Shown: in pieces, positions 1 through 64,000 of the stretch
Layout: each line of letters starts with the position of its first letter
Position numbering within the stretch: position 1 is the stretch's first letter
NCBI GenBank assembly: GCA_016790285.1
Contig: JAEUPJ010000022.1
Location: 62,001 to 126,000 of the forward strand
Direction: 5' to 3'
DNA: 64,000 nucleotides
DNA from: Roseateles sp.
Lineage (GTDB): Bacteria > Pseudomonadota > Gammaproteobacteria > Burkholderiales > Burkholderiaceae_C
Notes under the pieces: generated by a model
What the model saw: only the letters and a program-made list of their open reading frames with translations
Told to the model about the DNA's origin: nothing
Databases searched by the model: none
Position numbers and translations under genes: made by a program

Positions 1-294
1 CAGATCACCACGGCCAGCGAGATCGCCGCGAAGAAGCTCAGCGTGCGCGAGGCCGAGAAGCTCGTCGCCAAGGCCCAGGGCGCCGCGCGCCAGACGCCGC
101 TGCTGCGCGTGAAGAACGACAAGAGCCGTGACGTGCTGCGGCTCGAGGAAGAGCTGGCCGACGCGCTGGGCGCCACCGTCGAGGTGCGCGTCAAGAAGCG
201 CACGAAAAAGGGCGGCCAGAGCGGCGAGCTCGCCATCCACTTCGATTCCCTGGACGCGCTGTCGGGCATCCTGGACAAGCTGCGCGGCAGCTGA
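1..294 (+). CDS. parB: Chromosome partitioning protein ParB, C-terminal part (5' truncated by window edge)
   Basis: The reading frame is open from base 1 and ends at TGA 292-294, leaving 97 residues. ParB binds centromere-like parS sites near the replication origin and, with ParA, segregates the chromosome. The visible part is the linker (KKLSVREAEKLVAKAQG) followed by the C-terminal dimerisation domain, including LRLEEELADALGATVEV and a basic stretch KKRTKKGGQSGEL. This pattern is typical of chromosomal ParB/Spo0J. The CTPase and helix-turn-helix parts lie outside the window. An internal GTG at 43 is not the start. Chromosomal parB in Burkholderiales normally follows mnmG, rsmG and parA near oriC, so the window is probably origin-proximal (inference). 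Confidence 0.9.
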   Translation, partial: QITTASEIAAKKLSVREAEKLVAKAQGAARQTPLLRVKNDKSRDVLRLEEELADALGATVEVRVKKRTKKGGQSGELAIHFDSLDALSGILDKLRGS

Positions 295-551
295 CGCCGG
301 CGCCCGCCGCGCGCAATGCGGCGGCGTCCGACAAGGCGCGTGCTGCCGCCGGCACAACACTGGCGTCGCGCCTGCAACAGTTCTTCACCAGCACGCTGTC
401 GGAGGCCCGCCACAAGGCCCCCGTGTTCGTGTGGTTTGCCCGCGATGTGCCAGGTCTTGCCTCCATGGCGGGCGTATGCTGGCCCGGCACCTGTCAACGA
501 AACGCCGAGCGGATTTGTTGGTGGGCTTGCCGCGGCTTATTCTTGTGATCA

Positions 552-569
552 GCGCGCCGCGCGGCGCGC
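552..569. repeat. 18-bp perfect GC palindrome upstream of prkA
   Basis: GCGCGCCGC is followed directly by its reverse complement GCGGCGCGC. It lies about 130 bases before the prkA start codon. It could be a dimeric regulator site or the core of an RNA hairpin; nothing in the sequence decides between these. Confidence 0.5.
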
Positions 570-595
570 CAAGCTGAGAGCCAGCCGAGTGGAGA

Positions 596-633
596 GTTCT
601 GATGACGCCTTGCAGTTGAGGCGCGATCAGAAC
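596..633 (+). promoter_or_regulatory. Inverted repeat, possible 5' UTR hairpin or operator of prkA
   Basis: GTTCTGAT (596-603) and ATCAGAAC (626-633) are perfect inverted repeats. A second inner pair GCCT/AGGC (607-610, 619-622) would continue the stem after a short internal loop. It lies 68 bases before the prkA ATG and could be a leader hairpin or an operator. Confidence 0.45.
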
Positions 634-700
634 CCCCCAGTCCCTACGGGCACGGATCGTGCCTGTGGCCCTGTGGAGTTCACACCGCAGGAGATCGGGC

Positions 701-2623
701 ATGGACGTCATCAGCCATTTCGCAGCACGCTACGAGCGCAGCAAGGTCGAGGAGCTCTCGCTGGAGGAGTACCTCGCCGAGTGCAAACGCAACCCCCTGG
801 CCTACGCCACCGCCGCCGAGCGCATGCTCCAGGCCATCGGCGAGCCGCAGATGCTGGACACGCGCAACGACCCGCGCCTGTCTCGCCTCTTCGCCAACAA
901 GACGATCAAGATCTACCCGGCCTTCGCCGAGTTCTATGGCCTGGAAGAAGCCATCGAGCAGGTGGTGTCGTACTTCCGGCACGCCGCGCAGGGGCTGGAG
1001 GAGAAGAAGCAGATCCTCTACCTGCTCGGCCCCGTGGGCGGCGGCAAGAGCAGCATCGCCGAGCGCCTGAAGCAGCTCATGGAGCACGTGCCCTTCTACG
1101 CGCTGGCGGGCTCGCCGGTGAACGAGTCGCCGCTGGGCCTGTTCGACCCCACCGAGGACGGACCGCTGCTGGAGCGCGACTACGGCATCCCGCGCCGCTA
1201 CCTCAACCGCATCCTCTCGCCCTGGGCCGTCAAGCGCCTGGACGAGTTCGGTGGCGACATCCGCAAGTTCAAGGTCGTCAAGCGCTACCCGAGCGTGCTC
1301 AAGCAGCTCGGCGTGGCCAAGACCGAGCCGGGTGACGAGAACAACCAGGACATCAGTTCCCTCGTCGGCAAGGTCGACATCCGCAAGCTCGAGACCTACG
1401 CCCAGGACGACCCCGACGCCTACAGCTACTCCGGTGGCCTGTGCCTCGCGAACCAGGGCCTGCTGGAGTTCGTGGAGATGTTCAAGGCGCCCATCAAAGT
1501 GCTGCACCCACTGCTCACCGCGACCCAAGAGGGTAACTACAAGGGCACCGAGGGCTTCGGCGCGATTCCCTTCGACGGCATCGTGCTCGCGCACAGCAAC
1601 GAGAGCGAGTGGAAGACCTTCCGCAACAACAAGAACAACGAGGCCTTCCTGGACCGCGTCTACATCGTGAAGGTGCCCTACTGCCTGCGCGTGAGCGAGG
1701 AGGTCAAGATCTACGAGAAGCTCATCCGCGGCTCGTCGCTCGCCGAGGCCAAGTGCGCCCCGGGCACGCTGAAGATGATGAGCCAGTTCGCTGTGCTCAC
1801 GCGATTGAAGGAGCCCGAGAACTCGTCGCTGTACTCCAAGATGCAGATCTACGACGGCGAGAACCTCAAGGACACCGACCCGCGTGCCAAGAGCTACCAG
1901 GAGTACCGCGACTACGCGGGCGTGGACGAAGGCATGAGCGGCATCAGCACGCGCTTCGCCTACAAGATCCTGTCCAAGGTCTTCAACTTCGACCCCGCCG
2001 AGGTGGCCGCCAACCCGGTGCACCTGATGTACGTGCTGGAGCAGCAGATCGAGCGCGAGCAGTTCCCCAAGGAGCTGGAGGAGAAGTACGTCGGCTTCAT
2101 CAAGGAGCAGCTCTCGCCGCGCTATGCCGAGTTCATCGGCAAGGAGATCCAGACCGCCTACCTGGAAAGTTATAGCGAGTACGGCCAGAACATCTTCGAC
2201 CGCTACGTCACTTACGCCGACTACTGGATCCAGGACCAGGAGTACCGCGACACCGACACCGGCGAGGTCTTCGACCGCGCGGCACTGAACGCCGAGCTCG
2301 AGAAGATCGAGAAGCCCGCGGGCATCTCCAACCCCAAGGACTTCCGCAACGAGATCGTCAACTTCGTGCTGCGCGCACGCGCCAACAACGCGGGCAAGAA
2401 CCCGCTGTGGACGAGCTACGAGAAGCTGCGCACCGTCATCGAGAAGAAGATGTTCTCCAACACCGAGGAGCTGTTGCCCGTCATCAGCTTCAACGCCAAG
2501 GCCAGCGCCGAGGACGCCAAGAAGCACGAGAACTTCGTGCAGCGCATGGTGGACAAGGGCTACACGGCCAAGCAGGTGCGGCTGTTGTGCGAGTGGTACT
2601 TGCGCGTTCGCAAGAGCTCTTGA
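701..2623 (+). CDS. prkA: PrkA family serine protein kinase (YeaG)
   Basis: The 640-residue product matches the size of E. coli YeaG (644). PrkA proteins combine an AAA+ module with a C-terminal kinase-like domain and act in stationary-phase, nitrogen-starvation and envelope stress responses. The Walker A loop GPVGGGKS is at residues 110-117, and a Walker B-like stretch PFDGIVLAHSNESEW follows in the AAA core. The start is ATG 701 with AGGAG at 689-693. It is the first gene of a three-gene operon with a DUF444/vWA protein and a SpoVR protein, the conserved partner set of this kinase in proteobacteria. A large hairpin lies directly downstream, before yeaH. Confidence 0.95.
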   Translation: MDVISHFAARYERSKVEELSLEEYLAECKRNPLAYATAAERMLQAIGEPQMLDTRNDPRLSRLFANKTIKIYPAFAEFYGLEEAIEQVVSYFRHAAQGLEEKKQILYLLGPVGGGKSSIAERLKQLMEHVPFYALAGSPVNESPLGLFDPTEDGPLLERDYGIPRRYLNRILSPWAVKRLDEFGGDIRKFKVVKRYPSVLKQLGVAKTEPGDENNQDISSLVGKVDIRKLETYAQDDPDAYSYSGGLCLANQGLLEFVEMFKAPIKVLHPLLTATQEGNYKGTEGFGAIPFDGIVLAHSNESEWKTFRNNKNNEAFLDRVYIVKVPYCLRVSEEVKIYEKLIRGSSLAEAKCAPGTLKMMSQFAVLTRLKEPENSSLYSKMQIYDGENLKDTDPRAKSYQEYRDYAGVDEGMSGISTRFAYKILSKVFNFDPAEVAANPVHLMYVLEQQIEREQFPKELEEKYVGFIKEQLSPRYAEFIGKEIQTAYLESYSEYGQNIFDRYVTYADYWIQDQEYRDTDTGEVFDRAALNAELEKIEKPAGISNPKDFRNEIVNFVLRARANNAGKNPLWTSYEKLRTVIEKKMFSNTEELLPVISFNAKASAEDAKKHENFVQRMVDKGYTAKQVRLLCEWYLRVRKSS

Positions 2624-2643
2624 TGGCCACGCCGATGGACACA

Positions 2644-2722
2644 GCCACAGAGACACAGAGGCACAGAGACATGGGACTCTGTGAACCGGTGCGCCGTCTC
2701 TGTGCCTCTGTGTCTCTGTGGC
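2644..2722. repeat. Large perfect inverted repeat (27-bp arms) between prkA and yeaH
   Basis: The arm at 2644-2670 is the exact reverse complement of 2696-2722, with a 25-base loop. Each arm is built from reiterated CACAGAG-type units, for example GACACAGAGGCACAGAGAC on the left. Arrays of this kind recur in many GC-rich proteobacterial genomes as REP/MITE-like dispersed repeats. Transcribed, it would form a very stable hairpin after the prkA stop (2623) and before the yeaH start (2743). There is no T-run after it, so it is more likely an mRNA-stability or attenuation element, or a mobile-repeat insertion, than a classical terminator. Confidence 0.85.
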
Positions 2723-2742
2723 CTTGTTTGGATTGAGTCTGC

Positions 2743-4023
2743 ATGTCGCTCCAGCAAATCATCGACCGCCGGCTGTCGGGCAAGAACAAGTCCATCGGCA
2801 ACCGCGAGCGCTTCCTGCGCCGGCACAAGGACCAGATCCGCGAGGCCGTGAAGCGCGCGGTGGATGGCCGCGGCATCCGCGACATGGAGCGCGGCGAGGA
2901 CGTGCACATCCCGAAGAAGGACCTCTCCGAGCCCGTCTTCGGCCACGGCGACGGCGGCGTGCGCGAAGTGGTGCGCCCCGGCAACCAGGAGTACGTGAAG
3001 GGTGACCGCATCGCCAAGCCCAAGGGCGGGCAGGGCGGTGGAGGCGGCGGCGGGCAAGCGAGCGACCAGGGCGAGGGGGACGACGACTTCGTCTTCCACC
3101 TCACCAAGGAAGAGTTCATGCAGGTCTTCTTCGACGACCTGGCCCTGCCCAACCTCGCCCGCACCACGCTCGCCGACACGCCCGAATGGAAGAGCCAGCG
3201 CGCCGGCTTCGTCTCCGACGGCACGCCCACCAACCTGCACGTCGTGCGCTCCATGCGCGGGGCCTTGGGCCGGCGCATTGCGCTGGGCATGGACAAGCGG
3301 CGCGAGCTGCACGAGCTCGAAGCCCGCGAGCAGGAGCTGCTCAAGGAAGACCGGCCCGAAACCCCGCGCCTGCTCGCCGAAACGCGCGAGCGCATCAACC
3401 ACCTGCGGGCGCGCCTCGAGGCCATCCCCTTCCTCGACCCCATCGACCTGCGCTTTCGTGCCCGCGTGCGCATCCCGGTGCCCACCACGCGCGCCGTCAT
3501 GTTCTGCCTGATGGACGTGTCGGGCTCCATGGACGAAGGCCGCAAGGAACTCGCCAAGCGCTTCTTCATCCTGCTGTACCTGTTCCTGACGCGGCACTAC
3601 GAGAAGATCGACGTCGTCTTCATCCGCCACCACACGCAGGCGCAGGAGGTGGATGAGCAGAACTTCTTCCACGCGACGGAGACCGGCGGCACGGTCGTGT
3701 CCAGCGCACTGGTGCTGATGGAGCAGATCATCAAGGCGCGCTACTCGCCCACCGAGTGGAACATCTACGGCGCCCAGGCGAGCGACGGCGACAACTGGCA
3801 CCACGACAGCGGCCGCTGCCGCGAGCTGCTGGCCGACAAGATCCTGCCGCTGTGCCGCTACTTCGCCTACGTGCAGGTCGCCGAGCCCGAGCAGAACCTG
3901 TGGGAGGAGTACGAGAAGCTGTCCGAGGACGTGCCCCACTTCGCGATGCGCAAGGCGGTCGAGGCCTCGCAGATCTACCCGGTCTTCCGCGACCTGTTCA
4001 AGAAGGAGGGGGCTGCCGCATGA
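2743..4023 (+). CDS. yeaH: DUF444/UPF0229 protein with von Willebrand A-like domain (YeaH)
   Basis: The product has 426 residues, nearly the same as E. coli YeaH (427). The N-terminus is basic (MSLQQIIDRRLSGKNKSIGN). A Gly-rich linker near residues 90-105 precedes a vWA-like domain with the MIDAS signature FCLMDVSGSMDEG (DxSxS). YeaH is the conserved partner of the PrkA kinase; the vWA domain probably binds the kinase or a target, though the molecular role is not settled. The start is ATG 2743 after the large hairpin, with a poor ribosome-binding site, so translation may depend on mRNA structure. The stop overlaps the spoVR start in an ATGA. Confidence 0.93.
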   Translation: MSLQQIIDRRLSGKNKSIGNRERFLRRHKDQIREAVKRAVDGRGIRDMERGEDVHIPKKDLSEPVFGHGDGGVREVVRPGNQEYVKGDRIAKPKGGQGGGGGGGQASDQGEGDDDFVFHLTKEEFMQVFFDDLALPNLARTTLADTPEWKSQRAGFVSDGTPTNLHVVRSMRGALGRRIALGMDKRRELHELEAREQELLKEDRPETPRLLAETRERINHLRARLEAIPFLDPIDLRFRARVRIPVPTTRAVMFCLMDVSGSMDEGRKELAKRFFILLYLFLTRHYEKIDVVFIRHHTQAQEVDEQNFFHATETGGTVVSSALVLMEQIIKARYSPTEWNIYGAQASDGDNWHHDSGRCRELLADKILPLCRYFAYVQVAEPEQNLWEEYEKLSEDVPHFAMRKAVEASQIYPVFRDLFKKEGAAA

Positions 4024-5621
4024 GTTCCCTTGAAGATCGACGCCACCCCGAGCGCGTGGCCAAGCCACCGCCCGGCATGCCCGAGCGCCGCCAGCGCGAC
4101 CCGCTGCGCCAGATGCTGCCGCTGCTGCACCGGCCGAGCCAGCCCCTGCCCTCGCCCAACGACTGGACCTTCGAGCTCATCGAGGAGTACCACACCGTCA
4201 TCAAGCAGACGGCCGAGCGCTTCGGCCTGGACACCTACGCCAACCAGCTGGAGGTCATCACCGCCGAGCAGATGATGGATGCCTACGCGTCGGTCGGCAT
4301 GCCGGTGAACTACCGGCACTGGAGCTATGGCAAGGAATTCATCGCCACCGAGCGCAGCTACAAGCGCGGCCAGATGGGCCTGGCCTACGAAATCGTCATC
4401 AACTCCGACCCCTGCATCGCCTACCTCATGGAGGAGAACACGCTGGCGATGCAGGCCCTCGTCATCGCGCACGCCTGCTACGGGCATAACTCCTTCTTCA
4501 AGGGCAACTACCTGTTCCGCATGTGGACGGATGCATCGAGCATCATCGACTACCTCGTCTACGCCAAGAACTACGTGGCCGACTGCGAGGAGCGCTACGG
4601 GCTGGACGCCGTGGAGACCCTGCTGGACAGTTGCCACGCGCTGATGAACCACGGCGTGGACCGCTACCGCCGGCCGGCCAAGCTGTCGCTCGCCGAGGAG
4701 CGCGCGCGCCTGAAGGACCGCGAGCACCACGCGCAGATGCAGGTCAACGACCTCTGGCGCACGCTGCCCCGGCGGCCCGACCGGCCGGACGAGGCCGCCG
4801 AGAGCCGGCGCTTCCCCGAGGAGCCGCAGGAGAACCTGCTGTACTTCATCGAGAAGAACGCGCCGCTGCTGGAGCCCTGGCAGCGCGAGGTCGTGCGCAT
4901 CGTGCGCAAGATCGCGCAGTACTTCTACCCGCAGCGCCAGACCCAGGTCATGAACGAAGGCTGGGCCACGTTCTGGCACCACCGGCTGCTCAACCAGATG
5001 TACGACGACGGCTACCTGAGCGACGGCATGATGATCGAGTGGCTCAAGTCCCACACCAACGTCGTCTACCAGCACCCCGGCGCCAACCTCAACCCCTATG
5101 CGCTGGGCTTTGCGATGTACACCGACATCAAGCGCATCTGCGAGGCGCCGACCGACGAGGACCGCGCCTGGTTCCCCGACATCGCCGGCAGCGACTGGCT
5201 GCCCACGCTCGACCATGCCATGCGCAACTTCAAGGACGAGAGCTTCATCGGCCAGTACCTGAGCCCGAAGATCATGCGCGACTTCCGCCTCTTCGCCATC
5301 CTCGACGACGAGGCCAAGAGCGAGTACGAGATCTCCGCCATCCACGACGAAGGCGGCTACCGCCACCTGCGCCAGGCGCTGTCCCGCCAGTACGACCTCT
5401 CCGCGCGCGAGCCCAACATCCAGGTCTGGAACGTCAACCTGCGCGGCGACCGCTCCCTCACCTTGCGCCACGTGCAGCACCTCAACCGCCCGCTGCACGA
5501 CAGCGCGCAGGAAGTGCTGCGCCACGTCGGCCGCCTCTGGGGCTTTGCCGTGAACCTGGAAAGCGTCAACAGCCGCGGCGACGTGACGCGGCGCTGGAAC
5601 GTGCCGGCGCAGGCGCTCTGA
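4020..5621 (+). CDS. ycgB: SpoVR family protein (YcgB)
   Basis: The product has 533 residues, slightly longer than E. coli YcgB (510). SpoVR-family hallmarks include WTFELIEEYHTVIKQTAERF near the N-terminus, the YRHWSYGKEF segment, and His-rich segments such as AHACYGHNSFFKGNYLF and NEGWATFWHH. SpoVR proteins take part in spore cortex formation in Bacillus. In proteobacteria they are encoded with PrkA and YeaH and belong to the same stress network; the biochemical activity is unknown. The start ATG 4020 overlaps the yeaH stop, which supports translational coupling. Confidence 0.93.
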   Translation: MSSLEDRRHPERVAKPPPGMPERRQRDPLRQMLPLLHRPSQPLPSPNDWTFELIEEYHTVIKQTAERFGLDTYANQLEVITAEQMMDAYASVGMPVNYRHWSYGKEFIATERSYKRGQMGLAYEIVINSDPCIAYLMEENTLAMQALVIAHACYGHNSFFKGNYLFRMWTDASSIIDYLVYAKNYVADCEERYGLDAVETLLDSCHALMNHGVDRYRRPAKLSLAEERARLKDREHHAQMQVNDLWRTLPRRPDRPDEAAESRRFPEEPQENLLYFIEKNAPLLEPWQREVVRIVRKIAQYFYPQRQTQVMNEGWATFWHHRLLNQMYDDGYLSDGMMIEWLKSHTNVVYQHPGANLNPYALGFAMYTDIKRICEAPTDEDRAWFPDIAGSDWLPTLDHAMRNFKDESFIGQYLSPKIMRDFRLFAILDDEAKSEYEISAIHDEGGYRHLRQALSRQYDLSAREPNIQVWNVNLRGDRSLTLRHVQHLNRPLHDSAQEVLRHVGRLWGFAVNLESVNSRGDVTRRWNVPAQAL

Positions 5622-5631
5622 GGCGGCGGGC

Positions 5632-5946
5632 TCAGCTCGCCAGCTTCAACCCGACGATGCCCGCCACGATCAGCCCGAGGCTCACCAGGCGCCCCACCGT
5701 CGCAGGCTCTTCGAACAGCACCATGCCGAGTGCGGCCGTGCCCACCGCGCCCACGCCCACCCACACCGCGTAGGCCGTGCCCACGGGCAGCGTCTTCATG
5801 GCCACGCCCAGCAGCCCCACGCTGGCCACCATCGCCGCCACGGTGGCGACGGTCGGCACAGGCCGCGTGAAGCCTTCGGTGTACTTCAGGCCGATCGCCC
5901 AGCCCACTTCCAGCAGCCCCGCAACAACGAGCAACAGCCAAGCCAT
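5632..5946 (-). CDS. gdx: SMR family guanidinium exporter (Gdx/SugE type)
   Basis: This 104-residue protein has four membrane segments. Small multidrug resistance proteins work as antiparallel dimers that exchange protons for cationic substrates. The sequence fits the SugE/Gdx branch rather than Emr[19 protein letters not shown] contains the essential Glu13 and the GLKYTxGF signature, and [20 protein letters not shown] is the typical loop. Gdx proteins export guanidinium. Only 46 bases separate its start from the upstream VOC gene's stop, and I see no guanidine riboswitch there. It converges with spoVR, with 10 bases between the stops. Confidence 0.9.
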
Positions 5947-5992
5947 GGTTCCAGCACCTCGTGACGACAGGCCTGGGATTGTGCCGGCGGCC

Positions 5993-6370
5993 TCAGGCGT
6001 AGGTCCGGATCTCGATCAGGTGCTGGTTGGGGTCGTTGAAGTACAGCGTCGGCGCCGCGCCCCGCGCACCGACCTCACTGCCCGGCCCGGTGTTGCGGCC
6101 TACGGCGTCAAACGTCGGCCCGAAGCCGAGGCCCGCGGCGCGGACGCGCTCGAAGATGGCATCGAACTCCGCCGGCGTCACCGCAAACGCGTAGTGCTCC
6201 ATGCCGGGCGTTCCCCACGGCGCGAGCTGCAACTGGCAGCCCGGCCCGGCCTTGATGACGGTGAACGGCCCGTCCTGGCCGGCCCGCGTGAAACCCATCA
6301 GGTCGACGTAGAAGCGCACGCTGGCGTCCAGGTCGTTGACCTTGAGGATGAGGTGGTCGAGGGTGGCCAT
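5993..6370 (-). CDS. VOC family protein (glyoxalase/dioxygenase-like)
   Basis: The product has 125 residues from ATG 6370, which has an AGGAAC ribosome-binding site; a longer in-frame extension upstream is open but lacks support. The vicinal-oxygen-chelate fold is seen as two beta-alpha-beta-beta-beta repeats starting with [20 protein letters not shown] and ending with [16 protein letters not shown]. Metal-ligand candidates are the His in LDHLIL, the His in EHYAF and the Glu in HLIEIR. Family members are glyoxalases, fosfomycin-resistance enzymes, extradiol dioxygenases and binding proteins; the substrate here cannot be told. Confidence 0.85.
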
Positions 6371-6445
6371 GGGCGAGTTCCTGTCAGGGGACCCAGTGAA
6401 CCGCAGATGCCGCGTCACGGCAAGACCCGGCACACCGGGTCGAGC

Positions 6446-7153
6446 TCAGGGCAACTGGCCCTCCACCAGCGCACCCCGCCCGGGCGGCAGCAGGGCGAGT
6501 GCGCGCGACCCGTCCACCCGCCGCAGCCAGCCACGGTCGAGCATGGCCTGCAGCCAGGCCACGGCCAGCGGGCCGGCGAAGTGGTCGCGGCGCTCTGACC
6601 AGTCGACGCAGTCGTAGAGCGGGCGCTCGCCGGAGCGCATGCGCTCAGACGGGTGGTCAGGCATCAACTCCACAAGGGCCGCACGCCCGGCCTCGGTGAC
6701 GCCGTAGGCGCCTTGCGCCGTGGCCTGCACCCAGCCCCGCGCCAGCAGCATGTCGCGCCACTGCACGCCCAGCTCGCCGGCCAGGTGGCCGTAGCAGCTG
6801 CGGGCGTGGCGCAGGTCGCGCATGCCCGGGCGCTGCCAGCGGCGCAGGTCGGCCGCCGGCCCGCCGGCCTCGCGCGCATCGGCCACGCGCAGCAGCGCCT
6901 CCAGCGCGTGGGCCACGTCGCCATCGGCCAGGCCGAAGTAGCGGTGCCGCCCCTGGGGCCGCACACGCGCCAGGCCTTCGTCCACCAGCAGCTTGAGGTG
7001 GGCCGACATGGTCGGCGCCGTCACGCCGGCGTGCGCTGCCAACTCGCCAGCGGTGTACAGCCGCCCGTCCAGCAGCCGCGCCAGCACGCGGGCGCGCGTC
7101 GCGTCGGCAATCGCTGCGGCGATGCGGGCCAGGCGCGGCTCGGCAGTGGTCAT
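6446..7153 (-). CDS. ArsR-type winged-helix transcriptional regulator
   Basis: The product has 235 residues. Residues 1-90 form an ArsR-like winged helix: IADATRARVLARLLDG, then the recognition part AGVTAPTMSAHLKLLVDEGL, then the wing RPQGRHRYFGLAD. The C-terminal half contains RSCYGHLAGELGV, a segment shared by a longer subgroup of ArsR-family regulators of uncertain ligand. The start ATG 7153 overlaps the stop of the ABM gene (ATGA), making it the third gene of a NIPSNAP-ABM-regulator operon. It probably regulates that operon (inference). Confidence 0.85.
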   Translation of the reverse strand: MTTAEPRLARIAAAIADATRARVLARLLDGRLYTAGELAAHAGVTAPTMSAHLKLLVDEGLARVRPQGRHRYFGLADGDVAHALEALLRVADAREAGGPAADLRRWQRPGMRDLRHARSCYGHLAGELGVQWRDMLLARGWVQATAQGAYGVTEAGRAALVELMPDHPSERMRSGERPLYDCVDWSERRDHFAGPLAVAWLQAMLDRGWLRRVDGSRALALLPPGRGALVEGQLP

Positions 7154-7473
7154 GGCGGCACCTGCGCACGCTCGTGCAGGCCGTAGTCGCGCACGACATG
7201 GGCCACCCGCAGGCGGTAGTCGTGGAAGAGCCCGCCACGGCCCGCCGCCTGGGCGTCGCGGTGGCGGCCCATCTCGCGCCAGCCACGCACGGCGGCCTCG
7301 TCGCGCCAGAAAGAGAGCGACAGCAGCCGCGCCGGGTCCGCCAGGCTCTGGAAGCGCTCCACCGAGATGAAGCCCTCCATGCGCTCCAGCATCGGCTGGA
7401 GTGCCGCGGCATGGTCGACGTAGGCGGCGCGGCCCGCCTCGGTCGGCTGCACCTCGAAGATGACGGCGATCAT
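7150..7473 (-). CDS. Antibiotic biosynthesis monooxygenase (ABM) domain protein
   Basis: This is a single ABM domain of 107 residues (ferredoxin-like dimeric alpha+beta barrel). The visible pattern is [20 protein letters not shown], then [13 protein letters not shown], then [15 protein letters not shown] near the middle. Relatives include small cofactor-free monooxygenases and haem-degrading enzymes, but many are uncharacterised. Four-base overlaps with the NIPSNAP gene upstream and the ArsR gene downstream indicate one transcript. Confidence 0.85.
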
Positions 7474-7781
7474 GGCCGCACATCCTCGCAGAAGGTGCGC
7501 TGCTCGCGCCGGATGAAGCGCTGGGTGCGCGCGAACTCGAAGTTCGCCTGCGCCTCGGGATCGGTCCTGAGCCGCGCGCGGTAGGCCTCGTAGTCGGCCA
7601 GCGAGTCGAAGCCGACCAGCCCCCAGGCTTCGTCGTTGCTGCCCTCCCACGGCAGCCAGTAGCCCAGCAACCGCCCGCCCAGGCGGGGAATGATGCGGTG
7701 CCAGTGCTCGGCGTAGGTGCGGAAGGCTTCGCGCTGGAACGGGTCCAGCTCGTAGCGGATGAAACAGGTGATGGCGGGCAT
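7470..7781 (-). CDS. NIPSNAP family protein
   Basis: The product has 103 residues: [17 protein letters not shown] at the N-terminus, [11 protein letters not shown] in the middle and a C-terminal [24 protein letters not shown] proteins share the dimeric ferredoxin-like fold with ABM proteins; their bacterial function is largely unknown. The start is ATG 7781. It heads an operon with the ABM protein and the ArsR regulator, with stop/start overlaps. Two small proteins of the same fold next to each other may be able to form a heterodimer. Confidence 0.82.
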
Positions 7782-7860
7782 GCAGGGCTCCGTGGGAATG
7801 ACGGTGCCCACTGTGCGCCGCCGCCCCGGGGCAACGCTTAGGCGCGCAACGAAGCGTGCG

Positions 7861-8763
7861 TCACAGCGGCGCCACCGGGATGCACAGCTCGCAGTCGAAC
7901 AGGCCCGTCTTGAAGTCGAACTTCGACCCAGGCCCGTAGTGTTCGAAGCAGGGTCGCGCATCCAGCTGCAGCCCGCTGCCGGGCAGCCAGCGGCCCATGA
8001 GCTGGCGCCAGGCGGCGCCGATCTCGGCGGCCGTGCCCTCGAACTTCAGCGCGGCGTAGCGGCCGCCCGGTAGCTCCGTGACCAGCGCCGCGCCGTTGGG
8101 CACCCAGTCGTCGGGCACGGCCACGCCGCAGTCGTAGCGGCATTGCTCGGGCGGCACGAGGCTGGGGTCGTCGTGGCTGATGCCGAAGCGCGCCACGGCA
8201 CCCAGGTTCTGCGTGGCCAGCCACGGGTTGAAGGTCTCGGCCCAGAAGCGGCCCAGGGCCGGGCCGTAAGGGCCCTGGTAGCGCACATAGCCCATGCGCA
8301 CGGGCGGGCGGTCGATGAGGTGGACGATCACGGGATGGCCTTCGTCGGGGTTGCGGAAGGCCTCATCGTCGCGAGCCGCCGCCTGCTGGACCTGATGCAG
8401 ATTGCTGTCGGCATGATCCAGATTGCGCCACTGGCTGGGCGACAGACCGAAGTGCGCCTTGAACGCCCGCGAGAAGGCCTCGGCCGAGCCATAGCCCACG
8501 CCCAGCGCAATGCTCAGCACGGTGGACGCCGGCTCGCCCCGCAGGCGCTGCGCACCGCGCTCCAGCCGCCGGCGCGCGAGGTAGCCGCCCAGCGTCTGGC
8601 CCGTCCAGGCCAGGAACAGCCGGTGGAAGTGAAACGGCGAGAAGTGCGCGACGCCGGCCAGCGCCTGCAGGTCCAGCGGCGCGTCCAGGTGACGGTCGAT
8701 GTAGGCCTGCACGCGGTGCATGCGGGCCTCGTACTGGCGCCGGCTCGCGTTGGGGGTATTCAT
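7861..8763 (-). CDS. AraC family regulator with GyrI-like ligand-binding domain
   Basis: The product has 300 residues. An N-terminal AraC double helix-turn-helix (about residues 5-105) includes [39 protein letters not shown] and [21 protein letters not shown] GyrI/Rob-like effector domain follows (about 130-300: [15 protein letters not shown], then [12 protein letters not shown]). This architecture matches Rob/SoxS-like sensors of hydrophobic or drug-like ligands. The start ATG 8763 overlaps the stop of the beta-lactamase gene, so the two are co-transcribed and probably co-regulated. Confidence 0.9.
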
Positions 8764-9620
8764 GACCAGGCGCGCACCAGCAGGCCCAGGGCTTGCGCCG
8801 TCACGGCCGACAGCGTGTCCGTGGCGGCCGGCGAGTCCGACTGCAGCGCCACGACCACCCAGGGCGCGCGGCCGCCCGGCGGGAACACCAGCCCCACGTC
8901 GTTGACCGCGCCGCGCGCGCCGGTGCCGGTCTTGTCCAGCACGCGCCAGCCGGCAGGCACGCCGGCGTGGAGCCGCTTCAGGCCGGTGGTGGAGGCCTGC
9001 ATGTCGGCCCACAGCCGCGCCTGGCTGGCGCGCGTGAGGCCCGGGCCGAGCAGCAGGTGCTGCAGCGTGCGGGCGAAGGCGCGCGGCGTGCTCGTGTCGC
9101 GCGGGTCACCCGGCGCGTTCTCGTTGAGTTCGGTCTCCCAACGGTCCAGTCGCGTGACGTCGTCGCCCTGCGCGCGCAACCAGGCGGTGAAGCCCGCCGG
9201 GGTGTCGCAGCAGCGGCGCAGCAGCAGGTTGGCGCACGGGTTGTCGCTCTCGACGAGGATGCCTCGCACCAGGTCGGCCAGCGTGGCCCGGCCCTGCGGC
9301 AGCAGGCGGTCGAAGGCCGGCGAATGGCTGACACGGTCCGACGGCTGCAGCACGACCTCGTCATCCCAGCGCCAGCGCTGCGCGTCCACGCCCTGCGCCA
9401 CGCGCGCGGCGAGCAGCGCCTTGAAGGTGGAGGCCGTGGCGAAGCGCTCGTCCGCCCGGTGGGCCCAGGTGCGGCCGGTGCCGGTGTCCAGCGCGAAGAA
9501 GCCCAACCGGCCGCCCACGCGGCGCTCCAGCGCCAGCAGGTCCGCCCGGGTGGCGTCGGGGGCAGCGAGGGACAGGGCAGGCAAGGCTGCCGGCAGGGCG
9601 AGGAGGGCACGTCGATGCAT
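8760..9620 (-). CDS. bla: Class A beta-lactamase
   Basis: The product has 286 residues with an N-terminal hydrophobic signal (RRALLALPAALPALSLAA). All class A serine beta-lactamase motifs are present in order: S64-T-F-K67 (Ambler S70-x-x-K73), S125-D-N127 (SDN loop), E162-T-E-L-N166 (omega loop, Ambler E166-N170) and K230-T-G232. It should hydrolyse beta-lactam rings in the periplasm. No cysteine precedes the active serine, so the disulfide typical of class A carbapenemases is not indicated. It sits in native-looking DNA beside an AraC-GyrI regulator rather than on a mobile element, suggesting an intrinsic chromosomal enzyme. The substrate range cannot be predicted. Confidence 0.93.
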   Translation of the reverse strand: MHRRALLALPAALPALSLAAPDATRADLLALERRVGGRLGFFALDTGTGRTWAHRADERFATASTFKALLAARVAQGVDAQRWRWDDEVVLQPSDRVSHSPAFDRLLPQGRATLADLVRGILVESDNPCANLLLRRCCDTPAGFTAWLRAQGDDVTRLDRWETELNENAPGDPRDTSTPRAFARTLQHLLLGPGLTRASQARLWADMQASTTGLKRLHAGVPAGWRVLDKTGTGARGAVNDVGLVFPPGGRAPWVVVALQSDSPAATDTLSAVTAQALGLLVRAWS

Positions 9621-9708
9621 GCCGGGATTCTGGTGCAGCCACGCCTGCCCCGCGGTCGTGCACCGCCACCCCGTGCTGGTGCATCGGTTCGGCGGAGCCG
9701 TCTAAAAA

Positions 9709-9724
9709 CTGACCAACCCGTCAG
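9709..9724. promoter_or_regulatory. Operator-like inverted repeat upstream of the TonB receptor
   Basis: CTGAC-CAACCC-GTCAG lies in the 208-base divergent region between the beta-lactamase and the TonB receptor. The TGACC-N-GTCA pattern resembles TetR-family operators. No regulator is known, and it could serve either gene. Confidence 0.35.
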
Positions 9725-9828
9725 ACTCGCGCAACACCTGGCCGCCTGACGCCCGGCACGGCGCAGCCGCGTCCGCACAATCGCCGCCGGCCCTGCAGTT
9801 GGGGCCGATTTTTTTGGAGTCGCTGTCG

Positions 9829-12030
9829 ATGTACGCCCCCCGTTTGACCCTGCTGACCCTGGCGCTTGCCGCCGCCCTGCCGGCCCTCGCCCAGGAAGCC
9901 GCCAAGGACCGCAGCCAGCTCGATACCGTCGTCATCACGGCCGAGCGCCGTGCCGAGAACATCCAGGACGTGCCCAATGCCGTCAGCAAGATCAGCGGCG
10001 ACAAGCTCGACGTGCTCGCCTCCGGCGGCCAGGACGTGCGCTTCCTGTCGGGCCGGGTGCCGAGCCTGAACATCGAGTCGAGCTTCGGCCGCGCCTTCCC
10101 GCGCTTTTACCTGCGTGGCTACGGCAACACCGACTTCCGCCTGAACGCCTCGCAGCCGGTCAGCGTCATCGTCGACGACGTGATCCAGGAGAACCCCATC
10201 CTGAAGGGCTTCCCCATCTTCGACACCGCCGCGGTGGAAGTCGTCGCCGGCCCGCAGGGCACGCTGTTCGGCCGCAACACGCCGGCCGGCGTCGTCAAGT
10301 TCGACTCCGTCAAGCCCAGCCAGAAGCAGGACGGCTACGCCAGCGTCACGGTCGGCAACTACGGCACCTTGAACCTCGAAGGCGCGGCCAACCTGCCGCT
10401 GTCGGGCGACTGGGCCGCACGCATCTCCGCGCAGAGCCAGCGCCGCAGCGACTGGGTGGACAACACCGCCGCTGGGGCCGCCACGCCCAAGACCGAGGGC
10501 TACCGCGACACCGCCGTGCGCGCGCAAGTGCTGTACGAGCCGCACAAGCAGTTCAGCGCCCTGGCCAACCTGCACGTGCGTGACCTCGACGGCAGCCCGC
10601 GCCTGTTCCGCGCCAACGCCATCAAGCGCGGCACCAACGACCTGGCCGACGGCTTCAGCACCGACGCCGTCGCCTTCAACGGCGTCAACGAGCAGACCCT
10701 CAAGCAGACCGGCGGCAGCCTGCGCCTGAAGTGGTCGCTGCCCGAGCTCAACATCTACTCGATCACGGGCTACGAGCACGTGAAGCCGCTGTCCCGCGGC
10801 GACATCGACGGCGGCGTGCCTGGCCAGGCCGGCGTGCCCTTCCAGTCCGAGACCGGCAGCGCCATGAACGGCCACCGCCAGCTCACGCAGGAAGTGCGCC
10901 TGGAGTCCAACACCAGCGGCCCGCTGAGCTGGCAGGCCGGCGTGTACCTCTTCGACGAGAAGTACACGATCGACAACATCACCTACAACACGACGACCCA
11001 CGCCGACATCGACCACATCTACACCGCGCAGACCAACAAGGCCTGGGCGGCGTTCGGTTCGGTCAACTACGCCGTCAGCAACGAGCTCAAGCTGCGCGCC
11101 GGCCTGCGCTACACCAAGGACAAGAAGGACCTCTCCACCACCCACGCGGGCACGGGTCTCTTCAACACCTCGGCCGGCACCACGGCCAGCACGGACGACG
11201 GCAAGTGGAGCGGCGACCTGTCGGCCACCTACAAGCTCGACAACACCACCAACCTCTACGCCCGCTACGCCAACGGCTTCCGCGCCTCGTCGATGCAGAA
11301 CGCCTCGGCCTTCGCCGGCCAGTCGCAGGCCGGCCCGGAGAGCGTCAACTCCTACGAGATCGGTTTCAAGAGCGAACTGCTCAAGCGCACGCTGCGCCTG
11401 TCGGGCTCGGTCTTCACCTACACCGTCAAGGACCTGCAGCTCACCGCCGTGGGCGGCAGCAGCAACGCCACCCGCCTGCTCAACGCCAAGAAGGCCACGG
11501 GCAACGGCGCCGAACTCAACCTCGAGGCCCTCATCACGCCGGACTTCCTGGTGACCTTCGGCGGCTCGCTGAACAACACCAAGATCAAGGACGCGGCGCT
11601 CGGCGTGCCCCCGGGCGGCTCGCTGCGTGTCGGCACCGCCTTCCCGACGGTCAAGGACCCGATCGTCAACGGCAACGCGCTGGTGGACGGCAACGCCCTG
11701 CCCAACGCGCCAAAGTGGACCGCCAACCTGACCGCCCGCTACAGCATCCCGCTGGCCAGCGGCGACGAGGTCTACGTCTACACCGACTGGGCCTACCGCT
11801 CCAAGGTCAACTTCTTCCTGTACGAGGCCACCGAGTTCACCGGCAAGGCCCTCACCGAAGGCGGCCTGCGCGTGGGTTACCTGTGGGGCAATGGCAAGTA
11901 CGAAGCCGCCGGCTTCGTGCGCAACATCACCAACCAGGTCCGCGTGACCGGCGCCATCGACTTCAACAACCTGACCGGCTTCATCAACGAGCCGCGCAGC
12001 TACGGCGTGCAGTTCAAGGCGATGTTCTGA
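9829..12030 (+). CDS. TonB-dependent outer membrane receptor
   Basis: The product has 733 residues. It has a signal peptide (MYAPRLTLLTLALAAALPALAQ), a TonB-box-like LDTVVITAERR at about residues 32-42, a plug domain (IQDVPNAVSKISGDKL through AVEVVAGPQGTLFGRNTPAG) and a 22-strand type beta barrel ending in the outer-membrane terminal aromatic VQFKAMF. It imports a ligand with TonB/ExbBD energy. The substrate is unclear; iron complexes, cobalamin, sugars or polyphenols are all taken up by relatives. The start ATG 9829 has a TTGGAGT ribosome site; an in-frame TTG at 9799 is less likely. No FecIR-like regulators or siderophore genes adjoin it. Confidence 0.92.
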   Translation: MYAPRLTLLTLALAAALPALAQEAAKDRSQLDTVVITAERRAENIQDVPNAVSKISGDKLDVLASGGQDVRFLSGRVPSLNIESSFGRAFPRFYLRGYGNTDFRLNASQPVSVIVDDVIQENPILKGFPIFDTAAVEVVAGPQGTLFGRNTPAGVVKFDSVKPSQKQDGYASVTVGNYGTLNLEGAANLPLSGDWAARISAQSQRRSDWVDNTAAGAATPKTEGYRDTAVRAQVLYEPHKQFSALANLHVRDLDGSPRLFRANAIKRGTNDLADGFSTDAVAFNGVNEQTLKQTGGSLRLKWSLPELNIYSITGYEHVKPLSRGDIDGGVPGQAGVPFQSETGSAMNGHRQLTQEVRLESNTSGPLSWQAGVYLFDEKYTIDNITYNTTTHADIDHIYTAQTNKAWAAFGSVNYAVSNELKLRAGLRYTKDKKDLSTTHAGTGLFNTSAGTTASTDDGKWSGDLSATYKLDNTTNLYARYANGFRASSMQNASAFAGQSQAGPESVNSYEIGFKSELLKRTLRLSGSVFTYTVKDLQLTAVGGSSNATRLLNAKKATGNGAELNLEALITPDFLVTFGGSLNNTKIKDAALGVPPGGSLRVGTAFPTVKDPIVNGNALVDGNALPNAPKWTANLTARYSIPLASGDEVYVYTDWAYRSKVNFFLYEATEFTGKALTEGGLRVGYLWGNGKYEAAGFVRNITNQVRVTGAIDFNNLTGFINEPRSYGVQFKAMF

Positions 12031-12095
12031 AGCCCCTCGGCCAACCCGCCCGCTGAACCCGGGCCGGGCCGGTCGGTCCCCCGAGGGGGCGGCAA

Positions 12096-12120
12096 TCCTT
12101 GCCGGTTCGACCGGCAAGGA
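12096..12120. repeat. Perfect hairpin (11-bp stem, 3-base loop) downstream of the TonB receptor
   Basis: TCCTTGCCGGT, loop TCG, ACCGGCAAGGA. It lies 66 bases after the receptor stop. There is no T-run, so it is probably an mRNA 3'-end stabiliser or processing site. Its core GCCGGTTCGACCGGC resembles the element at 20261-20277. Confidence 0.6.
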
Positions 12121-12187
12121 CATCGCCAGTGCGTGCCGGCTTGGCGAACTGGCGTCGGACACAAGCAGCCCCTTCGCTCGTACAGCG

Positions 12188-12212
12188 AACGCCGCCCTCG
12201 GGCGGCGTTTTT
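12188..12212 (+). terminator. Rho-independent terminator after the TonB receptor
   Basis: AACGCCGCCC and GGGCGGCGTT pair around a tight TC loop and are followed by TTTTT (12208-12212). It separates the TonB receptor transcript from the PEP-CTERM gene at 12317. Confidence 0.8.
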
Positions 12213-12225
12213 CATGGCGCGGACA

Positions 12226-12240
12226 CTCATTCGGGGGGGC
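12226..12240 (+). promoter_or_regulatory. G-rich motif upstream of PEP-CTERM gene 1
   Basis: CTCATTCGGGGGGG lies about 80 bases before the start at 12317. Related sequences occur at a similar distance before the other two PEP-CTERM genes (19421-19436 and 24285-24300), with shared core CATYCGCGGGGG. It may be a common regulatory site. Confidence 0.35.
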
Positions 12241-12316
12241 TGGCCTGCGGCACGTGGCCCTCTTGGCGGCTGGTTACGGCGTATCCAAGGGTCATCCACG
12301 CTCACGCTGAACTGCC

Positions 12317-13072
12317 ATGCACCACACCATCCGCCGACTTCTCGCCCCGGTTACGCTTGCCGTGGCTGCCTTTGCGGTAGCACCCGCACAGGCCGCCCTC
12401 GTGACCCTTCGCATCCAGGGCCTCTACACCGCCACGAACAGCCAAGCCACGCTGAACTCGGCAGCTGCCAACGCCCTGGCGAATGTCGTCAACGGCGGCA
12501 CCAGCTGGAACCAGCTGCGCGACGTGCCCCTCACTCTGGCACTGGACATCGACGACCAGATGACGCGCACCCAACAGGCGTCAAACGTCTGGCTGTGGAG
12601 CTTCGACACCGTCCATGCCCTGCGCATCGACCTGGGCAACGCCCACTTCGAAACCGCTGCCGCTCCTGGCGCGAGCCTGGGTTACGTCAGCGTGGGCGCC
12701 ACGTCGGTGGACGTCGCGCCGGATCTCAGCAGCGGGATGCTGCTGCGCCTGGGCCAGCCCTGGACGCGCAGCGGCACGCCCGCTGCCTACAGCTTCCCCG
12801 GCGCCACGCCCCAGGTGTCGGGCCAGGGCCTGTATGAGCACCATTTCCGCACGGCACAGGACTTCAACGCCGGCAACCGCGTACTCGACTTCTGGGGCAC
12901 CCTGGCCAGTACCGACGCCTTGACGGGCGGCCTGCCCACAGGCCGCTGGCGCCTGACCGACTTCGAAGTCACGCCGCTGAACACCGGGCCTGTGAGCAGC
13001 GTGCCCGAGCCCTCGACGCTGAGCCTGTTCGTGCTGGCCATCGCCGCGCTCATGACGCTGCGTCGACGCTGA
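12317..13072 (+). CDS. PEP-CTERM sorting domain protein 1
   Basis: The product has 251 residues with a signal peptide (RRLLAPVTLAVAAFAVAPAQA). The C-terminal sorting tag is SSVPEPSTLSLFVLAIAALM followed by TLRRR: the PEP motif, a membrane segment and a basic tail. Such tags are cut by exosortase (EpsH/XrtA) and the proteins are exported to the surface or matrix, usually together with exopolysaccharide genes, none of which lie here. The body is beta-rich and has no recognised enzyme motif. Upstream lies the G-rich motif shared by the three PEP-CTERM genes. Confidence 0.88.
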   Translation: MHHTIRRLLAPVTLAVAAFAVAPAQAALVTLRIQGLYTATNSQATLNSAAANALANVVNGGTSWNQLRDVPLTLALDIDDQMTRTQQASNVWLWSFDTVHALRIDLGNAHFETAAAPGASLGYVSVGATSVDVAPDLSSGMLLRLGQPWTRSGTPAAYSFPGATPQVSGQGLYEHHFRTAQDFNAGNRVLDFWGTLASTDALTGGLPTGRWRLTDFEVTPLNTGPVSSVPEPSTLSLFVLAIAALMTLRRR

Positions 13073-13094
13073 CCTTGACCCGCGTCGACGGCAC

Positions 13095-13493
13095 TCAGCC
13101 CTTGGGCACGCGCCAGATGGCGCAGAGCTTGTTGCCGTCGGGGTCGCGCACATAGCTCAGGTGCATGGCGCCGAGCGCGCCTTCACGCAGGCCCGGCGGC
13201 TCTTCGATGGACGCACCGCCATGGGCCACGGCCACGTCGTGGAAGGTCTTCACCTGTTCGGCCGACTCGCACTTGAAGCCGATGGTGCCGCCATTGGCAT
13301 GGCAGGCCGGCTCGCCGTTGATGGGCTGGCTGATGCCGAAGGTGTTGCCGGCATGCCGGTAGAACACGCGCTGGTGGCCGGACGGCGCCGTGTTGCTGAC
13401 GCCTGCGGGTGCGCCGAGCACGGCCAGCACCGCGTCGTAGAAGCGCTTGCTGCGCTCGATGTCGTTGCTGCCGACCATGATGTGGTTGAACAT
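13095..13493 (-). CDS. VOC family protein (glyoxalase-like)
   Basis: The product has 132 residues from ATG 13493. It begins MFNHIMVGSNDIERSKRFYD and ends in YVRDPDGNKLCAIWRVP, the usual start and end of a VOC dimer subunit. HAGNTFGISQP and GGTIGFKCESAEQV lie between. This branch is commonly annotated as lactoylglutathione lyase-like, but the metal-ligand set is not complete enough to assign an activity. It converges with the PEP-CTERM gene upstream and has no clear operon partner. Confidence 0.85.
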   Translation of the reverse strand: MFNHIMVGSNDIERSKRFYDAVLAVLGAPAGVSNTAPSGHQRVFYRHAGNTFGISQPINGEPACHANGGTIGFKCESAEQVKTFHDVAVAHGGASIEEPPGLREGALGAMHLSYVRDPDGNKLCAIWRVPKG

Positions 13494-13579
13494 CGTCTGT
13501 CTCTTTGTGGAAGTGGGGAACGCGCCATTGTGGACAAGCGAGCGGGCCGCGGTGCGGTCGGCAGGCATGCCGCGCCAGC

Positions 13580-14986
13580 TCAGCGAAAGATCTTGCCCGG
13601 GTTCAGGATGCCCAGCGGGTCCAGGGCCGCCTTGACCGCGCGCATCATCGCCACGGCTTCTTCGCCAGTCTCGTCGAGCAGGAAGCCCTGCTTGTGCAGC
13701 CCGATGCCGTGCTCGCCCGTGCAGGTGCCCTCCAGCGCGATCGCCCGCGCCACCATCTGCGCGCTCAGCCGCTCGGCAGTCGCCAGCTCCTCGGGTTGGT
13801 TGGGGTCCAGCAGGTAGGCGAGGTGGAAGTTGCCATCGCCGACATGCCCGACGATGAAGTAGGGCAGCCCGGCCGCCTCGACCTCGGCGATGGACGCGTT
13901 GATGTTCTCAGCCAGGCGCGAGATGGGCACACAGGTGTCGGTCGTCACGGCGCGGCAGCCGGGGCGCATCTGCAGGCCGGACAGGTAGGCATGGTGGCGG
14001 GCCGTCCACAGCCGCGTGCGGGCCTCGGGCGTCGTGGCCCACTCGAAAGCCTCGCCGCCAAAGTCCGCCGCCACGTCCTGCACGACGGTGGCCTGCTCGG
14101 CCACGCCGGCCTCGCTGCCGTGGAACTCCATCAGCAGCATCGGCGCTTCCTTCAGGCCGAGCTTGTCGTGGGCATTGACGGCCTTGATGGCATTCGCGTC
14201 CAGCAGCTCGCAGCGCGCAATCGGCACGCCGAGCTGGATGACCTGCATGGCCGTGCGCACGGCGGCATCGATGCTCGGGAAGAAGCACACCGCTGCCGAC
14301 ACCGCTTCGGGCAGCGGGTGCACCTTCACCGTCAGCTCAGTGATGACGCCCAGCGTGCCTTCGCTGCCGATCAGCAGTCGCGTCAGGTCGTAACCCGCGC
14401 TGCTCTTCTTCGCGCGTGACCCGGTGCGCACGATCTCGCCGTTCGCGTTGACGAAGCGCAGGCCCAGCACGTTCTCGCGCATGGTGCCGTAGCGCACGGC
14501 GTTCGTGCCGCTGGCCCGTGTGGCCGCCATGCCGCCCAGGCTCGCATCGGCGCCGGGGTCGATGGGAAAGAACAGGCCCTCGTGCTTGAGTGCCTCGTTG
14601 AGCTGCTTGCGCGTGACGCCGGGTTGCACCGTCACGGTCAGGTCCTCGGCATCGATGCGCAGCACGCGGTTCATGCGCGACACATCCAGGCTGATGCCGC
14701 CGCGCACGGCCAGCAGATGGCCCTCCAGCGACGAGCCCGCGCCGTAGGGAATGACCGGCACCCGGTGCGCCGCGCACAGGGCCACCACGCGCGCCACCTC
14801 GGCCTCGGTGTCCGCAAACACCACGGCCTGGGGCGGCGGCACGTCGAACACCGATTCGTCGCGGCCATGCTGCTCGCGCACGGCCAGGGCGGTCGCGCAG
14901 CGGGTGCCGAACTCGGCCTGCAGCGCGGCCAGCAAGGCATCCGGCAGCGGCGCGGCCACGGCGTCCAGGGAGGCGGGCGCATTCAT
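13580..14986 (-). CDS. FAD-linked oxidase, D-lactate dehydrogenase (cytochrome) type
   Basis: The product has 468 residues. The N-terminal FAD-binding type 4 (PCMH) domain shows VIPYGAGSSLEGHLLAVRGG, IDPGADASLGGMAAT and LLIGSEGTLGVITELTVKVH. The C-terminal FAD-oxidase domain carries VGHVGDGNFHLAYL and the hallmark TGEHGIGLHKQGFL. This set is characteristic of D-lactate or D-2-hydroxyacid dehydrogenases that pass electrons to cytochrome c or quinones; glycolate oxidase GlcD is the nearest alternative, but no glcE/glcF genes adjoin. The start ATG 14986 follows AGGAGA. It is divergent from the cobalamin adenosyltransferase gene. Confidence 0.88.
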   Translation of the reverse strand: MNAPASLDAVAAPLPDALLAALQAEFGTRCATALAVREQHGRDESVFDVPPPQAVVFADTEAEVARVVALCAAHRVPVIPYGAGSSLEGHLLAVRGGISLDVSRMNRVLRIDAEDLTVTVQPGVTRKQLNEALKHEGLFFPIDPGADASLGGMAATRASGTNAVRYGTMRENVLGLRFVNANGEIVRTGSRAKKSSAGYDLTRLLIGSEGTLGVITELTVKVHPLPEAVSAAVCFFPSIDAAVRTAMQVIQLGVPIARCELLDANAIKAVNAHDKLGLKEAPMLLMEFHGSEAGVAEQATVVQDVAADFGGEAFEWATTPEARTRLWTARHHAYLSGLQMRPGCRAVTTDTCVPISRLAENINASIAEVEAAGLPYFIVGHVGDGNFHLAYLLDPNQPEELATAERLSAQMVARAIALEGTCTGEHGIGLHKQGFLLDETGEEAVAMMRAVKAALDPLGILNPGKIFR

Positions 14987-15163
14987 CCAGGGTCTCCTGA
15001 TCCAGATCAGGCGATTGTGTTGCACCGGGCCGCCCACAATGCCAGCATGGGCCTGCATCCGCACGCGGCGCCCGTGCACAAGCCAGGCTTTCACCGCAGC
15101 GGCCGGCGCCACTGAGCGCAGTTGCCGACAATGCCGGTCTCGCAACCCCTTGCAGACCGCCAC

Positions 15164-15748
15164 ATGGGCAACCGCCTCTCCCAGATCGCCACCCGCACGG
15201 GTGACGACGGCACCACCGGCCTCTCCGACGGCAGCCGCGTGCCCAAGACCCACCTGCGCGTGCAGGCCATGGGCGATGTCGACGAGCTCAATTCCAACCT
15301 CGGCGTGCTGCTGGCCGAGCCGCTGCCTGACGACGTGCGCGACCTGCTCGTGACCATCCAGCACGAACTCTTCAACCTCGGCGGCGAGCTCTCCTGGCCC
15401 GGTGGCACGTTGCTGAAGGACGCCGCCGTGCTGCGCCTGGACGAGGCGCTGGCGCACTACAACGAGCAGCTGCCGCGCCTGAAGGAGTTCATCCTGCCGG
15501 CCGGCACGCGCAGCGCGGCCATCGCCCACGTCTGCCGCACCGTGGCGCGCCGCGCCGAGCGGGCGGTGCTGAGCGTGGCGGCTGCCGAGCCGATCAACGC
15601 CGCGCCGCGCCAGTACCTCAACCGGCTGTCCGACCTGCTCTTCGTGCTGGCCCGCGTGCTCAACCGCGCCAACCTGGACGGCCTGGGTGGTGACGATGTC
15701 TACTGGCAGAGCGAGCGCATGAAGCGCCTGGACGCCGCCGAGAACTGA
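15164..15748 (+). CDS. Cob(I)alamin adenosyltransferase, PduO type
   Basis: The product has 194 residues when started at ATG 15164 (MGNRLSQIATRTGDDGTTGL), the usual PduO-type N-terminus; an upstream ATG at 15131 would add 11 residues. The enzyme transfers adenosyl from ATP to cob(I)alamin to make coenzyme B12. The ATP-binding N-terminal stretch TRTGDDGTTG and the helical motif RTVARRAERAV with YLNRLSDLLFVLAR are intact. I see no cobalamin riboswitch in the 177 bases upstream. The following GFA gene is 14 bases away and may be co-transcribed. Confidence 0.93.
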   Translation: MGNRLSQIATRTGDDGTTGLSDGSRVPKTHLRVQAMGDVDELNSNLGVLLAEPLPDDVRDLLVTIQHELFNLGGELSWPGGTLLKDAAVLRLDEALAHYNEQLPRLKEFILPAGTRSAAIAHVCRTVARRAERAVLSVAAAEPINAAPRQYLNRLSDLLFVLARVLNRANLDGLGGDDVYWQSERMKRLDAAEN

Positions 15749-15762
15749 AAGCCAGCACCCTC

Positions 15763-16179
15763 ATGAACATCACCGGCCAATGCCACTGCGGGGCCATCCG
15801 CTTCACTGCCCTCATCGACCCGGACAAGGTCTTCGCCTGCCATTGCAGCGACTGCCAGGTCATCTCCGGCGGGCCGTTCCGCGCGGTGGTGCCGGTGCCG
15901 GTCGAGCAGGTGCAGCTGCAGGGCACGGCCCGGCACTACGTGAAGGTGGCCGCCAGCGGCAACCGCCGCGCGCAGGCCTTCTGCGCCGACTGCGGCACAC
16001 AGCTCTACGCGACCGAGGCGGACACGCCGCGGGTGCTGAACATCCGCCTGGGCTGCGTCAACGAACGCGCGCAGCTGCCGCCCAAGGGCCAGGTGTGGCG
16101 CAGCTCGGCCATGCCGTGGCTGCACGACCTGGACGCCGTGCCCGCCTACACGCGGGGGCGCGACAGCCCGCTCGTCTGA
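15763..16179 (+). CDS. GFA family protein (CENP-V/glutathione-dependent formaldehyde-activating fold)
   Basis: The product has 138 residues. Zinc-ligand cysteines follow the family pattern: GQCHCGAIRF near residue 6, FACHCSDCQVISG near 25 and FCADCGTQLY near 73. Proteins of this fold bind two zinc ions and some bind glutathione; most have no proven activity. It starts 14 bases after the adenosyltransferase stop, so it probably shares that transcript. Confidence 0.88.
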   Translation: MNITGQCHCGAIRFTALIDPDKVFACHCSDCQVISGGPFRAVVPVPVEQVQLQGTARHYVKVAASGNRRAQAFCADCGTQLYATEADTPRVLNIRLGCVNERAQLPPKGQVWRSSAMPWLHDLDAVPAYTRGRDSPLV

Positions 16180-16182
16180 ACC

Positions 16183-16485
16183 CTAGCGCGGGCGCCGCAG
16201 CACCCGCCACGCAAGCCACGCCCAGCGCAAGCCGCGCCAGAAGCGGCTGCGCTGCTGCGGCCCGCTGGCCGCGAAGAAGGCAGCACCGCCGCCCGCGGTG
16301 GCCAGCACCAGGGGGTTGGACAGCAGGTTGCGCCAGGCATTGATCCGCACGGCCCAGCGGTCGGCACGACCGCCGAGGTCGTCCACCGCCAGCGCGGCCT
16401 GCCCGCGCAGCACCTCGGAGGCAAGCAGCAGGTTGGCCTTGCGCTCGGCGCGCGCCACCGGGTCGGCGGGGATCTTCGGGATCAT
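16183..16485 (-). CDS. YqjK-like small membrane-associated protein
   Basis: The product has 100 residues with one hydrophobic stretch (LLSNPLVLATAGGGAAFFAA) and a strongly basic C-terminus. Position and character match yqjK, the last gene of the yqjCDEK cluster of enterobacteria. Its start overlaps the yqjE-like stop (ATGA). The function is unknown. It converges with the GFA gene, only 3 bases apart. Confidence 0.65.
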   Translation of the reverse strand: MIPKIPADPVARAERKANLLLASEVLRGQAALAVDDLGGRADRWAVRINAWRNLLSNPLVLATAGGGAAFFAASGPQQRSRFWRGLRWAWLAWRVLRRPR

Positions 16486-16868
16486 GGGCCGGGCGAGCGC
16501 CGCAGCGCGTCGGCATCGGCCTTCAGTTCACCGATGCTGGCCTGGAACAGGCTGGCGGGCTGGTCGATCAGGCCCTTGACCTTCATCACCGCGACAACCG
16601 CCGCGGCCACCAGCACCACCGTGCCGCCGCCCAAGGCAAGCAGCCGGTGGCTGTCCCACAGCGCGACGGTGACCAGCAGGATCAGCATCAACAGGCCAAA
16701 GCCCGCCAGCAGCGCTGCGAGCACGGCCCACAGCAGCAGGCTGGCGATGCGCTCCTTCTCCTCCTGCGCCTCGATGGCGAACAGCTCCAGGCGGATGCGC
16801 CCGAGCGTCATCAGCGAGGCACCCAGGCGCCTCAGCGGCGCGGAGACGGGTTCGGTGTCGTCGCTCAA
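16482..16868 (-). CDS. YqjE-like holin-superfamily membrane protein
   Basis: The product has 128 residues and two membrane segments (ASLLLWAVLAALLAGFGLLM and a second near residues 75-95), preceded by an amphipathic RIRLELFAIEAQEEKERIA. This is the pattern of the YqjE/PF07332 family, annotated as phage-holin-like although it is a normal chromosomal inner-membrane protein. It is the middle gene of a yqjD-yqjE-yqjK-type operon. Confidence 0.8.
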   Translation of the reverse strand: MSDDTEPVSAPLRRLGASLMTLGRIRLELFAIEAQEEKERIASLLLWAVLAALLAGFGLLMLILLVTVALWDSHRLLALGGGTVVLVAAAVVAVMKVKGLIDQPASLFQASIGELKADADALRRSPGP

Positions 16869-16881
16869 GGGGTGCCTGGGA

Positions 16882-17190
16882 TCAGCGGCGGCCGATCAGC
16901 ACACCGAGGGCCAGGCCGACCGCGGCGGCGACGCCGATGGCCTGCCAGGGCTTGGCGTGCACATAGTCGTCGGTGGCGGTGGCGGCGTCCTTGGCGCGCT
17001 GGATGGCTTCATGCTGGGCGTCCAGCAGCTTGTCCTTGGCACCCGACAGACGGTCCTGGATGCGGGCGCGCAATGCCTTGACCTCGGTGTCGGCCTTGTT
17101 GGTGGTGGCCGTCATCAGCGCGTCGATGTCGTCCATCACGGCGCGGAAGTCGGAGGCCAGCTTTTCCTTGGCTTGGGCGGTGTCACTCAT
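16882..17190 (-). CDS. YqjD/ElaB (DUF883) family ribosome/membrane-tether protein
   Basis: The product has 102 residues. A long charged helix (EKLASDFRAVMDDIDALM and following) leads to the conserved DDYVHAKPWQAIGVAAAVGL and a C-terminal transmembrane anchor ending in GRR. In E. coli, YqjD and ElaB are C-tail-anchored inner-membrane proteins that bind ribosomes in stationary phase under RpoS control. It is the first gene of the three-gene operon. Confidence 0.85.
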   Translation of the reverse strand: MSDTAQAKEKLASDFRAVMDDIDALMTATTNKADTEVKALRARIQDRLSGAKDKLLDAQHEAIQRAKDAATATDDYVHAKPWQAIGVAAAVGLALGVLIGRR

Positions 17191-17291
17191 CTCAGGCTCC
17201 TCGTACAGGGTCAAACACAGGGCAAGCCTAACCCGATTGAATGCCGACGATATGACCCGCCTCAAATGACGCGGGGTTGTCCTACAAATGG

Positions 17292-18260
17292 CTACAAAGC
17301 CGCCACCGCCTGGCGCAGCCGTTGGGCGTAGGCCTGCCGCAAGGCCTCGGGTGCGAGCACTTGCACCTGCCCGGCGTGGCGCAGCAGGTCCATCAGCAGT
17401 TCGGTGTCGTCCACATAGGGCAGGCGCAGCCGCCAGCGGCCATCGGGCAGGAAGTCGCTGCGCTGCGCCGGGTGCCACTCCTCGCGCGAGACCCAGGCCG
17501 CGGCTTCGGCGCTGAACACCAGCTCCGCCTCGCGCGGCGTGCCACCGGCGAAGATGCCGTAGCCCTGGTCCAGCTCGGCCTCCAGCTCGGCCAGCGGCAC
17601 GGCCTTGGCATCCGCCTCCAGCAGCGTGGCCGCCTCGATGCCGTCCAGCGCGAAGCGGCGGTAGCCGTCGCTCGCATGGCACCAGGCATCCAGGTACCAG
17701 GCGTGGCGGTGGTGCACCAGGCGCTGGGGCGACACCTCGCGCTCGCTGCCGGCCCCGTCGCGCTTCTTGCGGTAGCGGATCGCCAGGCGCTTGCGCTTGA
17801 CCACGGCACTGCCCACGGTCTCGAAGCTGTCGCTGGCCATGCGCCGGCGCGCCGTGCCGATGAGCTTCACGCGCCGGCGTAGTTCGTCGGCCTCGGCGGC
17901 ATCCACGCCCAGCATGCCGGTGATCTTGTCGAACATCGGCTGCAGGTGGCGGCCCACCACGCCCTGCTCGTCCAGCCCGGCGAGCATCTGCTGCATGGTC
18001 AGCAGCGCGTGCAGCTCGGCCTCGTTGAACCACACGCCCGGCAGCTCGTGCTTGCCGCCGCGCCACTGCTGGCCGAAGCGGTAGCCGTTCTCGCCGGCGT
18101 CGTACTCGATGGGGGCGTCCAGCCGCTCGCGCAGGTAGGCCAGGTCGCGCTTGAGCGTGGCGGGCGACACCTCCAGCGCCTCCAGCAGCGTCGCGAACGA
18201 CACGCAACCCCGGGAGCGGATCAGGTGCTCGATCTTGTAGAAGCGCTCAGTGCGGTCCAT
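17292..18260 (-). CDS. WYL-domain transcriptional regulator (DeoR/YafY type)
   Basis: The product has 322 residues. The N-terminal helix-turn-helix (about 1-65: MDRTERFYKIEHLIRSRG, then ATLLEALEVSPATLKRDLAY) is followed by a WYL domain with the signature HHRHAWYLDAWCHASDGYRR near residues 185-205 and a C-terminal WCX-like extension. WYL regulators often control DNA-damage, defence or phage-related genes and sense nucleotides or nucleic acid. The divergent neighbour is the HNH-like protein at 18374, a plausible target (inference). The start chosen is ATG 18260; upstream in-frame codons give an unlikely extension. Confidence 0.9.
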   Translation of the reverse strand: MDRTERFYKIEHLIRSRGCVSFATLLEALEVSPATLKRDLAYLRERLDAPIEYDAGENGYRFGQQWRGGKHELPGVWFNEAELHALLTMQQMLAGLDEQGVVGRHLQPMFDKITGMLGVDAAEADELRRRVKLIGTARRRMASDSFETVGSAVVKRKRLAIRYRKKRDGAGSEREVSPQRLVHHRHAWYLDAWCHASDGYRRFALDGIEAATLLEADAKAVPLAELEAELDQGYGIFAGGTPREAELVFSAEAAAWVSREEWHPAQRSDFLPDGRWRLRLPYVDDTELLMDLLRHAGQVQVLAPEALRQAYAQRLRQAVAAL

Positions 18261-18373
18261 GCTGAATAAATCCACAGTGTTTTCGGGGTGGATCATCTCA
18301 TGAGCGACCTGGCTCACAGACTGCTTGCAAGGCCCGCGACTTTCTCGGCGTGCCTCTCACTCAGGAGCCCGAC

Positions 18374-19420
18374 ATGCAAGCCGTCTTCAACGCCACCCAA
18401 GCCGCCACCCGCCCCGCCCTCGTCCAGTTCGACCTGGACATGGACGCCGCCCCGGCGCCCATCAGCGCCCACGAGCGAACCGGCCTGGCCCTGGGCCGCG
18501 ACTACGCGCTGCACGGCATCACGCCACCCATCGCCCACCTCTACCCCCAGTCGCCCCTGCAGCGCGGCTGGCTGGCGGCCCGCGGCCGCCCGGTGCGCAC
18601 GCCGGCCAGCCCGCAGGTCGAGCTCTGGCTGGCGCTGCGCACCCACGCCTGGGCCCGCGGCCGCAGCTTCGAGGACATCCAGCTCACGCCGCACCACCTC
18701 GCCCAACTCGACACCACCCACTGCCCCATCACCCGCGAACTGCTGGGTGACGACAACCGCAGCATCGACCGCGTGCGCGACGACGCCGGCTATGCCGCGG
18801 GCAACCTCGCCGTCATGAGCCACCGCGCCAACCAGGCCAAGGGCAGCCGCGGCCACCAGGCGCTGGTGGACATGGCCGCCAGCTGCGCCGCCGGCCCCAT
18901 CACGCGCATTGGAGGCCTGACCGAAGCCGACTGGCAACGCGCAGCCGTCCTCACGAGCTTTGTCACGCCGCTGAGCCACGAGCAGGCCGCGCAGATTCCG
19001 CTGCGCGTGCTGCCGCCCAACCGGCTGCGCCTGTTCAACCCCATCCAGGCCCTGCAGGCCTTCGTGACGCGCCAGCTCGCCACGCCCGGCTGGAGCGCCC
19101 GGCTGAGCCGCCTGGAGGCCCTGCTGCCCACCGACGCCCTGCGGACCGACTTCAACCGCTTCCTGCTGGCCCTCGCCCCGCGCGTGCTGGCCGCCGCCGA
19201 ACTGCAGGAGCCGCATGAAATCCGCTGGGCGCTGGAAGACGCCTGGGCCCTGCCGCTGGTGCAAAAGCGCTGGGCGCGTTTCGCGCTGCAGCTGGCGCCC
19301 GAGCAGGCCGAAGCCCTGGTGGAGCGCGCCGCGGCCAAGAAGCTCAGCCCCGTGCATGTGCAACGCCACGACGACGGCACGGACGGCTGGGCGCTGGCCA
19401 CCGGCGGCTACGCGGCCTGA
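18374..19420 (+). CDS. Unknown protein with an HNH-nuclease-like core
   Basis: The product has 348 residues with no signal peptide. Residues 117-157 contain C117-P-I-T, then S130-I-D-R133, GY (139-140), GN (143-144) and SHRAN (149-153) with K156. The order C-P..SxDR..GY..GN..S.RAN..K matches the core of phage-type HNH endonucleases, although the first catalytic His is replaced by the SxDR form seen in one branch. The rest (about 160-348) is helical and unassigned. The start ATG 18374 has AGGAG at 18363-18367. It is divergent from the WYL regulator, with 113 bases between the starts. Function unknown; a nuclease or nucleic-acid-binding role is inferred. Confidence 0.6.
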   Translation: MQAVFNATQAATRPALVQFDLDMDAAPAPISAHERTGLALGRDYALHGITPPIAHLYPQSPLQRGWLAARGRPVRTPASPQVELWLALRTHAWARGRSFEDIQLTPHHLAQLDTTHCPITRELLGDDNRSIDRVRDDAGYAAGNLAVMSHRANQAKGSRGHQALVDMAASCAAGPITRIGGLTEADWQRAAVLTSFVTPLSHEQAAQIPLRVLPPNRLRLFNPIQALQAFVTRQLATPGWSARLSRLEALLPTDALRTDFNRFLLALAPRVLAAAELQEPHEIRWALEDAWALPLVQKRWARFALQLAPEQAEALVERAAAKKLSPVHVQRHDDGTDGWALATGGYAA

Positions 19421-19436
19421 CCCGCATTCGCGGGGG
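19421..19436 (+). promoter_or_regulatory. G-rich motif upstream of PEP-CTERM gene 2
   Basis: CCCGCATTCGCGGGGG begins right after the preceding stop codon and ends 66 bases before the start at 19503. It is the second copy of the motif shared with 12226-12240 and 24285-24300. It can also form a small CCCGC/GCGGG hairpin. Confidence 0.35.
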
Positions 19437-19502
19437 ATGTCATGGCGTGGTCACAGCCCGTCGCCAGAGTCGCGGCCGATCCCGTCAACCCTGGTAAAGA
19501 CC

Positions 19503-20255
19503 ATGACCAAGACCCTGCTGTCCCTCGCCCTGGCCGCTGCGCTGCCGGCCCACGCCGCCCTCACGTCGGCGGGCGACCTCACCTTCACGTCCTTCAACGC
19601 CGATGAAGACGGCTTCGCCATGGTGGCCCTGGCCGACATCGCGCCCAACACCAAGGTCTACTTCACCGACAACGAGTGGAGCGGCACCGCCTTCAACGGT
19701 GGCGAGAGCTACTCCTCGTGGCTGTCGGGCGCCGGCACCATCGCGGCCGGCACCGTGATCCGCTTCAGCAAGGTCGACAGCGCCACGCTGCTGGCCGCGT
19801 CGGTCGGCAGCTTCGCCCGCGAGACCGTCTCGGGCAGCACCAACTGGGGCATCAGCACCTCCGAAGACACGATCTACGCCTACCTCGGCACCAGCGCCAC
19901 GGCCCCGACGCTCTTCCTGAGCGCCGTCACCACGGGCACCTTCGGCACGGCCACCGCCGGCTCCCTGGCCAACACCGGCCTGAGCACCGGCAACGGCGCC
20001 ATCAAGCTGAGCACGGGCTCCGACTACGCCGAGTACAACGGCGTGCGCGCCGGCCAGGCCAGCTTTGCCGACTACAAGCCCCTCGTCAGCAACGTGGCCA
20101 ACTGGAATGACCTCGGCACCAGCGCCGACGGCACCAACCTCGCGCCCAACACCACGGCGTTTGCCGTGACGGCCGTGCCCGAGCCGCAAACCTACGCGCT
20201 GATGCTCAGCGGCCTGATGGCCGTGGGCTTCATGGCCCGCCGCCGCCGCGGCTGA
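19503..20255 (+). CDS. PEP-CTERM sorting domain protein 2
   Basis: The product has 250 residues with a signal peptide (TKTLLSLALAAALPAHA). It ends in AVPEPQTYALMLSGLMAVG then FMARRRRG: the exosortase tag. The body begins LTFTSFNADEDGFAMVALAD and has YFTDNEWSGTAFNGGES, a module also seen at the N-terminus of large secreted nuclease or calcium-binding proteins (lamin-tail-like, by resemblance). It is a likely surface or matrix protein. A terminator follows at 20301-20325. Confidence 0.87.
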   Translation: MTKTLLSLALAAALPAHAALTSAGDLTFTSFNADEDGFAMVALADIAPNTKVYFTDNEWSGTAFNGGESYSSWLSGAGTIAAGTVIRFSKVDSATLLAASVGSFARETVSGSTNWGISTSEDTIYAYLGTSATAPTLFLSAVTTGTFGTATAGSLANTGLSTGNGAIKLSTGSDYAEYNGVRAGQASFADYKPLVSNVANWNDLGTSADGTNLAPNTTAFAVTAVPEPQTYALMLSGLMAVGFMARRRRG

Positions 20256-20260
20256 GGCGC

Positions 20261-20277
20261 GCCGGTTCGAATCCGGC
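20261..20277 (+). other. tRNA T-arm-like sequence downstream of PEP-CTERM gene 2
   Basis: GCCGGTTCGAATCCGGC has a 5-bp stem and a 7-base loop (TTCGAAT), as in a tRNA T-arm. No tRNA body or acceptor stem precedes it, because the preceding bases are the end of the coding gene. It may be a relic of an integration event or a chance 3' UTR hairpin; a shortened relative sits at 12101-12115. Confidence 0.3.
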
Positions 20278-20300
20278 AAAAGCAAGCAAGAGCAAAAGCG

Positions 20301-20325
20301 AAAGCGCCCCTCGGGGCGCTTTTTT
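20301..20325 (+). terminator. Rho-independent terminator between PEP-CTERM gene 2 and the GNAT gene
   Basis: AAGCGCCCC and GGGGCGCTT pair around TC, preceded by A-rich sequence and followed by TTTT. The A/T-flanked stem can work in both directions, serving the convergent genes ending at 20255 and 20343. Confidence 0.85.
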
Positions 20326-20342
20326 CATGGGCCGGTGCGGCC

Positions 20343-20861
20343 TCAGACGAGCGAGCGGTGCAGGCGGATCTCTTCGATGCGGGCGCCGCCGACCTCGGTC
20401 GTGCGGGCGCTGCCGAGTTCACGCTTGAAGCCGGCCAGCTCGAAGAAACGCAGGGCACGCTCGTTGCGCAGGTAGCACCACAGCGTGGCCTTGGTGCAGC
20501 CTTCTTCCTGGAGGCCATCGCGCGTGGCGTCCCACAGGGCCAGGCCCACGCCCTTGTCCCAGTGCACGGGGTCGGCGAACAGCGCCCAGACCTCGCCGGT
20601 CGTGGCGGGCGTGCCCTTGTCGCGCGAGCGGTCGAAGCCGGCGAAGCCCATGATCTTGTTGTCGAGGTGGGCGACGATGACCTGCGGCTCGCACAGGTCG
20701 ATGGCCTCGCGCCAGAAGGCCTGGCGCTTCTGCACCGACATCGCATCCAGCGCGCTGGCGGGCAGCAGGGCCTTGTAGGCATCCTGGCTGGCAGCGACGT
20801 GGATCTCGGCGATGGCCTTGGCATCGCGCAGGGTGGCGGGGCGAACCTGGATCACGGACAT
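20343..20861 (-). CDS. GNAT family N-acetyltransferase
   Basis: The product has 172 residues from ATG 20861 (MSVIQVRPATLRDAKAIAEI). It shows the GNAT core: the beta4 part GEVWALFADPVHWDKGVGLA with a degenerate acetyl-CoA P-loop (WDKGVGLALWD), then LWCYLRNERALRFFELAGF, which is the usual motif B. It transfers an acetyl group from acetyl-CoA to an unknown small amine or protein N-terminus. It is transcribed towards the shared terminator at 20301-20325. Confidence 0.88.
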   Translation of the reverse strand: MSVIQVRPATLRDAKAIAEIHVAASQDAYKALLPASALDAMSVQKRQAFWREAIDLCEPQVIVAHLDNKIMGFAGFDRSRDKGTPATTGEVWALFADPVHWDKGVGLALWDATRDGLQEEGCTKATLWCYLRNERALRFFELAGFKRELGSARTTEVGGARIEEIRLHRSLV

Positions 20862-20961
20862 GGAACTCTTGAGCAATGGCGCAACAACGAAAGCGCGCGA
20901 TTGTCCTTGCCCATTGCGCCGCGGCCGGGTCTTGACAGAAATTTTTCTGCCCCAACTGCGA

Positions 20962-21609
20962 TCAGCAAGTGAGCGCGCTTCGGGCCTTCACGTGCTCGAC
21001 CAGGCCGCGGCGCAGCCAGCGCAGCGGCGTGCGCTGCAACTCGGCCAGCAGCGCATGGTCCACGGCCGTCTCGCCCAGGTCCATCGCGAAGCGTCGTGCC
21101 ACTTCGTGCTGCACCTTCAGCAGCAGCTCGGCGGTCACGCGCGCATCGGCCATCGCCCGGTGGGCGCGGCCCGAGAAGCGCAGGCCGTGGAACTGCGTCA
21201 TGGCGCCCAGGCCGTGGCTCTTCGCCTCGGGCCACAGCCGCCGCGACAGCAGCACCGTGCAGGCAAACGCATGCGCTGGGTCGGGGTCCAGCCCGGCGCG
21301 GGCCATTTCGGCCTGCCAGAAGCCCCGGTCGAACGCTGCGTTATGGGCAACCAGCGGGCAGCCGGCGGTGAAGCGGGCGAGCTCACGCATGACCTGGGCC
21401 GAGTCGGGCGCGTCGGCCAGCATCGCGTTGGTGATGCCGGTCAGCGCCTGGATCTGCGGCGGCACCCAGGCGCCGCTGTTCATGAGGCTGCTGAAGGCGT
21501 CCACCACCTCACCGCCACGCACCAGTACGGCGGCGATCTCGGTGGCGCGCCCGCCGCTGGTCGGCCCGAGGCCCGTGGTCTCGAAGTCCACGACGGCGAT
21601 GGTTTCCAT
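20962..21609 (-). CDS. DEDDh 3'-5' exonuclease (DNA polymerase III epsilon-like)
   Basis: The product has 215 residues. The DnaQ-like exonuclease motifs are complete: VVDFETTGLGP (Exo I, D and E), VAHNAAFDRGFW (Exo II, D) and HRAMADARVTAELL (Exo III, H and D). It lacks the polymerase-binding tail of true epsilon, so it is a stand-alone exonuclease that could act on DNA or RNA ends. The MazG-like pyrophosphatase gene ends 2 bases before its start, so the two are co-transcribed. Together they suggest a nucleotide-pool and DNA-quality function. Confidence 0.9.
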   Translation of the reverse strand: METIAVVDFETTGLGPTSGGRATEIAAVLVRGGEVVDAFSSLMNSGAWVPPQIQALTGITNAMLADAPDSAQVMRELARFTAGCPLVAHNAAFDRGFWQAEMARAGLDPDPAHAFACTVLLSRRLWPEAKSHGLGAMTQFHGLRFSGRAHRAMADARVTAELLLKVQHEVARRFAMDLGETAVDHALLAELQRTPLRWLRRGLVEHVKARSALTC

Positions 21610-21611
21610 GG

Positions 21612-21926
21612 TCAAGACCTCAGCGGTGGGTGCTTGACGGCGTTCATCGCGAGCTTGCGCTCGACGGCGGCTTCCAGGTCCACGCCGCTGTGGTCGGCGA
21701 TCTGGAGCAGGTAGAGCAGCACGTCCGACAGCTCCTCGCCGAGATGCTGGCGCTGGTCGTCGCTGAGCTGCTGTGACTGCTCGGGCGTGAGCCACTGGAA
21801 GATTTCCAGCAACTCGGCCGCCTCGACCGTCATGGCCATGGCGAGGTTCTTGGGGGTCTGGTAGGGCTGCCAGTCGCGGTCGGCGGCGAACTGGCGCAGG
21901 CGGCGCTGCAGCGCGGAGATATCCAT
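21612..21926 (-). CDS. MazG-like nucleotide pyrophosphohydrolase (dCTPase type)
   Basis: The product has 104 residues. The all-alpha NTP-PPase core is clear: QTPKNLAMAMTVEAAELLEI (E..E metal ligands), FQWLTPEQ and EELSDVLLYLLQIADHSGVD (E..D ligands). This is the pattern of the RS21-C6/dCTPP1-like group, which hydrolyses dCTP and modified nucleotides to the monophosphate and so cleans the nucleotide pool. It is the first gene of a pair with the exonuclease. Confidence 0.9.
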   Translation of the reverse strand: MDISALQRRLRQFAADRDWQPYQTPKNLAMAMTVEAAELLEIFQWLTPEQSQQLSDDQRQHLGEELSDVLLYLLQIADHSGVDLEAAVERKLAMNAVKHPPLRS

Positions 21927-22199
21927 GCGGAAAGTGTCCAACGTATTCCAAACGGTATTCAAGATTTCAAAGTGGTGGTCGTAGTAGAGGGCCGCCTGCG
22001 CTGTGGACAAGCGCAAAAAGACGAGCCCGCTCAAACACTTGCGGGTCTCACAAGGCTGTGCGCCAGACCCGGGACGGGGGCGTCCGCGTTTGGGCACAAC
22101 TTGGGCGGAAGGCGTTTTGCTGTGGATATCTCGGCAGTTGTCCCAGCGCCATCCACAGGGTTGCCCTCGGGTGCGCCATCTCGGTGCACGGCAGGGGTT

Positions 22200-22217
22200 C
22201 TAGAGGCCGTCCTCTAG
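22200..22217. repeat. Inverted repeat upstream of the esterase gene
   Basis: CTAGAGG-CCGT-CCTCTAG, 7-bp arms with a 4-base loop. It could be an operator or a hairpin in the leader. Confidence 0.45.
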
Positions 22218-22256
22218 CTTTCAGCGTTGTTTCTTTACGTTGAATCAGGGGAAAAA

Positions 22257-22270
22257 CGAACGACCGTTCG
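22257..22270. promoter_or_regulatory. TetR-type operator-like palindrome upstream of the esterase-OmpW operon
   Basis: CGAACGACCGTTCG is a perfect 6-2-6 inverted repeat 72 bases before the esterase start, flanked by A-runs. The form resembles operators of TetR-family regulators of lipid metabolism; the actual regulator is not in the window. Confidence 0.45.
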
Positions 22271-22342
22271 AAAAACCAAGGGCTAGAGTTGCCCTCCCTG
22301 AAATTCGAGCGACCGTGCAGTGGTGTCGCCTAGGAGACAACG

Positions 22343-23512
22343 ATGAAACCCTTCCTCACCCGGATCGCTGCCGCATCGGTGGCGCTGTTGGGCAGCCTGC
22401 TGGTGGCCGGTTGCGGTGGTGGCGCCACGGCCGACACGACGCCGGCCGTCAAGATCTCGTCCGTCAAGGTGTTCGGCGACTCCATCCAGGACAGCGGCAC
22501 CTTCGGCTACAAGTTCACCGTCCAGAGCAGCGACAACCTCATCTACGCCGAACGCATTGCCGCCAACTACGGCCAGACGCTGTGCAATTTCTTCGTGTTC
22601 ACCGGCACCACCTTCGCGGCCAACACCGCCAAGACGGGCTGCACGAACTTCTCCATCGGCGGTGGCCGCATCACCTACACCGGCGCTGGCGCCAGTGCCG
22701 CCAACCCGCTGAACATCGGCGTGCAGATGGGCACCTACGCGCAGCTTGGCGGCTACACCGCCAGCGACCTGGTCATCATCGACGGCGGTGGCAATGACGC
22801 CGCTGACCTGGTCGGCGCCTACCTGACCATCCCGCGCGACAGCGCCCAGGCCTATTCCGCCCTGCTCGGCACGTTGCTGACGCCCGCCCAGATTGGCGCG
22901 GCACTGCAAGGCGGCGCGGCCACCACCGGCCAGATCGGCGCCACCTACATGACGGCCCTGGCCGACAAGTTCGCCGCCCAGATCAAGGCCAGCGTGCTGG
23001 ACAAGGGTGCCACCCGCGTCGTCGTCATGAACATGCCCGACGTGACCTACACGCCGCGCTTCCAGATGGTGCTGGACGGCATTGCGGCCGCCAGCGGTGG
23101 CGGTACGGCCGGCGCCACGGCCCGCGCTCAGTCGCAGGCCCTGTTCCAGGGCTGGATGACGGCCTTCAACACCCAGCTCGCGTCCAAGTTCGCCGGCAAC
23201 GACAACGTCATCGTCATCGACTTCTACAAGGCCTTCCAGGACCAGGTCGCCACGCCCGCCCAGTTCGGCCTGAGCAACGTCAAGACGCCGGCCTGCCCGG
23301 TCAAGGGCCTGGGCAGCGACGGCCTGCCGACCTACGACTTCCCGACTTGCACGGCCACGGCCCTGTCGGCCGCGCCGCCCGCCGGCGCCACCGGTGGTGC
23401 CGACTGGTGGAAGAGCTATGCCTTCTCCGACAGCTTCCACCCCACGCCCTACGGCCACCAGCTGACGCAGCAGCTGATCGCCAAGTCCCTGGCCAACAAG
23501 GGTTGGCTGTAA
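22343..23512 (+). CDS. GDSL/SGNH hydrolase lipoprotein (esterase/lipase)
   Basis: The product has 389 residues. A lipoprotein signal ends in the lipobox LLVAGC, so the mature protein is lipid-anchored. The SGNH blocks are all visible: VFGDSIQDSGTFGYK (nucleophile Ser, near residue 46), IIDGGGNDAAD (Gly/Asn oxyanion residues) and FSDSFHPTPYGHQ (catalytic Asp-x-x-His). It should hydrolyse ester substrates at the cell surface or in the periplasm. The start ATG 22343 has AGGAGAC. It is followed 30 bases later by an OmpW-type porin gene in the same operon, which suggests hydrolysis plus uptake of a hydrophobic product (inference). Confidence 0.9.
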   Translation: MKPFLTRIAAASVALLGSLLVAGCGGGATADTTPAVKISSVKVFGDSIQDSGTFGYKFTVQSSDNLIYAERIAANYGQTLCNFFVFTGTTFAANTAKTGCTNFSIGGGRITYTGAGASAANPLNIGVQMGTYAQLGGYTASDLVIIDGGGNDAADLVGAYLTIPRDSAQAYSALLGTLLTPAQIGAALQGGAATTGQIGATYMTALADKFAAQIKASVLDKGATRVVVMNMPDVTYTPRFQMVLDGIAAASGGGTAGATARAQSQALFQGWMTAFNTQLASKFAGNDNVIVIDFYKAFQDQVATPAQFGLSNVKTPACPVKGLGSDGLPTYDFPTCTATALSAAPPAGATGGADWWKSYAFSDSFHPTPYGHQLTQQLIAKSLANKGWL

Positions 23513-23542
23513 GCCGCGGCCCGCATCTCTCGGAGACAACCC

Positions 23543-24220
23543 ATGAAAACCAAGTTCCTCCTCGGTGCCGTCGCCACTGCAGCCGCCCTCCTGGCCACCG
23601 GCAGCGCCTTCGCGCAAGCGGCCGGCAGCATCGTCGTCTACGGCGGCGCGGCCCAGATCAACCCGCAGGTCGAGAGCGGTGACCTGACCGCCCCGAGCCT
23701 GGCCGGCACCAAGGTCGACGTGAAGAAGGCGACCTCCTTCGTCGGCGGCATCACCTACTACTGGACCGACAACATCAGCATCGACCTGCCGATCGCGGCA
23801 CCGTTCAAGCACGATGTCATCGGCGCGGGCGCCATCGACGGCGTGGGCAAGCTGGGCACGGTCAAGTCGCTGCCCGTCACGCTGCTGGCCCAGTACCGCT
23901 TCGGCGATGCCAACAGCACCTTCCGGCCCTTCGTCGGCGCGGGCGTGACCTACGGCTACTTCTTCAAGCCCAAGGCCACGGCCGTGTTGTCCGGCATCAC
24001 CGGCGGCACGCCCAGCAACCCCACGACGCTGTCGATGAAGAGCCGTTTCGGCACGACGCTGGAAGTGGGCGCGGCCTACAACGTGACCAAGGACTGGTCC
24101 GCGAGCCTGTCGTTCACCAAGACCTTCATCAAGACGACCGGCAGCCTGTCCACCGGCCAGACCATCGAGACCACGCTGGACCCGGTGTCCATCAAGTTCG
24201 GCGTCGGCTACCGCTTCTGA
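23543..24220 (+). CDS. OmpW family outer membrane protein
   Basis: The product has 225 residues with a signal peptide (MKTKFLLGAVATAAALLATG to SAFAQA). It has an 8-stranded barrel pattern with typical OmpW features: SFVGGITYYWTDNISIDLPI, FRPFVGAGVTYGYFF and a terminal KFGVGYRF. OmpW/AlkL barrels admit small hydrophobic molecules through a lateral opening. The start ATG 23543 has CGGAGAC. It is co-transcribed with the GDSL lipoprotein, with a terminator at 24242-24263. Confidence 0.92.
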   Translation: MKTKFLLGAVATAAALLATGSAFAQAAGSIVVYGGAAQINPQVESGDLTAPSLAGTKVDVKKATSFVGGITYYWTDNISIDLPIAAPFKHDVIGAGAIDGVGKLGTVKSLPVTLLAQYRFGDANSTFRPFVGAGVTYGYFFKPKATAVLSGITGGTPSNPTTLSMKSRFGTTLEVGAAYNVTKDWSASLSFTKTFIKTTGSLSTGQTIETTLDPVSIKFGVGYRF

Positions 24221-24241
24221 GCGAGCTTGCCGCCATCGACC

Positions 24242-24263
24242 GGGGCCTGCGGGCCCCTTTTTC
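24242..24263 (+). terminator. Rho-independent terminator after ompW-like gene
   Basis: GGGGCC-TGCG-GGCCCC followed by TTTTTCTT, 22 bases after the OmpW-like stop. It ends the esterase-OmpW operon. Confidence 0.85.
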
Positions 24264-24284
24264 TTGGCTCGGCGGCACAAAACC

Positions 24285-24300
24285 CCCTCATCCGCGGGGG
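24285..24300 (+). promoter_or_regulatory. G-rich motif upstream of PEP-CTERM gene 3
   Basis: CCCTCATCCGCGGGGG ends 61 bases before the start at 24362. It is the third copy of the motif seen before the other PEP-CTERM genes (12226-12240 and 19421-19436). Confidence 0.35.
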
Positions 24301-24361
24301 TGGAGCGCACCGGGGCAGGCCTGAAGATCACTCTTCTGCCGTTGCTGTGAGGAAGTTCACG

Positions 24362-24937
24362 ATGTCCGCCCTGTCCAAGTCCGTTCTCGCTGCTGGCCTG
24401 CTGGGCCTGGCCGTGGCCGCCCAGGCCACGCCGACCGTGACCGTCGTGGCCAACACCGCCGGCGTGACCAATGCGCTGGCCGCCGCCGACGCCTTCGTGC
24501 CGGCCAACAGCACGCCGTGGCAGACGACCTCGGCCTGGTGGACCGGCAACGCCGAGACCATCACCTTCCAGCTCGACCAGGCCTACTTCCTGTCCTCGGC
24601 CGTCATCACGGCCGACTGGAACGACGTCTACCGCTTCTCGGCCTCGACCGACGGTGTCAACTTCACGCAGCTCTTCACCGTCACCGGCTTGGCCGATCAG
24701 CCGGTCAATGCCAACGTGACCTTCGGCCAGGTCACCATGCCGGTGAGCTTTGCGCCCACGGCCCTGGCCTACAGCTACATCCGTGTGCAGGCCATCGCGG
24801 GTGACGGCAGCAATGCCATCGGCGAGGTGAGCTTCAGCGGCGTGGCCGCCCCGGTGCCCGAACCCGGCACGCTGGCCTTCATGGCCGCGGGTGTCGGCAT
24901 CCTCGGCTTCGTCGCCCGCCGCCGCCGCCGCGGCTGA
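24362..24937 (+). CDS. PEP-CTERM sorting domain protein 3
   Basis: The product has 191 residues with a signal peptide (SKSVLAAGLLGLAVAAQA). The tag APVPEPGTLAFMAAGVGILG followed by FVARRRRRG is a typical exosortase signal. The body (ETITFQLDQAYFLSSAVITA, then DVYRFSASTDGVNFTQLF) resembles a discoidin-like beta-sandwich that binds surfaces or glycans. It is a likely extracellular matrix or surface protein. Confidence 0.88.
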   Translation: MSALSKSVLAAGLLGLAVAAQATPTVTVVANTAGVTNALAAADAFVPANSTPWQTTSAWWTGNAETITFQLDQAYFLSSAVITADWNDVYRFSASTDGVNFTQLFTVTGLADQPVNANVTFGQVTMPVSFAPTALAYSYIRVQAIAGDGSNAIGEVSFSGVAAPVPEPGTLAFMAAGVGILGFVARRRRRG

Positions 24938-25034
24938 TGCGCAGGCGCTGACGGCTGGAAACAGCCGGCCGTCCCGGCCGTCCCGCCTGACCCGCCACTG
25001 TCAGGTTCCGCCGCTGCGGGGCGACTCACCGCCC

Positions 25035-25757
25035 ATGAAGCTGCCTGCCCTGACCCTGATCCTCGGCCTGGCCACCCCGCTCGCGGGGGCCCAGCCATGT
25101 GCTGCGGCGACCGTGCAGAGCGGTGCCGCCGTGCCACGCGTCGTCGAGCTCTACACCTCCGAGGGTTGCTCGTCCTGCCCGCCGGCGGACCGCTGGCTGG
25201 GCGGCCTGAAGGGCCAGCCGGGCGTCATCGCCGCGGCCTTCCATGTGGACTACTGGAACGGCCTGGGGTGGCCGGACCGCTTCTCGAGCCCGGCCTTCAC
25301 CGAGCGGCAGCGGCAGGGCATCGGCCGCAACGGTGCGCGCTATGCGTACACGCCGCAGCTCGTCGTCAACGGCCGGGACTGGCCCGCCGCCGTGCTGCCC
25401 GCGCCTGCGGCCGAGCCCGCCCGCGTGCGCCTGACCTGGCAACGCAGCGCAGCAGGTGAACTCCGGCTTGCGGCCCAGCCCCTGGCCGGCGCCCCTTCAC
25501 GCATCGTGCTGTGGTGGGCCCGTGTCGAAGACGGCCACGTCAGCCGCGTGCGCGCGGGCGAAAACCGCGGCGAGACGCTCCGCCACGACAGCGTCGTGCG
25601 CGACTACGCGCAGCTGCCACTTTGGGACGGCCGCGAACGCGGGGAATGGACGGTGCCCGTGAAGCCTGCCGAACCGGGCCACGCCAGCCGCTGGCTGGCC
25701 GTGGCCACCGATGCCGCGACGGGCGCCGTGCTGCAGGCTGTGGAAATCGGCTGCTGA
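25035..25757 (+). CDS. DUF1223 secreted thioredoxin-like protein
   Basis: The product has 240 residues with a signal peptide (KLPALTLILGLATPLAGAQP). The DUF1223 hallmark VVELYTSEGCSSCPPADRWL contains a CxxC, and FHVDYWNGLGWPDRFSSPAF and YTPQLVVNGRDW follow. The fold is thioredoxin-like and the CxxC may be redox-active in the periplasm; no substrate is known. The start is ATG 25035. It is transcribed towards the convergent queE gene. Confidence 0.9.
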   Translation: MKLPALTLILGLATPLAGAQPCAAATVQSGAAVPRVVELYTSEGCSSCPPADRWLGGLKGQPGVIAAAFHVDYWNGLGWPDRFSSPAFTERQRQGIGRNGARYAYTPQLVVNGRDWPAAVLPAPAAEPARVRLTWQRSAAGELRLAAQPLAGAPSRIVLWWARVEDGHVSRVRAGENRGETLRHDSVVRDYAQLPLWDGRERGEWTVPVKPAEPGHASRWLAVATDAATGAVLQAVEIGC

Positions 25758-25792
25758 CGCGGCCGGCTTCGGGCCGGCACGCAGCCCGGCGC

Positions 25793-26419
25793 TCAGTCGA
25801 TGCCCACGACCTTGTGCATCTGCACCGACAGCCGCCACTGCGGATGCTGCATGCAGTAGTCCACCGCGGCCTGGGTGTGTTCGCGGCGCAGCACCGAGTC
25901 CATCGGTTGCAGGAAGAAGTGCTGGAAATCCAGGCCGGCGAAGCGTTCCGGGCGGGCCAGCGGCTGCGGGTAGACGAGCTTGAGCTCGTGGCCCGCGGTC
26001 AGCACGAGTGGGGCGTCAGCCTTGGGGCTCACGCAGATCCAGTCCAGCCCGGGCGGCGCGGGCTGCGTGCCGTTGGTCTCCACCGCCACCTCGAAGCCGC
26101 GTGCGTGCAGGGCGTCGATGAGGGGCGTGTCCAGCTGCAGCAGCGGCTCGCCGCCCGTGCAGACGACGTAGGGCCTGCCACCGCCGGGCCAGGCCCGCGC
26201 GATGGTGTCGGCGAGCTCGTCGGCCGTGGCGAACTTGCCGCCGCCCTGGCCGTCGGTGCCGACGAAGTCGGTGTCGCAGAAGGTGCACACGGCGGTGGCG
26301 CGGTCCGGTTCGCGGCCGCTCCACAGGTTGCAGCCGGCGAAACGGCAGAACACCGCCGCACGGCCCGCCTGCGCGCCTTCACCCTGCAAGGTGTAGAAGA
26401 GTTCCTTGACGCTGTACAT
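25793..26419 (-). CDS. queE: 7-carboxy-7-deazaguanine synthase QueE
   Basis: The product has 208 residues. This radical-SAM enzyme makes the 7-deazaguanine core of queuosine from 6-carboxytetrahydropterin. The cluster ligands are C30-x14-C45-x2-C48, the atypical CX14CX2C spacing typical of QueE. ELFYTLQGEGAQAGR at the N-terminus, the CTGGEPLLQLD loop and VAVETNGTQPAPPGLDWICV are also diagnostic. It follows the triple QueD gene on the same strand, 87 bases apart, so the two steps of the pathway are adjacent. Confidence 0.95.
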   Translation of the reverse strand: MYSVKELFYTLQGEGAQAGRAAVFCRFAGCNLWSGREPDRATAVCTFCDTDFVGTDGQGGGKFATADELADTIARAWPGGGRPYVVCTGGEPLLQLDTPLIDALHARGFEVAVETNGTQPAPPGLDWICVSPKADAPLVLTAGHELKLVYPQPLARPERFAGLDFQHFFLQPMDSVLRREHTQAAVDYCMQHPQWRLSVQMHKVVGID

Positions 26420-26506
26420 GTCAGCCCCTCGTCCGTCGGGTACGCCGGCCGATCCCGCAAGGGGATCGCGCTGTGACTTGGGGCGGCCCGGCGCTCATAT
26501 CGCGTG

Positions 26507-27607
26507 TCATACGGGAATCAGTTCCTCGGCATCGGCGCGGCTCACGATGGCGCCGCAGCCGCGCGTCTCGTACAGGTCCACGCGGTCGATCTGCGGCAGC
26601 ACCGTGCCGCCCTCGCCAAGCACCCACGCGGCGATGCTCGCTGCGTCGCCGTCGGGCAGGCCGGCGATCTCGTAGAGCGGGTGGTGGTCCAGCCGCTTGA
26701 AGATCGGGTTGAAGAGCTGCTTGACGTCGCCGAAGTCCACCGTCCAGCCCATGACGGCGTCCAGCGGCGCGGCCAGGTGCAGGCGCAGCGTGAAGGTGTG
26801 GCCATGGATGCCGGCCAGCGGGTGGCCGTCTGGCGCGTGGCGCAGGCGAACGGCGCTGTCCAGCGTCATCTCCTTCCAGATGCGGTAGTGCTGGCCGTTG
26901 AAGTTGGCGCCGCTGGAGCCGGTCTCGTAGACGGTCACCCAGCTCAGCTCGGGCAGCGCCGGCTTCAGGCGCTGCCACAGCCAGGCGGAGATGTGCTCGC
27001 TGGTGGGGTTGGCCAGGCCCGGGATGTCGTTCAGGCAGCGGTAGTTCAGCTCGAAATGCAGCGGCGCCCAGACCTCGTCGAGGTGGTCGTAGTCGATGGC
27101 GAGATCGCGCTCGCCCAGGTCGGCGTTCGCGTGCAGGATGACTTCGAAGCCGTGCCCATGCATGCGCCCGCACTGGTGGCCGGCGGGCACGTTGGGCAGC
27201 TGGTGCGCGGCCTGGAAGCGGTAGCGCCGCCACACGTGGGCGTGGCCGGCGCCGTCCAGGTCCACGCCGCTGTGCGTGGTGCTCTGCACGCCCACCTGCA
27301 CGATGCCCGGCACGTCGGTGGCCAGCCGGCTGCGCACCCAGCGCGCCAGGTTCTCGTCGGTGGGCTCGCCGAGGTGGTCGTTCAGCAGCGCGTGGTCCAG
27401 CGGTGCGACGGTGTCGGCCATGCGCGAGCGCAGCGCCTGCACCTCACCGCCCTCGAAAGCCGCCCAGCCGGCCGGCAGCGCCGAGCGCACGGTGGCGAAA
27501 TAGCTGTGGCCATGCAGGCCGTGGCTGCGGTGGGAGGCGGGCAGGGCAGGGATGCGGCAGGCCGATTCGAAGCCCGCCGAGGCGCAGTGCAGGATGTGCA
27601 GGGACAT
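26507..27607 (-). CDS. queD: Three-domain 6-carboxytetrahydropterin synthase (tandem QueD fusion)
   Basis: The product has 366 residues, three times the length of E. coli QueD (121). Three copies of the 6-pyruvoyltetrahydropterin synthase fold follow one another, each with the zinc HGH: H32-G-H34, H150-G-H152 and H268-G-H270. Compared with E. coli QueD as I recall it, domain 1 (1-120) has C17 and S28 in place of the first zinc His and catalytic Cys, keeps D71-H72 and lacks the pterin Glu. Domain 2 (121-240) keeps H135, C146 and E228 but has N188-Y189 instead of Asp-His. Domain 3 (241-366) has V253 for the zinc His and no Cys, but keeps D307-H308 and E347. QueD converts dihydroneopterin triphosphate to 6-carboxytetrahydropterin, with active sites between subunits. 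The fusion may rebuild one site from complementary parts. It lies beside queE. Confidence 0.9.
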   Translation of the reverse strand: MSLHILHCASAGFESACRIPALPASHRSHGLHGHSYFATVRSALPAGWAAFEGGEVQALRSRMADTVAPLDHALLNDHLGEPTDENLARWVRSRLATDVPGIVQVGVQSTTHSGVDLDGAGHAHVWRRYRFQAAHQLPNVPAGHQCGRMHGHGFEVILHANADLGERDLAIDYDHLDEVWAPLHFELNYRCLNDIPGLANPTSEHISAWLWQRLKPALPELSWVTVYETGSSGANFNGQHYRIWKEMTLDSAVRLRHAPDGHPLAGIHGHTFTLRLHLAAPLDAVMGWTVDFGDVKQLFNPIFKRLDHHPLYEIAGLPDGDAASIAAWVLGEGGTVLPQIDRVDLYETRGCGAIVSRADAEELIPV

Positions 27608-27644
27608 GCCGCGATTGTCGCGCCCCGCCTGTGCGGGTGTTGCG

Positions 27645-28835
27645 CTACATCTTTGCCACCAGGCGGCTGACCTGCTCGGCCTTGCCGTCCATCTGCCGCA
27701 CCGTGCCCTCGATCTGCTTGTGCGCGGCCAGCATCTCCTTGAGCGGGTCGGCCACCGCCTTGTCCTTGACGTAGTCCCGCGTCTCGTGGGCGGCCTGGCG
27801 CAGGATATTGCCCAGGTTGGTGAGCCCCGCGTCGATCATCAGCCGCTCGTCGTCGAGCTTGCGCACCTGCTGGCTGAGCTTGCGCTTGTCCTCCTCGCTG
27901 AGCCGCGCGGTGTCCTGCGCAATGATCAGCACCAGCTGCTTGGTCACGTCGGCGATGCTGGCGGCCAGGTTGCTCGCACCCTGCGGGCCGTCCCAGAACA
28001 TCGTCACCTTGGTCTCGAACGCATCCATCACCTGCTGGCGCGTCTTGACCGCCTGGGTGACGAGCTTCTCGGCCTGCTGGATCTCCACCGACAGCTCCGT
28101 GTACCTGTCGCGCAGCTCGCCTTCCCTGCGGCCGGCGCGCACCAGGGCCTCGCGCATGGCGCGCATCTCCTTGTCGTACTTGCGCGTCTTGAGCTTGGCC
28201 TCGAGGTCCATGACGGGGTCGGCCAGCCGGGTGATGAGCGGGGCCTCGCGGTTGACGAACTTCTCCAGCCCCTCGAAGCCCTCCTTCAACTGCGCGAGCG
28301 CCCGGCCGAGGTCGTCACGGCCGCCATGCGCGCTGCTCATCGCGTTGCGGGCCTTGGCACGCTCGCCCAGGTAGCGCGCGCTGTCGGAGAGTTCACCCAT
28401 CTCCTTGATGGCCGCGTCGATGCGGCCGTCCATGCGCTTGAGCTGGTCGATCACCCGCGGCTGGGCCGCCTGGATCTGCTTCCAGGTCTGGGCGTCGGCG
28501 ATCGGGTCGGCTTCCGCGGCCACGAGCTTCCTGCGGTAGACCTCCACCAGCGCCAGGTACTTGTCGCAACCGAGCTTGGACTCCTTGGCCAGCGTGCCGC
28601 AGCTTTGCCAGGCCCGCGTGAGCGCCACCTTCAACCGCTCGCAGGCCTCGCCGGCCACCTGCAGCTCCACCACGTCGTCCATCGCTTCCGGGTCCCGCGG
28701 GCAGTAGCGCACCCAATCCTCCAGCGCCTTGCCCACGCCGGAGTCCTTCATCGTGACGCCCCGGTGCGCGTCCCACCACTTCTTCGTGAAGGCGGGCCCG
28801 CCCAACTTGATCGCGTCCAGGTCCTTCTTGTCCAT
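27645..28835 (-). CDS. Hypothetical helical coiled-coil protein
   Basis: The product has 396 residues, no signal peptide or membrane segment, and is very rich in charged residues. It is almost entirely helical with long heptad-like stretches (for example EELRDRYTELSVEIQQAEKL-like segments near residue 245 and DTARLSEEDKRKLSQQVRKL near 310). Cysteines occur only in the first quarter. I do not recognise the family. Its codon use matches its neighbours. It ends 37 bases before the QueD fusion start, so the two could be co-transcribed, but no functional link is evident. A cytoplasmic scaffold or cargo-like role is only a guess. Confidence 0.7.
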   Translation of the reverse strand: MDKKDLDAIKLGGPAFTKKWWDAHRGVTMKDSGVGKALEDWVRYCPRDPEAMDDVVELQVAGEACERLKVALTRAWQSCGTLAKESKLGCDKYLALVEVYRRKLVAAEADPIADAQTWKQIQAAQPRVIDQLKRMDGRIDAAIKEMGELSDSARYLGERAKARNAMSSAHGGRDDLGRALAQLKEGFEGLEKFVNREAPLITRLADPVMDLEAKLKTRKYDKEMRAMREALVRAGRREGELRDRYTELSVEIQQAEKLVTQAVKTRQQVMDAFETKVTMFWDGPQGASNLAASIADVTKQLVLIIAQDTARLSEEDKRKLSQQVRKLDDERLMIDAGLTNLGNILRQAAHETRDYVKDKAVADPLKEMLAAHKQIEGTVRQMDGKAEQVSRLVAKM

Positions 28836-28913
28836 CCACGGCCTTCCGGCGCCGGTGTGGCGCTTATCGTCTGGCTGAGTGACCGGCGGGGCCGCATCAG
28901 TTCCCGCCCCGGC

Positions 28914-28941
28914 TTGACTTGAAGCTGGCTTGAACTTTTAG
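28914..28941 (+). promoter_or_regulatory. Possible sigma-70 promoter of the MFS gene
   Basis: TTGACT (28914-28919) and TTTTAG (28936-28941) are separated by 16 bases and end 10 bases before the ATG at 28952. The -35 is good and the -10 weak; the short leader is unusual. Confidence 0.3.
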
Positions 28942-28951
28942 GCTCCGTCCC

Positions 28952-30325
28952 ATGAACCTTGCTGACTCGACCTCCACGCCGGGCGACGCCCCGGCCCCGA
29001 GGCTGTTCGCCCCGGGGCGCCGTGCCGCCTGTGTCGGCGCCGTCGCGCTGATCTCCATGCTGGCCTTCGAAGCCATTGCGGTGGCCACGGCCATGCCCGC
29101 CGTCGCCGCGGCGCTGGACGGGCTGCCGCTGTACGCGCTGGCCTTCGGCGCCACGCTGGCCACGGCCGTGCTCGGCATGACGGCCGCCGGGCAGCTCTGC
29201 GACAAGCGCGGCCCCTATCAGGCCTCGCTGGCGGGGCTGGCGGCCTTCCTGGCCGGGTTACTGCTGGCGGGCCTGGCGTCGTCGATGCCGCTGCTGGTGC
29301 TCGGGCGCGCCCTGCAGGGCCTGGGCGGGGGTGTGCTCAGCGTGGCGCTGTACGTGGGCGTCGCCAAGGTCGTGCCGCCCGCCCTGCACCCGCAGCTGTT
29401 CGCCCTTTTCGCCGGTGCCTGGGTGCTGCCCGGGCTGCTGGGGCCGGCGGTGGCGTCGGGGCTGGTGGCGTGGCTGGGCTGGCGGGCGGTGTTCCTTGTC
29501 GTGGCCGCCGCCGTGCCCGTGGCCGCGGCGCTGATGCTCCCCGCGCTGCGCCGGGCGGGCGCGGGCACCGGCGAGCCCCTGCGTTGGGGCGCCATGCGCT
29601 GGGCGCTGCTGGCCAGTGCCGGCGCGCTGATGCTGCATGCCGCCAGCCAGCAGCCCGGCGTGCGTGCAGTGGTGCTGTTCGCGGCGGGCCTGGCTGCGGC
29701 GGGCGTGGCCGCGCGGCAGCTGCTGCCGGCCGGCACCCTCAGCGCCTCGCGCGGCCTGCCTTCCGTCATCCTGCTGCGCGGCCTCATCGCCGCCGCCTTC
29801 GCCAGCGCCGAGGCCTTCCTGCCGCTGCTGCTCACCGGCCAGTTCGGCTGGAGCCTGGGCCAGGCGGGCGTCGCGCTGAGTGCCGGCGCCATCACCTGGA
29901 GCATCGGCAGCGCCGTGCAGGCCCGCGTGCAGGCCGAGGCGACGCGCCGTCGGCTGCTGCCCGCCGGGTTCGCGCTGGCGGCGCTCGGCCTGGGTGGGGT
30001 CATGACGCCGCTGCTCGCCGCGGGCCTGCCCACGTGGCTGGCGCTGGTGGGCTGGGTCGGCGTGGGGCTGGGCATCGGGTTGTCATTCCCGATGCTGTCG
30101 GTGCTGCTGCTCAAGCTCTCGCCAGTGGACGAACAGGGCGCCAACTCCTCGGCCCTGCAGCTGTCGGACGCCCTCACCAGCAGCGCGGCCCTGGGCCTGG
30201 CCGGGCTGCTGTTCGACCCCGCCACGCGCCAGGTGCTGCCGGTGCTGCTGCTGTCGTTCACGCTGGCGGCGGCGGCCGCGGCCCTCAGCCCCCGGGCCTG
30301 GGGCGCGCACAGCCCGGCGCGCTGA
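28952..30325 (+). CDS. MFS transporter (drug/metabolite exporter type)
   Basis: The product has 457 residues with about 14 hydrophobic segments. The major-facilitator motif A is GQLCDKRGPYQ after TM2, and a motif C-like WVLPGLLGPAVAS lies in TM5, which points to an H+-driven exporter of the DHA2/EmrB-like kind. The substrate is unknown. It is divergent from the coiled-coil gene. A secreted unknown protein follows 127 bases later on the same strand. Confidence 0.87.
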   Translation: MNLADSTSTPGDAPAPRLFAPGRRAACVGAVALISMLAFEAIAVATAMPAVAAALDGLPLYALAFGATLATAVLGMTAAGQLCDKRGPYQASLAGLAAFLAGLLLAGLASSMPLLVLGRALQGLGGGVLSVALYVGVAKVVPPALHPQLFALFAGAWVLPGLLGPAVASGLVAWLGWRAVFLVVAAAVPVAAALMLPALRRAGAGTGEPLRWGAMRWALLASAGALMLHAASQQPGVRAVVLFAAGLAAAGVAARQLLPAGTLSASRGLPSVILLRGLIAAAFASAEAFLPLLLTGQFGWSLGQAGVALSAGAITWSIGSAVQARVQAEATRRRLLPAGFALAALGLGGVMTPLLAAGLPTWLALVGWVGVGLGIGLSFPMLSVLLLKLSPVDEQGANSSALQLSDALTSSAALGLAGLLFDPATRQVLPVLLLSFTLAAAAAALSPRAWGAHSPAR

Positions 30326-30452
30326 CGCGCTGATCAGCCGGGAGCCATGCGGAGCCATGGCGCCCGCCGCGGCGCACTGGCTCCCCTGGGCGATGCGCGG
30401 CGCGGGCCATCGGCCGACCATGGCGGCCATTCCCCGCTGACCGGAGACCGCC

Positions 30453-31523
30453 ATGCCCTCGCCCCGACACCCACCCGTTCGCCACGGCTTCACCCTGCTG
30501 CTCGCCGTGGCCGCCTTCTGGCTGCTGGCCGATACCACCCAGGCCCAGACACCCCAGCAGCGCCGCCTCGTGCTGGACATCGAGCTCAAACGCCAGGGCC
30601 CGGTGCAGCACGGCATCGAGCGGGGTGAACAGTCGCTGACCCAGCGCTGGCAGTTCAGCGCCCTGCTCGGCACCGACGGCTCGCCCTCGACCGCCAACCC
30701 GCTGGACCCCGACGACCAGCAGCGCCAGCTCGCCGACGCCCAGCGCCGCACCGCGGCCATGCGCCCGGCCGCGCGCGCTGCCACGCCGGACGCGCAGTCC
30801 CTGCAGGCCATGCAGGCGCAGGCCCAGGCACTGCAGGCCCGCTGCGGGCAGGACAACGCCTGCCTCATGCGCGAGGCCTCGGCCCTGGTGTCGGCCAGCA
30901 TGGGCCAGGCCGGCCCGGTGGGCCAGCCGCGCATGGATGCCGCCACGCAGGGCCGCATGCAGGCGTATGGCAACGCCGTGGCGGCCTGCGAGCGCCAGCC
31001 CGCCGGCAAGCCGCGCGACGCCTGCCGCGCCGAAGCCCGCCGCCAGGCCGGTGGGGGCGTGGAGGCGCCCGAGGACAGCGGCCCGGCCACGCCCTACCTT
31101 GTCTTCAACGGCATTCCGGCCTGCGGGCTGCAGTTGTCCGGCCGCATCGACGAGCGCATCAAGGGCAGCTACAACGACGTGCAGGGCGTGATCCACACCA
31201 CGGAAACCGCCCAGGGCCAGGAAACCCGCCGCGACGACGTCTGGTGCCCCTCGCTGATGGCGGTGCTGGACACGCGCAACGGCCGCGTCTGGGCGTCGCT
31301 CAACCTCGTGCCGCGGGAGGTGATGGGCGTCAGCACCCGCGAGGAAAGCAACCGCCGCAGCCAGCGCCGCGAGGGCCGCATCGGGCTGCGCTGGTGGGAG
31401 GCCGACGACTGGGTGGCGCGCCGCCTGCTGCAGCTCAACGCCAGCGGGCAGGACCAGGCGCGGCTGCCCGCCGGCCAGGGTCAGGCGGAGATCCGGATGA
31501 GCTGGAGCTTCAAGCCGGTGTGA
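30453..31523 (+). CDS. Hypothetical secreted protein
   Basis: The product has 356 residues with an N-terminal signal (FTLLLAVAAFWLLADTTQAQ). A Gln/Ala-rich, probably helical middle (about 85-190) contains two CxxxxxC-like pairs (ARCGQDNACL, then ACERQPAGKPRDACR). A C-terminal beta-rich part (about 205-356) includes YLVFNGIPACGLQLSGRIDE and ends in EIRMSWSFKP. No known family is recognised. The start ATG 30453 has CCGGAGAC. A periplasmic role is inferred from the signal peptide only. Confidence 0.65.
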   Translation: MPSPRHPPVRHGFTLLLAVAAFWLLADTTQAQTPQQRRLVLDIELKRQGPVQHGIERGEQSLTQRWQFSALLGTDGSPSTANPLDPDDQQRQLADAQRRTAAMRPAARAATPDAQSLQAMQAQAQALQARCGQDNACLMREASALVSASMGQAGPVGQPRMDAATQGRMQAYGNAVAACERQPAGKPRDACRAEARRQAGGGVEAPEDSGPATPYLVFNGIPACGLQLSGRIDERIKGSYNDVQGVIHTTETAQGQETRRDDVWCPSLMAVLDTRNGRVWASLNLVPREVMGVSTREESNRRSQRREGRIGLRWWEADDWVARRLLQLNASGQDQARLPAGQGQAEIRMSWSFKPV

Positions 31524-31540
31524 ACGCCGGCCCGGGCCCG

Positions 31541-32263
31541 TCAGGCGCTCGGGGGTGCCCGCAGGTCGCTGGCGCGGCGGCCGCGGCGGGTGGCGGCGCG
31601 GCGCAGGTGCACGAGCGACTCCACGCGCTTGAGGAGTTCGCGGTCGTTCCAGGGCTTCTTGAAGATGCCGTAGACGCCTTCGATCTGGCCCACGCGGCCG
31701 TGCAGCTCGTCGTGGCCGGTGATGGCGATGACGGGCAGGTCCTCGGTCGTGAGGCTGCCGTGCACGTCGGCGATCAGCTCGAAACCGTCCTTGTTGGGCA
31801 TTTCCAGGTCGGTGATCAGCACGGCGATCTCGGGCTTCTCCTCGAGCTGGGCCAGGGCCTCGTTGCCGTCATTGACCTGCACGACCGTGAAACCGGCGCC
31901 TTCGAGCAGCCGCTTGAGCTTGGTGCGCACCACGGCCGAGTCGTCGGCCACCAGCACGGTGGGCGGGCCCTCGGGCACCACGGGCGCGGCGGCCGGGGGC
32001 TGCATGGGCGTGGGGGCCGTGACGAAGGCGCTGGCCATGGACGGCCCGGCGCCGGGCATGCCAGGCAGGGGCGGCAGCACCACCGGCGCCGTCGCGCGCG
32101 GCATGCCCTCGGGCGGGCGCGGCGGGGGCGTGTATTCGCGTGTCGGACGGTAGTCGTCACGCTTGAAGGCGGCGATGAGCACGATGATGGCCAGTGGTAT
32201 CGCGATCAGCACCGGCATCAGATAGGCGCCCAGCAACTCCTGCAACTCGTGAAACATCTCCAT
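31541..32263 (-). CDS. Membrane-anchored CheY-like receiver protein
   Basis: The product has 240 residues. One N-terminal transmembrane segment (about 13-33, YLMPVLIAIPLAIIVLIAAF) is followed by a Pro-rich linker (about 40-100) and a complete receiver domain (102-225). The receiver has the acidic pair D107-D108, phosphoacceptor D152 in VLITDLEMPNKDG, the switch Thr in AITGHDE and Lys in IFKKPW. No output domain follows. It lies on the same strand just downstream (127 bases) of the NtrY-like kinase and NtrC-like regulator, and may act as a phosphate sink or localised partner for that kinase (inference). ATG 32257 is an alternative start. Confidence 0.85.
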   Translation of the reverse strand: MEMFHELQELLGAYLMPVLIAIPLAIIVLIAAFKRDDYRPTREYTPPPRPPEGMPRATAPVVLPPLPGMPGAGPSMASAFVTAPTPMQPPAAAPVVPEGPPTVLVADDSAVVRTKLKRLLEGAGFTVVQVNDGNEALAQLEEKPEIAVLITDLEMPNKDGFELIADVHGSLTTEDLPVIAITGHDELHGRVGQIEGVYGIFKKPWNDRELLKRVESLVHLRRAATRRGRRASDLRAPPSA

Positions 32264-32390
32264 CCCCAACGTGTAACAACGGGCAGCCTAACACCCGCCG
32301 GTGCGGTGCACTACCGAGGAAAGCCGGCATATCCGCACAGGGCGCGGCTTGGTTGCACCTGCTTACGCGGTTCGCTGGCGGCGTGTGGCG

Positions 32391-33563
32391 TCAGAACGTC
32401 AACACGAAGCACGCGCCGCCACCCGGGCGCCGCGCATGGCGCACCGTGCCGCCCAAGCCGTGCACGAGCTGGCGCACCACGGCCAGCCCCACGCCGCTGC
32501 CGCCCTCGCGGGTGCTGAAGAAGGGCGTGAAGATGCGCGACTCCAGCCCCGGCGCCACGCCCGGGCCGTTGTCCGCCACCGTCAGGCGCAGCCGGGCGCC
32601 GCGAGCCAGCCGGGCCTCCAGCGTGAGCTGCGGGGCGGGGCGACCCTGGCAGGCCTGCAGCGCGTTCTGGGCGAGGTTGATCAGCACCTGTTCCAGCTGG
32701 GCGGCGTCCGTGCGCAACGCGAGCGAGGGGGGCTCCACGCTCACGGCCACTTCACCGCCCGCCTGTGCCCAGGCTGGGGCGATCAGCCCGTGCACGGCCT
32801 GCAGCAGCGGCAGCAGGGGGGTGTCGGCCAGCGTCGGCGCCGGCGGGTGGCTGACGCTGCGGTAGCGTTCCACGAAGGCCTGCAGGTGCTGCGCGCGTCG
32901 CGCGAGCGTCGCCAGGGCCGCCTGCAGCTCCGCCAGCTCACCAGCCTCCAGCAGGGCTGGCGCACTTGCCGCGAGCGACGCGATGGGCGTGAGCGAGTTC
33001 ATGATCTCGTGGGTCAGCACCTGCACCAGCTGGCGCCAGGCCGCGAGGGCTTCGGTCGCGAGTTCCGACTCGATGGGCGCCAGCGCCGCCAGCCGCCAGG
33101 CCTCGCCGTGCACCGTCAGGGCCGACACGGCCAGCACGGCGCGTTCCTGCCCATGCTCGGTGGGCAGGGTCACCACGCGCCGGCCCGGTTCGGCCTCCAG
33201 CAGCGCGAGCAGGGCGGCGGGGTCTTCGGCGCGGCCCGGTGCGGCCAGGCGCCGCGCGGCGGCGTTCAGCGCCAGCGGCGGCTGGCCCGCCACGAGGCGC
33301 CACAAGGCCAGCGGCGCATGCTCGAGCGCTGCACCCAGCTCCGGCCGCGGTGGCGGCGCCGGGTCGGGCGGCAGCGGGGCGGGCCGGTGCGCCAGGCGGG
33401 TCAGCGCCGCCCAGCCCACGGCCGTGGCCAGCGCGCCGGCCAGGGCGCAGGCCACCAGCAGCCGGGGGGCATCGAGCCAGGCCGCGGCGCCGGCCGCGCT
33501 GGCGGCCAGGACGAGCGCCGCCAGCGCGGCCTGCAGGCGGTCGCGGCGGGGGTCAGAGGCCAT
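32391..33563 (-). CDS. Sensor histidine kinase (NtrY-like)
   Basis: The product has 390 residues with two N-terminal membrane segments (about 11-29 and 34-55), a PAS-like middle (about 75-165) and the kinase core. The H-box is QVLTHEIMNSLTPIASLA with H185, the N-box NLAQNALQACQG, the G1 box DNGPGV and the G2 box GGSGVGLAVVRQL. There is almost no periplasmic loop, so it may sense a membrane or cytoplasmic cue. Its start lies 11 bases inside the end of the response-regulator gene, so kinase and regulator are translationally coupled. Confidence 0.92.
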   Translation of the reverse strand: MASDPRRDRLQAALAALVLAASAAGAAAWLDAPRLLVACALAGALATAVGWAALTRLAHRPAPLPPDPAPPPRPELGAALEHAPLALWRLVAGQPPLALNAAARRLAAPGRAEDPAALLALLEAEPGRRVVTLPTEHGQERAVLAVSALTVHGEAWRLAALAPIESELATEALAAWRQLVQVLTHEIMNSLTPIASLAASAPALLEAGELAELQAALATLARRAQHLQAFVERYRSVSHPPAPTLADTPLLPLLQAVHGLIAPAWAQAGGEVAVSVEPPSLALRTDAAQLEQVLINLAQNALQACQGRPAPQLTLEARLARGARLRLTVADNGPGVAPGLESRIFTPFFSTREGGSGVGLAVVRQLVHGLGGTVRHARRPGGGACFVLTF

Positions 33564-34845
33564 GCTTGTCCAGCTTGCGGTACAGCGCCGCGCGGCTCAC
33601 GCCGAGCAGCTTGGCCGCCGCGCTGATGTTGCCCTGGGCCTGGGCCAGCGCGGCCTGGACGGTCTCGCGTTCGCGCTGGGCCAGGTCCAGCCCGGCCGGC
33701 GCGGGCGCGGCGGCGGGCAGGTCGGGCAGGCCGAAGTCGCCCCACGACAGCACCGGCCCGCGCGCCAGCAGCGTGGCGCGCTCGCAGGCCTGGCGCAGCT
33801 CGCGCACGTTGCCGGGCCAGCGGTAGGCGGCCAGGCGCGCGAGGGCGTCGGCGGTCAGCTCGACCGGCCGGTTCGCGAACTGCCCGAGGTAATGGCGCAG
33901 CAGCAGCGCGATGTCGCCCGCGCCACGCTCGCGCAGTGACGGCACGCGCAGCACGACGGTGTTCAGTCGGTACAGCAGGTCGGGCCGGAACCGCCGCGCG
34001 TCGAACAGCTCGGCCTCGGGCACGTTGGTGGCGGCCAGCACGCGCACGTCCACGGCCACCGGGCGGTCGCTGCCCAGCGGCGTGACCTCGCGCCGCTCGA
34101 GCGCCGCCAGCAACTTGGCCTGGCTGGCCAGCGGCAGGTTGCCGATCTCGTCCAGGAACAGCGTGCCGCCCGCGGCCGCCACGAAGCGCCCCGGGCGCGA
34201 CTCGCGCGCATCGGTGAAGCTGCCGCGCCGGTGGCCGAACAGCTCGCTCTCCACCAGCGCCTCGGGCAGGGCGCCCATGTCCACCGCCAGCAGCGGGCCG
34301 GCCGCGCGCGGCGAGGCCTGGTGCAGGGCGCGCGCCACCAGCTCCTTGCCCACGCCGTTCTCGCCGAGGATGAGCACGCTGGCCGCGCTGGCGCCCACCT
34401 GTGCGATCTGCGCGCGCAGCGCCTGCATGGCGGCCGACTCCCCCAGCAGCTCGCCCGTCGCCGCTGACGCCGGGGCCTGCCGCGCCAGCGCCGCCTGCAC
34501 GCTGGCCACCAGGCGGTCGTTGGCCCAGGGCTTGGTGATGAAGTCCACCGCGCCGGCCTTGAGCGCCTGCACGGCCAGCTCCACCTCGGCATAGGCCGTC
34601 ATCACGATGACTGCCGGGGGCCGTGGCCGCGCCATCACGTCGCGCAGCAGCGCCAGGCCGGCCGCGCCGTCGCTGGCCCCGGGCGTGAAGTTCATGTCCA
34701 GCAGCAGCACCTGCGGCGCCAGTTCGTCCAGCGCGGGCGCGAGTTCGGCGGGCGCATGCCGCACGGCCACCGGCCCGAGCCTGCGCAGCGCCAGCCGCGC
34801 GGCCAGGGCCACGTCGGGGTCGTCGTCGAGGATGAGGAGGGTCAT
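33553..34845 (-). CDS. Sigma-54-dependent response regulator (NtrC family)
   Basis: The product has 430 residues. The receiver domain (1-120) has D50 as phosphoacceptor in VLLLDMNFTPG. The AAA+ domain (about 130-360) has Walker A GENGVGKE at 161-168 and Walker B GGTLFLDEIGNLP. The sigma-54 contact loop reads GSFTDA (208-213) instead of GAFTGA, keeping the key Phe and Thr. A Fis-type helix-turn-helix (QAQGNISAAAKLLGVSRAAL) is at the C-terminus. It is divergent from the ABC export operon, whose control region has a sigma-54 promoter and two palindromes at 34893-34931, so it almost certainly activates that operon. Confidence 0.93.
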   Translation of the reverse strand: MTLLILDDDPDVALAARLALRRLGPVAVRHAPAELAPALDELAPQVLLLDMNFTPGASDGAAGLALLRDVMARPRPPAVIVMTAYAEVELAVQALKAGAVDFITKPWANDRLVASVQAALARQAPASAATGELLGESAAMQALRAQIAQVGASAASVLILGENGVGKELVARALHQASPRAAGPLLAVDMGALPEALVESELFGHRRGSFTDARESRPGRFVAAAGGTLFLDEIGNLPLASQAKLLAALERREVTPLGSDRPVAVDVRVLAATNVPEAELFDARRFRPDLLYRLNTVVLRVPSLRERGAGDIALLLRHYLGQFANRPVELTADALARLAAYRWPGNVRELRQACERATLLARGPVLSWGDFGLPDLPAAAPAPAGLDLAQRERETVQAALAQAQGNISAAAKLLGVSRAALYRKLDKHGL

Positions 34846-34892
34846 GGGCGGGCCGCGACTCTAAGCGGTGGGTGTCGCCCCCGGCAAGGCGG

Positions 34893-34908
34893 TGTCCGGA
34901 AGCGGACA
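34893..34908. promoter_or_regulatory. Upstream activator palindrome 1 of the ABC export operon
   Basis: TGTCCGGAAGCGGACA is a perfect 6-4-6 palindrome. It lies 66 bases upstream of the -24 element and pairs with the second site at 34916-34931; centres are 23 bp apart, about two helical turns. It fits a dimer site for the NtrC-like regulator encoded next to it. Confidence 0.7.
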
Positions 34909-34915
34909 GTCCCGG

Positions 34916-34931
34916 TGTCCGCTTGCGGACG
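34916..34931. promoter_or_regulatory. Upstream activator palindrome 2 of the ABC export operon
   Basis: TGTCCGCTTGCGGACG repeats the half-sites TGTCCG and CGGAC of site 1 with a different 4-base centre. The two sites together look like a tandem enhancer for a sigma-54 activator. Confidence 0.7.
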
Positions 34932-34973
34932 GCTGCGCGCAAGCCGCGGGCCGTTTGCCTGGGGCGCACCCCC

Positions 34974-34990
34974 TGGCCCGCCTCTTGCAC
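34974..34990 (+). promoter_or_regulatory. Sigma-54 (-24/-12) promoter of the ABC export operon
   Basis: TGGCCCGCCTCTTGCAC matches the consensus TGGCACG-N4-TTGCA with one mismatch (C for A), and the GG and GC dinucleotides are exactly 10 bases apart. Transcription would start near 34999-35000, almost at the ATG 35002, so the message would be nearly leaderless unless translation starts further in. Confidence 0.75.
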
Positions 34991-35001
34991 AAAGGTCTCC
35001 C

Positions 35002-37479
35002 ATGACCCTGCTCCCGACCCCCACCACCTGGCGCGGTGCCTGGCGCCAGCTGCGCGCCGAACCCGGCCCTGCGGCCCTCGTCATCGCCGGCCTGGCCCTG
35101 GGCTTGGCGCTCACGCTGCTGACGGCCAGCTTCGTGCAGGACATGCTCTGGCCCGACGCCCGCGTGCCCGAGCCAGCACGCCTGGTCACCTTCGAGTGGC
35201 GCGTGCGGGGCCCGGGCGGCAGCAGCACCGACTGGTTCGGCGACGTGCCCGCCGTACCGCTGGCCGCCGGCCTGCGCCAGACGGGCGCGCCGCTGGGCCC
35301 CATGAGCCGCGTGCTCTACACCCAGTTGCCGGCGCGGGCAGCCGAGCCCGGTGGCACGCCGCGCAGCATGCGCCTGGTCATCGCGCTGGCCGACCCCGAC
35401 CTGCAGCCGCTCCTGGGCCTGGTGCCGCTGGCGGGCGACCTGAATGCGGCCCTGTCCACGCCGGAAGGCATCGCGCTGTCGGCCTCGGCCGCGGAGCGCC
35501 TCTTCGGCACGACACAGGCCGTGGGCCGGTCGTTCATGATCTCCTTGCCGCCCGACCCCGAAGGCCGCGCGCCGGCCATGCAGGCCGCGCTGACCGTGAC
35601 CGCCGTGCTGCCCACGCCCAACCTCAACGGGCCGCTCATCTACGACGCCCTCGCAGGCTTTCATGCGCCGGCCGCCAAGGCCTACCTGGCGCGCTCGGAC
35701 AACTGGTTCCAGGGCAGTGGCCGGCTGTTCGCCCGGCTCTCGCCGGGGGCGTCTGCCGAGCAGCTCACCGCCCTGGCCCAGCGGCTGGCCGACCAGCAGC
35801 CCCTGCCGCCGGGCTTTCCGGCCGACTTCCTGACCGGCGGCGGCAAGCCCGCCTACCTGCGCGCCATGCCGGTGTCCGACGTCGGCCTGCACGGGGCCGG
35901 CAGCTCGCAGCGCCGGCTGCAGCTGGGCGGGCTGGCGGCGGCGTCCGCGGGCGTGCTGGGGCTGGCCATCATCAATTTCGTCAACCTCTGGAGCGTGCGC
36001 ACGCTGCGGCGCCAGCGCGAGATCGGCTTGCGCAAGTCGCTGGGCGCCGGCGCCGGGCAGTTGGCGGGGCAGTTCTTCACCGAGGCGGCCGTTGTGGCGG
36101 CGCTGGCCGGGGCCCTGGGCCTGCTGCTGGCCTGGTGGGCCATGCCCACGGCCAGCGTGCTGTTGCAGCACCCGTTCGAGGCGCCCGTGCTGTCGCCGGC
36201 GCTGGTGGCGCTGACGGCGCTGTTGTGCGGCGTCATCGCGGCGCTCAGCGCCCTGCCGCTCACGCTCATCGCCCTGCGGGTGCGCCCGGCCGAGTCGCTC
36301 GCCGGCCGCAGCCACAGCGAGGGGGCGGCCAGCCGCTGGGCGCGCCGCTTCATGACGACGCTGCAGTTTGCCGCCGCTGCGGTGTTCGCGACGCTGGCGC
36401 TCACCGTGCTCTGGCAGGCCGAGCATGCCGGCGACATGCCGCGCGGCTTCGAGCTGGCCGGCCGGGTCACGGCCGACCTGCCCTGGGAAGTGCAGCCGCC
36501 CGCGACCATGGCGCTGCTGGCCGAGATCCGCCGCTGGCCCGAGGTGGTGCAGGTGGCGGCGGCTGACGACGTGCCCGGGCGCGACTTCTCGACCTGGTAC
36601 GCCGACTTTTCCCGCAGCGGCGCCGCCCCCGTGGGCCTGCGCACGGGCGTGGACTTCACGCCCGGCTACCTCGAGGCCTACGGCATGCGCATCGTCGCCG
36701 GGCGGCTGTCGCCGGACCATGTCGCCGAGGCGGCCCAGAACGCCCTTGTGCTGGACCGCAGCGCCGTGCGGGCGCTCGGCTTCGCCAGCCCCGAGGCGGC
36801 GGTCGGGCAGACGCTGGGCGTGCCGCCCAACTTCCGCGGCGGCAAGCCGGCGACGGTGGTGGCCGTCATCGACGACATCCGGCTGGAGGGGCCGCGCAGC
36901 CCGCAGCGGCCGCACGCCATCTCGCCCGTGGCCGAGCGCGGTGCAGGCGCCATCGGCGTGCACAGCCGCGACCCGCAGGCCACGCGGCGCAAGCTCACGG
37001 CCCTGCTCAACGAGCGCTTCCCCGACGCGGGCCTGGAAGCCCTGCCGATGCGCGACATGCTGCTGCAGAAGGTCGCCGAGGACACGCGCCTGGGCCGCCT
37101 CATCGGCTTTGCCGGCCTGCTGGCGCTGGGGCTGGCGGCCGTGGGCATCTACGCGCTGGCGGCCTACACCCTGCGTCGTCGCGAACGCGAGATCGTGCTG
37201 CGCAAGCTGCATGGCGCCGGGCCGGGCGCGGTGGCGGCGCTGCTGGTGCGCGAGTTCGCCGGGGTGCTGGCCGCGGCCTGCGTGCTGGCGCTGCCGCTGG
37301 CGGCCTGGCTGAGCCAGCGCTACCTGGCGGACTTCGCCGAGCGCGCGCCGGTGGGCCCCTTCTCGCTGTGGGTGCTGCTCGCCGCGGTGGCGCTGCTGGC
37401 GGGCGTGACGCTGCTGGCCGTGGCCCGCCACCTGCACGCGGCGCTCGCGCTGCGGCCGCTGCAGGCCCTGCATGACTGA
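35002..37479 (+). CDS. ABC transporter permease, FtsX/MacB-like with duplicated core
   Basis: The product has 825 residues with an N-terminal membrane segment, a MacB-type periplasmic domain (about 45-300), three membrane segments (about 310-440), then a second periplasmic domain and three more membrane segments near the C-terminus. That is the duplicated 8-TM FtsX layout (for example LRRQREIGLRKSLGAGAGQL in copy one and LRRREREIVLRKLHGAGPGA in copy two). Such permeases work with HlyD adaptors and LolD/MacB-type ATPases, both encoded next, in export or envelope remodelling. The start is ATG 35002. It is controlled by the sigma-54 promoter at 34974-34990. Confidence 0.9.
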   Translation: MTLLPTPTTWRGAWRQLRAEPGPAALVIAGLALGLALTLLTASFVQDMLWPDARVPEPARLVTFEWRVRGPGGSSTDWFGDVPAVPLAAGLRQTGAPLGPMSRVLYTQLPARAAEPGGTPRSMRLVIALADPDLQPLLGLVPLAGDLNAALSTPEGIALSASAAERLFGTTQAVGRSFMISLPPDPEGRAPAMQAALTVTAVLPTPNLNGPLIYDALAGFHAPAAKAYLARSDNWFQGSGRLFARLSPGASAEQLTALAQRLADQQPLPPGFPADFLTGGGKPAYLRAMPVSDVGLHGAGSSQRRLQLGGLAAASAGVLGLAIINFVNLWSVRTLRRQREIGLRKSLGAGAGQLAGQFFTEAAVVAALAGALGLLLAWWAMPTASVLLQHPFEAPVLSPALVALTALLCGVIAALSALPLTLIALRVRPAESLAGRSHSEGAASRWARRFMTTLQFAAAAVFATLALTVLWQAEHAGDMPRGFELAGRVTADLPWEVQPPATMALLAEIRRWPEVVQVAAADDVPGRDFSTWYADFSRSGAAPVGLRTGVDFTPGYLEAYGMRIVAGRLSPDHVAEAAQNALVLDRSAVRALGFASPEAAVGQTLGVPPNFRGGKPATVVAVIDDIRLEGPRSPQRPHAISPVAERGAGAIGVHSRDPQATRRKLTALLNERFPDAGLEALPMRDMLLQKVAEDTRLGRLIGFAGLLALGLAAVGIYALAAYTLRRREREIVLRKLHGAGPGAVAALLVREFAGVLAAACVLALPLAAWLSQRYLADFAERAPVGPFSLWVLLAAVALLAGVTLLAVARHLHAALALRPLQALHD

Positions 37480-38737
37480 CGCGGCCGCGCTGTCCGGCGC
37501 CGGCATGGACCGGCGCGTGCCCCCGGTGCGCCGGCCCTGGCGTTGGGGCCTGGGCCTGGCACTGCTGCTGGCGCTCGTCGCGCTGCTGGCGCGCGCCTGG
37601 CCGCGCGGCGTGGCGGTGGCGCGGGCCGATGTCGAAGTCGCCGCGGCGCGCCCGGGCACGTTCCGCGACGTGGTCGTCGGCCGCGCGGCCGTGCAGCCGT
37701 TGCAGTCGGTGCTGCTGGATGCGAGCGAGGAGGGGCGCGTCGCGCAGGTGCTCGTGAAGGACGGCGAGCGGGTCGAGGCCGGGCAGCTGCTGGTCGTGCT
37801 CACGAGCAGCCAGCGCGCGCAGGAGCTCATGGCACGCTCCAGCGAGGCGGCCCAGCAGCTGGCCAACCTGGCCACCTTCCGCGCCGGCCTGGCGCAGGCG
37901 CAGGCGGCGCTGCGGCGCGAGGTGACGCAGGCGGGCTTCGAGGTCGAGCGCAGCCGGCGCGCGCACGAGCGCAACCGCACCCTCGCCGCCACCGGGTTCC
38001 TGTCACCCGCGGCGCTGGAGGAGTCGGCCGACAAGCTGGCCCTGGCCGAGCGGTTGCTGGCACAGCTGCAGGCCGACGGCCGCGAGGAGCTGCGCACGCG
38101 TGAGCAGTCGGTGAATGCCATGCAGCGCGCCGTGGCCGACCTGGACAGCCGCCTGGCCGCCATGCGTGCGGCCAGCGACGGCCTGTCGGTGCGCGCGCCC
38201 GTGGCCGGGCGCCTCACGGGGCTGACGCTGCAGGTGGGCGAAAGCGTGCGCACCGGCAGCCGGCTCGCGCGCATCGACAGCCTGGGCCGCTTCAAGCTGC
38301 AGCTGACGCTCGACGAGTTCCACCTGCCGCGCGTGCGCGAGGGCCTGGGCGGCGAGCTGCTCCACGAGGGCCGGCAGCACGCGCTGCAGGTGAGCCGCAT
38401 CGACCCGCAGGTCAAGGACGGGCGCTTCGCCGTCGAGCTCGTCTTCGCGGGCGAGCCGCCGCCGCTGCAGGTCGGGCAGGGCCTGGACGTGCGCCTCGCG
38501 CTGGGCAACCCCAGCCCCGCACTGCTGCTGCCTGACGGCGGCTTCCATGCCGACACCGGCGGCGCCTGGGCCTTCGTGCTCGACGCCGACGGCCGCCATG
38601 CCGAGCGCCGCGCCCTCCAGCTCGGCCGGCGCGCCGACGGCGTCATCGAGGTGCTGTCGGGCCTGCAGCCGGGCGAGCAGGTCGTCGTGTCGCCCTACCG
38701 CGCCTTTGCCGGCGCCACCACCCTTCAACTGCACTGA
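37472..38737 (+). CDS. HlyD/RND-type periplasmic adaptor subunit
   Basis: The product has 421 residues with an N-terminal membrane anchor ([20 protein letters not shown]). A lipoyl-like half motif ([20 protein letters not shown]) leads into a coiled-coil hairpin (about 115-225), the second half motif ([20 protein letters not shown]) and a beta-barrel part (about 270-400). Adaptors of this type link an inner-membrane ABC exporter to an outer-membrane channel. Its start lies 8 bases inside the permease gene. No TolC-like gene is in the window. Confidence 0.9.
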
Positions 38738-38740
38738 GCC

Positions 38741-39424
<684 letters not shown>

Positions 39425-39557
39425 GCCGCCCGCGCCAACCCGCCGCCCAACCCGCCGCGGGATGGGCGGGCCTTCTTTGCGCAAGACTGCGCGCAACTGC
39501 GCGCGTTTACACCGGCGTTGGGGATGACGTCAATCGGCGCCTTTAGGATGCGCCTCC

Positions 39558-42500
39558 ATGTACTCCGTCATCCCTGGCCTGCTCTGGCTGCTGATGCTGC
39601 TCGGGGCGGCCCCGGCCCGCGCCGGCGCGCCTGCGGGCGTCGGGCCGATGGAGGTGCAGTTCCGCAGCGTGACGGTGCCGCAGAACTCGGTGCCGGCCAT
39701 CGCGCAGGACAGCGCGGGCTTCATCTGGATTGCGACCAACAAGGGCCTGACCCGCTACGACGGCTACCGGTTGCGGCCCATCGAGCGCGCGGGCGACAGC
39801 GCCGCGCAGCGCAGCCTGGGCTGGGTGCGGGCGCTGGCGCCCGGGGCGGACGGGCGCATGTGGGTGGGCACGGAGTTCCAGGGCCTCGTGGCCTACGACC
39901 CCGCGCGCGACACCGTCGAGAACCATGGCAGCGCGCAGGGCGGCAACCAGCCGCACGCGGCCATCCGCGCGCTCGCCCAGGGGCGTGACGGTGCGGTCTG
40001 GGTGGGCACGCTCGGGCGCGGCCTGTACCGCTACGACCCGGCCACGCGCCACTTCGAGGCCCACGAACTGCGCTGGCACGACCAGGCCGAGCAGCGCGTG
40101 CTGGCCGTTCGCGTGGGCCAGGACGGCGCCGTGTGGGCGGGCCACTGGCGTGGGCTGGCACGTTACGCCCAGGGCGCCTGGCAAGACGTGGCCCTGCCCG
40201 GGCTGCCGCAGGGCGTGCCCGTGCAGACCCTCACCGAAGACCGAGCCGGCCGCATCTGGCTGGGCACGCAGGACGGGCACCTGGGTGTCGTCGAGCAGGG
40301 CCAGGTGCGTTGGGTGCAGATGCTCGACATGCCCATCAATGCGCTGGCCGAGGCGCCGGACGGCCGGCTGTGGGTGGGGGCCAAGGTGGGCCTGTACTGG
40401 GTGAACCCCGCCAGCGGCGCGGTGGAGGCCGTGCTGCGCCAGGACCCGCGCCGCGCCATGGGCCTGGCCGGCAACGACATCAGCGGCCTGCTGCGCGACC
40501 GCAGCGGTGCCATGTGGGTGAGCGGTTATGGGCTGGGCGTGCAGCGCCACCTCACCCACCCGGCCCTGGCCGTGCGCGGCCCCGATGCCGACCCCGCCAG
40601 CCCGCTGGCCGAGGCCGACGTGCGCGCGGTGCTGGCGCTCAGGAACGGCGAGGTGCTCGCACCGACGCAGACCGGCCACGTCGTGCGGCTGGACGGCCGC
40701 CCGGGGCGGGAGCTGGCCACGCTGGGCGAATGGCCGCGCGAGCGGCGCAGCGTCGTGGAGATCATGGCCGAGGGCGACGATGGCAGCCTGTGGATGGCAG
40801 CTGCCGGGCGGCTGGAGCACCGTGCGGCGAACGGCCGCCTGCTGCGCGACTGGGCGCTGGACGGCGGCCGTGCCCAGCAGCTGCTGCTGCGCCCGGACGG
40901 CAGCGTCTGGCTCGGCATGCAGGAGGGCCTGTACCGGCTGGCCGACCGCGAGGCCGCCGCCCTGTCGCGCGTGCACACCCTCGGCGGCGCGCCCCTGCAC
41001 GGCGGCATCTACGTGCTGCGCACGGCGCCGGACGGGCGGCTGTGGGTGGGCGGCCAGCCGGGCCTGTTCCGCGAGCGCGAGGCCAGCGGCGGCGGCCTGG
41101 AGGTGGTGCCGCAGTCGCCCACCGAGGCGCTGGCCACCCCCATCGTCATGAGCCTGCTGTGGGGCCGCGACGGGCGGCTGTGGGTGGACACGCCCGTCAG
41201 CGGCCTGCACCGCCTCAAGGGCTGGGATGCCGAGGGCCGGGCGCGCTTCGAGCGCATCAGCGAGCGCCATGGCATCGAGGGCGTGTACGGCGGCAACCTG
41301 CACGAGGACGAGCAGGGGCGCATCTGGAGCCAGCTCTACGTCTACGACCCCGCGACCGACCGCCTGGACGGCTTCGGCGGGGCCGAGGGCGCCAACTTCG
41401 GCAGCTTCTGGTTCTTTGCCAGCACGCGGCTGCCAGGCGGGGCGTTGCTGTTCGGCGGCAGCCGCGGCCTGCTGCGCGTGCAGCCCGATGCCTGGCGCGC
41501 CCAGCCCTCCAACCCGCCGCTGGTCATCAGCAGCCTGCGCGTGCACGGCCAGCCCGTGCAGCTGCCGCGTGCGCCGGCCGCGCTGCGGCTGCCGCCGGGC
41601 AAGCGCAACCTCTCGGTGGAGTTCGCGGCGCTGGACTTCGCCGACCCCGCGCGGCTGCGTTATGAGTACCGGCTCGAGGGCCTGGACAGCGACTGGACCC
41701 GCGTGGACGCCAGCGGCCGCAACCCGAGCTTCGGGCCGCTCAAGCCGGGCCACTACGTGCTGCAGGTGCGCGCCACCGCCCACCACAGCCTGTGGGGCAC
41801 CGAGCAGCTGCGGCTGCCCATCGACCTGGAGCCCGCCTGGTGGGAGACCGACCTGGCCCGCGTGGGCGGGGGTCTGGCGACGCTGGCGGGCATCTGGGGC
41901 TGGATGCGCTGGCGCACGCGCTCGCTGCGCCGCCGCGAGGCCGAGCTGCAGGGCCTCGTCGACGAGCGCACCGCCGAGCTGCGCGAGCTCAGCCTCACCG
42001 ACGCGCTCACCGGCCTGCGCAACCGCCGCTACCTGGAGCTGCGGCTGGACGACGACCTGCGGCTGTGCCTGCGCCGCTTCGAGACCGGCGACGACGACGC
42101 CGAGCCCAAGGTCGGGCCGGGCGCCGACCTGCTGTTGATGCTGCTGGACCTGGACCACTTCAAGCGCGTGAACGACCAGCACGGCCACGCCGCCGGTGAC
42201 GCGGTGCTCGTGCAGCTCGCACAGCGTCTTCGCCAGGTCTTCCGTGAGACCGACTCCCTCGTGCGCTGGGGCGGCGAGGAGGTGCTGGCCCTCGTGCGCG
42301 AGACCGACCGGCGCGACGCCGCCGAGCTGGCCGCGCGCGTGTGCGCCGCCGTGCGCGAGCAGCCCTTCGAGATCGCGCCCGGCCAGACCGTGCAGGTCAC
42401 CGTGTCCATCGGCTTCTGCGCCTTCCCGCTGGACCCGCGCCACCCACGGCTGTGGGACTGGCGCGCCTGCCTGGCCCTGGCCGACTCCGCGCTGTACGCG

Positions 42501-42647
42501 GCCAAGGACCAGGGCCGCGATGGCTATGTGGGCGCCATCCGCGCCAGTGGCCTGGCGCCGCGCGAGGCGCCGGCCAACCTCGCAGCCTGGCGCGCCGAGA
42601 CCCGGCTGGCGATGGCCAGCAGCGTGCCGCTCAAACCGTCGGTCTGA
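39558..42647 (+). CDS. Beta-propeller sensor diguanylate cyclase (Reg_prop/Y_Y_Y/GGDEF)
   Basis: The product has 1029 residues with a signal peptide (LLWLLMLLGAAPARAG). Many Reg_prop repeats of the type IWIATNKGLTRYDGYRL and GRLWVGAKVGLYW form a periplasmic double propeller (about 30-640), followed by a Y_Y_Y domain (about 660-755). A transmembrane segment near 768-788 and a short coiled coil lead to a GGDEF domain with active site WGGEEVLALV (GGEEV near 904-908). The inhibitory RxxD (RETD) lies five residues before it, so product feedback is possible. It makes cyclic-di-GMP in response to an extracellular ligand, probably a polysaccharide or surface signal. Confidence 0.92.
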   Translation: MYSVIPGLLWLLMLLGAAPARAGAPAGVGPMEVQFRSVTVPQNSVPAIAQDSAGFIWIATNKGLTRYDGYRLRPIERAGDSAAQRSLGWVRALAPGADGRMWVGTEFQGLVAYDPARDTVENHGSAQGGNQPHAAIRALAQGRDGAVWVGTLGRGLYRYDPATRHFEAHELRWHDQAEQRVLAVRVGQDGAVWAGHWRGLARYAQGAWQDVALPGLPQGVPVQTLTEDRAGRIWLGTQDGHLGVVEQGQVRWVQMLDMPINALAEAPDGRLWVGAKVGLYWVNPASGAVEAVLRQDPRRAMGLAGNDISGLLRDRSGAMWVSGYGLGVQRHLTHPALAVRGPDADPASPLAEADVRAVLALRNGEVLAPTQTGHVVRLDGRPGRELATLGEWPRERRSVVEIMAEGDDGSLWMAAAGRLEHRAANGRLLRDWALDGGRAQQLLLRPDGSVWLGMQEGLYRLADREAAALSRVHTLGGAPLHGGIYVLRTAPDGRLWVGGQPGLFREREASGGGLEVVPQSPTEALATPIVMSLLWGRDGRLWVDTPVSGLHRLKGWDAEGRARFERISERHGIEGVYGGNLHEDEQGRIWSQLYVYDPATDRLDGFGGAEGANFGSFWFFASTRLPGGALLFGGSRGLLRVQPDAWRAQPSNPPLVISSLRVHGQPVQLPRAPAALRLPPGKRNLSVEFAALDFADPARLRYEYRLEGLDSDWTRVDASGRNPSFGPLKPGHYVLQVRATAHHSLWGTEQLRLPIDLEPAWWETDLARVGGGLATLAGIWGWMRWRTRSLRRREAELQGLVDERTAELRELSLTDALTGLRNRRYLELRLDDDLRLCLRRFETGDDDAEPKVGPGADLLLMLLDLDHFKRVNDQHGHAAGDAVLVQLAQRLRQVFRETDSLVRWGGEEVLALVRETDRRDAAELAARVCAAVREQPFEIAPGQTVQVTVSIGFCAFPLDPRHPRLWDWRACLALADSALYAAKDQGRDGYVGAIRASGLAPREAPANLAAWRAETRLAMASSVPLKPSV

Positions 42648-42712
42648 GCGTCGAACTGAGCCGCGCGCCGCCCGTTGCGCAGCGCCCCCGCGCTGCCGGA
42701 CACTGCGGCCCC

Positions 42713-44020
42713 ATGAACCCATTCCACGCCATCCGCCGGGGCCTGGCCCTGCTGCTTGTCACGCTGGCGGGCAGCGCCGCCGCGCAGGCCCTCAGCCCTG
42801 AAGAGGCCCAGCTCGTCGCGCGCGTGCGCCAGCACACGCCAGCCGCGCTGCAGCTGCTCGAGCGCAGCGTGCTCATCAACAGCGGCACGCTCAACCCGGC
42901 CGGGGTGCGCGAGGTGGGCGACCTGTTCGCCAGGGAGTTCGACGCGCTGGGCTTCAAGACCCGCTGGGTCGAGATGCCCGTCGAGATGCGCCGCGCCGGC
43001 CACCTCGTGGCCGAGCGCACCGGAGAGCGGGGCCAGCGCGTGCTGCTGATCGGGCACCTGGACACCGTCTTCGAGAAGGACAGCCCCGTGCCGCCCTGGC
43101 AGAGCGACGGCCGGCGCGTGCGCGGGCAGGGCGTGTCGGACATGAAGGGCGGCGACGTCATCGTGCTGCTGGCGCTGCGGGCGCTCAACGACATCGGCGC
43201 GCTGCAGGGGCGCACCGTGCGCGTGGTCTTCACGGGCGACGAGGAGCGCGTGGGCAGCCCGGTGGAGGTGGCGCGCGCCGCCCTCATCGACGCGGCCAGG
43301 CAAAGCGATGTCGCCCTCGCCTTCGAGGGCGCGACCAAGGACGACGAAGGCCGCGACGCCGCCACCATCGGCCGCCGCGCCTCGGGCGGCTGGCACCTGA
43401 CCGTGACCGCGCGCACCGGGCACTCGGCGGGCGTGTTCGGGCGCGACGGCTTCGGCGCCGTGTACGAGGCCGCGCGCGTGGTCAACGCCTTTCGCGAGCA
43501 GCTCATCGAGCCCGACCTGACCTTCAACGCCGCCACGCTCGTGGCCGGCACCAGCGCCGCCTGGGACGACGCCGAAAGCAAGGGCCAGGCCTTCGGCAAG
43601 ACCAACGTCATCCCGCGCGACGCCCAGGTGCGCGGCGACCTGCGCTACCTCACCGCCGAGCAGGGCGCCCGCGTGCGCGAGCGCATGCAGGCCATCGTCG
43701 AGCAGTCGCTGCCCGGCACGCGCTCCCGGATCACGTTCCGCGAGAGCTACCCGCCCATGGCGCCCACGCCCGGCAACCTGCGGGTGCTGGACGCCTATTC
43801 GCGCGCCAGCGCCGATGCCGGCCTGGGGCCCATCGTGGCCTTCCCGCCCGGGCTGCGCGGCGCCGGCGACGTGCAGTTCGTGGCCCCCATCGTCGACAGC
43901 CTGGACGGCCTGGGCGCGGCCGGCGGCGGCGCGCATTCGCCCGACGAATGGCTGGAGATCGCCTCCATCGAGCGCGGCGCCATCCGTGCGGCGCTGCTGA
44001 TCTACCGCCTCACGCGCTGA
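42713..44020 (+). CDS. M20 family metallopeptidase (glutamate carboxypeptidase-like), secreted
   Basis: The product has 435 residues with a signal peptide (GLALLLVTLAGSAAAQA). Zinc and catalytic motifs are LLIGHLDTVFEKD (His and Asp), GVSDMKGGDVIV (bridging Asp), FTGDEERVGS (catalytic Glu-Glu) and the C-terminal AHSPDEWLEI (His). The dimerisation domain includes ARTGHSAGVFGRDG. It resembles carboxypeptidase G2-type enzymes that cleave C-terminal Glu from folates or peptides; the true substrate is unknown. It follows the diguanylate cyclase by 65 bases. Confidence 0.9.
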   Translation: MNPFHAIRRGLALLLVTLAGSAAAQALSPEEAQLVARVRQHTPAALQLLERSVLINSGTLNPAGVREVGDLFAREFDALGFKTRWVEMPVEMRRAGHLVAERTGERGQRVLLIGHLDTVFEKDSPVPPWQSDGRRVRGQGVSDMKGGDVIVLLALRALNDIGALQGRTVRVVFTGDEERVGSPVEVARAALIDAARQSDVALAFEGATKDDEGRDAATIGRRASGGWHLTVTARTGHSAGVFGRDGFGAVYEAARVVNAFREQLIEPDLTFNAATLVAGTSAAWDDAESKGQAFGKTNVIPRDAQVRGDLRYLTAEQGARVRERMQAIVEQSLPGTRSRITFRESYPPMAPTPGNLRVLDAYSRASADAGLGPIVAFPPGLRGAGDVQFVAPIVDSLDGLGAAGGGAHSPDEWLEIASIERGAIRAALLIYRLTR

Positions 44021-44027
44021 AACGCCC

Positions 44028-45962
44028 TCAGCCCGCCGCGGTGCGAAAGCGAGCCATCGCCTCGCGCAGCCCTTGCGCCTGGCGGCGCAGGCTCTCTGCC
44101 GCGGCGGCGCTCTGCTCCACGAGGGCGGCGTTCTGCTGGGTCATGTCGTCCATCTGGTGAACGGCCACACCCACCTCGTCCATGCTCAGGTGCTGGTCGC
44201 GGGAGAGCGTGCTGAGCTCGCCGATCAGCGTCGCCACGCGGCCGACGGCGTCCACGACCTGCTGCATTCGCGAGGCCGCCTCCTCGCCCTGGGCGTGGCC
44301 GGTGCCCACGCGCTCGACGCTGTCGCTGATCAGCGTGCGGATCTCCTTGGCCGAGGCGCTCGCGCGCTGGGCCAAGGCGCGCACCTCCCCGGCCACCACG
44401 GCAAAGCCCCGGCCGTGATCGCCCGCCCGCGCGGCCTCGACGGCGGCGTTCAGCGCGAGGATGTTGGTCTGGAAGGCAATGCCGTCGATGGTGCCGATGA
44501 TGTCGGCGATGCGTTGCGAGCTGGTCTGGATCTCGCGCATCGTGCGCGCCAGCGCTGCCACCGTGCTGCCGCCGGATTCGGCGAGCTGGCGCACTTCGCT
44601 GGCCAGGGTGGCCGCATGGCCGGACTGCTGGGCGCCTTGCTCCAGCCCCTGGCGCACCGTGTCCACGGAAGCGGTCGTCTGCTGGATGGCGGCGGCCTGG
44701 TTCTCCGTGCGGGCCGACAGGTCGGCATTGCCCGCGGCGATCTCCTGGCTCGCGTGCGCCACCTCGTCGGCGCGGCTGCGCACGGTGCCGACGACGCCGC
44801 TCAGCTGGGCGGCCATGTCCAGCAGCGCGGCGGTGAGCTGCTCGCCTTCGTCGCGCGAGTGCGGGTCCACGTGGGCCTGGTGGGCCAGGTCGCCGCCAGC
44901 CACGGCCCGCGCGATGCCGAGCGCTCGGCCCATGGAACGTGCCGTCTGGCGCGCGATGGTCCACAGCAACCACCCGCACACGAAGGCGAGCAGCCCGATG
45001 CTGCCCAGGCCGATTGCCAGTGTGCGGCGCGACGCCGCCAGGCTCTCGGCCAGGTCCTGCTGCAGCGCCGCCACGGCGGCGTCGCCCACGGCGTATTGCG
45101 CATCGATGGCGGCGGTCATGACGGCCCACCAGTCCTGCGGGCGCAGCTGCGGCGTCTCCGGTTCGATGACGCCTTGCAGCGCGCGTTGCCGGGCTTGCGC
45201 CAGCTGGGCTTTCAATGTGGCAGATAACGCTGTCAACTGCTGCCCGACCGGGCCGGGCACGGTCACGCGCGCCAGGGCGCGGTCGGCGTTGGCCTGGTCG
45301 GCCAGCGCCCGCTCCAGCAGCACCACCAGGCGCTGCCGGTCCGCCGCGGTGAGCTCGCCCTTGCTCAGCAGCCCCATGCCGGCGCCGCGCAGCCGCCCGA
45401 GCAGTTCGGCACTGCGCGGCAGGTGCAGCAGCGCAGCGTCCTGCAGGAAGTACCCGTTGGCATACGGGTGCAACACCAGCTCCGACGCCACGGCGGCGTC
45501 GTAGACCCAGGCCAGCCGCGCGTCGATGAGTTCCGTGTGGCGCCGGAAGCTGTCGGGCGCGGCCAGGCTGCGCCGGCCCACGTCGCCCGCCAGTTCCTCC
45601 AGCGTGCGCCAGTCGTCCTGCAGCCGCTTGACGAGGTCGGCGGCCAGGCCCGCCTGTGCAGCGGCCACCCCCGGGGCCTTCAGGGCCTGCAGCTCGCGCC
45701 ACACGGCTTCGCGGCGTGGCTCGGCCGTGGCGTCACCATTGAGCTGACTGTTGGCCAGGCCCCGATGCTGGGCGGTCAGGCGGGCCAGCTTCAGGCCCAG
45801 CGTCACGGCGGGAATGGCGCCCGTCTCCTTGCTCAGCTGGGCATCGGCGGCCAAGGCCAGCCGCAGGTACAGCGCCGAGGGGATGAGCCCCATCAACGCG
45901 CTCACCAGTGCCACGGCGAGCAGCTTCCTGCCCACACCCAGGCGTTCGATCCAGGTCCGCAT
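44028..45962 (-). CDS. Methyl-accepting chemotaxis protein
   Basis: The product has 644 residues. TM1 is about 14-33 and TM2 about 314-336, enclosing a long helical periplasmic domain with the segment [16 protein letters not shown], similar to the QxRG core of nitrate-sensor-like four-helix domains. HAMP (about 337-390) and the signalling hairpin follow ([20 protein letters not shown] near 485-505, then [17 protein letters not shown]). There is no CheR-tethering pentapeptide at the C-terminus. The ligand is unknown. It is divergent from rlhA. Confidence 0.92.
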
Positions 45963-46025
45963 CTTGTCCTCCCTGTCGTGTGCCGCGCAGTTGGCGCGTC
46001 AGGGAAGACTAGTACGACTATTGCT

Positions 46026-46050
46026 GCGCCGCAATATGGCGATGCGGCGC
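46026..46050. repeat. Inverted repeat in the chemoreceptor/rlhA divergent region
   Basis: GCGCCGCA and TGCGGCGC, 8-bp arms with a 9-base spacer, lie 28 bases before the rlhA start. It may be a regulatory palindrome or a leader hairpin. Confidence 0.4.
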
Positions 46051-46077
46051 GGGCGCGTCGCATTTCTAGAATCCGGC

Positions 46078-48051
46078 ATGGCCGCCGAACCGCTCACCCG
46101 ACTCGAACTCCTCGCCCCCGCCCGCGATGCCGACATCGGCATCGAGGCCGTCAACCACGGCGCCGACGCCGTCTACATCGGGGGCCCGGGCTTCGGCGCA
46201 CGCGACAAGGCAGGCAATCCGATCGAGGACATCGCCCGGCTGGTGCGGCATGCGCACCGCTTCAATGCGCGCATCTTCGTGACGTTGAACACGATCCTGC
46301 GCGATGACGAGCTTGAGGGGGCACGAACGCTCGCGTGGCAGTTGCACGACGCGGGCGTGGACGCGCTGATCGTGCAGGACATGGGCCTGCTCGAACTCGA
46401 CCTGCCGCCCCTGCAGCTGCACGCCAGCACGCAGACCGACATCCGCACGCCCGAGAAGGCGCGCTTCCTGCAGGACGTGGGCTTTTCGCAGATGGTGCTG
46501 GCCCGCGAGCTGGACCTGAAGCAGATCCGCGCGATCAAGGCCGAGGTGCCGCGCGCGCACCTGGAGTTCTTCGTGCACGGCGCGCTGTGCGTGGCCTACA
46601 GCGGCCAGTGCTTCATCAGCCACGCCCACACCGGGCGCAGCGCCAACCGCGGCAGCTGCAGCCAGGAGTGCCGGCTGCCCTACACCGTGACGGATGCGGC
46701 GGGCCGCATCGTGGCGCACGACAAGCATGTGCTCAGCCTGAAGGACAACGACCAGAGCGCCAACCTGGAGGCCCTCATCGACGCCGGCATCCGCAGCTTC
46801 AAGATCGAGGGCCGCTACAAGGACATGGCCACCGTCAAGAACGTGACGGCCCACTACCGCACGCTGCTGGACGCCATCATCGACCGCCGCCCCGAGCTGG
46901 GCCGCACCGGCCACGGCCGCTGCACCTTCACCTTCACGCCCGAACCCGAGCAGGCCTTCAACCGCGGCGGCACAGACTACTTCGTCAACGGTCGGAAGAT
47001 CGATATCGGCGCCTTCGACACGCCGAAGCACGCCGGCATGCCGCTGGGCGAGGTGCGGCGCGTGGGCGCGGCCGACTTCGAGCTGGACACGGGCGACGCC
47101 ACGCGCGCGGTGAACAACGGCGACGCCCTCACGTGGTGGGACCGCCAGGGCGAGCTGCAGGGCGTGCCGGTGAACGTGGCCACGCCGCTGGGCGGCACGC
47201 TCTGGCGCATCGAGCCCAACCTCAGCAAGGGGCAGGCGTTCGGCGACCTCAAGGACCTCTTCCCCGGCACGGCCGTCAGCCGCAACCGCGACATGGCCTG
47301 GGAGCGGCTGCTGGCCAAGCCCAGCGCCGAGCGCCGCATCGCGGTGGACCTGACGCTGGCGCAGGTGCAGGGCGGCTTCGAGCTCAGCGTGAAGGACGAA
47401 ACCGGCGCCAAGGCGGCCGTGCGGTTGCCGCACCCACACGAGCCGGCGCGCGACGCCAAGCAGGCCGAGGCCCAGTACAAGGAGCACCTGGCCAAGCTGG
47501 GCGACACGATCTTCGACGCCCGCCGCGTGCGCCTGGCCCTGCGCGAGCCGCTCTTCCTGCCGGTGAGCAAGCTCAACGCGTTGCGCCGCGACGCCATCGC
47601 CGCGCTGGAGGCCGCGCGCGAAGCGGCCTTCGAGCCGCTGCCGCGCCACGCGCCCGTGGAGCCGCCCGTGCCCTACCCCGAGGACACGCTCACCTACCTC
47701 GCCAACGTCTACAACAGCCGCGCGGCGCAGTTCTACGCGCGCCACGGCGTGAAGGTGATCGGCGCCGCCTACGAGAGCCACGAGGAGCTGGGCGAGGTGC
47801 CGCTGATGATCACCAAGCACTGCGTGCGCTGGTCCTTGAGCCTGTGCCCCAAGCAGGCCAAGGGCGTGACGGGCGTGCAGGGCACGGTGCGCGCCGAGCC
47901 GCTGATGCTCAAGCATGGTGACGACACCCTCACGTTGCGCTTTGACTGCAAGCCCTGCGAGATGCACGTGGTGGGCGCCATGCGCAAGCACGTGCTCAAG
48001 GCCCTGAAGGCCGAGCCGCTGACCTTCTACCGCACCCGGCCGGCCGCGTAA
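46078..48051 (+). CDS. rlhA: U32 family protein, 23S rRNA C2501 hydroxylation factor RlhA (YdcP)
   Basis: The product has 657 residues, close to E. coli RlhA/YdcP (653). The U32 signature ELEFFVHGALCVAYSGQC-like segment reads LEFFVHGALCVAYSGQCFIS. Conserved cysteines follow in NRGSCSQECRLPY, and SFKIEGRYKDMATVKNVTAH is also characteristic. The C-terminal CDC-type cysteines KHCVRWSLSLCPKQ and FDCKPCEMHV complete the set. RlhA hydroxylates cytidine 2501 of 23S rRNA using prephenate-dependent chemistry. The start is ATG 46078. The collagenase U32 annotation is historical. Confidence 0.9.
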   Translation: MAAEPLTRLELLAPARDADIGIEAVNHGADAVYIGGPGFGARDKAGNPIEDIARLVRHAHRFNARIFVTLNTILRDDELEGARTLAWQLHDAGVDALIVQDMGLLELDLPPLQLHASTQTDIRTPEKARFLQDVGFSQMVLARELDLKQIRAIKAEVPRAHLEFFVHGALCVAYSGQCFISHAHTGRSANRGSCSQECRLPYTVTDAAGRIVAHDKHVLSLKDNDQSANLEALIDAGIRSFKIEGRYKDMATVKNVTAHYRTLLDAIIDRRPELGRTGHGRCTFTFTPEPEQAFNRGGTDYFVNGRKIDIGAFDTPKHAGMPLGEVRRVGAADFELDTGDATRAVNNGDALTWWDRQGELQGVPVNVATPLGGTLWRIEPNLSKGQAFGDLKDLFPGTAVSRNRDMAWERLLAKPSAERRIAVDLTLAQVQGGFELSVKDETGAKAAVRLPHPHEPARDAKQAEAQYKEHLAKLGDTIFDARRVRLALREPLFLPVSKLNALRRDAIAALEAAREAAFEPLPRHAPVEPPVPYPEDTLTYLANVYNSRAAQFYARHGVKVIGAAYESHEELGEVPLMITKHCVRWSLSLCPKQAKGVTGVQGTVRAEPLMLKHGDDTLTLRFDCKPCEMHVVGAMRKHVLKALKAEPLTFYRTRPAA

Positions 48052-48146
48052 CCCGGCAGAACTCCCGGGCCGGATCGGTGTTGATCCGCTCGCCGCGTGG
48101 GCGCGCCGGTGACACACTGCCGGCCATATCCACGAGGGAGGACCGT

Positions 48147-50960
48147 GTGTCGGACACGACGATCACGAACGCACCGTTCAAGCTGACACGGCGCCGTGTC
48201 ATTGGCACTGGCGCCGCCGCCGTGACGCTGCTGGTGCACGAGCTGGCGCTGGCCCGCAAGCCGGGCGCGCCGCGCCTGCTCGGCGCGCTGCCGCAGCCCA
48301 CTGGCACGCCCACGCAGCCCGCCACGCCACCGGGTGCGCCGGACTGGTCCGGCGGCCCGGGCAAGGCGCGCTTTCGCATCGACGGCCTGGCCAAGGTCAC
48401 GGGGCAGAAGATCTACGCCCGCGACTTCCGCGCCGCCGACATGCCCGGCTGGCCCCGCGCCGAGCGCGCGGCGCTCATCCTGCGCGCCACCGACCCGCAC
48501 CACGCCTTCGCGGGGCTGGACTTGTCCCGGCTCGAAGCTGCGGGCATCGCCCCGCTGCTGACCATCACGCAGGCGCCGCTGCCCGGCTACCCCTGGCCCC
48601 AGCGCGACCTGGCCTCGATGAACCTGACGCTGCCCTTCTCCACCGCGGGTGCCAACGGCATCAAGCAGCTGCTCGTGCCCTGGGGCACAGCGCCGCAGTT
48701 CTACGGCCAGCCGGTGGCCATCCTGGTGTTCGCCGATGCGAACGCGCTGCGCCGGGCCCGGCGCGCGCTGCAGTTCGAGCCTGGCGTCGTGAAACGCGGC
48801 GAGGCCATCCCGCCCGGCGACGCCGCGCCCTACCCGCCTGCCACCTACCTCACGCGTTATGAGGCGCCGGGCATCGCGCCGTTCTCGCAGGTGCAGGTGG
48901 GCGTCGAGTCCGACCCCTACGCGCCCGACTCCAGCAGCGCGCCCTACAACAGCACCGCGCGCTCGCTGCGCGCACGCATCGATGCGCGGCTGAAGGACGC
49001 CGCCCTGCTGCGCGTGGCCGGCAGCTACTCGACCCAGGTGCTGGACCCGATGTTCATGGAGCCCGAAGCGGGCCTGGCCTGGCTGGACCGCAACGGCGGC
49101 GGCACGCTCAACCTCGTGCTCGGCACCCAGGCCACCAACGGCGACGCGGGCGACAGCCTGGCGATGTTCGGCGCGCCCTGCCCCATCCAGGTGGGCACGG
49201 TGGTGCTGAACTCCTGCTACCCCGGCGGCGGCTTCGGCGGGCGCGACGTGTCGACCTTCCCGTCGCTGCTCGCCGTCACGGCCGCGCTGGCGGATGCCCC
49301 CGTGCGCATCGCGCAGGACCGCTACGAGCAGTTCCAGGGCGGCTTGAAGCAGCTGGCCAGCCGCATCACGCAGGAGATCGCGGTGGAGCCCGCCTCGGGC
49401 CGCTTCGTCGCTTTCGGCAGCCGCCAGGTGCTGCCCTCGGGCGGCCAGAACAACTACAGCCAGTTCGTGGCCATGCTGGCCGGCTACTGCGGCCTGTCGG
49501 GCTACGACATCCGCCAGGCCTATGTGGACGCCGCCGCCCAGCCCAGCACCGGGGTCGTGGCCGGCTCCATGCGCGGCTTCGGCGGGCCGCAGGCGAGCTT
49601 CGCGGTGGAGACGCTCGTGGACGAGGTGGCCGTGGCGCTCAAGCGCGACCCCATCGAGCTGCGCGAGATCAATGCCCTGCGCGAGGGCGACCGCACCATC
49701 ACCGGTGCGCCGCTGACGCAGGCGATGGCGCTGCGCGAGATCTGCCGCCGCGCCCGCGCCCACCCGCTGTGGCGCGAGCGCGAGGCCGTCAGGGCCGCCA
49801 AGGCGCGCGAAGGCGTGCGCTACGGCGTGGGCTTCGCGCTGGCCAACCAGGCCTATGGCACGGGCAAGGACGGCGTCATGGCCGAGGTGGCGCTGGCGCC
49901 CGACGGGCGGCTGTCCGTGCGCACCAACTGCGTGGACATGGGCAACGGCTCGGCCACGACGCTGGCCATCTCCACAGCCGCCTGGCTGGGCCACAACGCG
50001 CACGACATCGTCATGGGCGACGTGGGCAGCTTCAACGCGCTGGGCGTGAGCACCTACGCTGGCGGCAGCTGGGCCAAGCCGGACTGGACAGCCAGCTTCG
50101 CGATGTCCAGCAGCGCCTGCCTGACGGCCTTCCACCAGGTGCACGTGACCGAGCAGGCCAGCCGCGTGCTGTTCGAGGCGGGCCTGCTGCCGGCCGCAGC
50201 GGCGATCTGGGGCGTGCCGCTGGCCAGCCTGCAGGGGCGCACGCGCTGGGAGGCGGGTCATCTCGTGGCGCCGGGCCACGCGCGGCTGCCGCTGGCGGCT
50301 CTGGCGGCCAAGGTGCATGCGGCGGGCCTGACGGCCGCGGCCATGGTGCACGGCCTGTATGAAGCCGCCTGGGTGTCGGCCACCTACGCGCTGCCGACGG
50401 GCGCGCCGCTGCTGCTGCCCATCGACGGCCTGTCGCTGCGCGCGGCCGGGCAGACGAGCTGGCAGGTGGTGCTGCGGCAGGACGTGATCCCGCCCAACCC
50501 CGAGGCGGGCCTGTACGGCCGCAGCCTCTACGCGCCCTCGGGCGTGCTGGTGGCGGTGGAGATCGCGCCGCGCACCTTCGAGCCGCGCGTGGTGGCGGTG
50601 GAGCTGATCGTGGACGCCGGCCGCGTGCTGCAGCCCGACCTGCTCGCGGGCCAGGCCCAGGGCGGCGTGGCCATGGGCATCGGCTACGCGCTGCTGGAGA
50701 ACCTGCCCCTGGAAGCCGGCGGCGCGGGGGATGGGCGCTGGAACCTGGACCGCTATCACGTGGCCCTCAGCGCCGACGTGCCGCTGGCGCGGCTGAACAT
50801 CACGACGCTGCCGTCCGACGAACCCACGGCCAAGGGCATCGCCGAGGCCGTGCTCTGCCCGATCGCGCCGGCCATCGGCAACGCGATCGCGCATGCCACC
50901 GCGCGGCGCTTCCGTGCCCTGCCCATCACCGCTGCCGACATCGCAAAGGCCCTGTCATGA
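48147..50960 (+). CDS. Periplasmic molybdenum hydroxylase large subunit (xanthine dehydrogenase family, IorB-like)
   Basis: The product has 937 residues from GTG 48147, with GGGAGGA upstream. The N-terminus has a Tat-like signal (LTRRRVIGTGAAAVTLLVHE), so the folded enzyme is exported. Molybdopterin motifs include CYPGGGFGGRDVSTFP, AGSMRGFGGPQASFAVE and the C-terminal catalytic Glu in KGIAEAVLCPIAPAIG. Relatives oxidise aldehydes or N-heterocycles such as isoquinoline. The next genes encode the 2Fe-2S subunit and a diheme protein. There is no FAD subunit, as in periplasmic members that pass electrons to cytochrome c. Confidence 0.9.
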   Translation: MSDTTITNAPFKLTRRRVIGTGAAAVTLLVHELALARKPGAPRLLGALPQPTGTPTQPATPPGAPDWSGGPGKARFRIDGLAKVTGQKIYARDFRAADMPGWPRAERAALILRATDPHHAFAGLDLSRLEAAGIAPLLTITQAPLPGYPWPQRDLASMNLTLPFSTAGANGIKQLLVPWGTAPQFYGQPVAILVFADANALRRARRALQFEPGVVKRGEAIPPGDAAPYPPATYLTRYEAPGIAPFSQVQVGVESDPYAPDSSSAPYNSTARSLRARIDARLKDAALLRVAGSYSTQVLDPMFMEPEAGLAWLDRNGGGTLNLVLGTQATNGDAGDSLAMFGAPCPIQVGTVVLNSCYPGGGFGGRDVSTFPSLLAVTAALADAPVRIAQDRYEQFQGGLKQLASRITQEIAVEPASGRFVAFGSRQVLPSGGQNNYSQFVAMLAGYCGLSGYDIRQAYVDAAAQPSTGVVAGSMRGFGGPQASFAVETLVDEVAVALKRDPIELREINALREGDRTITGAPLTQAMALREICRRARAHPLWREREAVRAAKAREGVRYGVGFALANQAYGTGKDGVMAEVALAPDGRLSVRTNCVDMGNGSATTLAISTAAWLGHNAHDIVMGDVGSFNALGVSTYAGGSWAKPDWTASFAMSSSACLTAFHQVHVTEQASRVLFEAGLLPAAAAIWGVPLASLQGRTRWEAGHLVAPGHARLPLAALAAKVHAAGLTAAAMVHGLYEAAWVSATYALPTGAPLLLPIDGLSLRAAGQTSWQVVLRQDVIPPNPEAGLYGRSLYAPSGVLVAVEIAPRTFEPRVVAVELIVDAGRVLQPDLLAGQAQGGVAMGIGYALLENLPLEAGGAGDGRWNLDRYHVALSADVPLARLNITTLPSDEPTAKGIAEAVLCPIAPAIGNAIAHATARRFRALPITAADIAKALS

Positions 50961-51484
50961 GCGACGCCCTCGTCCCTGTGAAGTTCCACGTCAACGGCCG
51001 CGCGGTGGACACGCGCGTGCCCGACGACCTGCCCCTCATCGACTTCCTGCAGGAGGAGCTGGGCCTGTCGGGCACGCGGCTGTGCTGCGGCATCGGGGTG
51101 TGCAAGGCCTGCACGGTGGCCGCGCGCCGCGCGCCCGGCAGCCAGGCCCAGCCAATGCTCGCCTGCTCCACGCCCGTGGCCTTGCTGCAGGGCCAGTCCA
51201 TCACCACGGTGGAGGGCACCGGCAGCTTGGAGCGGCCCAGCGCCGTGCAGCGCGCCTTCCTGGAGCACTTCGCGTTCCAGTGCGGCTACTGCACGCCCGG
51301 TTTCGTCATGGCCACCGAGATGCTGCTGGCGCGGCTGCGCGCCCAGCCCGTGAGGCGGGCGCAGCTCGACGCCGCCATCGAGGACGCCGTCGGCCAGCAC
51401 ATCTGCCGCTGCACCGGCTATGCCCGCTACCACCAGGCCATCCGCGCCGTGGTGCTGGCGGAGAAAGGGCTGGTGACGGCATGA
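50957..51484 (+). CDS. 2Fe-2S iron-sulfur subunit of the molybdenum hydroxylase (IorA-like)
   Basis: The product has 175 residues. The plant-type 2Fe-2S cluster is bound by CCGIGVCKACTV and the Cys in MLACSTPV. The second helical-domain cluster is bound by CGYCTPGF and HICRCTGY. This is the small subunit that moves electrons from the molybdenum site. It has no signal and is probably exported with the Tat-bearing large subunit. It overlaps the large-subunit stop and the next start by ATGA. Confidence 0.95.
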   Translation: MSDALVPVKFHVNGRAVDTRVPDDLPLIDFLQEELGLSGTRLCCGIGVCKACTVAARRAPGSQAQPMLACSTPVALLQGQSITTVEGTGSLERPSAVQRAFLEHFAFQCGYCTPGFVMATEMLLARLRAQPVRRAQLDAAIEDAVGQHICRCTGYARYHQAIRAVVLAEKGLVTA

Positions 51485-52488
51485 AGCCCCTGTTGTTGCT
51501 GCTCCTTGCGGGCACCGTTCAAGTGGCCGCCCAGGCCGAGACGCTGGCCGAGTACGGCCGCCAGTGCGCCGCGCAGATCGCCGAGATCCCGGCCTTCAAC
51601 TGCATGGCCGGCGAAGAGATCCCCATCACCATCGACGGCAAGCCCGTGCCGCCCCAGCCCGCGCCGGCCACCTGCGACCGGCCCTCGCTGCTGCCCCAGG
51701 GCGACGCGCAAAGCCAATGCGTGCCTGGCAGCCGGGCGCTGGTGCTGCGCGACGACAAGACGGCCCAGGTCAGCGCCATCTGCCGCAAGCAGGTGGCGCG
51801 GCCCGCGGGCAGCGCGCTCTTCGACGAGATCAACGTCATCTCCCACAGCCTGAAGGACGGCAAGACCTGCTGGTTCACGGCCAAGGCCGCCAAGCCGTTG
51901 CGCGAGGACCGCGGCATCGACGGCCGCTGGGTGCCCTCGCCCAGCCTGCTGCCGCGCAGCCCGCAGCCGCCCGCGCCCGACGGCACCCGGCCGCCGCCCG
52001 CCGAGAAGGTGTGGCTTTCGCCGCGCGAGGTGGCCCGCAGCCAGCCGGCCTGCATCAGCTGCCACGACAGCGGCCCCTTCATGTACAGCCCCTACATTGC
52101 GCAGACCACGCAGCTGCCCGGCGACCCCTTCGGCTTCTACCAGCCCAAGGCCATCGGCGAGGACTTCAAGCAGGCCTGGGCGCGGCTGCACGCCTTCGGC
52201 ATCACCACGCGCGGCAACACCTGCACCGCCTGCCACCGCATGGGCAACATGAACTCCTGCCAGGTGGCCATGCAGCAGTCCACCGGCAACGCGGCGCAGG
52301 AGGGCGGCAACGCCTGGTCCAAGCGTTTCCCGCAGTCGCACTGGATGAGCCCGGGCAACCTGCACAGCCGCGCCCAGTGGGACGTGCAGTTCAGCGACAG
52401 CCTGCAAAAGCTCGCCGCCTGCTGCGCCGACCCCAAGGGGCCGGGGTGCCAGGTGGTGGAGTACGGGCCGGGGTCTCGCCGACACTGA
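51481..52488 (+). CDS. Secreted diheme cytochrome c-like protein
   Basis: The product has 335 residues with a signal peptide (KPLLLLLLAGTVQVAAQA). Two haem c motifs are visible: CISCH (in QPACISCHDSGPFMYS) and CTACH (in NTCTACHRMGNMNS). Several further cysteines in the N- and C-terminal thirds could form disulfides. It overlaps the 2Fe-2S gene (ATGA) and probably accepts electrons from the molybdenum hydroxylase. It lacks the three-haem membrane layout of acetic-acid-bacterial aldehyde dehydrogenase cytochromes. Confidence 0.82.
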   Translation: MKPLLLLLLAGTVQVAAQAETLAEYGRQCAAQIAEIPAFNCMAGEEIPITIDGKPVPPQPAPATCDRPSLLPQGDAQSQCVPGSRALVLRDDKTAQVSAICRKQVARPAGSALFDEINVISHSLKDGKTCWFTAKAAKPLREDRGIDGRWVPSPSLLPRSPQPPAPDGTRPPPAEKVWLSPREVARSQPACISCHDSGPFMYSPYIAQTTQLPGDPFGFYQPKAIGEDFKQAWARLHAFGITTRGNTCTACHRMGNMNSCQVAMQQSTGNAAQEGGNAWSKRFPQSHWMSPGNLHSRAQWDVQFSDSLQKLAACCADPKGPGCQVVEYGPGSRRH

Positions 52489-52513
52489 GGGGTGATACGC
52501 CGGGAGCTTGCTT

Positions 52514-53029
52514 ATGCGCTTCACCCACCGCCACGCCATCGAGGCCGACCTGCCTCGCATCGTCGAGATCTACAACGCCGCCGTCGCCACGCGCACCTGC
52601 AGTTGCGACCTGGAGCCGATCACCGTCGAGGCCCGCCGGCCCTCGTTCCTGAAGCACACGCCCGAGCACCGGCCGCTCTGGGTGGCTGAAGACGCCGACG
52701 AGCCCGCACTGGGCGTGGTGGGCTACCTCGGCTTCCTGCACTTCATGAACGAGCGGCCCGGCTACTTCATGACGGCCGACCTCGCCATCTACCTGCACCC
52801 GGCGCGCCAGCGCTGCGGGCTGGGCAGCTACCTGCTGGACGAAGCCGCTTCAGCCGCACCCGGCCTCGGCATCGAGGTGCTGACGGCGACCATCTTTGCG
52901 TCCAACACCGGCAGCATCCGCCTCTTCGAGAAGCACGGTTTCGAGCGCTGGGGTTTCATGCCGCGGGTGGCACGCCTGGAGGGCAGCGAGCGCGACCTGG
53001 TGCTGGTGGGGCGGCGCCTGTGGGGCTGA
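52514..53029 (+). CDS. GNAT family N-acetyltransferase (phosphinothricin acetyltransferase-like)
   Basis: The product has 171 residues from ATG 52514 with CGGGAG at 52501-52506. The layout matches the PAT/YncA group: RHAIEADLPRIVEIYNAAVA at the N-terminus, ADLAIYLHPARQRCGLGSYL with the acetyl-CoA loop RCGLGSYL (Q/RxxGxG/A form), then IFASNTGSIRLFEKHGFERW. Members acetylate small molecules such as methionine sulfone, sulfoximine or amino acids. Confidence 0.9.
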   Translation: MRFTHRHAIEADLPRIVEIYNAAVATRTCSCDLEPITVEARRPSFLKHTPEHRPLWVAEDADEPALGVVGYLGFLHFMNERPGYFMTADLAIYLHPARQRCGLGSYLLDEAASAAPGLGIEVLTATIFASNTGSIRLFEKHGFERWGFMPRVARLEGSERDLVLVGRRLWG

Positions 53030-53044
53030 GGGCTGGCGTGCAGC

Positions 53045-53527
53045 TCACTGAACCTGCAGCACCTCGAACTGCTGGCGCCGCGGCGCGACCTGCAGCGACA
53101 CCTCGTCACCCTCGCATTTGCCGAGCAGCGCCTTGCCCAAGGGCGCGTCGGTGCTGATGACCTGAACCAGCCCGGCGCCGGTGTCCAACTTCATGCTGCC
53201 CCCGGCCGGGCCCAGGAAGAGCTCTTGCTCGTTGCCGTCGGCATCGGCCAGGCAGACCAGCGCGCCGAGCTGGATGCCCTTGCTGGCGTCATAGGCGCCG
53301 GGGCGGAACTGGCGCCAGTGGGCCATCGCCTGGCGGATGGCTTCCGCGCGGCGGGCCTGGCCGGTGGCGAGGTAGGCGGCTTCGAGACCCAAGGTGTCGT
53401 ACTTGTTCTCGGCGATGTTCTCTTCGTGCGTCGCCGTTTCATGGGCGGCCAGCGCCGCCTGTTCGGCTTGAAGCAGGTTCTCGGCAAGCCGCTCCAGCAC
53501 CAGCTGCTGAAGCAAGGATTTGTCCAT
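53045..53527 (-). CDS. GreA/GreB-like transcription factor
   Basis: The product has 160 residues. An N-terminal coiled coil (about 5-80) contains THEENIAENKYDTLGLEAAY and a C-terminal FKBP-like Gre domain has VISTDAPLGKALLGKCEGDE. It is distinct from canonical GreA and GreB (about 158 residues with a different finger), and belongs to a Gre-fold group whose tip residues decide whether it rescues backtracked RNA polymerase or only competes for the secondary channel. It probably binds RNA polymerase. The two genes to its right on the same strand are unrelated. Confidence 0.8.
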   Translation of the reverse strand: MDKSLLQQLVLERLAENLLQAEQAALAAHETATHEENIAENKYDTLGLEAAYLATGQARRAEAIRQAMAHWRQFRPGAYDASKGIQLGALVCLADADGNEQELFLGPAGGSMKLDTGAGLVQVISTDAPLGKALLGKCEGDEVSLQVAPRRQQFEVLQVQ

Positions 53528-53601
53528 GATGAAGGGTGGGCCTCTCGGGCGGGCTGATCAGGGCGTGATTCTGAAGGGTGCCAGGCCCCGGGGCCCTTCG
53601 A

Positions 53602-54273
53602 CTACGCAGTTCGCGAGAAGCGCATGAGCCGGCCCCGGTAGCCCGGGCCTTCCAGCGGCGTCTCGCTGACGCCGAAACCGAGCGCCGCCAGCGCGCGCGT
53701 GAAGGCCGGGCGGTTGCCGCGGTTGGGGTCGACGATCCAGACCTCGCAGCTCGGCAGCGCATGGCGCTCGATGAAGGCGGCCAGGGCACCGCCATCGTCG
53801 CGCTCGTAGAGCACGTCGCTGCCGATGATGAGGTCGAAGCGACCCTGCACCCGCGGCGCGCCGGAGGCGGCGGGCGCGGCGTCGGCACTCCAGTCACCAT
53901 GGCAATAGCGCATCGGCGCGAGCTCGTTGAGCCGCAGGTTCTCCAGCAGGAAGGCGCCGGCCAGCGGGTGGATGTCGCTGGCCGTGACCTCGCCGCCGCG
54001 GCGGTGGCACACGAGGCTGGCCAGGGCGAGGCCGCAGCCGATCTCCAGGATGCGCTCGCCCTCGGGCAGCGGCCGCACGGCCATGGCCGCGGCCAGGTGC
54101 AGCCCCGAGGGCCAGACCTGGCCGAACAGCGGCCATTGCGCCGAGGAGATGCCCAGCGCCTCGGCAGCGCCCGAGGGGTCGGCGAACTGGTCGTTGTTGA
54201 ACAGGGAGCGGATCTGCAGGTCCGCCGCGCCGTCGATGGCGAGGGTCTGGACCTTGACGTCATAGCCGGGCAT
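53602..54273 (-). CDS. SAM-dependent methyltransferase (lysine-methyltransferase-like)
   Basis: The product has 223 residues from ATG 54273. Class I motifs are ILEIGCGLALASLVCHRRGG (motif I), GEVTASDIHPLAG (acidic end of beta 2) and FDLIIGSDVLYERDDGG (motif IV). SGLHLAAAMAVRPLP precedes motif I. This is the METTL21/Methyltransf_16-like pattern that methylates protein lysines or small molecules. The substrate is unknown. Confidence 0.85.
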   Translation of the reverse strand: MPGYDVKVQTLAIDGAADLQIRSLFNNDQFADPSGAAEALGISSAQWPLFGQVWPSGLHLAAAMAVRPLPEGERILEIGCGLALASLVCHRRGGEVTASDIHPLAGAFLLENLRLNELAPMRYCHGDWSADAAPAASGAPRVQGRFDLIIGSDVLYERDDGGALAAFIERHALPSCEVWIVDPNRGNRPAFTRALAALGFGVSETPLEGPGYRGRLMRFSRTA

Positions 54274-54439
54274 GGGGCCTTCCGGTGAGCTGCGTGGGCA
54301 ATCGCGATGCAGCACGGGGAGGTCAGCGCCGCTGCAGGGGCAGCGGCCGGGCGACAGGCCAGCGGGGCAAGACGGGGAAGGCGAAGTGTAGGGGGCGGGT
54401 CCGATCGACCGGAAAGCCAGTCCCGGGCCCCGCGCACCC

Positions 54440-55108
54440 TCAGCTCATCAAGTCATACGGCCCACCCCGCTCCAGCGCCTCCTGGTAGGCCGGGCGGGCG
54501 TGGATGCGGGCCAGGAAGGCCTTGATCTTCGGGTAGGCGTCCATGGCCCCACCGCGGGCCGCGGCGGCCTCCAGCGGGAAGCTCATCTGCACGTCGGCGG
54601 CCGAGAACTCGGCGCCGGCAAACCAGGGCCGCGCGACCAGCTCGCTTTCGAGGAACCTGAGTTGCGCGTCGATGTTGGGCTGCACGAAGCTCCCCAGCAC
54701 CTTGTCGGCGATGCCGCGGGCGATGGGCTTCACGAAGAAGGGCATGGGCGAGCGCTTGATCTTGTTGAAGACCAGCTTCATGAGCAGCGGCGGCATGGCC
54801 GAGCCTTCGGCGAAGTGCAGGTAGTAGCGGTAGTTCAGCAGGTCCTGCTCGCCGGTGGGCTTGAGCCGCCCCTGGCCGTACTTGTCGACCAGGTACTCGA
54901 TGATGGCGCCGCTCTCGGCCACCGTGAGCCCGCCATCGGTGATGACCGGGCTCTTGCCCAGCGGGTGCACCGCGCGCAGCTCGGGCGGCGCGAGTGACGT
55001 CTTGGCGTCGCGCTGGTAGTGCTTGATCTCGTAGGGCAGGCCCAGCTCCTCGAGCAGCCAGAGCACGCGCTGCGAGCGGGAGTTGTTGAGGTGGTGGACG
55101 GTGATCAT
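54440..55108 (-). CDS. Glutathione S-transferase
   Basis: The product has 222 residues. The N-terminal thioredoxin-like domain has HHLNNSRSQRVLWLLEELGL and the cis-Pro plus gamma-glutamyl-binding motif GKSPVITDGGLTVAESGAII. A helical C-terminal domain ends with PAYQEALERGGPYDLM. Ser10, near the start, is the likely activating residue. Typical roles are glutathione conjugation or peroxide reduction in the cytoplasm. Confidence 0.93.
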   Translation of the reverse strand: MITVHHLNNSRSQRVLWLLEELGLPYEIKHYQRDAKTSLAPPELRAVHPLGKSPVITDGGLTVAESGAIIEYLVDKYGQGRLKPTGEQDLLNYRYYLHFAEGSAMPPLLMKLVFNKIKRSPMPFFVKPIARGIADKVLGSFVQPNIDAQLRFLESELVARPWFAGAEFSAADVQMSFPLEAAAARGGAMDAYPKIKAFLARIHARPAYQEALERGGPYDLMS

Positions 55109-55142
55109 GGGGCGCAGTGTAGGGACGCGCCGGCCGCCGCCA

Positions 55143-57467
55143 TCACAGCGCCATCATCGAACTCTTGTAGACACCGCAGCCCACGTACAGGTCGTCGACC
55201 TTGGTCACGTAGGACATCTTCTCCTGCGGCTTGCCCGACTGCGGGTGCGGCATCGTGTACTGCACCCAGCCGGGCCCGGCCTCGGCCTGCTCGATGATGG
55301 CGCGCACGAGCTGCGCGCCGGCCTCGCCGGCCACGTCCTGCACCCGCTGGCCCACCCGGGCCGGGTTGCCCGCAAAGCCCAGGTAGCGGCCCTGCGCGTC
55401 CAGCGCGAACACATACATGTCGCGGTCGAAGAGGCCGCTGTCGGCGGCGTTGATCCGGCGCAGCAGGGCCTCGCGCCCGCTCCCCGGCGTGTGCTGCGAC
55501 AGCGCCCGGTCCACCAGCGCGCGGGCTTCGTCCGCCGTGCCCTGGGGCAGCTTGAAGACCGACACCGATTCGGTGAGCAGCCGGGCGCGGTCCTGCAGCT
55601 CGTTGGCCTGCGCCACGGCCTGCTCCACCATGGCGCCATTGCGCTGCGTGAGGGTGTCGAGCTGGCGGATGGCGGAGGTGATCTCGCCCAGGCTCGAACT
55701 CTGCTCGGCGCTGGAGGCGGAGATCTGAGACATGTGCCCCGCCACGGCGCGCACGCCGCTGACGATGGCCTCGATGCGCTCGCCGGCCACGCGGATCAAG
55801 CCCACGCCGTCATGGACCTGGCCCGACGAGGTGGTGATGAGCTGGCGGATCTCGCGCGCCGACGCCGCCGAGCGTTGCGCCAGCGTGCGCACCTCGGCGG
55901 CCACGACCGCAAAGCCACGCCCGGCCTCGCCCGCCCGCGCGGCCTCCACCGCGGCGTTGAGCGCCAGGATGTTGGTCTGGAAGGCCAGCGAGTCGATGAC
56001 GCCGACGATCTCGTCCATGCGGCGCGCGCCCGCAGCGATGGCCTCGATGGAGGCGATGGCGTCCTTCATGCCGGCCGCACCCTGCTCGGCCGTTTCGCGC
56101 ACGGCCTGGGCCGAGGCGTCGGAGGACTGCGCGGCCTCGGCATTGGCCTGCACGGTGGAGGCCAGCTCCTGCACGCTGGCCGACGTTTCTTCCAGGTTGG
56201 CCGCCTGCTGCTCGGTGCGCTCTGACAGCGCCTGGTTGCCCTGCACCAGCAGGTCGCCCGAGCCAGCGAGCAGCGCGGCATTGCTGCGCACCGTGGCCAC
56301 CATGAAGGCGATGTTGTTGACCATCACGGACATGGCGTTGGACATGTCCGACAGCTCGTCGCGGCCGCGAAAGCGCACCATGTGCTGCAGGTTGCCCTGG
56401 GCCGTGCTCTCCATGAAGCGCAGCACCTGGCGCAGGTCGGCCAGGAAGCTGATCTGGAAGGCCAGCATCAGGTAGACGAAGAGCAGCATCACGAGGCCCG
56501 AGCCGCCGGCCAGCAGCCAGGTCTTGCGCAGCAGCTCGCCGCGGCGGGCCTGCAGGGCCTCGCGCATCGCGTCGTTGACGGCCCGCTGGTAGGTGCCCAG
56601 GGCTTCCACCACCTTGCCGGTGTCGGCGAAGTAGCGCTCCGCATCACCCGTCTGCACGCCCGTGCGGAAGCGCTTGCGGTGCTCCTCCACGAGCTGGTCC
56701 ACGGCGGTGGCCGCGGCGTCGAACGCCGCCGTCTTGAAGCCCTTATCCGCCAGCAGGCGCTGGGCATGCCGCACGTTGCGTGTGTCGGCCGCGAGGTCTT
56801 CGATGAGCAGCGTGATGGTGGCGATGTCGGCGGGGTCCGCGCCCGGCGAGCTGAGGATGGTGGCGCCCTGCCCGCGCACGAGGCCGAGCTGGTCGCGCCA
56901 GGTCGGCAGGCGAGTCACCGCCATGTCCATCAGCAGGTAGGTCAGGGGGTCGGGGTCGTAGAGCAGGCTGGAGCGTTCGGCCAGTTCGTAGGTGAACCGC
57001 GCCATGTCTTCCACCAGGCCGCTGTGCAGGCTGAAGCTCTTGCTGACGGGCTGGCCGTCGAGCTGGGCGTACAGCTGGCGCAGGCGGTCGCGCAGGGCGG
57101 GCCAGGAGGGCGGAGCGTCGGGCCCGGCCGTCTGCATCGAGGCGTCCTGGGTCTGCAGCGCCTTGTCGAGGTCGGCGCGCACGGCGTCGCGCCGGCCGAC
57201 CAGGCCGTCATCCCCCAGCAGCACCATGTTGGTCAGGCCGCGGTGGGACTGCACGGCCCGCGTCAGCGCGCTGGATTGCTCGATCCACTGGATGCCTTGC
57301 AGCTCCGTGGCCGTCAGATGCATCTCGTCCTGGTTGCGCAGCAGCATCATGATGACGATGCTCACCAGGGGCACCGCCGCCAGGATGAACAGCAACGTCA
57401 GCTTGGTGCCGAAGCGAAGCTGGCGAACCGCCCACATGCCCGGGTAGAGCAGCTCTCGTGCACGCAT
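55143..57467 (-). CDS. Methyl-accepting chemotaxis protein with C-terminal cytoplasmic Cache domain
   Basis: The product has 774 residues from ATG 57467 (GGAGG upstream). TM1 is about 22-43 and TM2 about 316-338. The periplasmic domain between them has [18 protein letters not shown], similar to the first receptor in this window. HAMP (about 340-392) and the signalling hairpin ([20 protein letters not shown] near 491-510) follow. After the methylation bundle, residues 642-770 form an extra domain ([20 protein letters not shown], then [18 protein letters not shown]), a single Cache fold that must sit in the cytoplasm. The receptor therefore has two input modules. A CRP-like palindrome lies upstream at 57536-57557. 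Confidence 0.92.
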
Positions 57468-57535
57468 GGAAGACCTCCCTGAACCCGCCAATGTAGCCAG
57501 GGAGACCCGGTCGTTGCTGCTCGATTGCAAGGTCA

Positions 57536-57557
57536 GCGCGTGACCCAAATCACGCGC
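57536..57557. promoter_or_regulatory. CRP/FNR-family-like binding site upstream of the Cache chemoreceptor
   Basis: GCGCGTGA-CCCAAA-TCACGCGC is a perfect 8-6-8 palindrome. Its core GTGA-N6-TCAC equals the CRP consensus core (TGTGA-N6-TCACA). It lies about 70 bases before the chemoreceptor start and 37 bases after the POT transporter stop on the same strand. Confidence 0.55.
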
Positions 57558-57593
57558 CTTGCGGACTTGCGCGGGCGGGCCTGCCGCCCCGGT

Positions 57594-59015
<1,422 letters not shown>

Positions 59016-59112
59016 AGGCGCGACTGTCCCTGCGCGCGAACGCGCTGGCAATGCGCAATCGCCCCGGTGCCGTGAGTCATGGTTCTTCACGGCTGCGAAC
59101 ACAATCGTTCAC

Positions 59113-60138
59113 ATGACCACCCCACGCATCCTCGTCACCGGCGGCACGGGCTACATCGCCGGCGTGCTGATCCGCCAGCTGCTCGCCGAAGGCTGGCTGG
59201 TGCACACCACCGTGCGCGACCTCGCCCGCGAGCCCGCGCTGCGCAAGGCGCTCGGCGCCAGCCGCGGCGTCAAGAAGGACCAGCTGCGCTGCTTCGCGGC
59301 CGACCTGATGGCCGACGCCGGCTGGGCCGAGGCGGCGGCGGGCTGCACGCACCTGGCCCACGTGGCCTCGCCGCTGCCCACCGGCGTGCCGCGCGACGCC
59401 AACGAGCTCATCGTGCCGGCGCGCGACGGCGCGCTGCGCGCCCTGAAGGCCGCGCGGGACGCGGGCGTGCAGCGCGTGGTGATGACGTCCTCCGTGGCGG
59501 CCATCTCCTACGGCCACGGCCCGGGCGAGCACCGCTTCACCGAGGCCGACTGGACCGACCTCGCCGCGCTCGACGTGCCGCCCTACGTGCAGTCCAAGAC
59601 GGTCGCCGAACGCGCCGCGCGCGACTGGGTGGCGCGCGAGGGTGGCGGCCTCGAGTTCTGCACGGTGAACCCGTCCGTCGTGCTCGGGCCCGTGGCCAGC
59701 GCCGACTACTCGGCGAGTGTCGTCATCGTGCAGAGCCTGCTGCAGGGCCGCATCCCCGCGATGCCGCGCATCGGCTTCGGCATCGTCGACGTGCGCGACG
59801 TGGCCGAGCTGCACTGGCGCGCCCTCACCGCCCCAGGCATGGCCGGCGAGCGCTTCATCGCCTGCGCGGGCTTCACCTGGCTGCGCGACATCGCCGCGAT
59901 GCTGCGCGAGGAACTCGGCGACGCCGCCCGCCGCGTGCCCACGCGGCAGCTGCCCGACTGGAGCGTGCGGCTGCTGGCGCGCGTGAGCCCCACGGTGCGC
60001 GCGGCGGCCAGCGAACTGGGCACGGCGCGCCACCAGGATTCAAGCCATGCGCGCGAGGTGCTCGGCTGGGTGCCCCGGGCGCCGCGGGAGGCGATCCTGA
60101 AGTCGGCGCGCGACCTGATCGCGCTGGGGGTGGTCTGA
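59113..60138 (+). CDS. NAD(P)-dependent epimerase/dehydratase-like SDR (dihydroflavonol reductase type)
   Basis: The product has 341 residues. The Rossmann motif is ILVTGGTGYIAGVLIRQLLA, followed by HVASPLPTG and VVMTSSVAAISYG (catalytic Ser region), and the catalytic Tyr-Lys in PPYVQSKTVAERA. The extended SDR layout resembles dihydroflavonol-4-reductase and cinnamoyl-CoA reductase-like bacterial enzymes. The substrate is probably an aldehyde or ketone metabolite but is not known. The start ATG 59113 lies in the divergent region with the POT gene. Confidence 0.88.
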   Translation: MTTPRILVTGGTGYIAGVLIRQLLAEGWLVHTTVRDLAREPALRKALGASRGVKKDQLRCFAADLMADAGWAEAAAGCTHLAHVASPLPTGVPRDANELIVPARDGALRALKAARDAGVQRVVMTSSVAAISYGHGPGEHRFTEADWTDLAALDVPPYVQSKTVAERAARDWVAREGGGLEFCTVNPSVVLGPVASADYSASVVIVQSLLQGRIPAMPRIGFGIVDVRDVAELHWRALTAPGMAGERFIACAGFTWLRDIAAMLREELGDAARRVPTRQLPDWSVRLLARVSPTVRAAASELGTARHQDSSHAREVLGWVPRAPREAILKSARDLIALGVV

Positions 60139-60179
60139 AGCGGGTGCCTCCGTGCGGCGAGACCCCGGGCGGTTGGGAA

Positions 60180-60234
60180 ACTTGACCATTCCGGCCTTCG
60201 GACTTGCCAATTCAAAGCCGCTCACTTGACCATT
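60180..60234 (+). repeat. Three 11-bp direct repeats at exact 22-bp spacing
   Basis: ACTTGACCATT at 60180-60190, ACTTGCCAATT at 60202-60212 and ACTTGACCATT at 60224-60234. Copies start exactly 22 bp apart, about two helical turns, so they face the same side of the DNA. Copies 1 and 3 are identical, copy 2 differs at two positions and the 11-base spacers are unrelated. They lie in the 150-base gap between the convergent SDR and helicase genes. This is iteron or operator geometry. Confidence 0.6.
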
Positions 60235-60288
60235 GCCTCGCCGGCGGCGCGCAGCGCGGCGGGATGCCCCCGCGGGCCCATCCAGCCC

Positions 60289-62519
<2,231 letters not shown>

Positions 62520-62523
<4 letters not shown>

Positions 62524-63305
62524 GCCGGAAGTGGAACACAGCCTGTGTCGGGAGCGACCTCCACGGCATCGGCCTCGGTCAGCGTGAGCAGGATGCCCGG
62601 GTACCAGGCGGCGTTCAGCCCGAGGGACTCATCGGCCACCAGGTCGCGGTCGCCCATGTCCAGGCGCGACGAATGGATGCCCACCAGCAGCCAGGGCAAG
62701 GCGCCGCGCCCGGGCGCGCGCACGACCACCGGCGCACCGCTGATGCCGCGGTGGGTGCGCGCGTCCGTCAGGAAGCAGCCGCGGCCCTGGAAACGCCAGC
62801 CGTAGGGCGAGGCCACGCTGCCCTGGCGCACCACGGGCACGTGGTGCAGGCCGTCGTGAAAGCCCAGCGGGAAGCCGGGGATGAGCAGCGGCTCGCCGAT
62901 GCCGATGACGTCCTCGGCCCCGGGCAGGTGCTCGGGGGTGAAGGCCGCCATCGCCACCTCAGGTGGCAGGGCCGCGGGGTCGATCTCCAGCACGCCGACG
63001 TCGATCTCGCTGCCCTCGTCGCGGCCCTGGCGCCAGTTGGCCAGGCCGTCGCGGTAGAGCAGCACCGACAGGCCGATGGAGTCGGCCAGGTTGTCGGCAT
63101 CGGGGTGCAACTCGATCTCCAGGCGGTCGGGGTGGTGGCCGCTGGGCTCGTCGATGAACACGTGCCGGCTGCTGACGAGGTAGAGCCGCTCGTCGCGTCG
63201 GAAAAAGAAACCGGTCGCGTTCGTCAGGCCGTTCTTGCCGACAAAGGTACCGATGCGCGCCGTGGCCAGCAGCAGGGGGTCGATGGGCGCGGCGGTGGCG
63301 GTCAC
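62520..63305 (-). CDS. Trypsin-like serine protease, cytoplasmic
   Basis: The product has 261 residues without a signal peptide or membrane segment. The chymotrypsin-fold triad is visible: H48 in YLVSSRHVF, D102 in SEIDVGVLEIDP and S189 in THRGISGAPVV (GxSGAP, as in HtrA-like enzymes). There is no PDZ domain. It ends on the helicase start (GTGA) and begins 10 bases after a small unknown gene, making a three-gene operon. A protease that modulates or is modulated by the RNA helicase is a possible link (inference). Confidence 0.82.
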
Positions 63306-63315
63306 GGCGCGCTGC

Positions 63316-63612
63316 TCAGTGCGAGGGCTGGGGCGAGGCCCGGCTCAGCAGGGCGGCGAGGTGCTTGCAGACGTTCTCGCCGGTGGTGGTCAGGCGCAGC
63401 GAGCCGCCGTGCCATTCCATCCAGTGCAGGGCGACATAGTCTTCGATGTAGCTCTCGTCGATCTCGGCGGCGCGCCGCCGCTTGAGCAGGTCGACGGTGG
63501 CGAGCAGCTCGTCGCGCAGGGTGTCGCGGCGGGTGACCAGGGGCATGGGAGACGCGGGCGTGGCGGGCCGGCGGGTCGAGCGGGTGGACCGGGGCTTGGC
63601 GGTAGGCTTCAT
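63316..63612 (-). CDS. Small basic protein of unknown function
   Basis: The product has 98 residues from ATG 63612 with CGGAG upstream. The first 30 residues are rich in Arg, Pro and Thr (KPTAKPRSTRSTRRPATPAS). Residues 30-90 look like a compact helical or winged-helix domain (VDLLKRRRAAEIDESYIEDY, then WHGGSLRLTTTGENVCKHL). It is the first gene of the operon with the protease and SUV3-like helicase. It may be a nucleic-acid-binding partner, but no family is recognised. Confidence 0.7.
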   Translation of the reverse strand: MKPTAKPRSTRSTRRPATPASPMPLVTRRDTLRDELLATVDLLKRRRAAEIDESYIEDYVALHWMEWHGGSLRLTTTGENVCKHLAALLSRASPQPSH

Positions 63613-64000
63613 CGGGACTCCGGACGTGCGAGAGGGCAGGCTTCCTGACTCGCAGGAAACGTGCCCGGTGGGCGTGGAGGTGCTTTGGCAAGGCCGGCGA
63701 GGGGCGCTGCAGGCGCAGCGCATGGGTCGAGCGGGCGAGCCGGGGCACCGGGGGGTGGCCGCCTCGACAGACGTTGGAGGGGGCCGGGTTGGGGCTCGCC
63801 GCTTGAGGGTGGTCGACAACCGCTGCCGGCCGGCGGGAGCCGGCCCGGGCGTGAGGCGCGAAGCGATGTGCGCCGGCGTCCAGCCACCGATGTCGCGCCG
63901 TTGAGCAGAACGCGACGGGAGCACCGAGTGTAGGGGCCACCACCGGCCCGGCGGGGCCGTCCTACAAGGCCTTGGGGCGCGTCGTGTCAGACGGATTCGC
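63613..64000. other. 388-bp region upstream of the helicase operon with a B12-box-like hairpin
   Basis: No convincing gene is seen. On the minus strand the segment at 63635-63653 reads GCGAGTCAGGAAGCCTGCC, close to the conserved B12 box of cobalamin riboswitches, and lies in a hairpin (63634-63666). Other aptamer elements are not clearly present. The promoter of the helicase operon should be here. Confidence 0.45.
63634..63666 (-). promoter_or_regulatory. Two-step hairpin with B12-box-like sequence in the operon leader
   Basis: The outer stem GGGCA/TGCCC (63634-63638, 63662-63666) and inner stem TTCCTG/CAGGAA (63642-63647, 63653-63658) close on loop ACTCG in plus-strand terms. The minus strand carries GAGTCAGGA followed by CCTGCC, as in the cobalamin riboswitch B12 box. 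It ends 21 bases before the ATG at 63612. Without the full aptamer core this is only a candidate. Confidence 0.3.

Follow-up and report, generated by a model that had tools for sequence, protein, structure and literature searches.

A trimodular QueD with a probable composite active site shared by its second and third domains in Roseateles sp.

Main finding

The window, i.e. the whole stretch of 64,000 nucleotides of Roseateles sp. DNA that was analyzed, encodes a protein of 366 amino acids that, judging from residue conservation, is very probably a trimodular QueD (6-carboxytetrahydropterin synthase) with one composite active site, formed by domain 2 (D2) and domain 3 (D3) within one chain. 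A canonical QueD may have been triplicated, so that the three subunits of a QueD/PTPS ring became a single polypeptide and the final strand of each domain would lead into the initial strand of the following one. The three interfaces, identical at first, would then have diverged, with only the D2/D3 interface keeping an active site. D2 would supply the zinc (His135, His150 and His152), the catalytic Cys146, and Glu228 and Glu204 on the pterin side, D3 would supply Asp307-His308 and the helix before it, and domain 1 (D1) would close the ring as a scaffold. The product would feed QueE and QueC, leading to preQ0 and queuosine. A literature search on three-domain QueD yielded no published description that was recognized as such.

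The gene and its product

The features of the gene, its domains and the adjacent gene are as follows.

26507..27607, minus strand: trimodular queD gene, 366 amino acids, ATG start, stop codon included
27251..27586, minus strand: D1 (residues 8-119), without zinc His, Cys and Glu, with Asp71-His72 present
26894..27238, minus strand: D2 (residues 124-238), with zinc His135/150/152, Cys146, Glu204 and Glu228
27152..27205, minus strand: zinc/Cys motif of D2 (residues 135-152), of the CxxxHGH type
26537..26884, minus strand: D3 (residues 242-357), without zinc His and Cys, with Asp307-His308 kept
26684..26749, minus strand: putative donor block of D3 (residues 287-308, G-W..D..F.P....D-H)
25793..26419, minus strand: queE, radical SAM protein of 208 amino acids, next gene, in the same direction as queD

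PTPS was the only Pfam family matched, with three stretches of the protein (1.6e-53), and the score for the NCBIfam equivalog of QueD (TIGR03367) was 151.7 bits, above the cut-off of 89.25. This bears out the initial annotation, which had read three QueD/PTPS folds in one chain, and the division of residues over the three domains was exactly as written there. Indeed, D1 carries Cys17 instead of the zinc His, has no Cys before HGH and has Ser109 at the position of the Glu; D2 has Asn188-Tyr189 in place of Asp-His; and D3 carries Val253 instead of the zinc His and has no Cys, with Glu347 present besides Asp307-His308. The HGH itself occurs in all three domains (in D1 at 27506-27514 and in D3 at 26798-26806). 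A plus-strand frame of 388 codons over the queD stretch looks like an antisense shadow.

In E. coli QueD/PTPS-I (PDB 4NTK, 4NTM and 4NTN), there is one domain per chain, each with all residues, and the sites of canonical QueD arise by symmetry in a homohexamer of two trimers, whereas the window protein has three domains in one chain. The CxxxHGH motif, which defines PTPS-I according to the relevant passage of PMC5041015, is found together with three zinc His residues in D2 only, and the Asp-His of the triad is found in D3 and not in D2. The extra domains concern the architecture and not the chemistry, so that the protein is a trimodular QueD variant rather than a plain QueD.

Upstream of queD, a protein of 396 amino acids is encoded (27645-28835, minus strand) that had no Pfam match over the cut-off. 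Elsewhere in the window, two predicted proteins (19215-20255 and 24227-24937, both plus strand) end in a VPEP...RRRR tail, which we take to resemble a PEP-CTERM sorting signal.

Distribution of triple QueD proteins

Near-full-length relatives of the window protein were retrieved from the same family (299 genomes; 55 relatives in 53 genomes), from a draw at class level (369 genomes; 18 further genomes with one triple) and from a draw at phylum level (398 genomes; 14 triples). Three of the latter had already been counted and 11 came from two families outside the class, one of these 11 being identical to the triple of a named Magnetococcales bin. A scan of named genomes, in which 584 candidates encoded some relative, gave at least 80 triple loci, including those of Roseateles, Pelomonas, Paucibacter, Inhella, Ideonella, Ramlibacter, Polaromonas, Methylotetracoccus, Thiocapsa, Marichromatium, Thiocystis, Competibacter, Thiothrix, the Magnetococcales bin and a Nitrospinaceae bin. 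The remaining strong matches covered a single domain, mostly D2 (41 of the 60 genomes with a match in the class draw and 88 of the 102 in the phylum draw). Judging from its near relatives, the window comes from a genome of the Roseateles/Pelomonas type.

The 80 named loci were chosen by peptide patterns, either H.CG..HGH (D2) or W..D.GDVK (D3, residues ~288-296), which favors the pattern residues in this set; residues 307/308, 135, 204 and 228 lie outside both patterns. The 73 triples of the family and class draws were found by whole-protein similarity and not by patterns. In two genomes of one genus, lone stretches matched only residues ~280-366 of the triple (L090 in G032, 1049-1291, and L088 in G240, 1528-1779), and these are apparently remnants of a decayed copy; G240 has a full-length triple besides.

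Conservation of the residue split

The split is found far beyond chance, because its D2 part (the zinc His triad, the Cys and two Glu) and its D3 part (Asp-His) both hold in all 146 triples that were left when the pool of 161 was thinned to less than 97% identity. Among the same 146 triples, the Asp-His was intact in D1 in only 51 and in D2 in 30; the D1 His is often a Tyr. Similarly, His135, His150, His152, Cys146, Glu204, Glu228, Asp307 and His308 were each present in 73/73 of the similarity-found triples. In this set, D1 had Asp71 in 67/73 and His72 in 41/73, and D2 had Asp at position 188 in 15/73 and His at position 189 in 17/73.

Adding the named loci to these 73 triples (79 of 80 used, one being dropped for an undetermined residue) gave 150 distinct proteins, and the six D2 residues together, as well as the D3 Asp-His, were present in 150/150. 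Thinning to less than 97, 80 and 60% identity left 136, 81 and 22 proteins, respectively. The D2 set and the D3 Asp-His were complete in every protein of all three sets, none of these proteins had the first zinc His in D1 or D3, and the Asp-His was found in D1 in 50/136, 16/81 and 4/22 and in D2 in 30/136, 24/81 and 5/22. In addition, the 11 triples from the phylum draw showed the same split (Asp-His in D1 in 1/11 and in D2 in 0/11). On a tree of 114 triples, the Asp-His changed between intact and not intact at least 6 times in D1, at least 14 times in D2 and not once in D3.

Some observations speak against the composite site of D2 and D3. A scaffold role does not explain the HGH, which is kept in D1 in 136/136 and in D3 in 130/136, though neither domain has the first zinc His. 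Furthermore, Glu347 of D3 is kept in 111/136, more than a dead site needs, the Asp-His persists in D2 of some triples, and queE is missing at some loci (see below). The HGH of D1 and D3 and Glu347 could have a structural function or bind a different ligand. A rather unlikely extension is that the two vacated interfaces are still in use, D1 and D3 providing another site, for a metal or pterin and without catalysis, by which the single catalytic site is controlled or QueE is docked, for which His32/His34 and Asp84 of D1 (invariant), His26 of D1 (in 137/146), and Glu347 and the HGH of D3 may be invoked. If so, the gain from triplication would have been asymmetry and control, and not just a scaffold.

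Two halves of one pocket

In 89 triples (less than 80% identity), each of the three domains was compared at 51 columns that are conserved in 27 single-domain QueD proteins, all 27 of which have the Asp-His. Nineteen columns were kept (at least 95%) in D2 and not in D3, including the zinc loop, the Cys, PTSE, Glu228 and Gly238, and for seven the reverse applied (Gly287, Trp288, Asp291, Phe299, Pro301, Asp307 and His308); seven were kept in both and two in D1 only. The seven D3 columns were uninterrupted by D2-only columns, which flank them on both sides. This is the pattern expected if one pocket draws its zinc, Cys and Glu from D2 and its Asp-His from D3. In rat PTPS, the zinc, Cys42 and Glu133 come from one subunit and His89 comes from another. 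Burgisser et al. (1995) reportedly speak in their title of an 'intersubunit catalytic triad motif'. The two-half pattern of the triples agrees with both.

The initial annotation had proposed a composite site with zinc and Cys from D2 and the Asp-His from domain 1 or 3; conservation supports the first part and settles the second towards D3, the likely donor, since its Asp-His is present in 146/146 triples and that of D1 is intact in just over a third. It is very improbable that D1 donates the pair instead. Asp71-His72 is indeed intact in the window protein, Asp71 is common among the triples, and D1, which precedes D2, would also border D2 in a ring. However, a D1 donor would mean that the live zinc site relies on a partner in decay, changing repeatedly on the tree, and that the invariant Asp-His of D3 adjoins a zinc site that is dead. 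If D3 is the donor, the dead interfaces have lost or are losing both halves and the live interface has kept both. The Asp-His of D1, although present in the window protein, is thus not part of the conserved site.

Predicted fold and comparison with known systems

An AlphaFold model of the chain was confident over its whole length (pLDDT 91, pTM 0.90). In this model, 4-5 residues connect the last and first strands of successive domains (117/123 and 236/241). Both D1-D2 and D2-D3 superposed on whole uricase chains, neighboring domains packing like tandem T-folds. We infer that D2 and D3 are in contact within one chain. An improbable alternative is that the D2 and D3 halves meet between two chains, by domain exchange or pairing, the fusion not being a self-contained ring. 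Conservation alone does not separate contacts within a chain from those between chains, and a PTPS site lies, according to the passage concerned in PMC7546909, where three neighboring monomers of the head-to-head hexamer meet; yet the confident single-chain model, its short linkers and the uricase-like packing of consecutive domains argue against it. The initial annotation set one site against the six of a homohexamer; were two chains to pair in the head-to-head manner of PTPS trimers, the number would be two. We infer, with one site per chain and two per holoenzyme, that the D3 Asp-His reaches the D2 Cys within the chain, that the ring is closed, that chains pair head to head and that the protein is catalytically active.

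Fused PTPS domains occur elsewhere too. Kong et al. (2006) are said to have described a dual-domain bacterial PTPS of tetrahydrobiopterin synthesis, which resembles the triple in its fused domains but has two. Bimodular QueF (V. cholerae and E. coli) shares its pathway and fold with the triple QueD; an excerpt of PMC5372742 describes tandem T-folds of which a single module retains the catalytic Cys, and an active site lying between the modules of the same chain. It has two modules, is a reductase and forms no closed ring such as the one proposed for the triple; it shares the fold without being a QueD. The triple itself was rejected as a bimodular QueF on account of its three PTPS domains, with PTPS as the sole Pfam match, and QueF serves as an analogy only. 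Similarly, uricase (urate oxidase) has two fused T-folds and binds its ligand where two protomers meet, as stated in the part of PMC7792999 consulted, but it has no metal cofactor, another chemistry and sites between chains.

Genomic context and function

The product of the gene next to queD is taken as QueE by its family and neighborhood, and tgt and queC were both found above their cut-offs in the same genome. When the 107 contigs of this genome (95% complete) were searched for PTPS, the three matches obtained were all within this gene, and there was no other PTPS; a second canonical queD elsewhere, which together with an inactive fusion would according to the initial annotation have spoken against the composite site, was hence not found in this 95% complete genome. 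Among 71 triple-bearing genomes, the PTPS matches listed (E-values to ~1e-10) were inside triples, except in G619, G626 and G240.

Of the 80 named loci, 70 have queE no more than 300 bases from the triple, and the DNA examined for the other 10 gave no match at 1e-10. Among 48 loci with flanks of ~1.5 kb, 41 had a QueE match, one of them weak, and seven had none. A QueC match was present in all 53 triple-bearing genomes of the family (E-value 9.7e-40 or better), a co-occurrence that is weak by itself because QueC is common in the family anyway (over the cut-off in 241 of 299 genomes). One genome (G160) carries a second triple QueD, 61% identical, in a Dpd island (L207, G160:C55:14500-34000, 1552-11090) with genes for QueC, DpdA, two DpdB, DpdC and DpdD, i.e. 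for 7-deazaguanine DNA modification; the Dpd system uses preQ0. The queE, QueC and Dpd contexts point to the supply of carboxytetrahydropterin and preQ0.

It is highly unlikely that the fusion is not the QueD of the cell but a paralogue from the PTPS family with a different role. Such a role might fit the score for TIGR00039, which is below its cut-off (104 versus 125.5), and the loss of two of the three active-site copies. However, TIGR03367 is above its cut-off, the CxxxHGH of D2 is intact, queE is a neighbor at most loci examined, no other PTPS was found in the own genome and a copy lies in a Dpd island with QueC.

In two same-family genomes without a triple match (L091 in G129 and L092 in G197), a single-domain PTPS is encoded beside a QueE that is 65-66% identical to that of the window. 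It has no Cys before HGH and has kept the zinc His and Asp-His, i.e. it is a Cys-less QueD-like protein.

Origin and significance

In a tree of the domains of 20 diverse triples and 27 single-domain proteins, D1, D2, D3 and the singles each fell on one side of a branch (SH-aLRT 100, 69, 99 and 75, respectively). This fits one triplication event that preceded the spread of the triples, the tree being short (117 columns) and unrooted, with 50 of its 81 inner branches open and several D1 rows on long branches.

As QueD/PTPS sites lie between identical subunits, changing one half of a site also changes the other half elsewhere. The triple QueD separates the two halves, so that its conservation map assigns residues to the zinc side or the Asp-His side, and the inter-subunit triad would become testable by single-domain mutants in one chain, without averaging over six sites. 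Covalent fusion with complementary loss, known in bimodular QueF of the same pathway, would thereby reach three domains in QueD, and the triple QueD may represent a one-chain, one-site scaffold for pterin enzymes.
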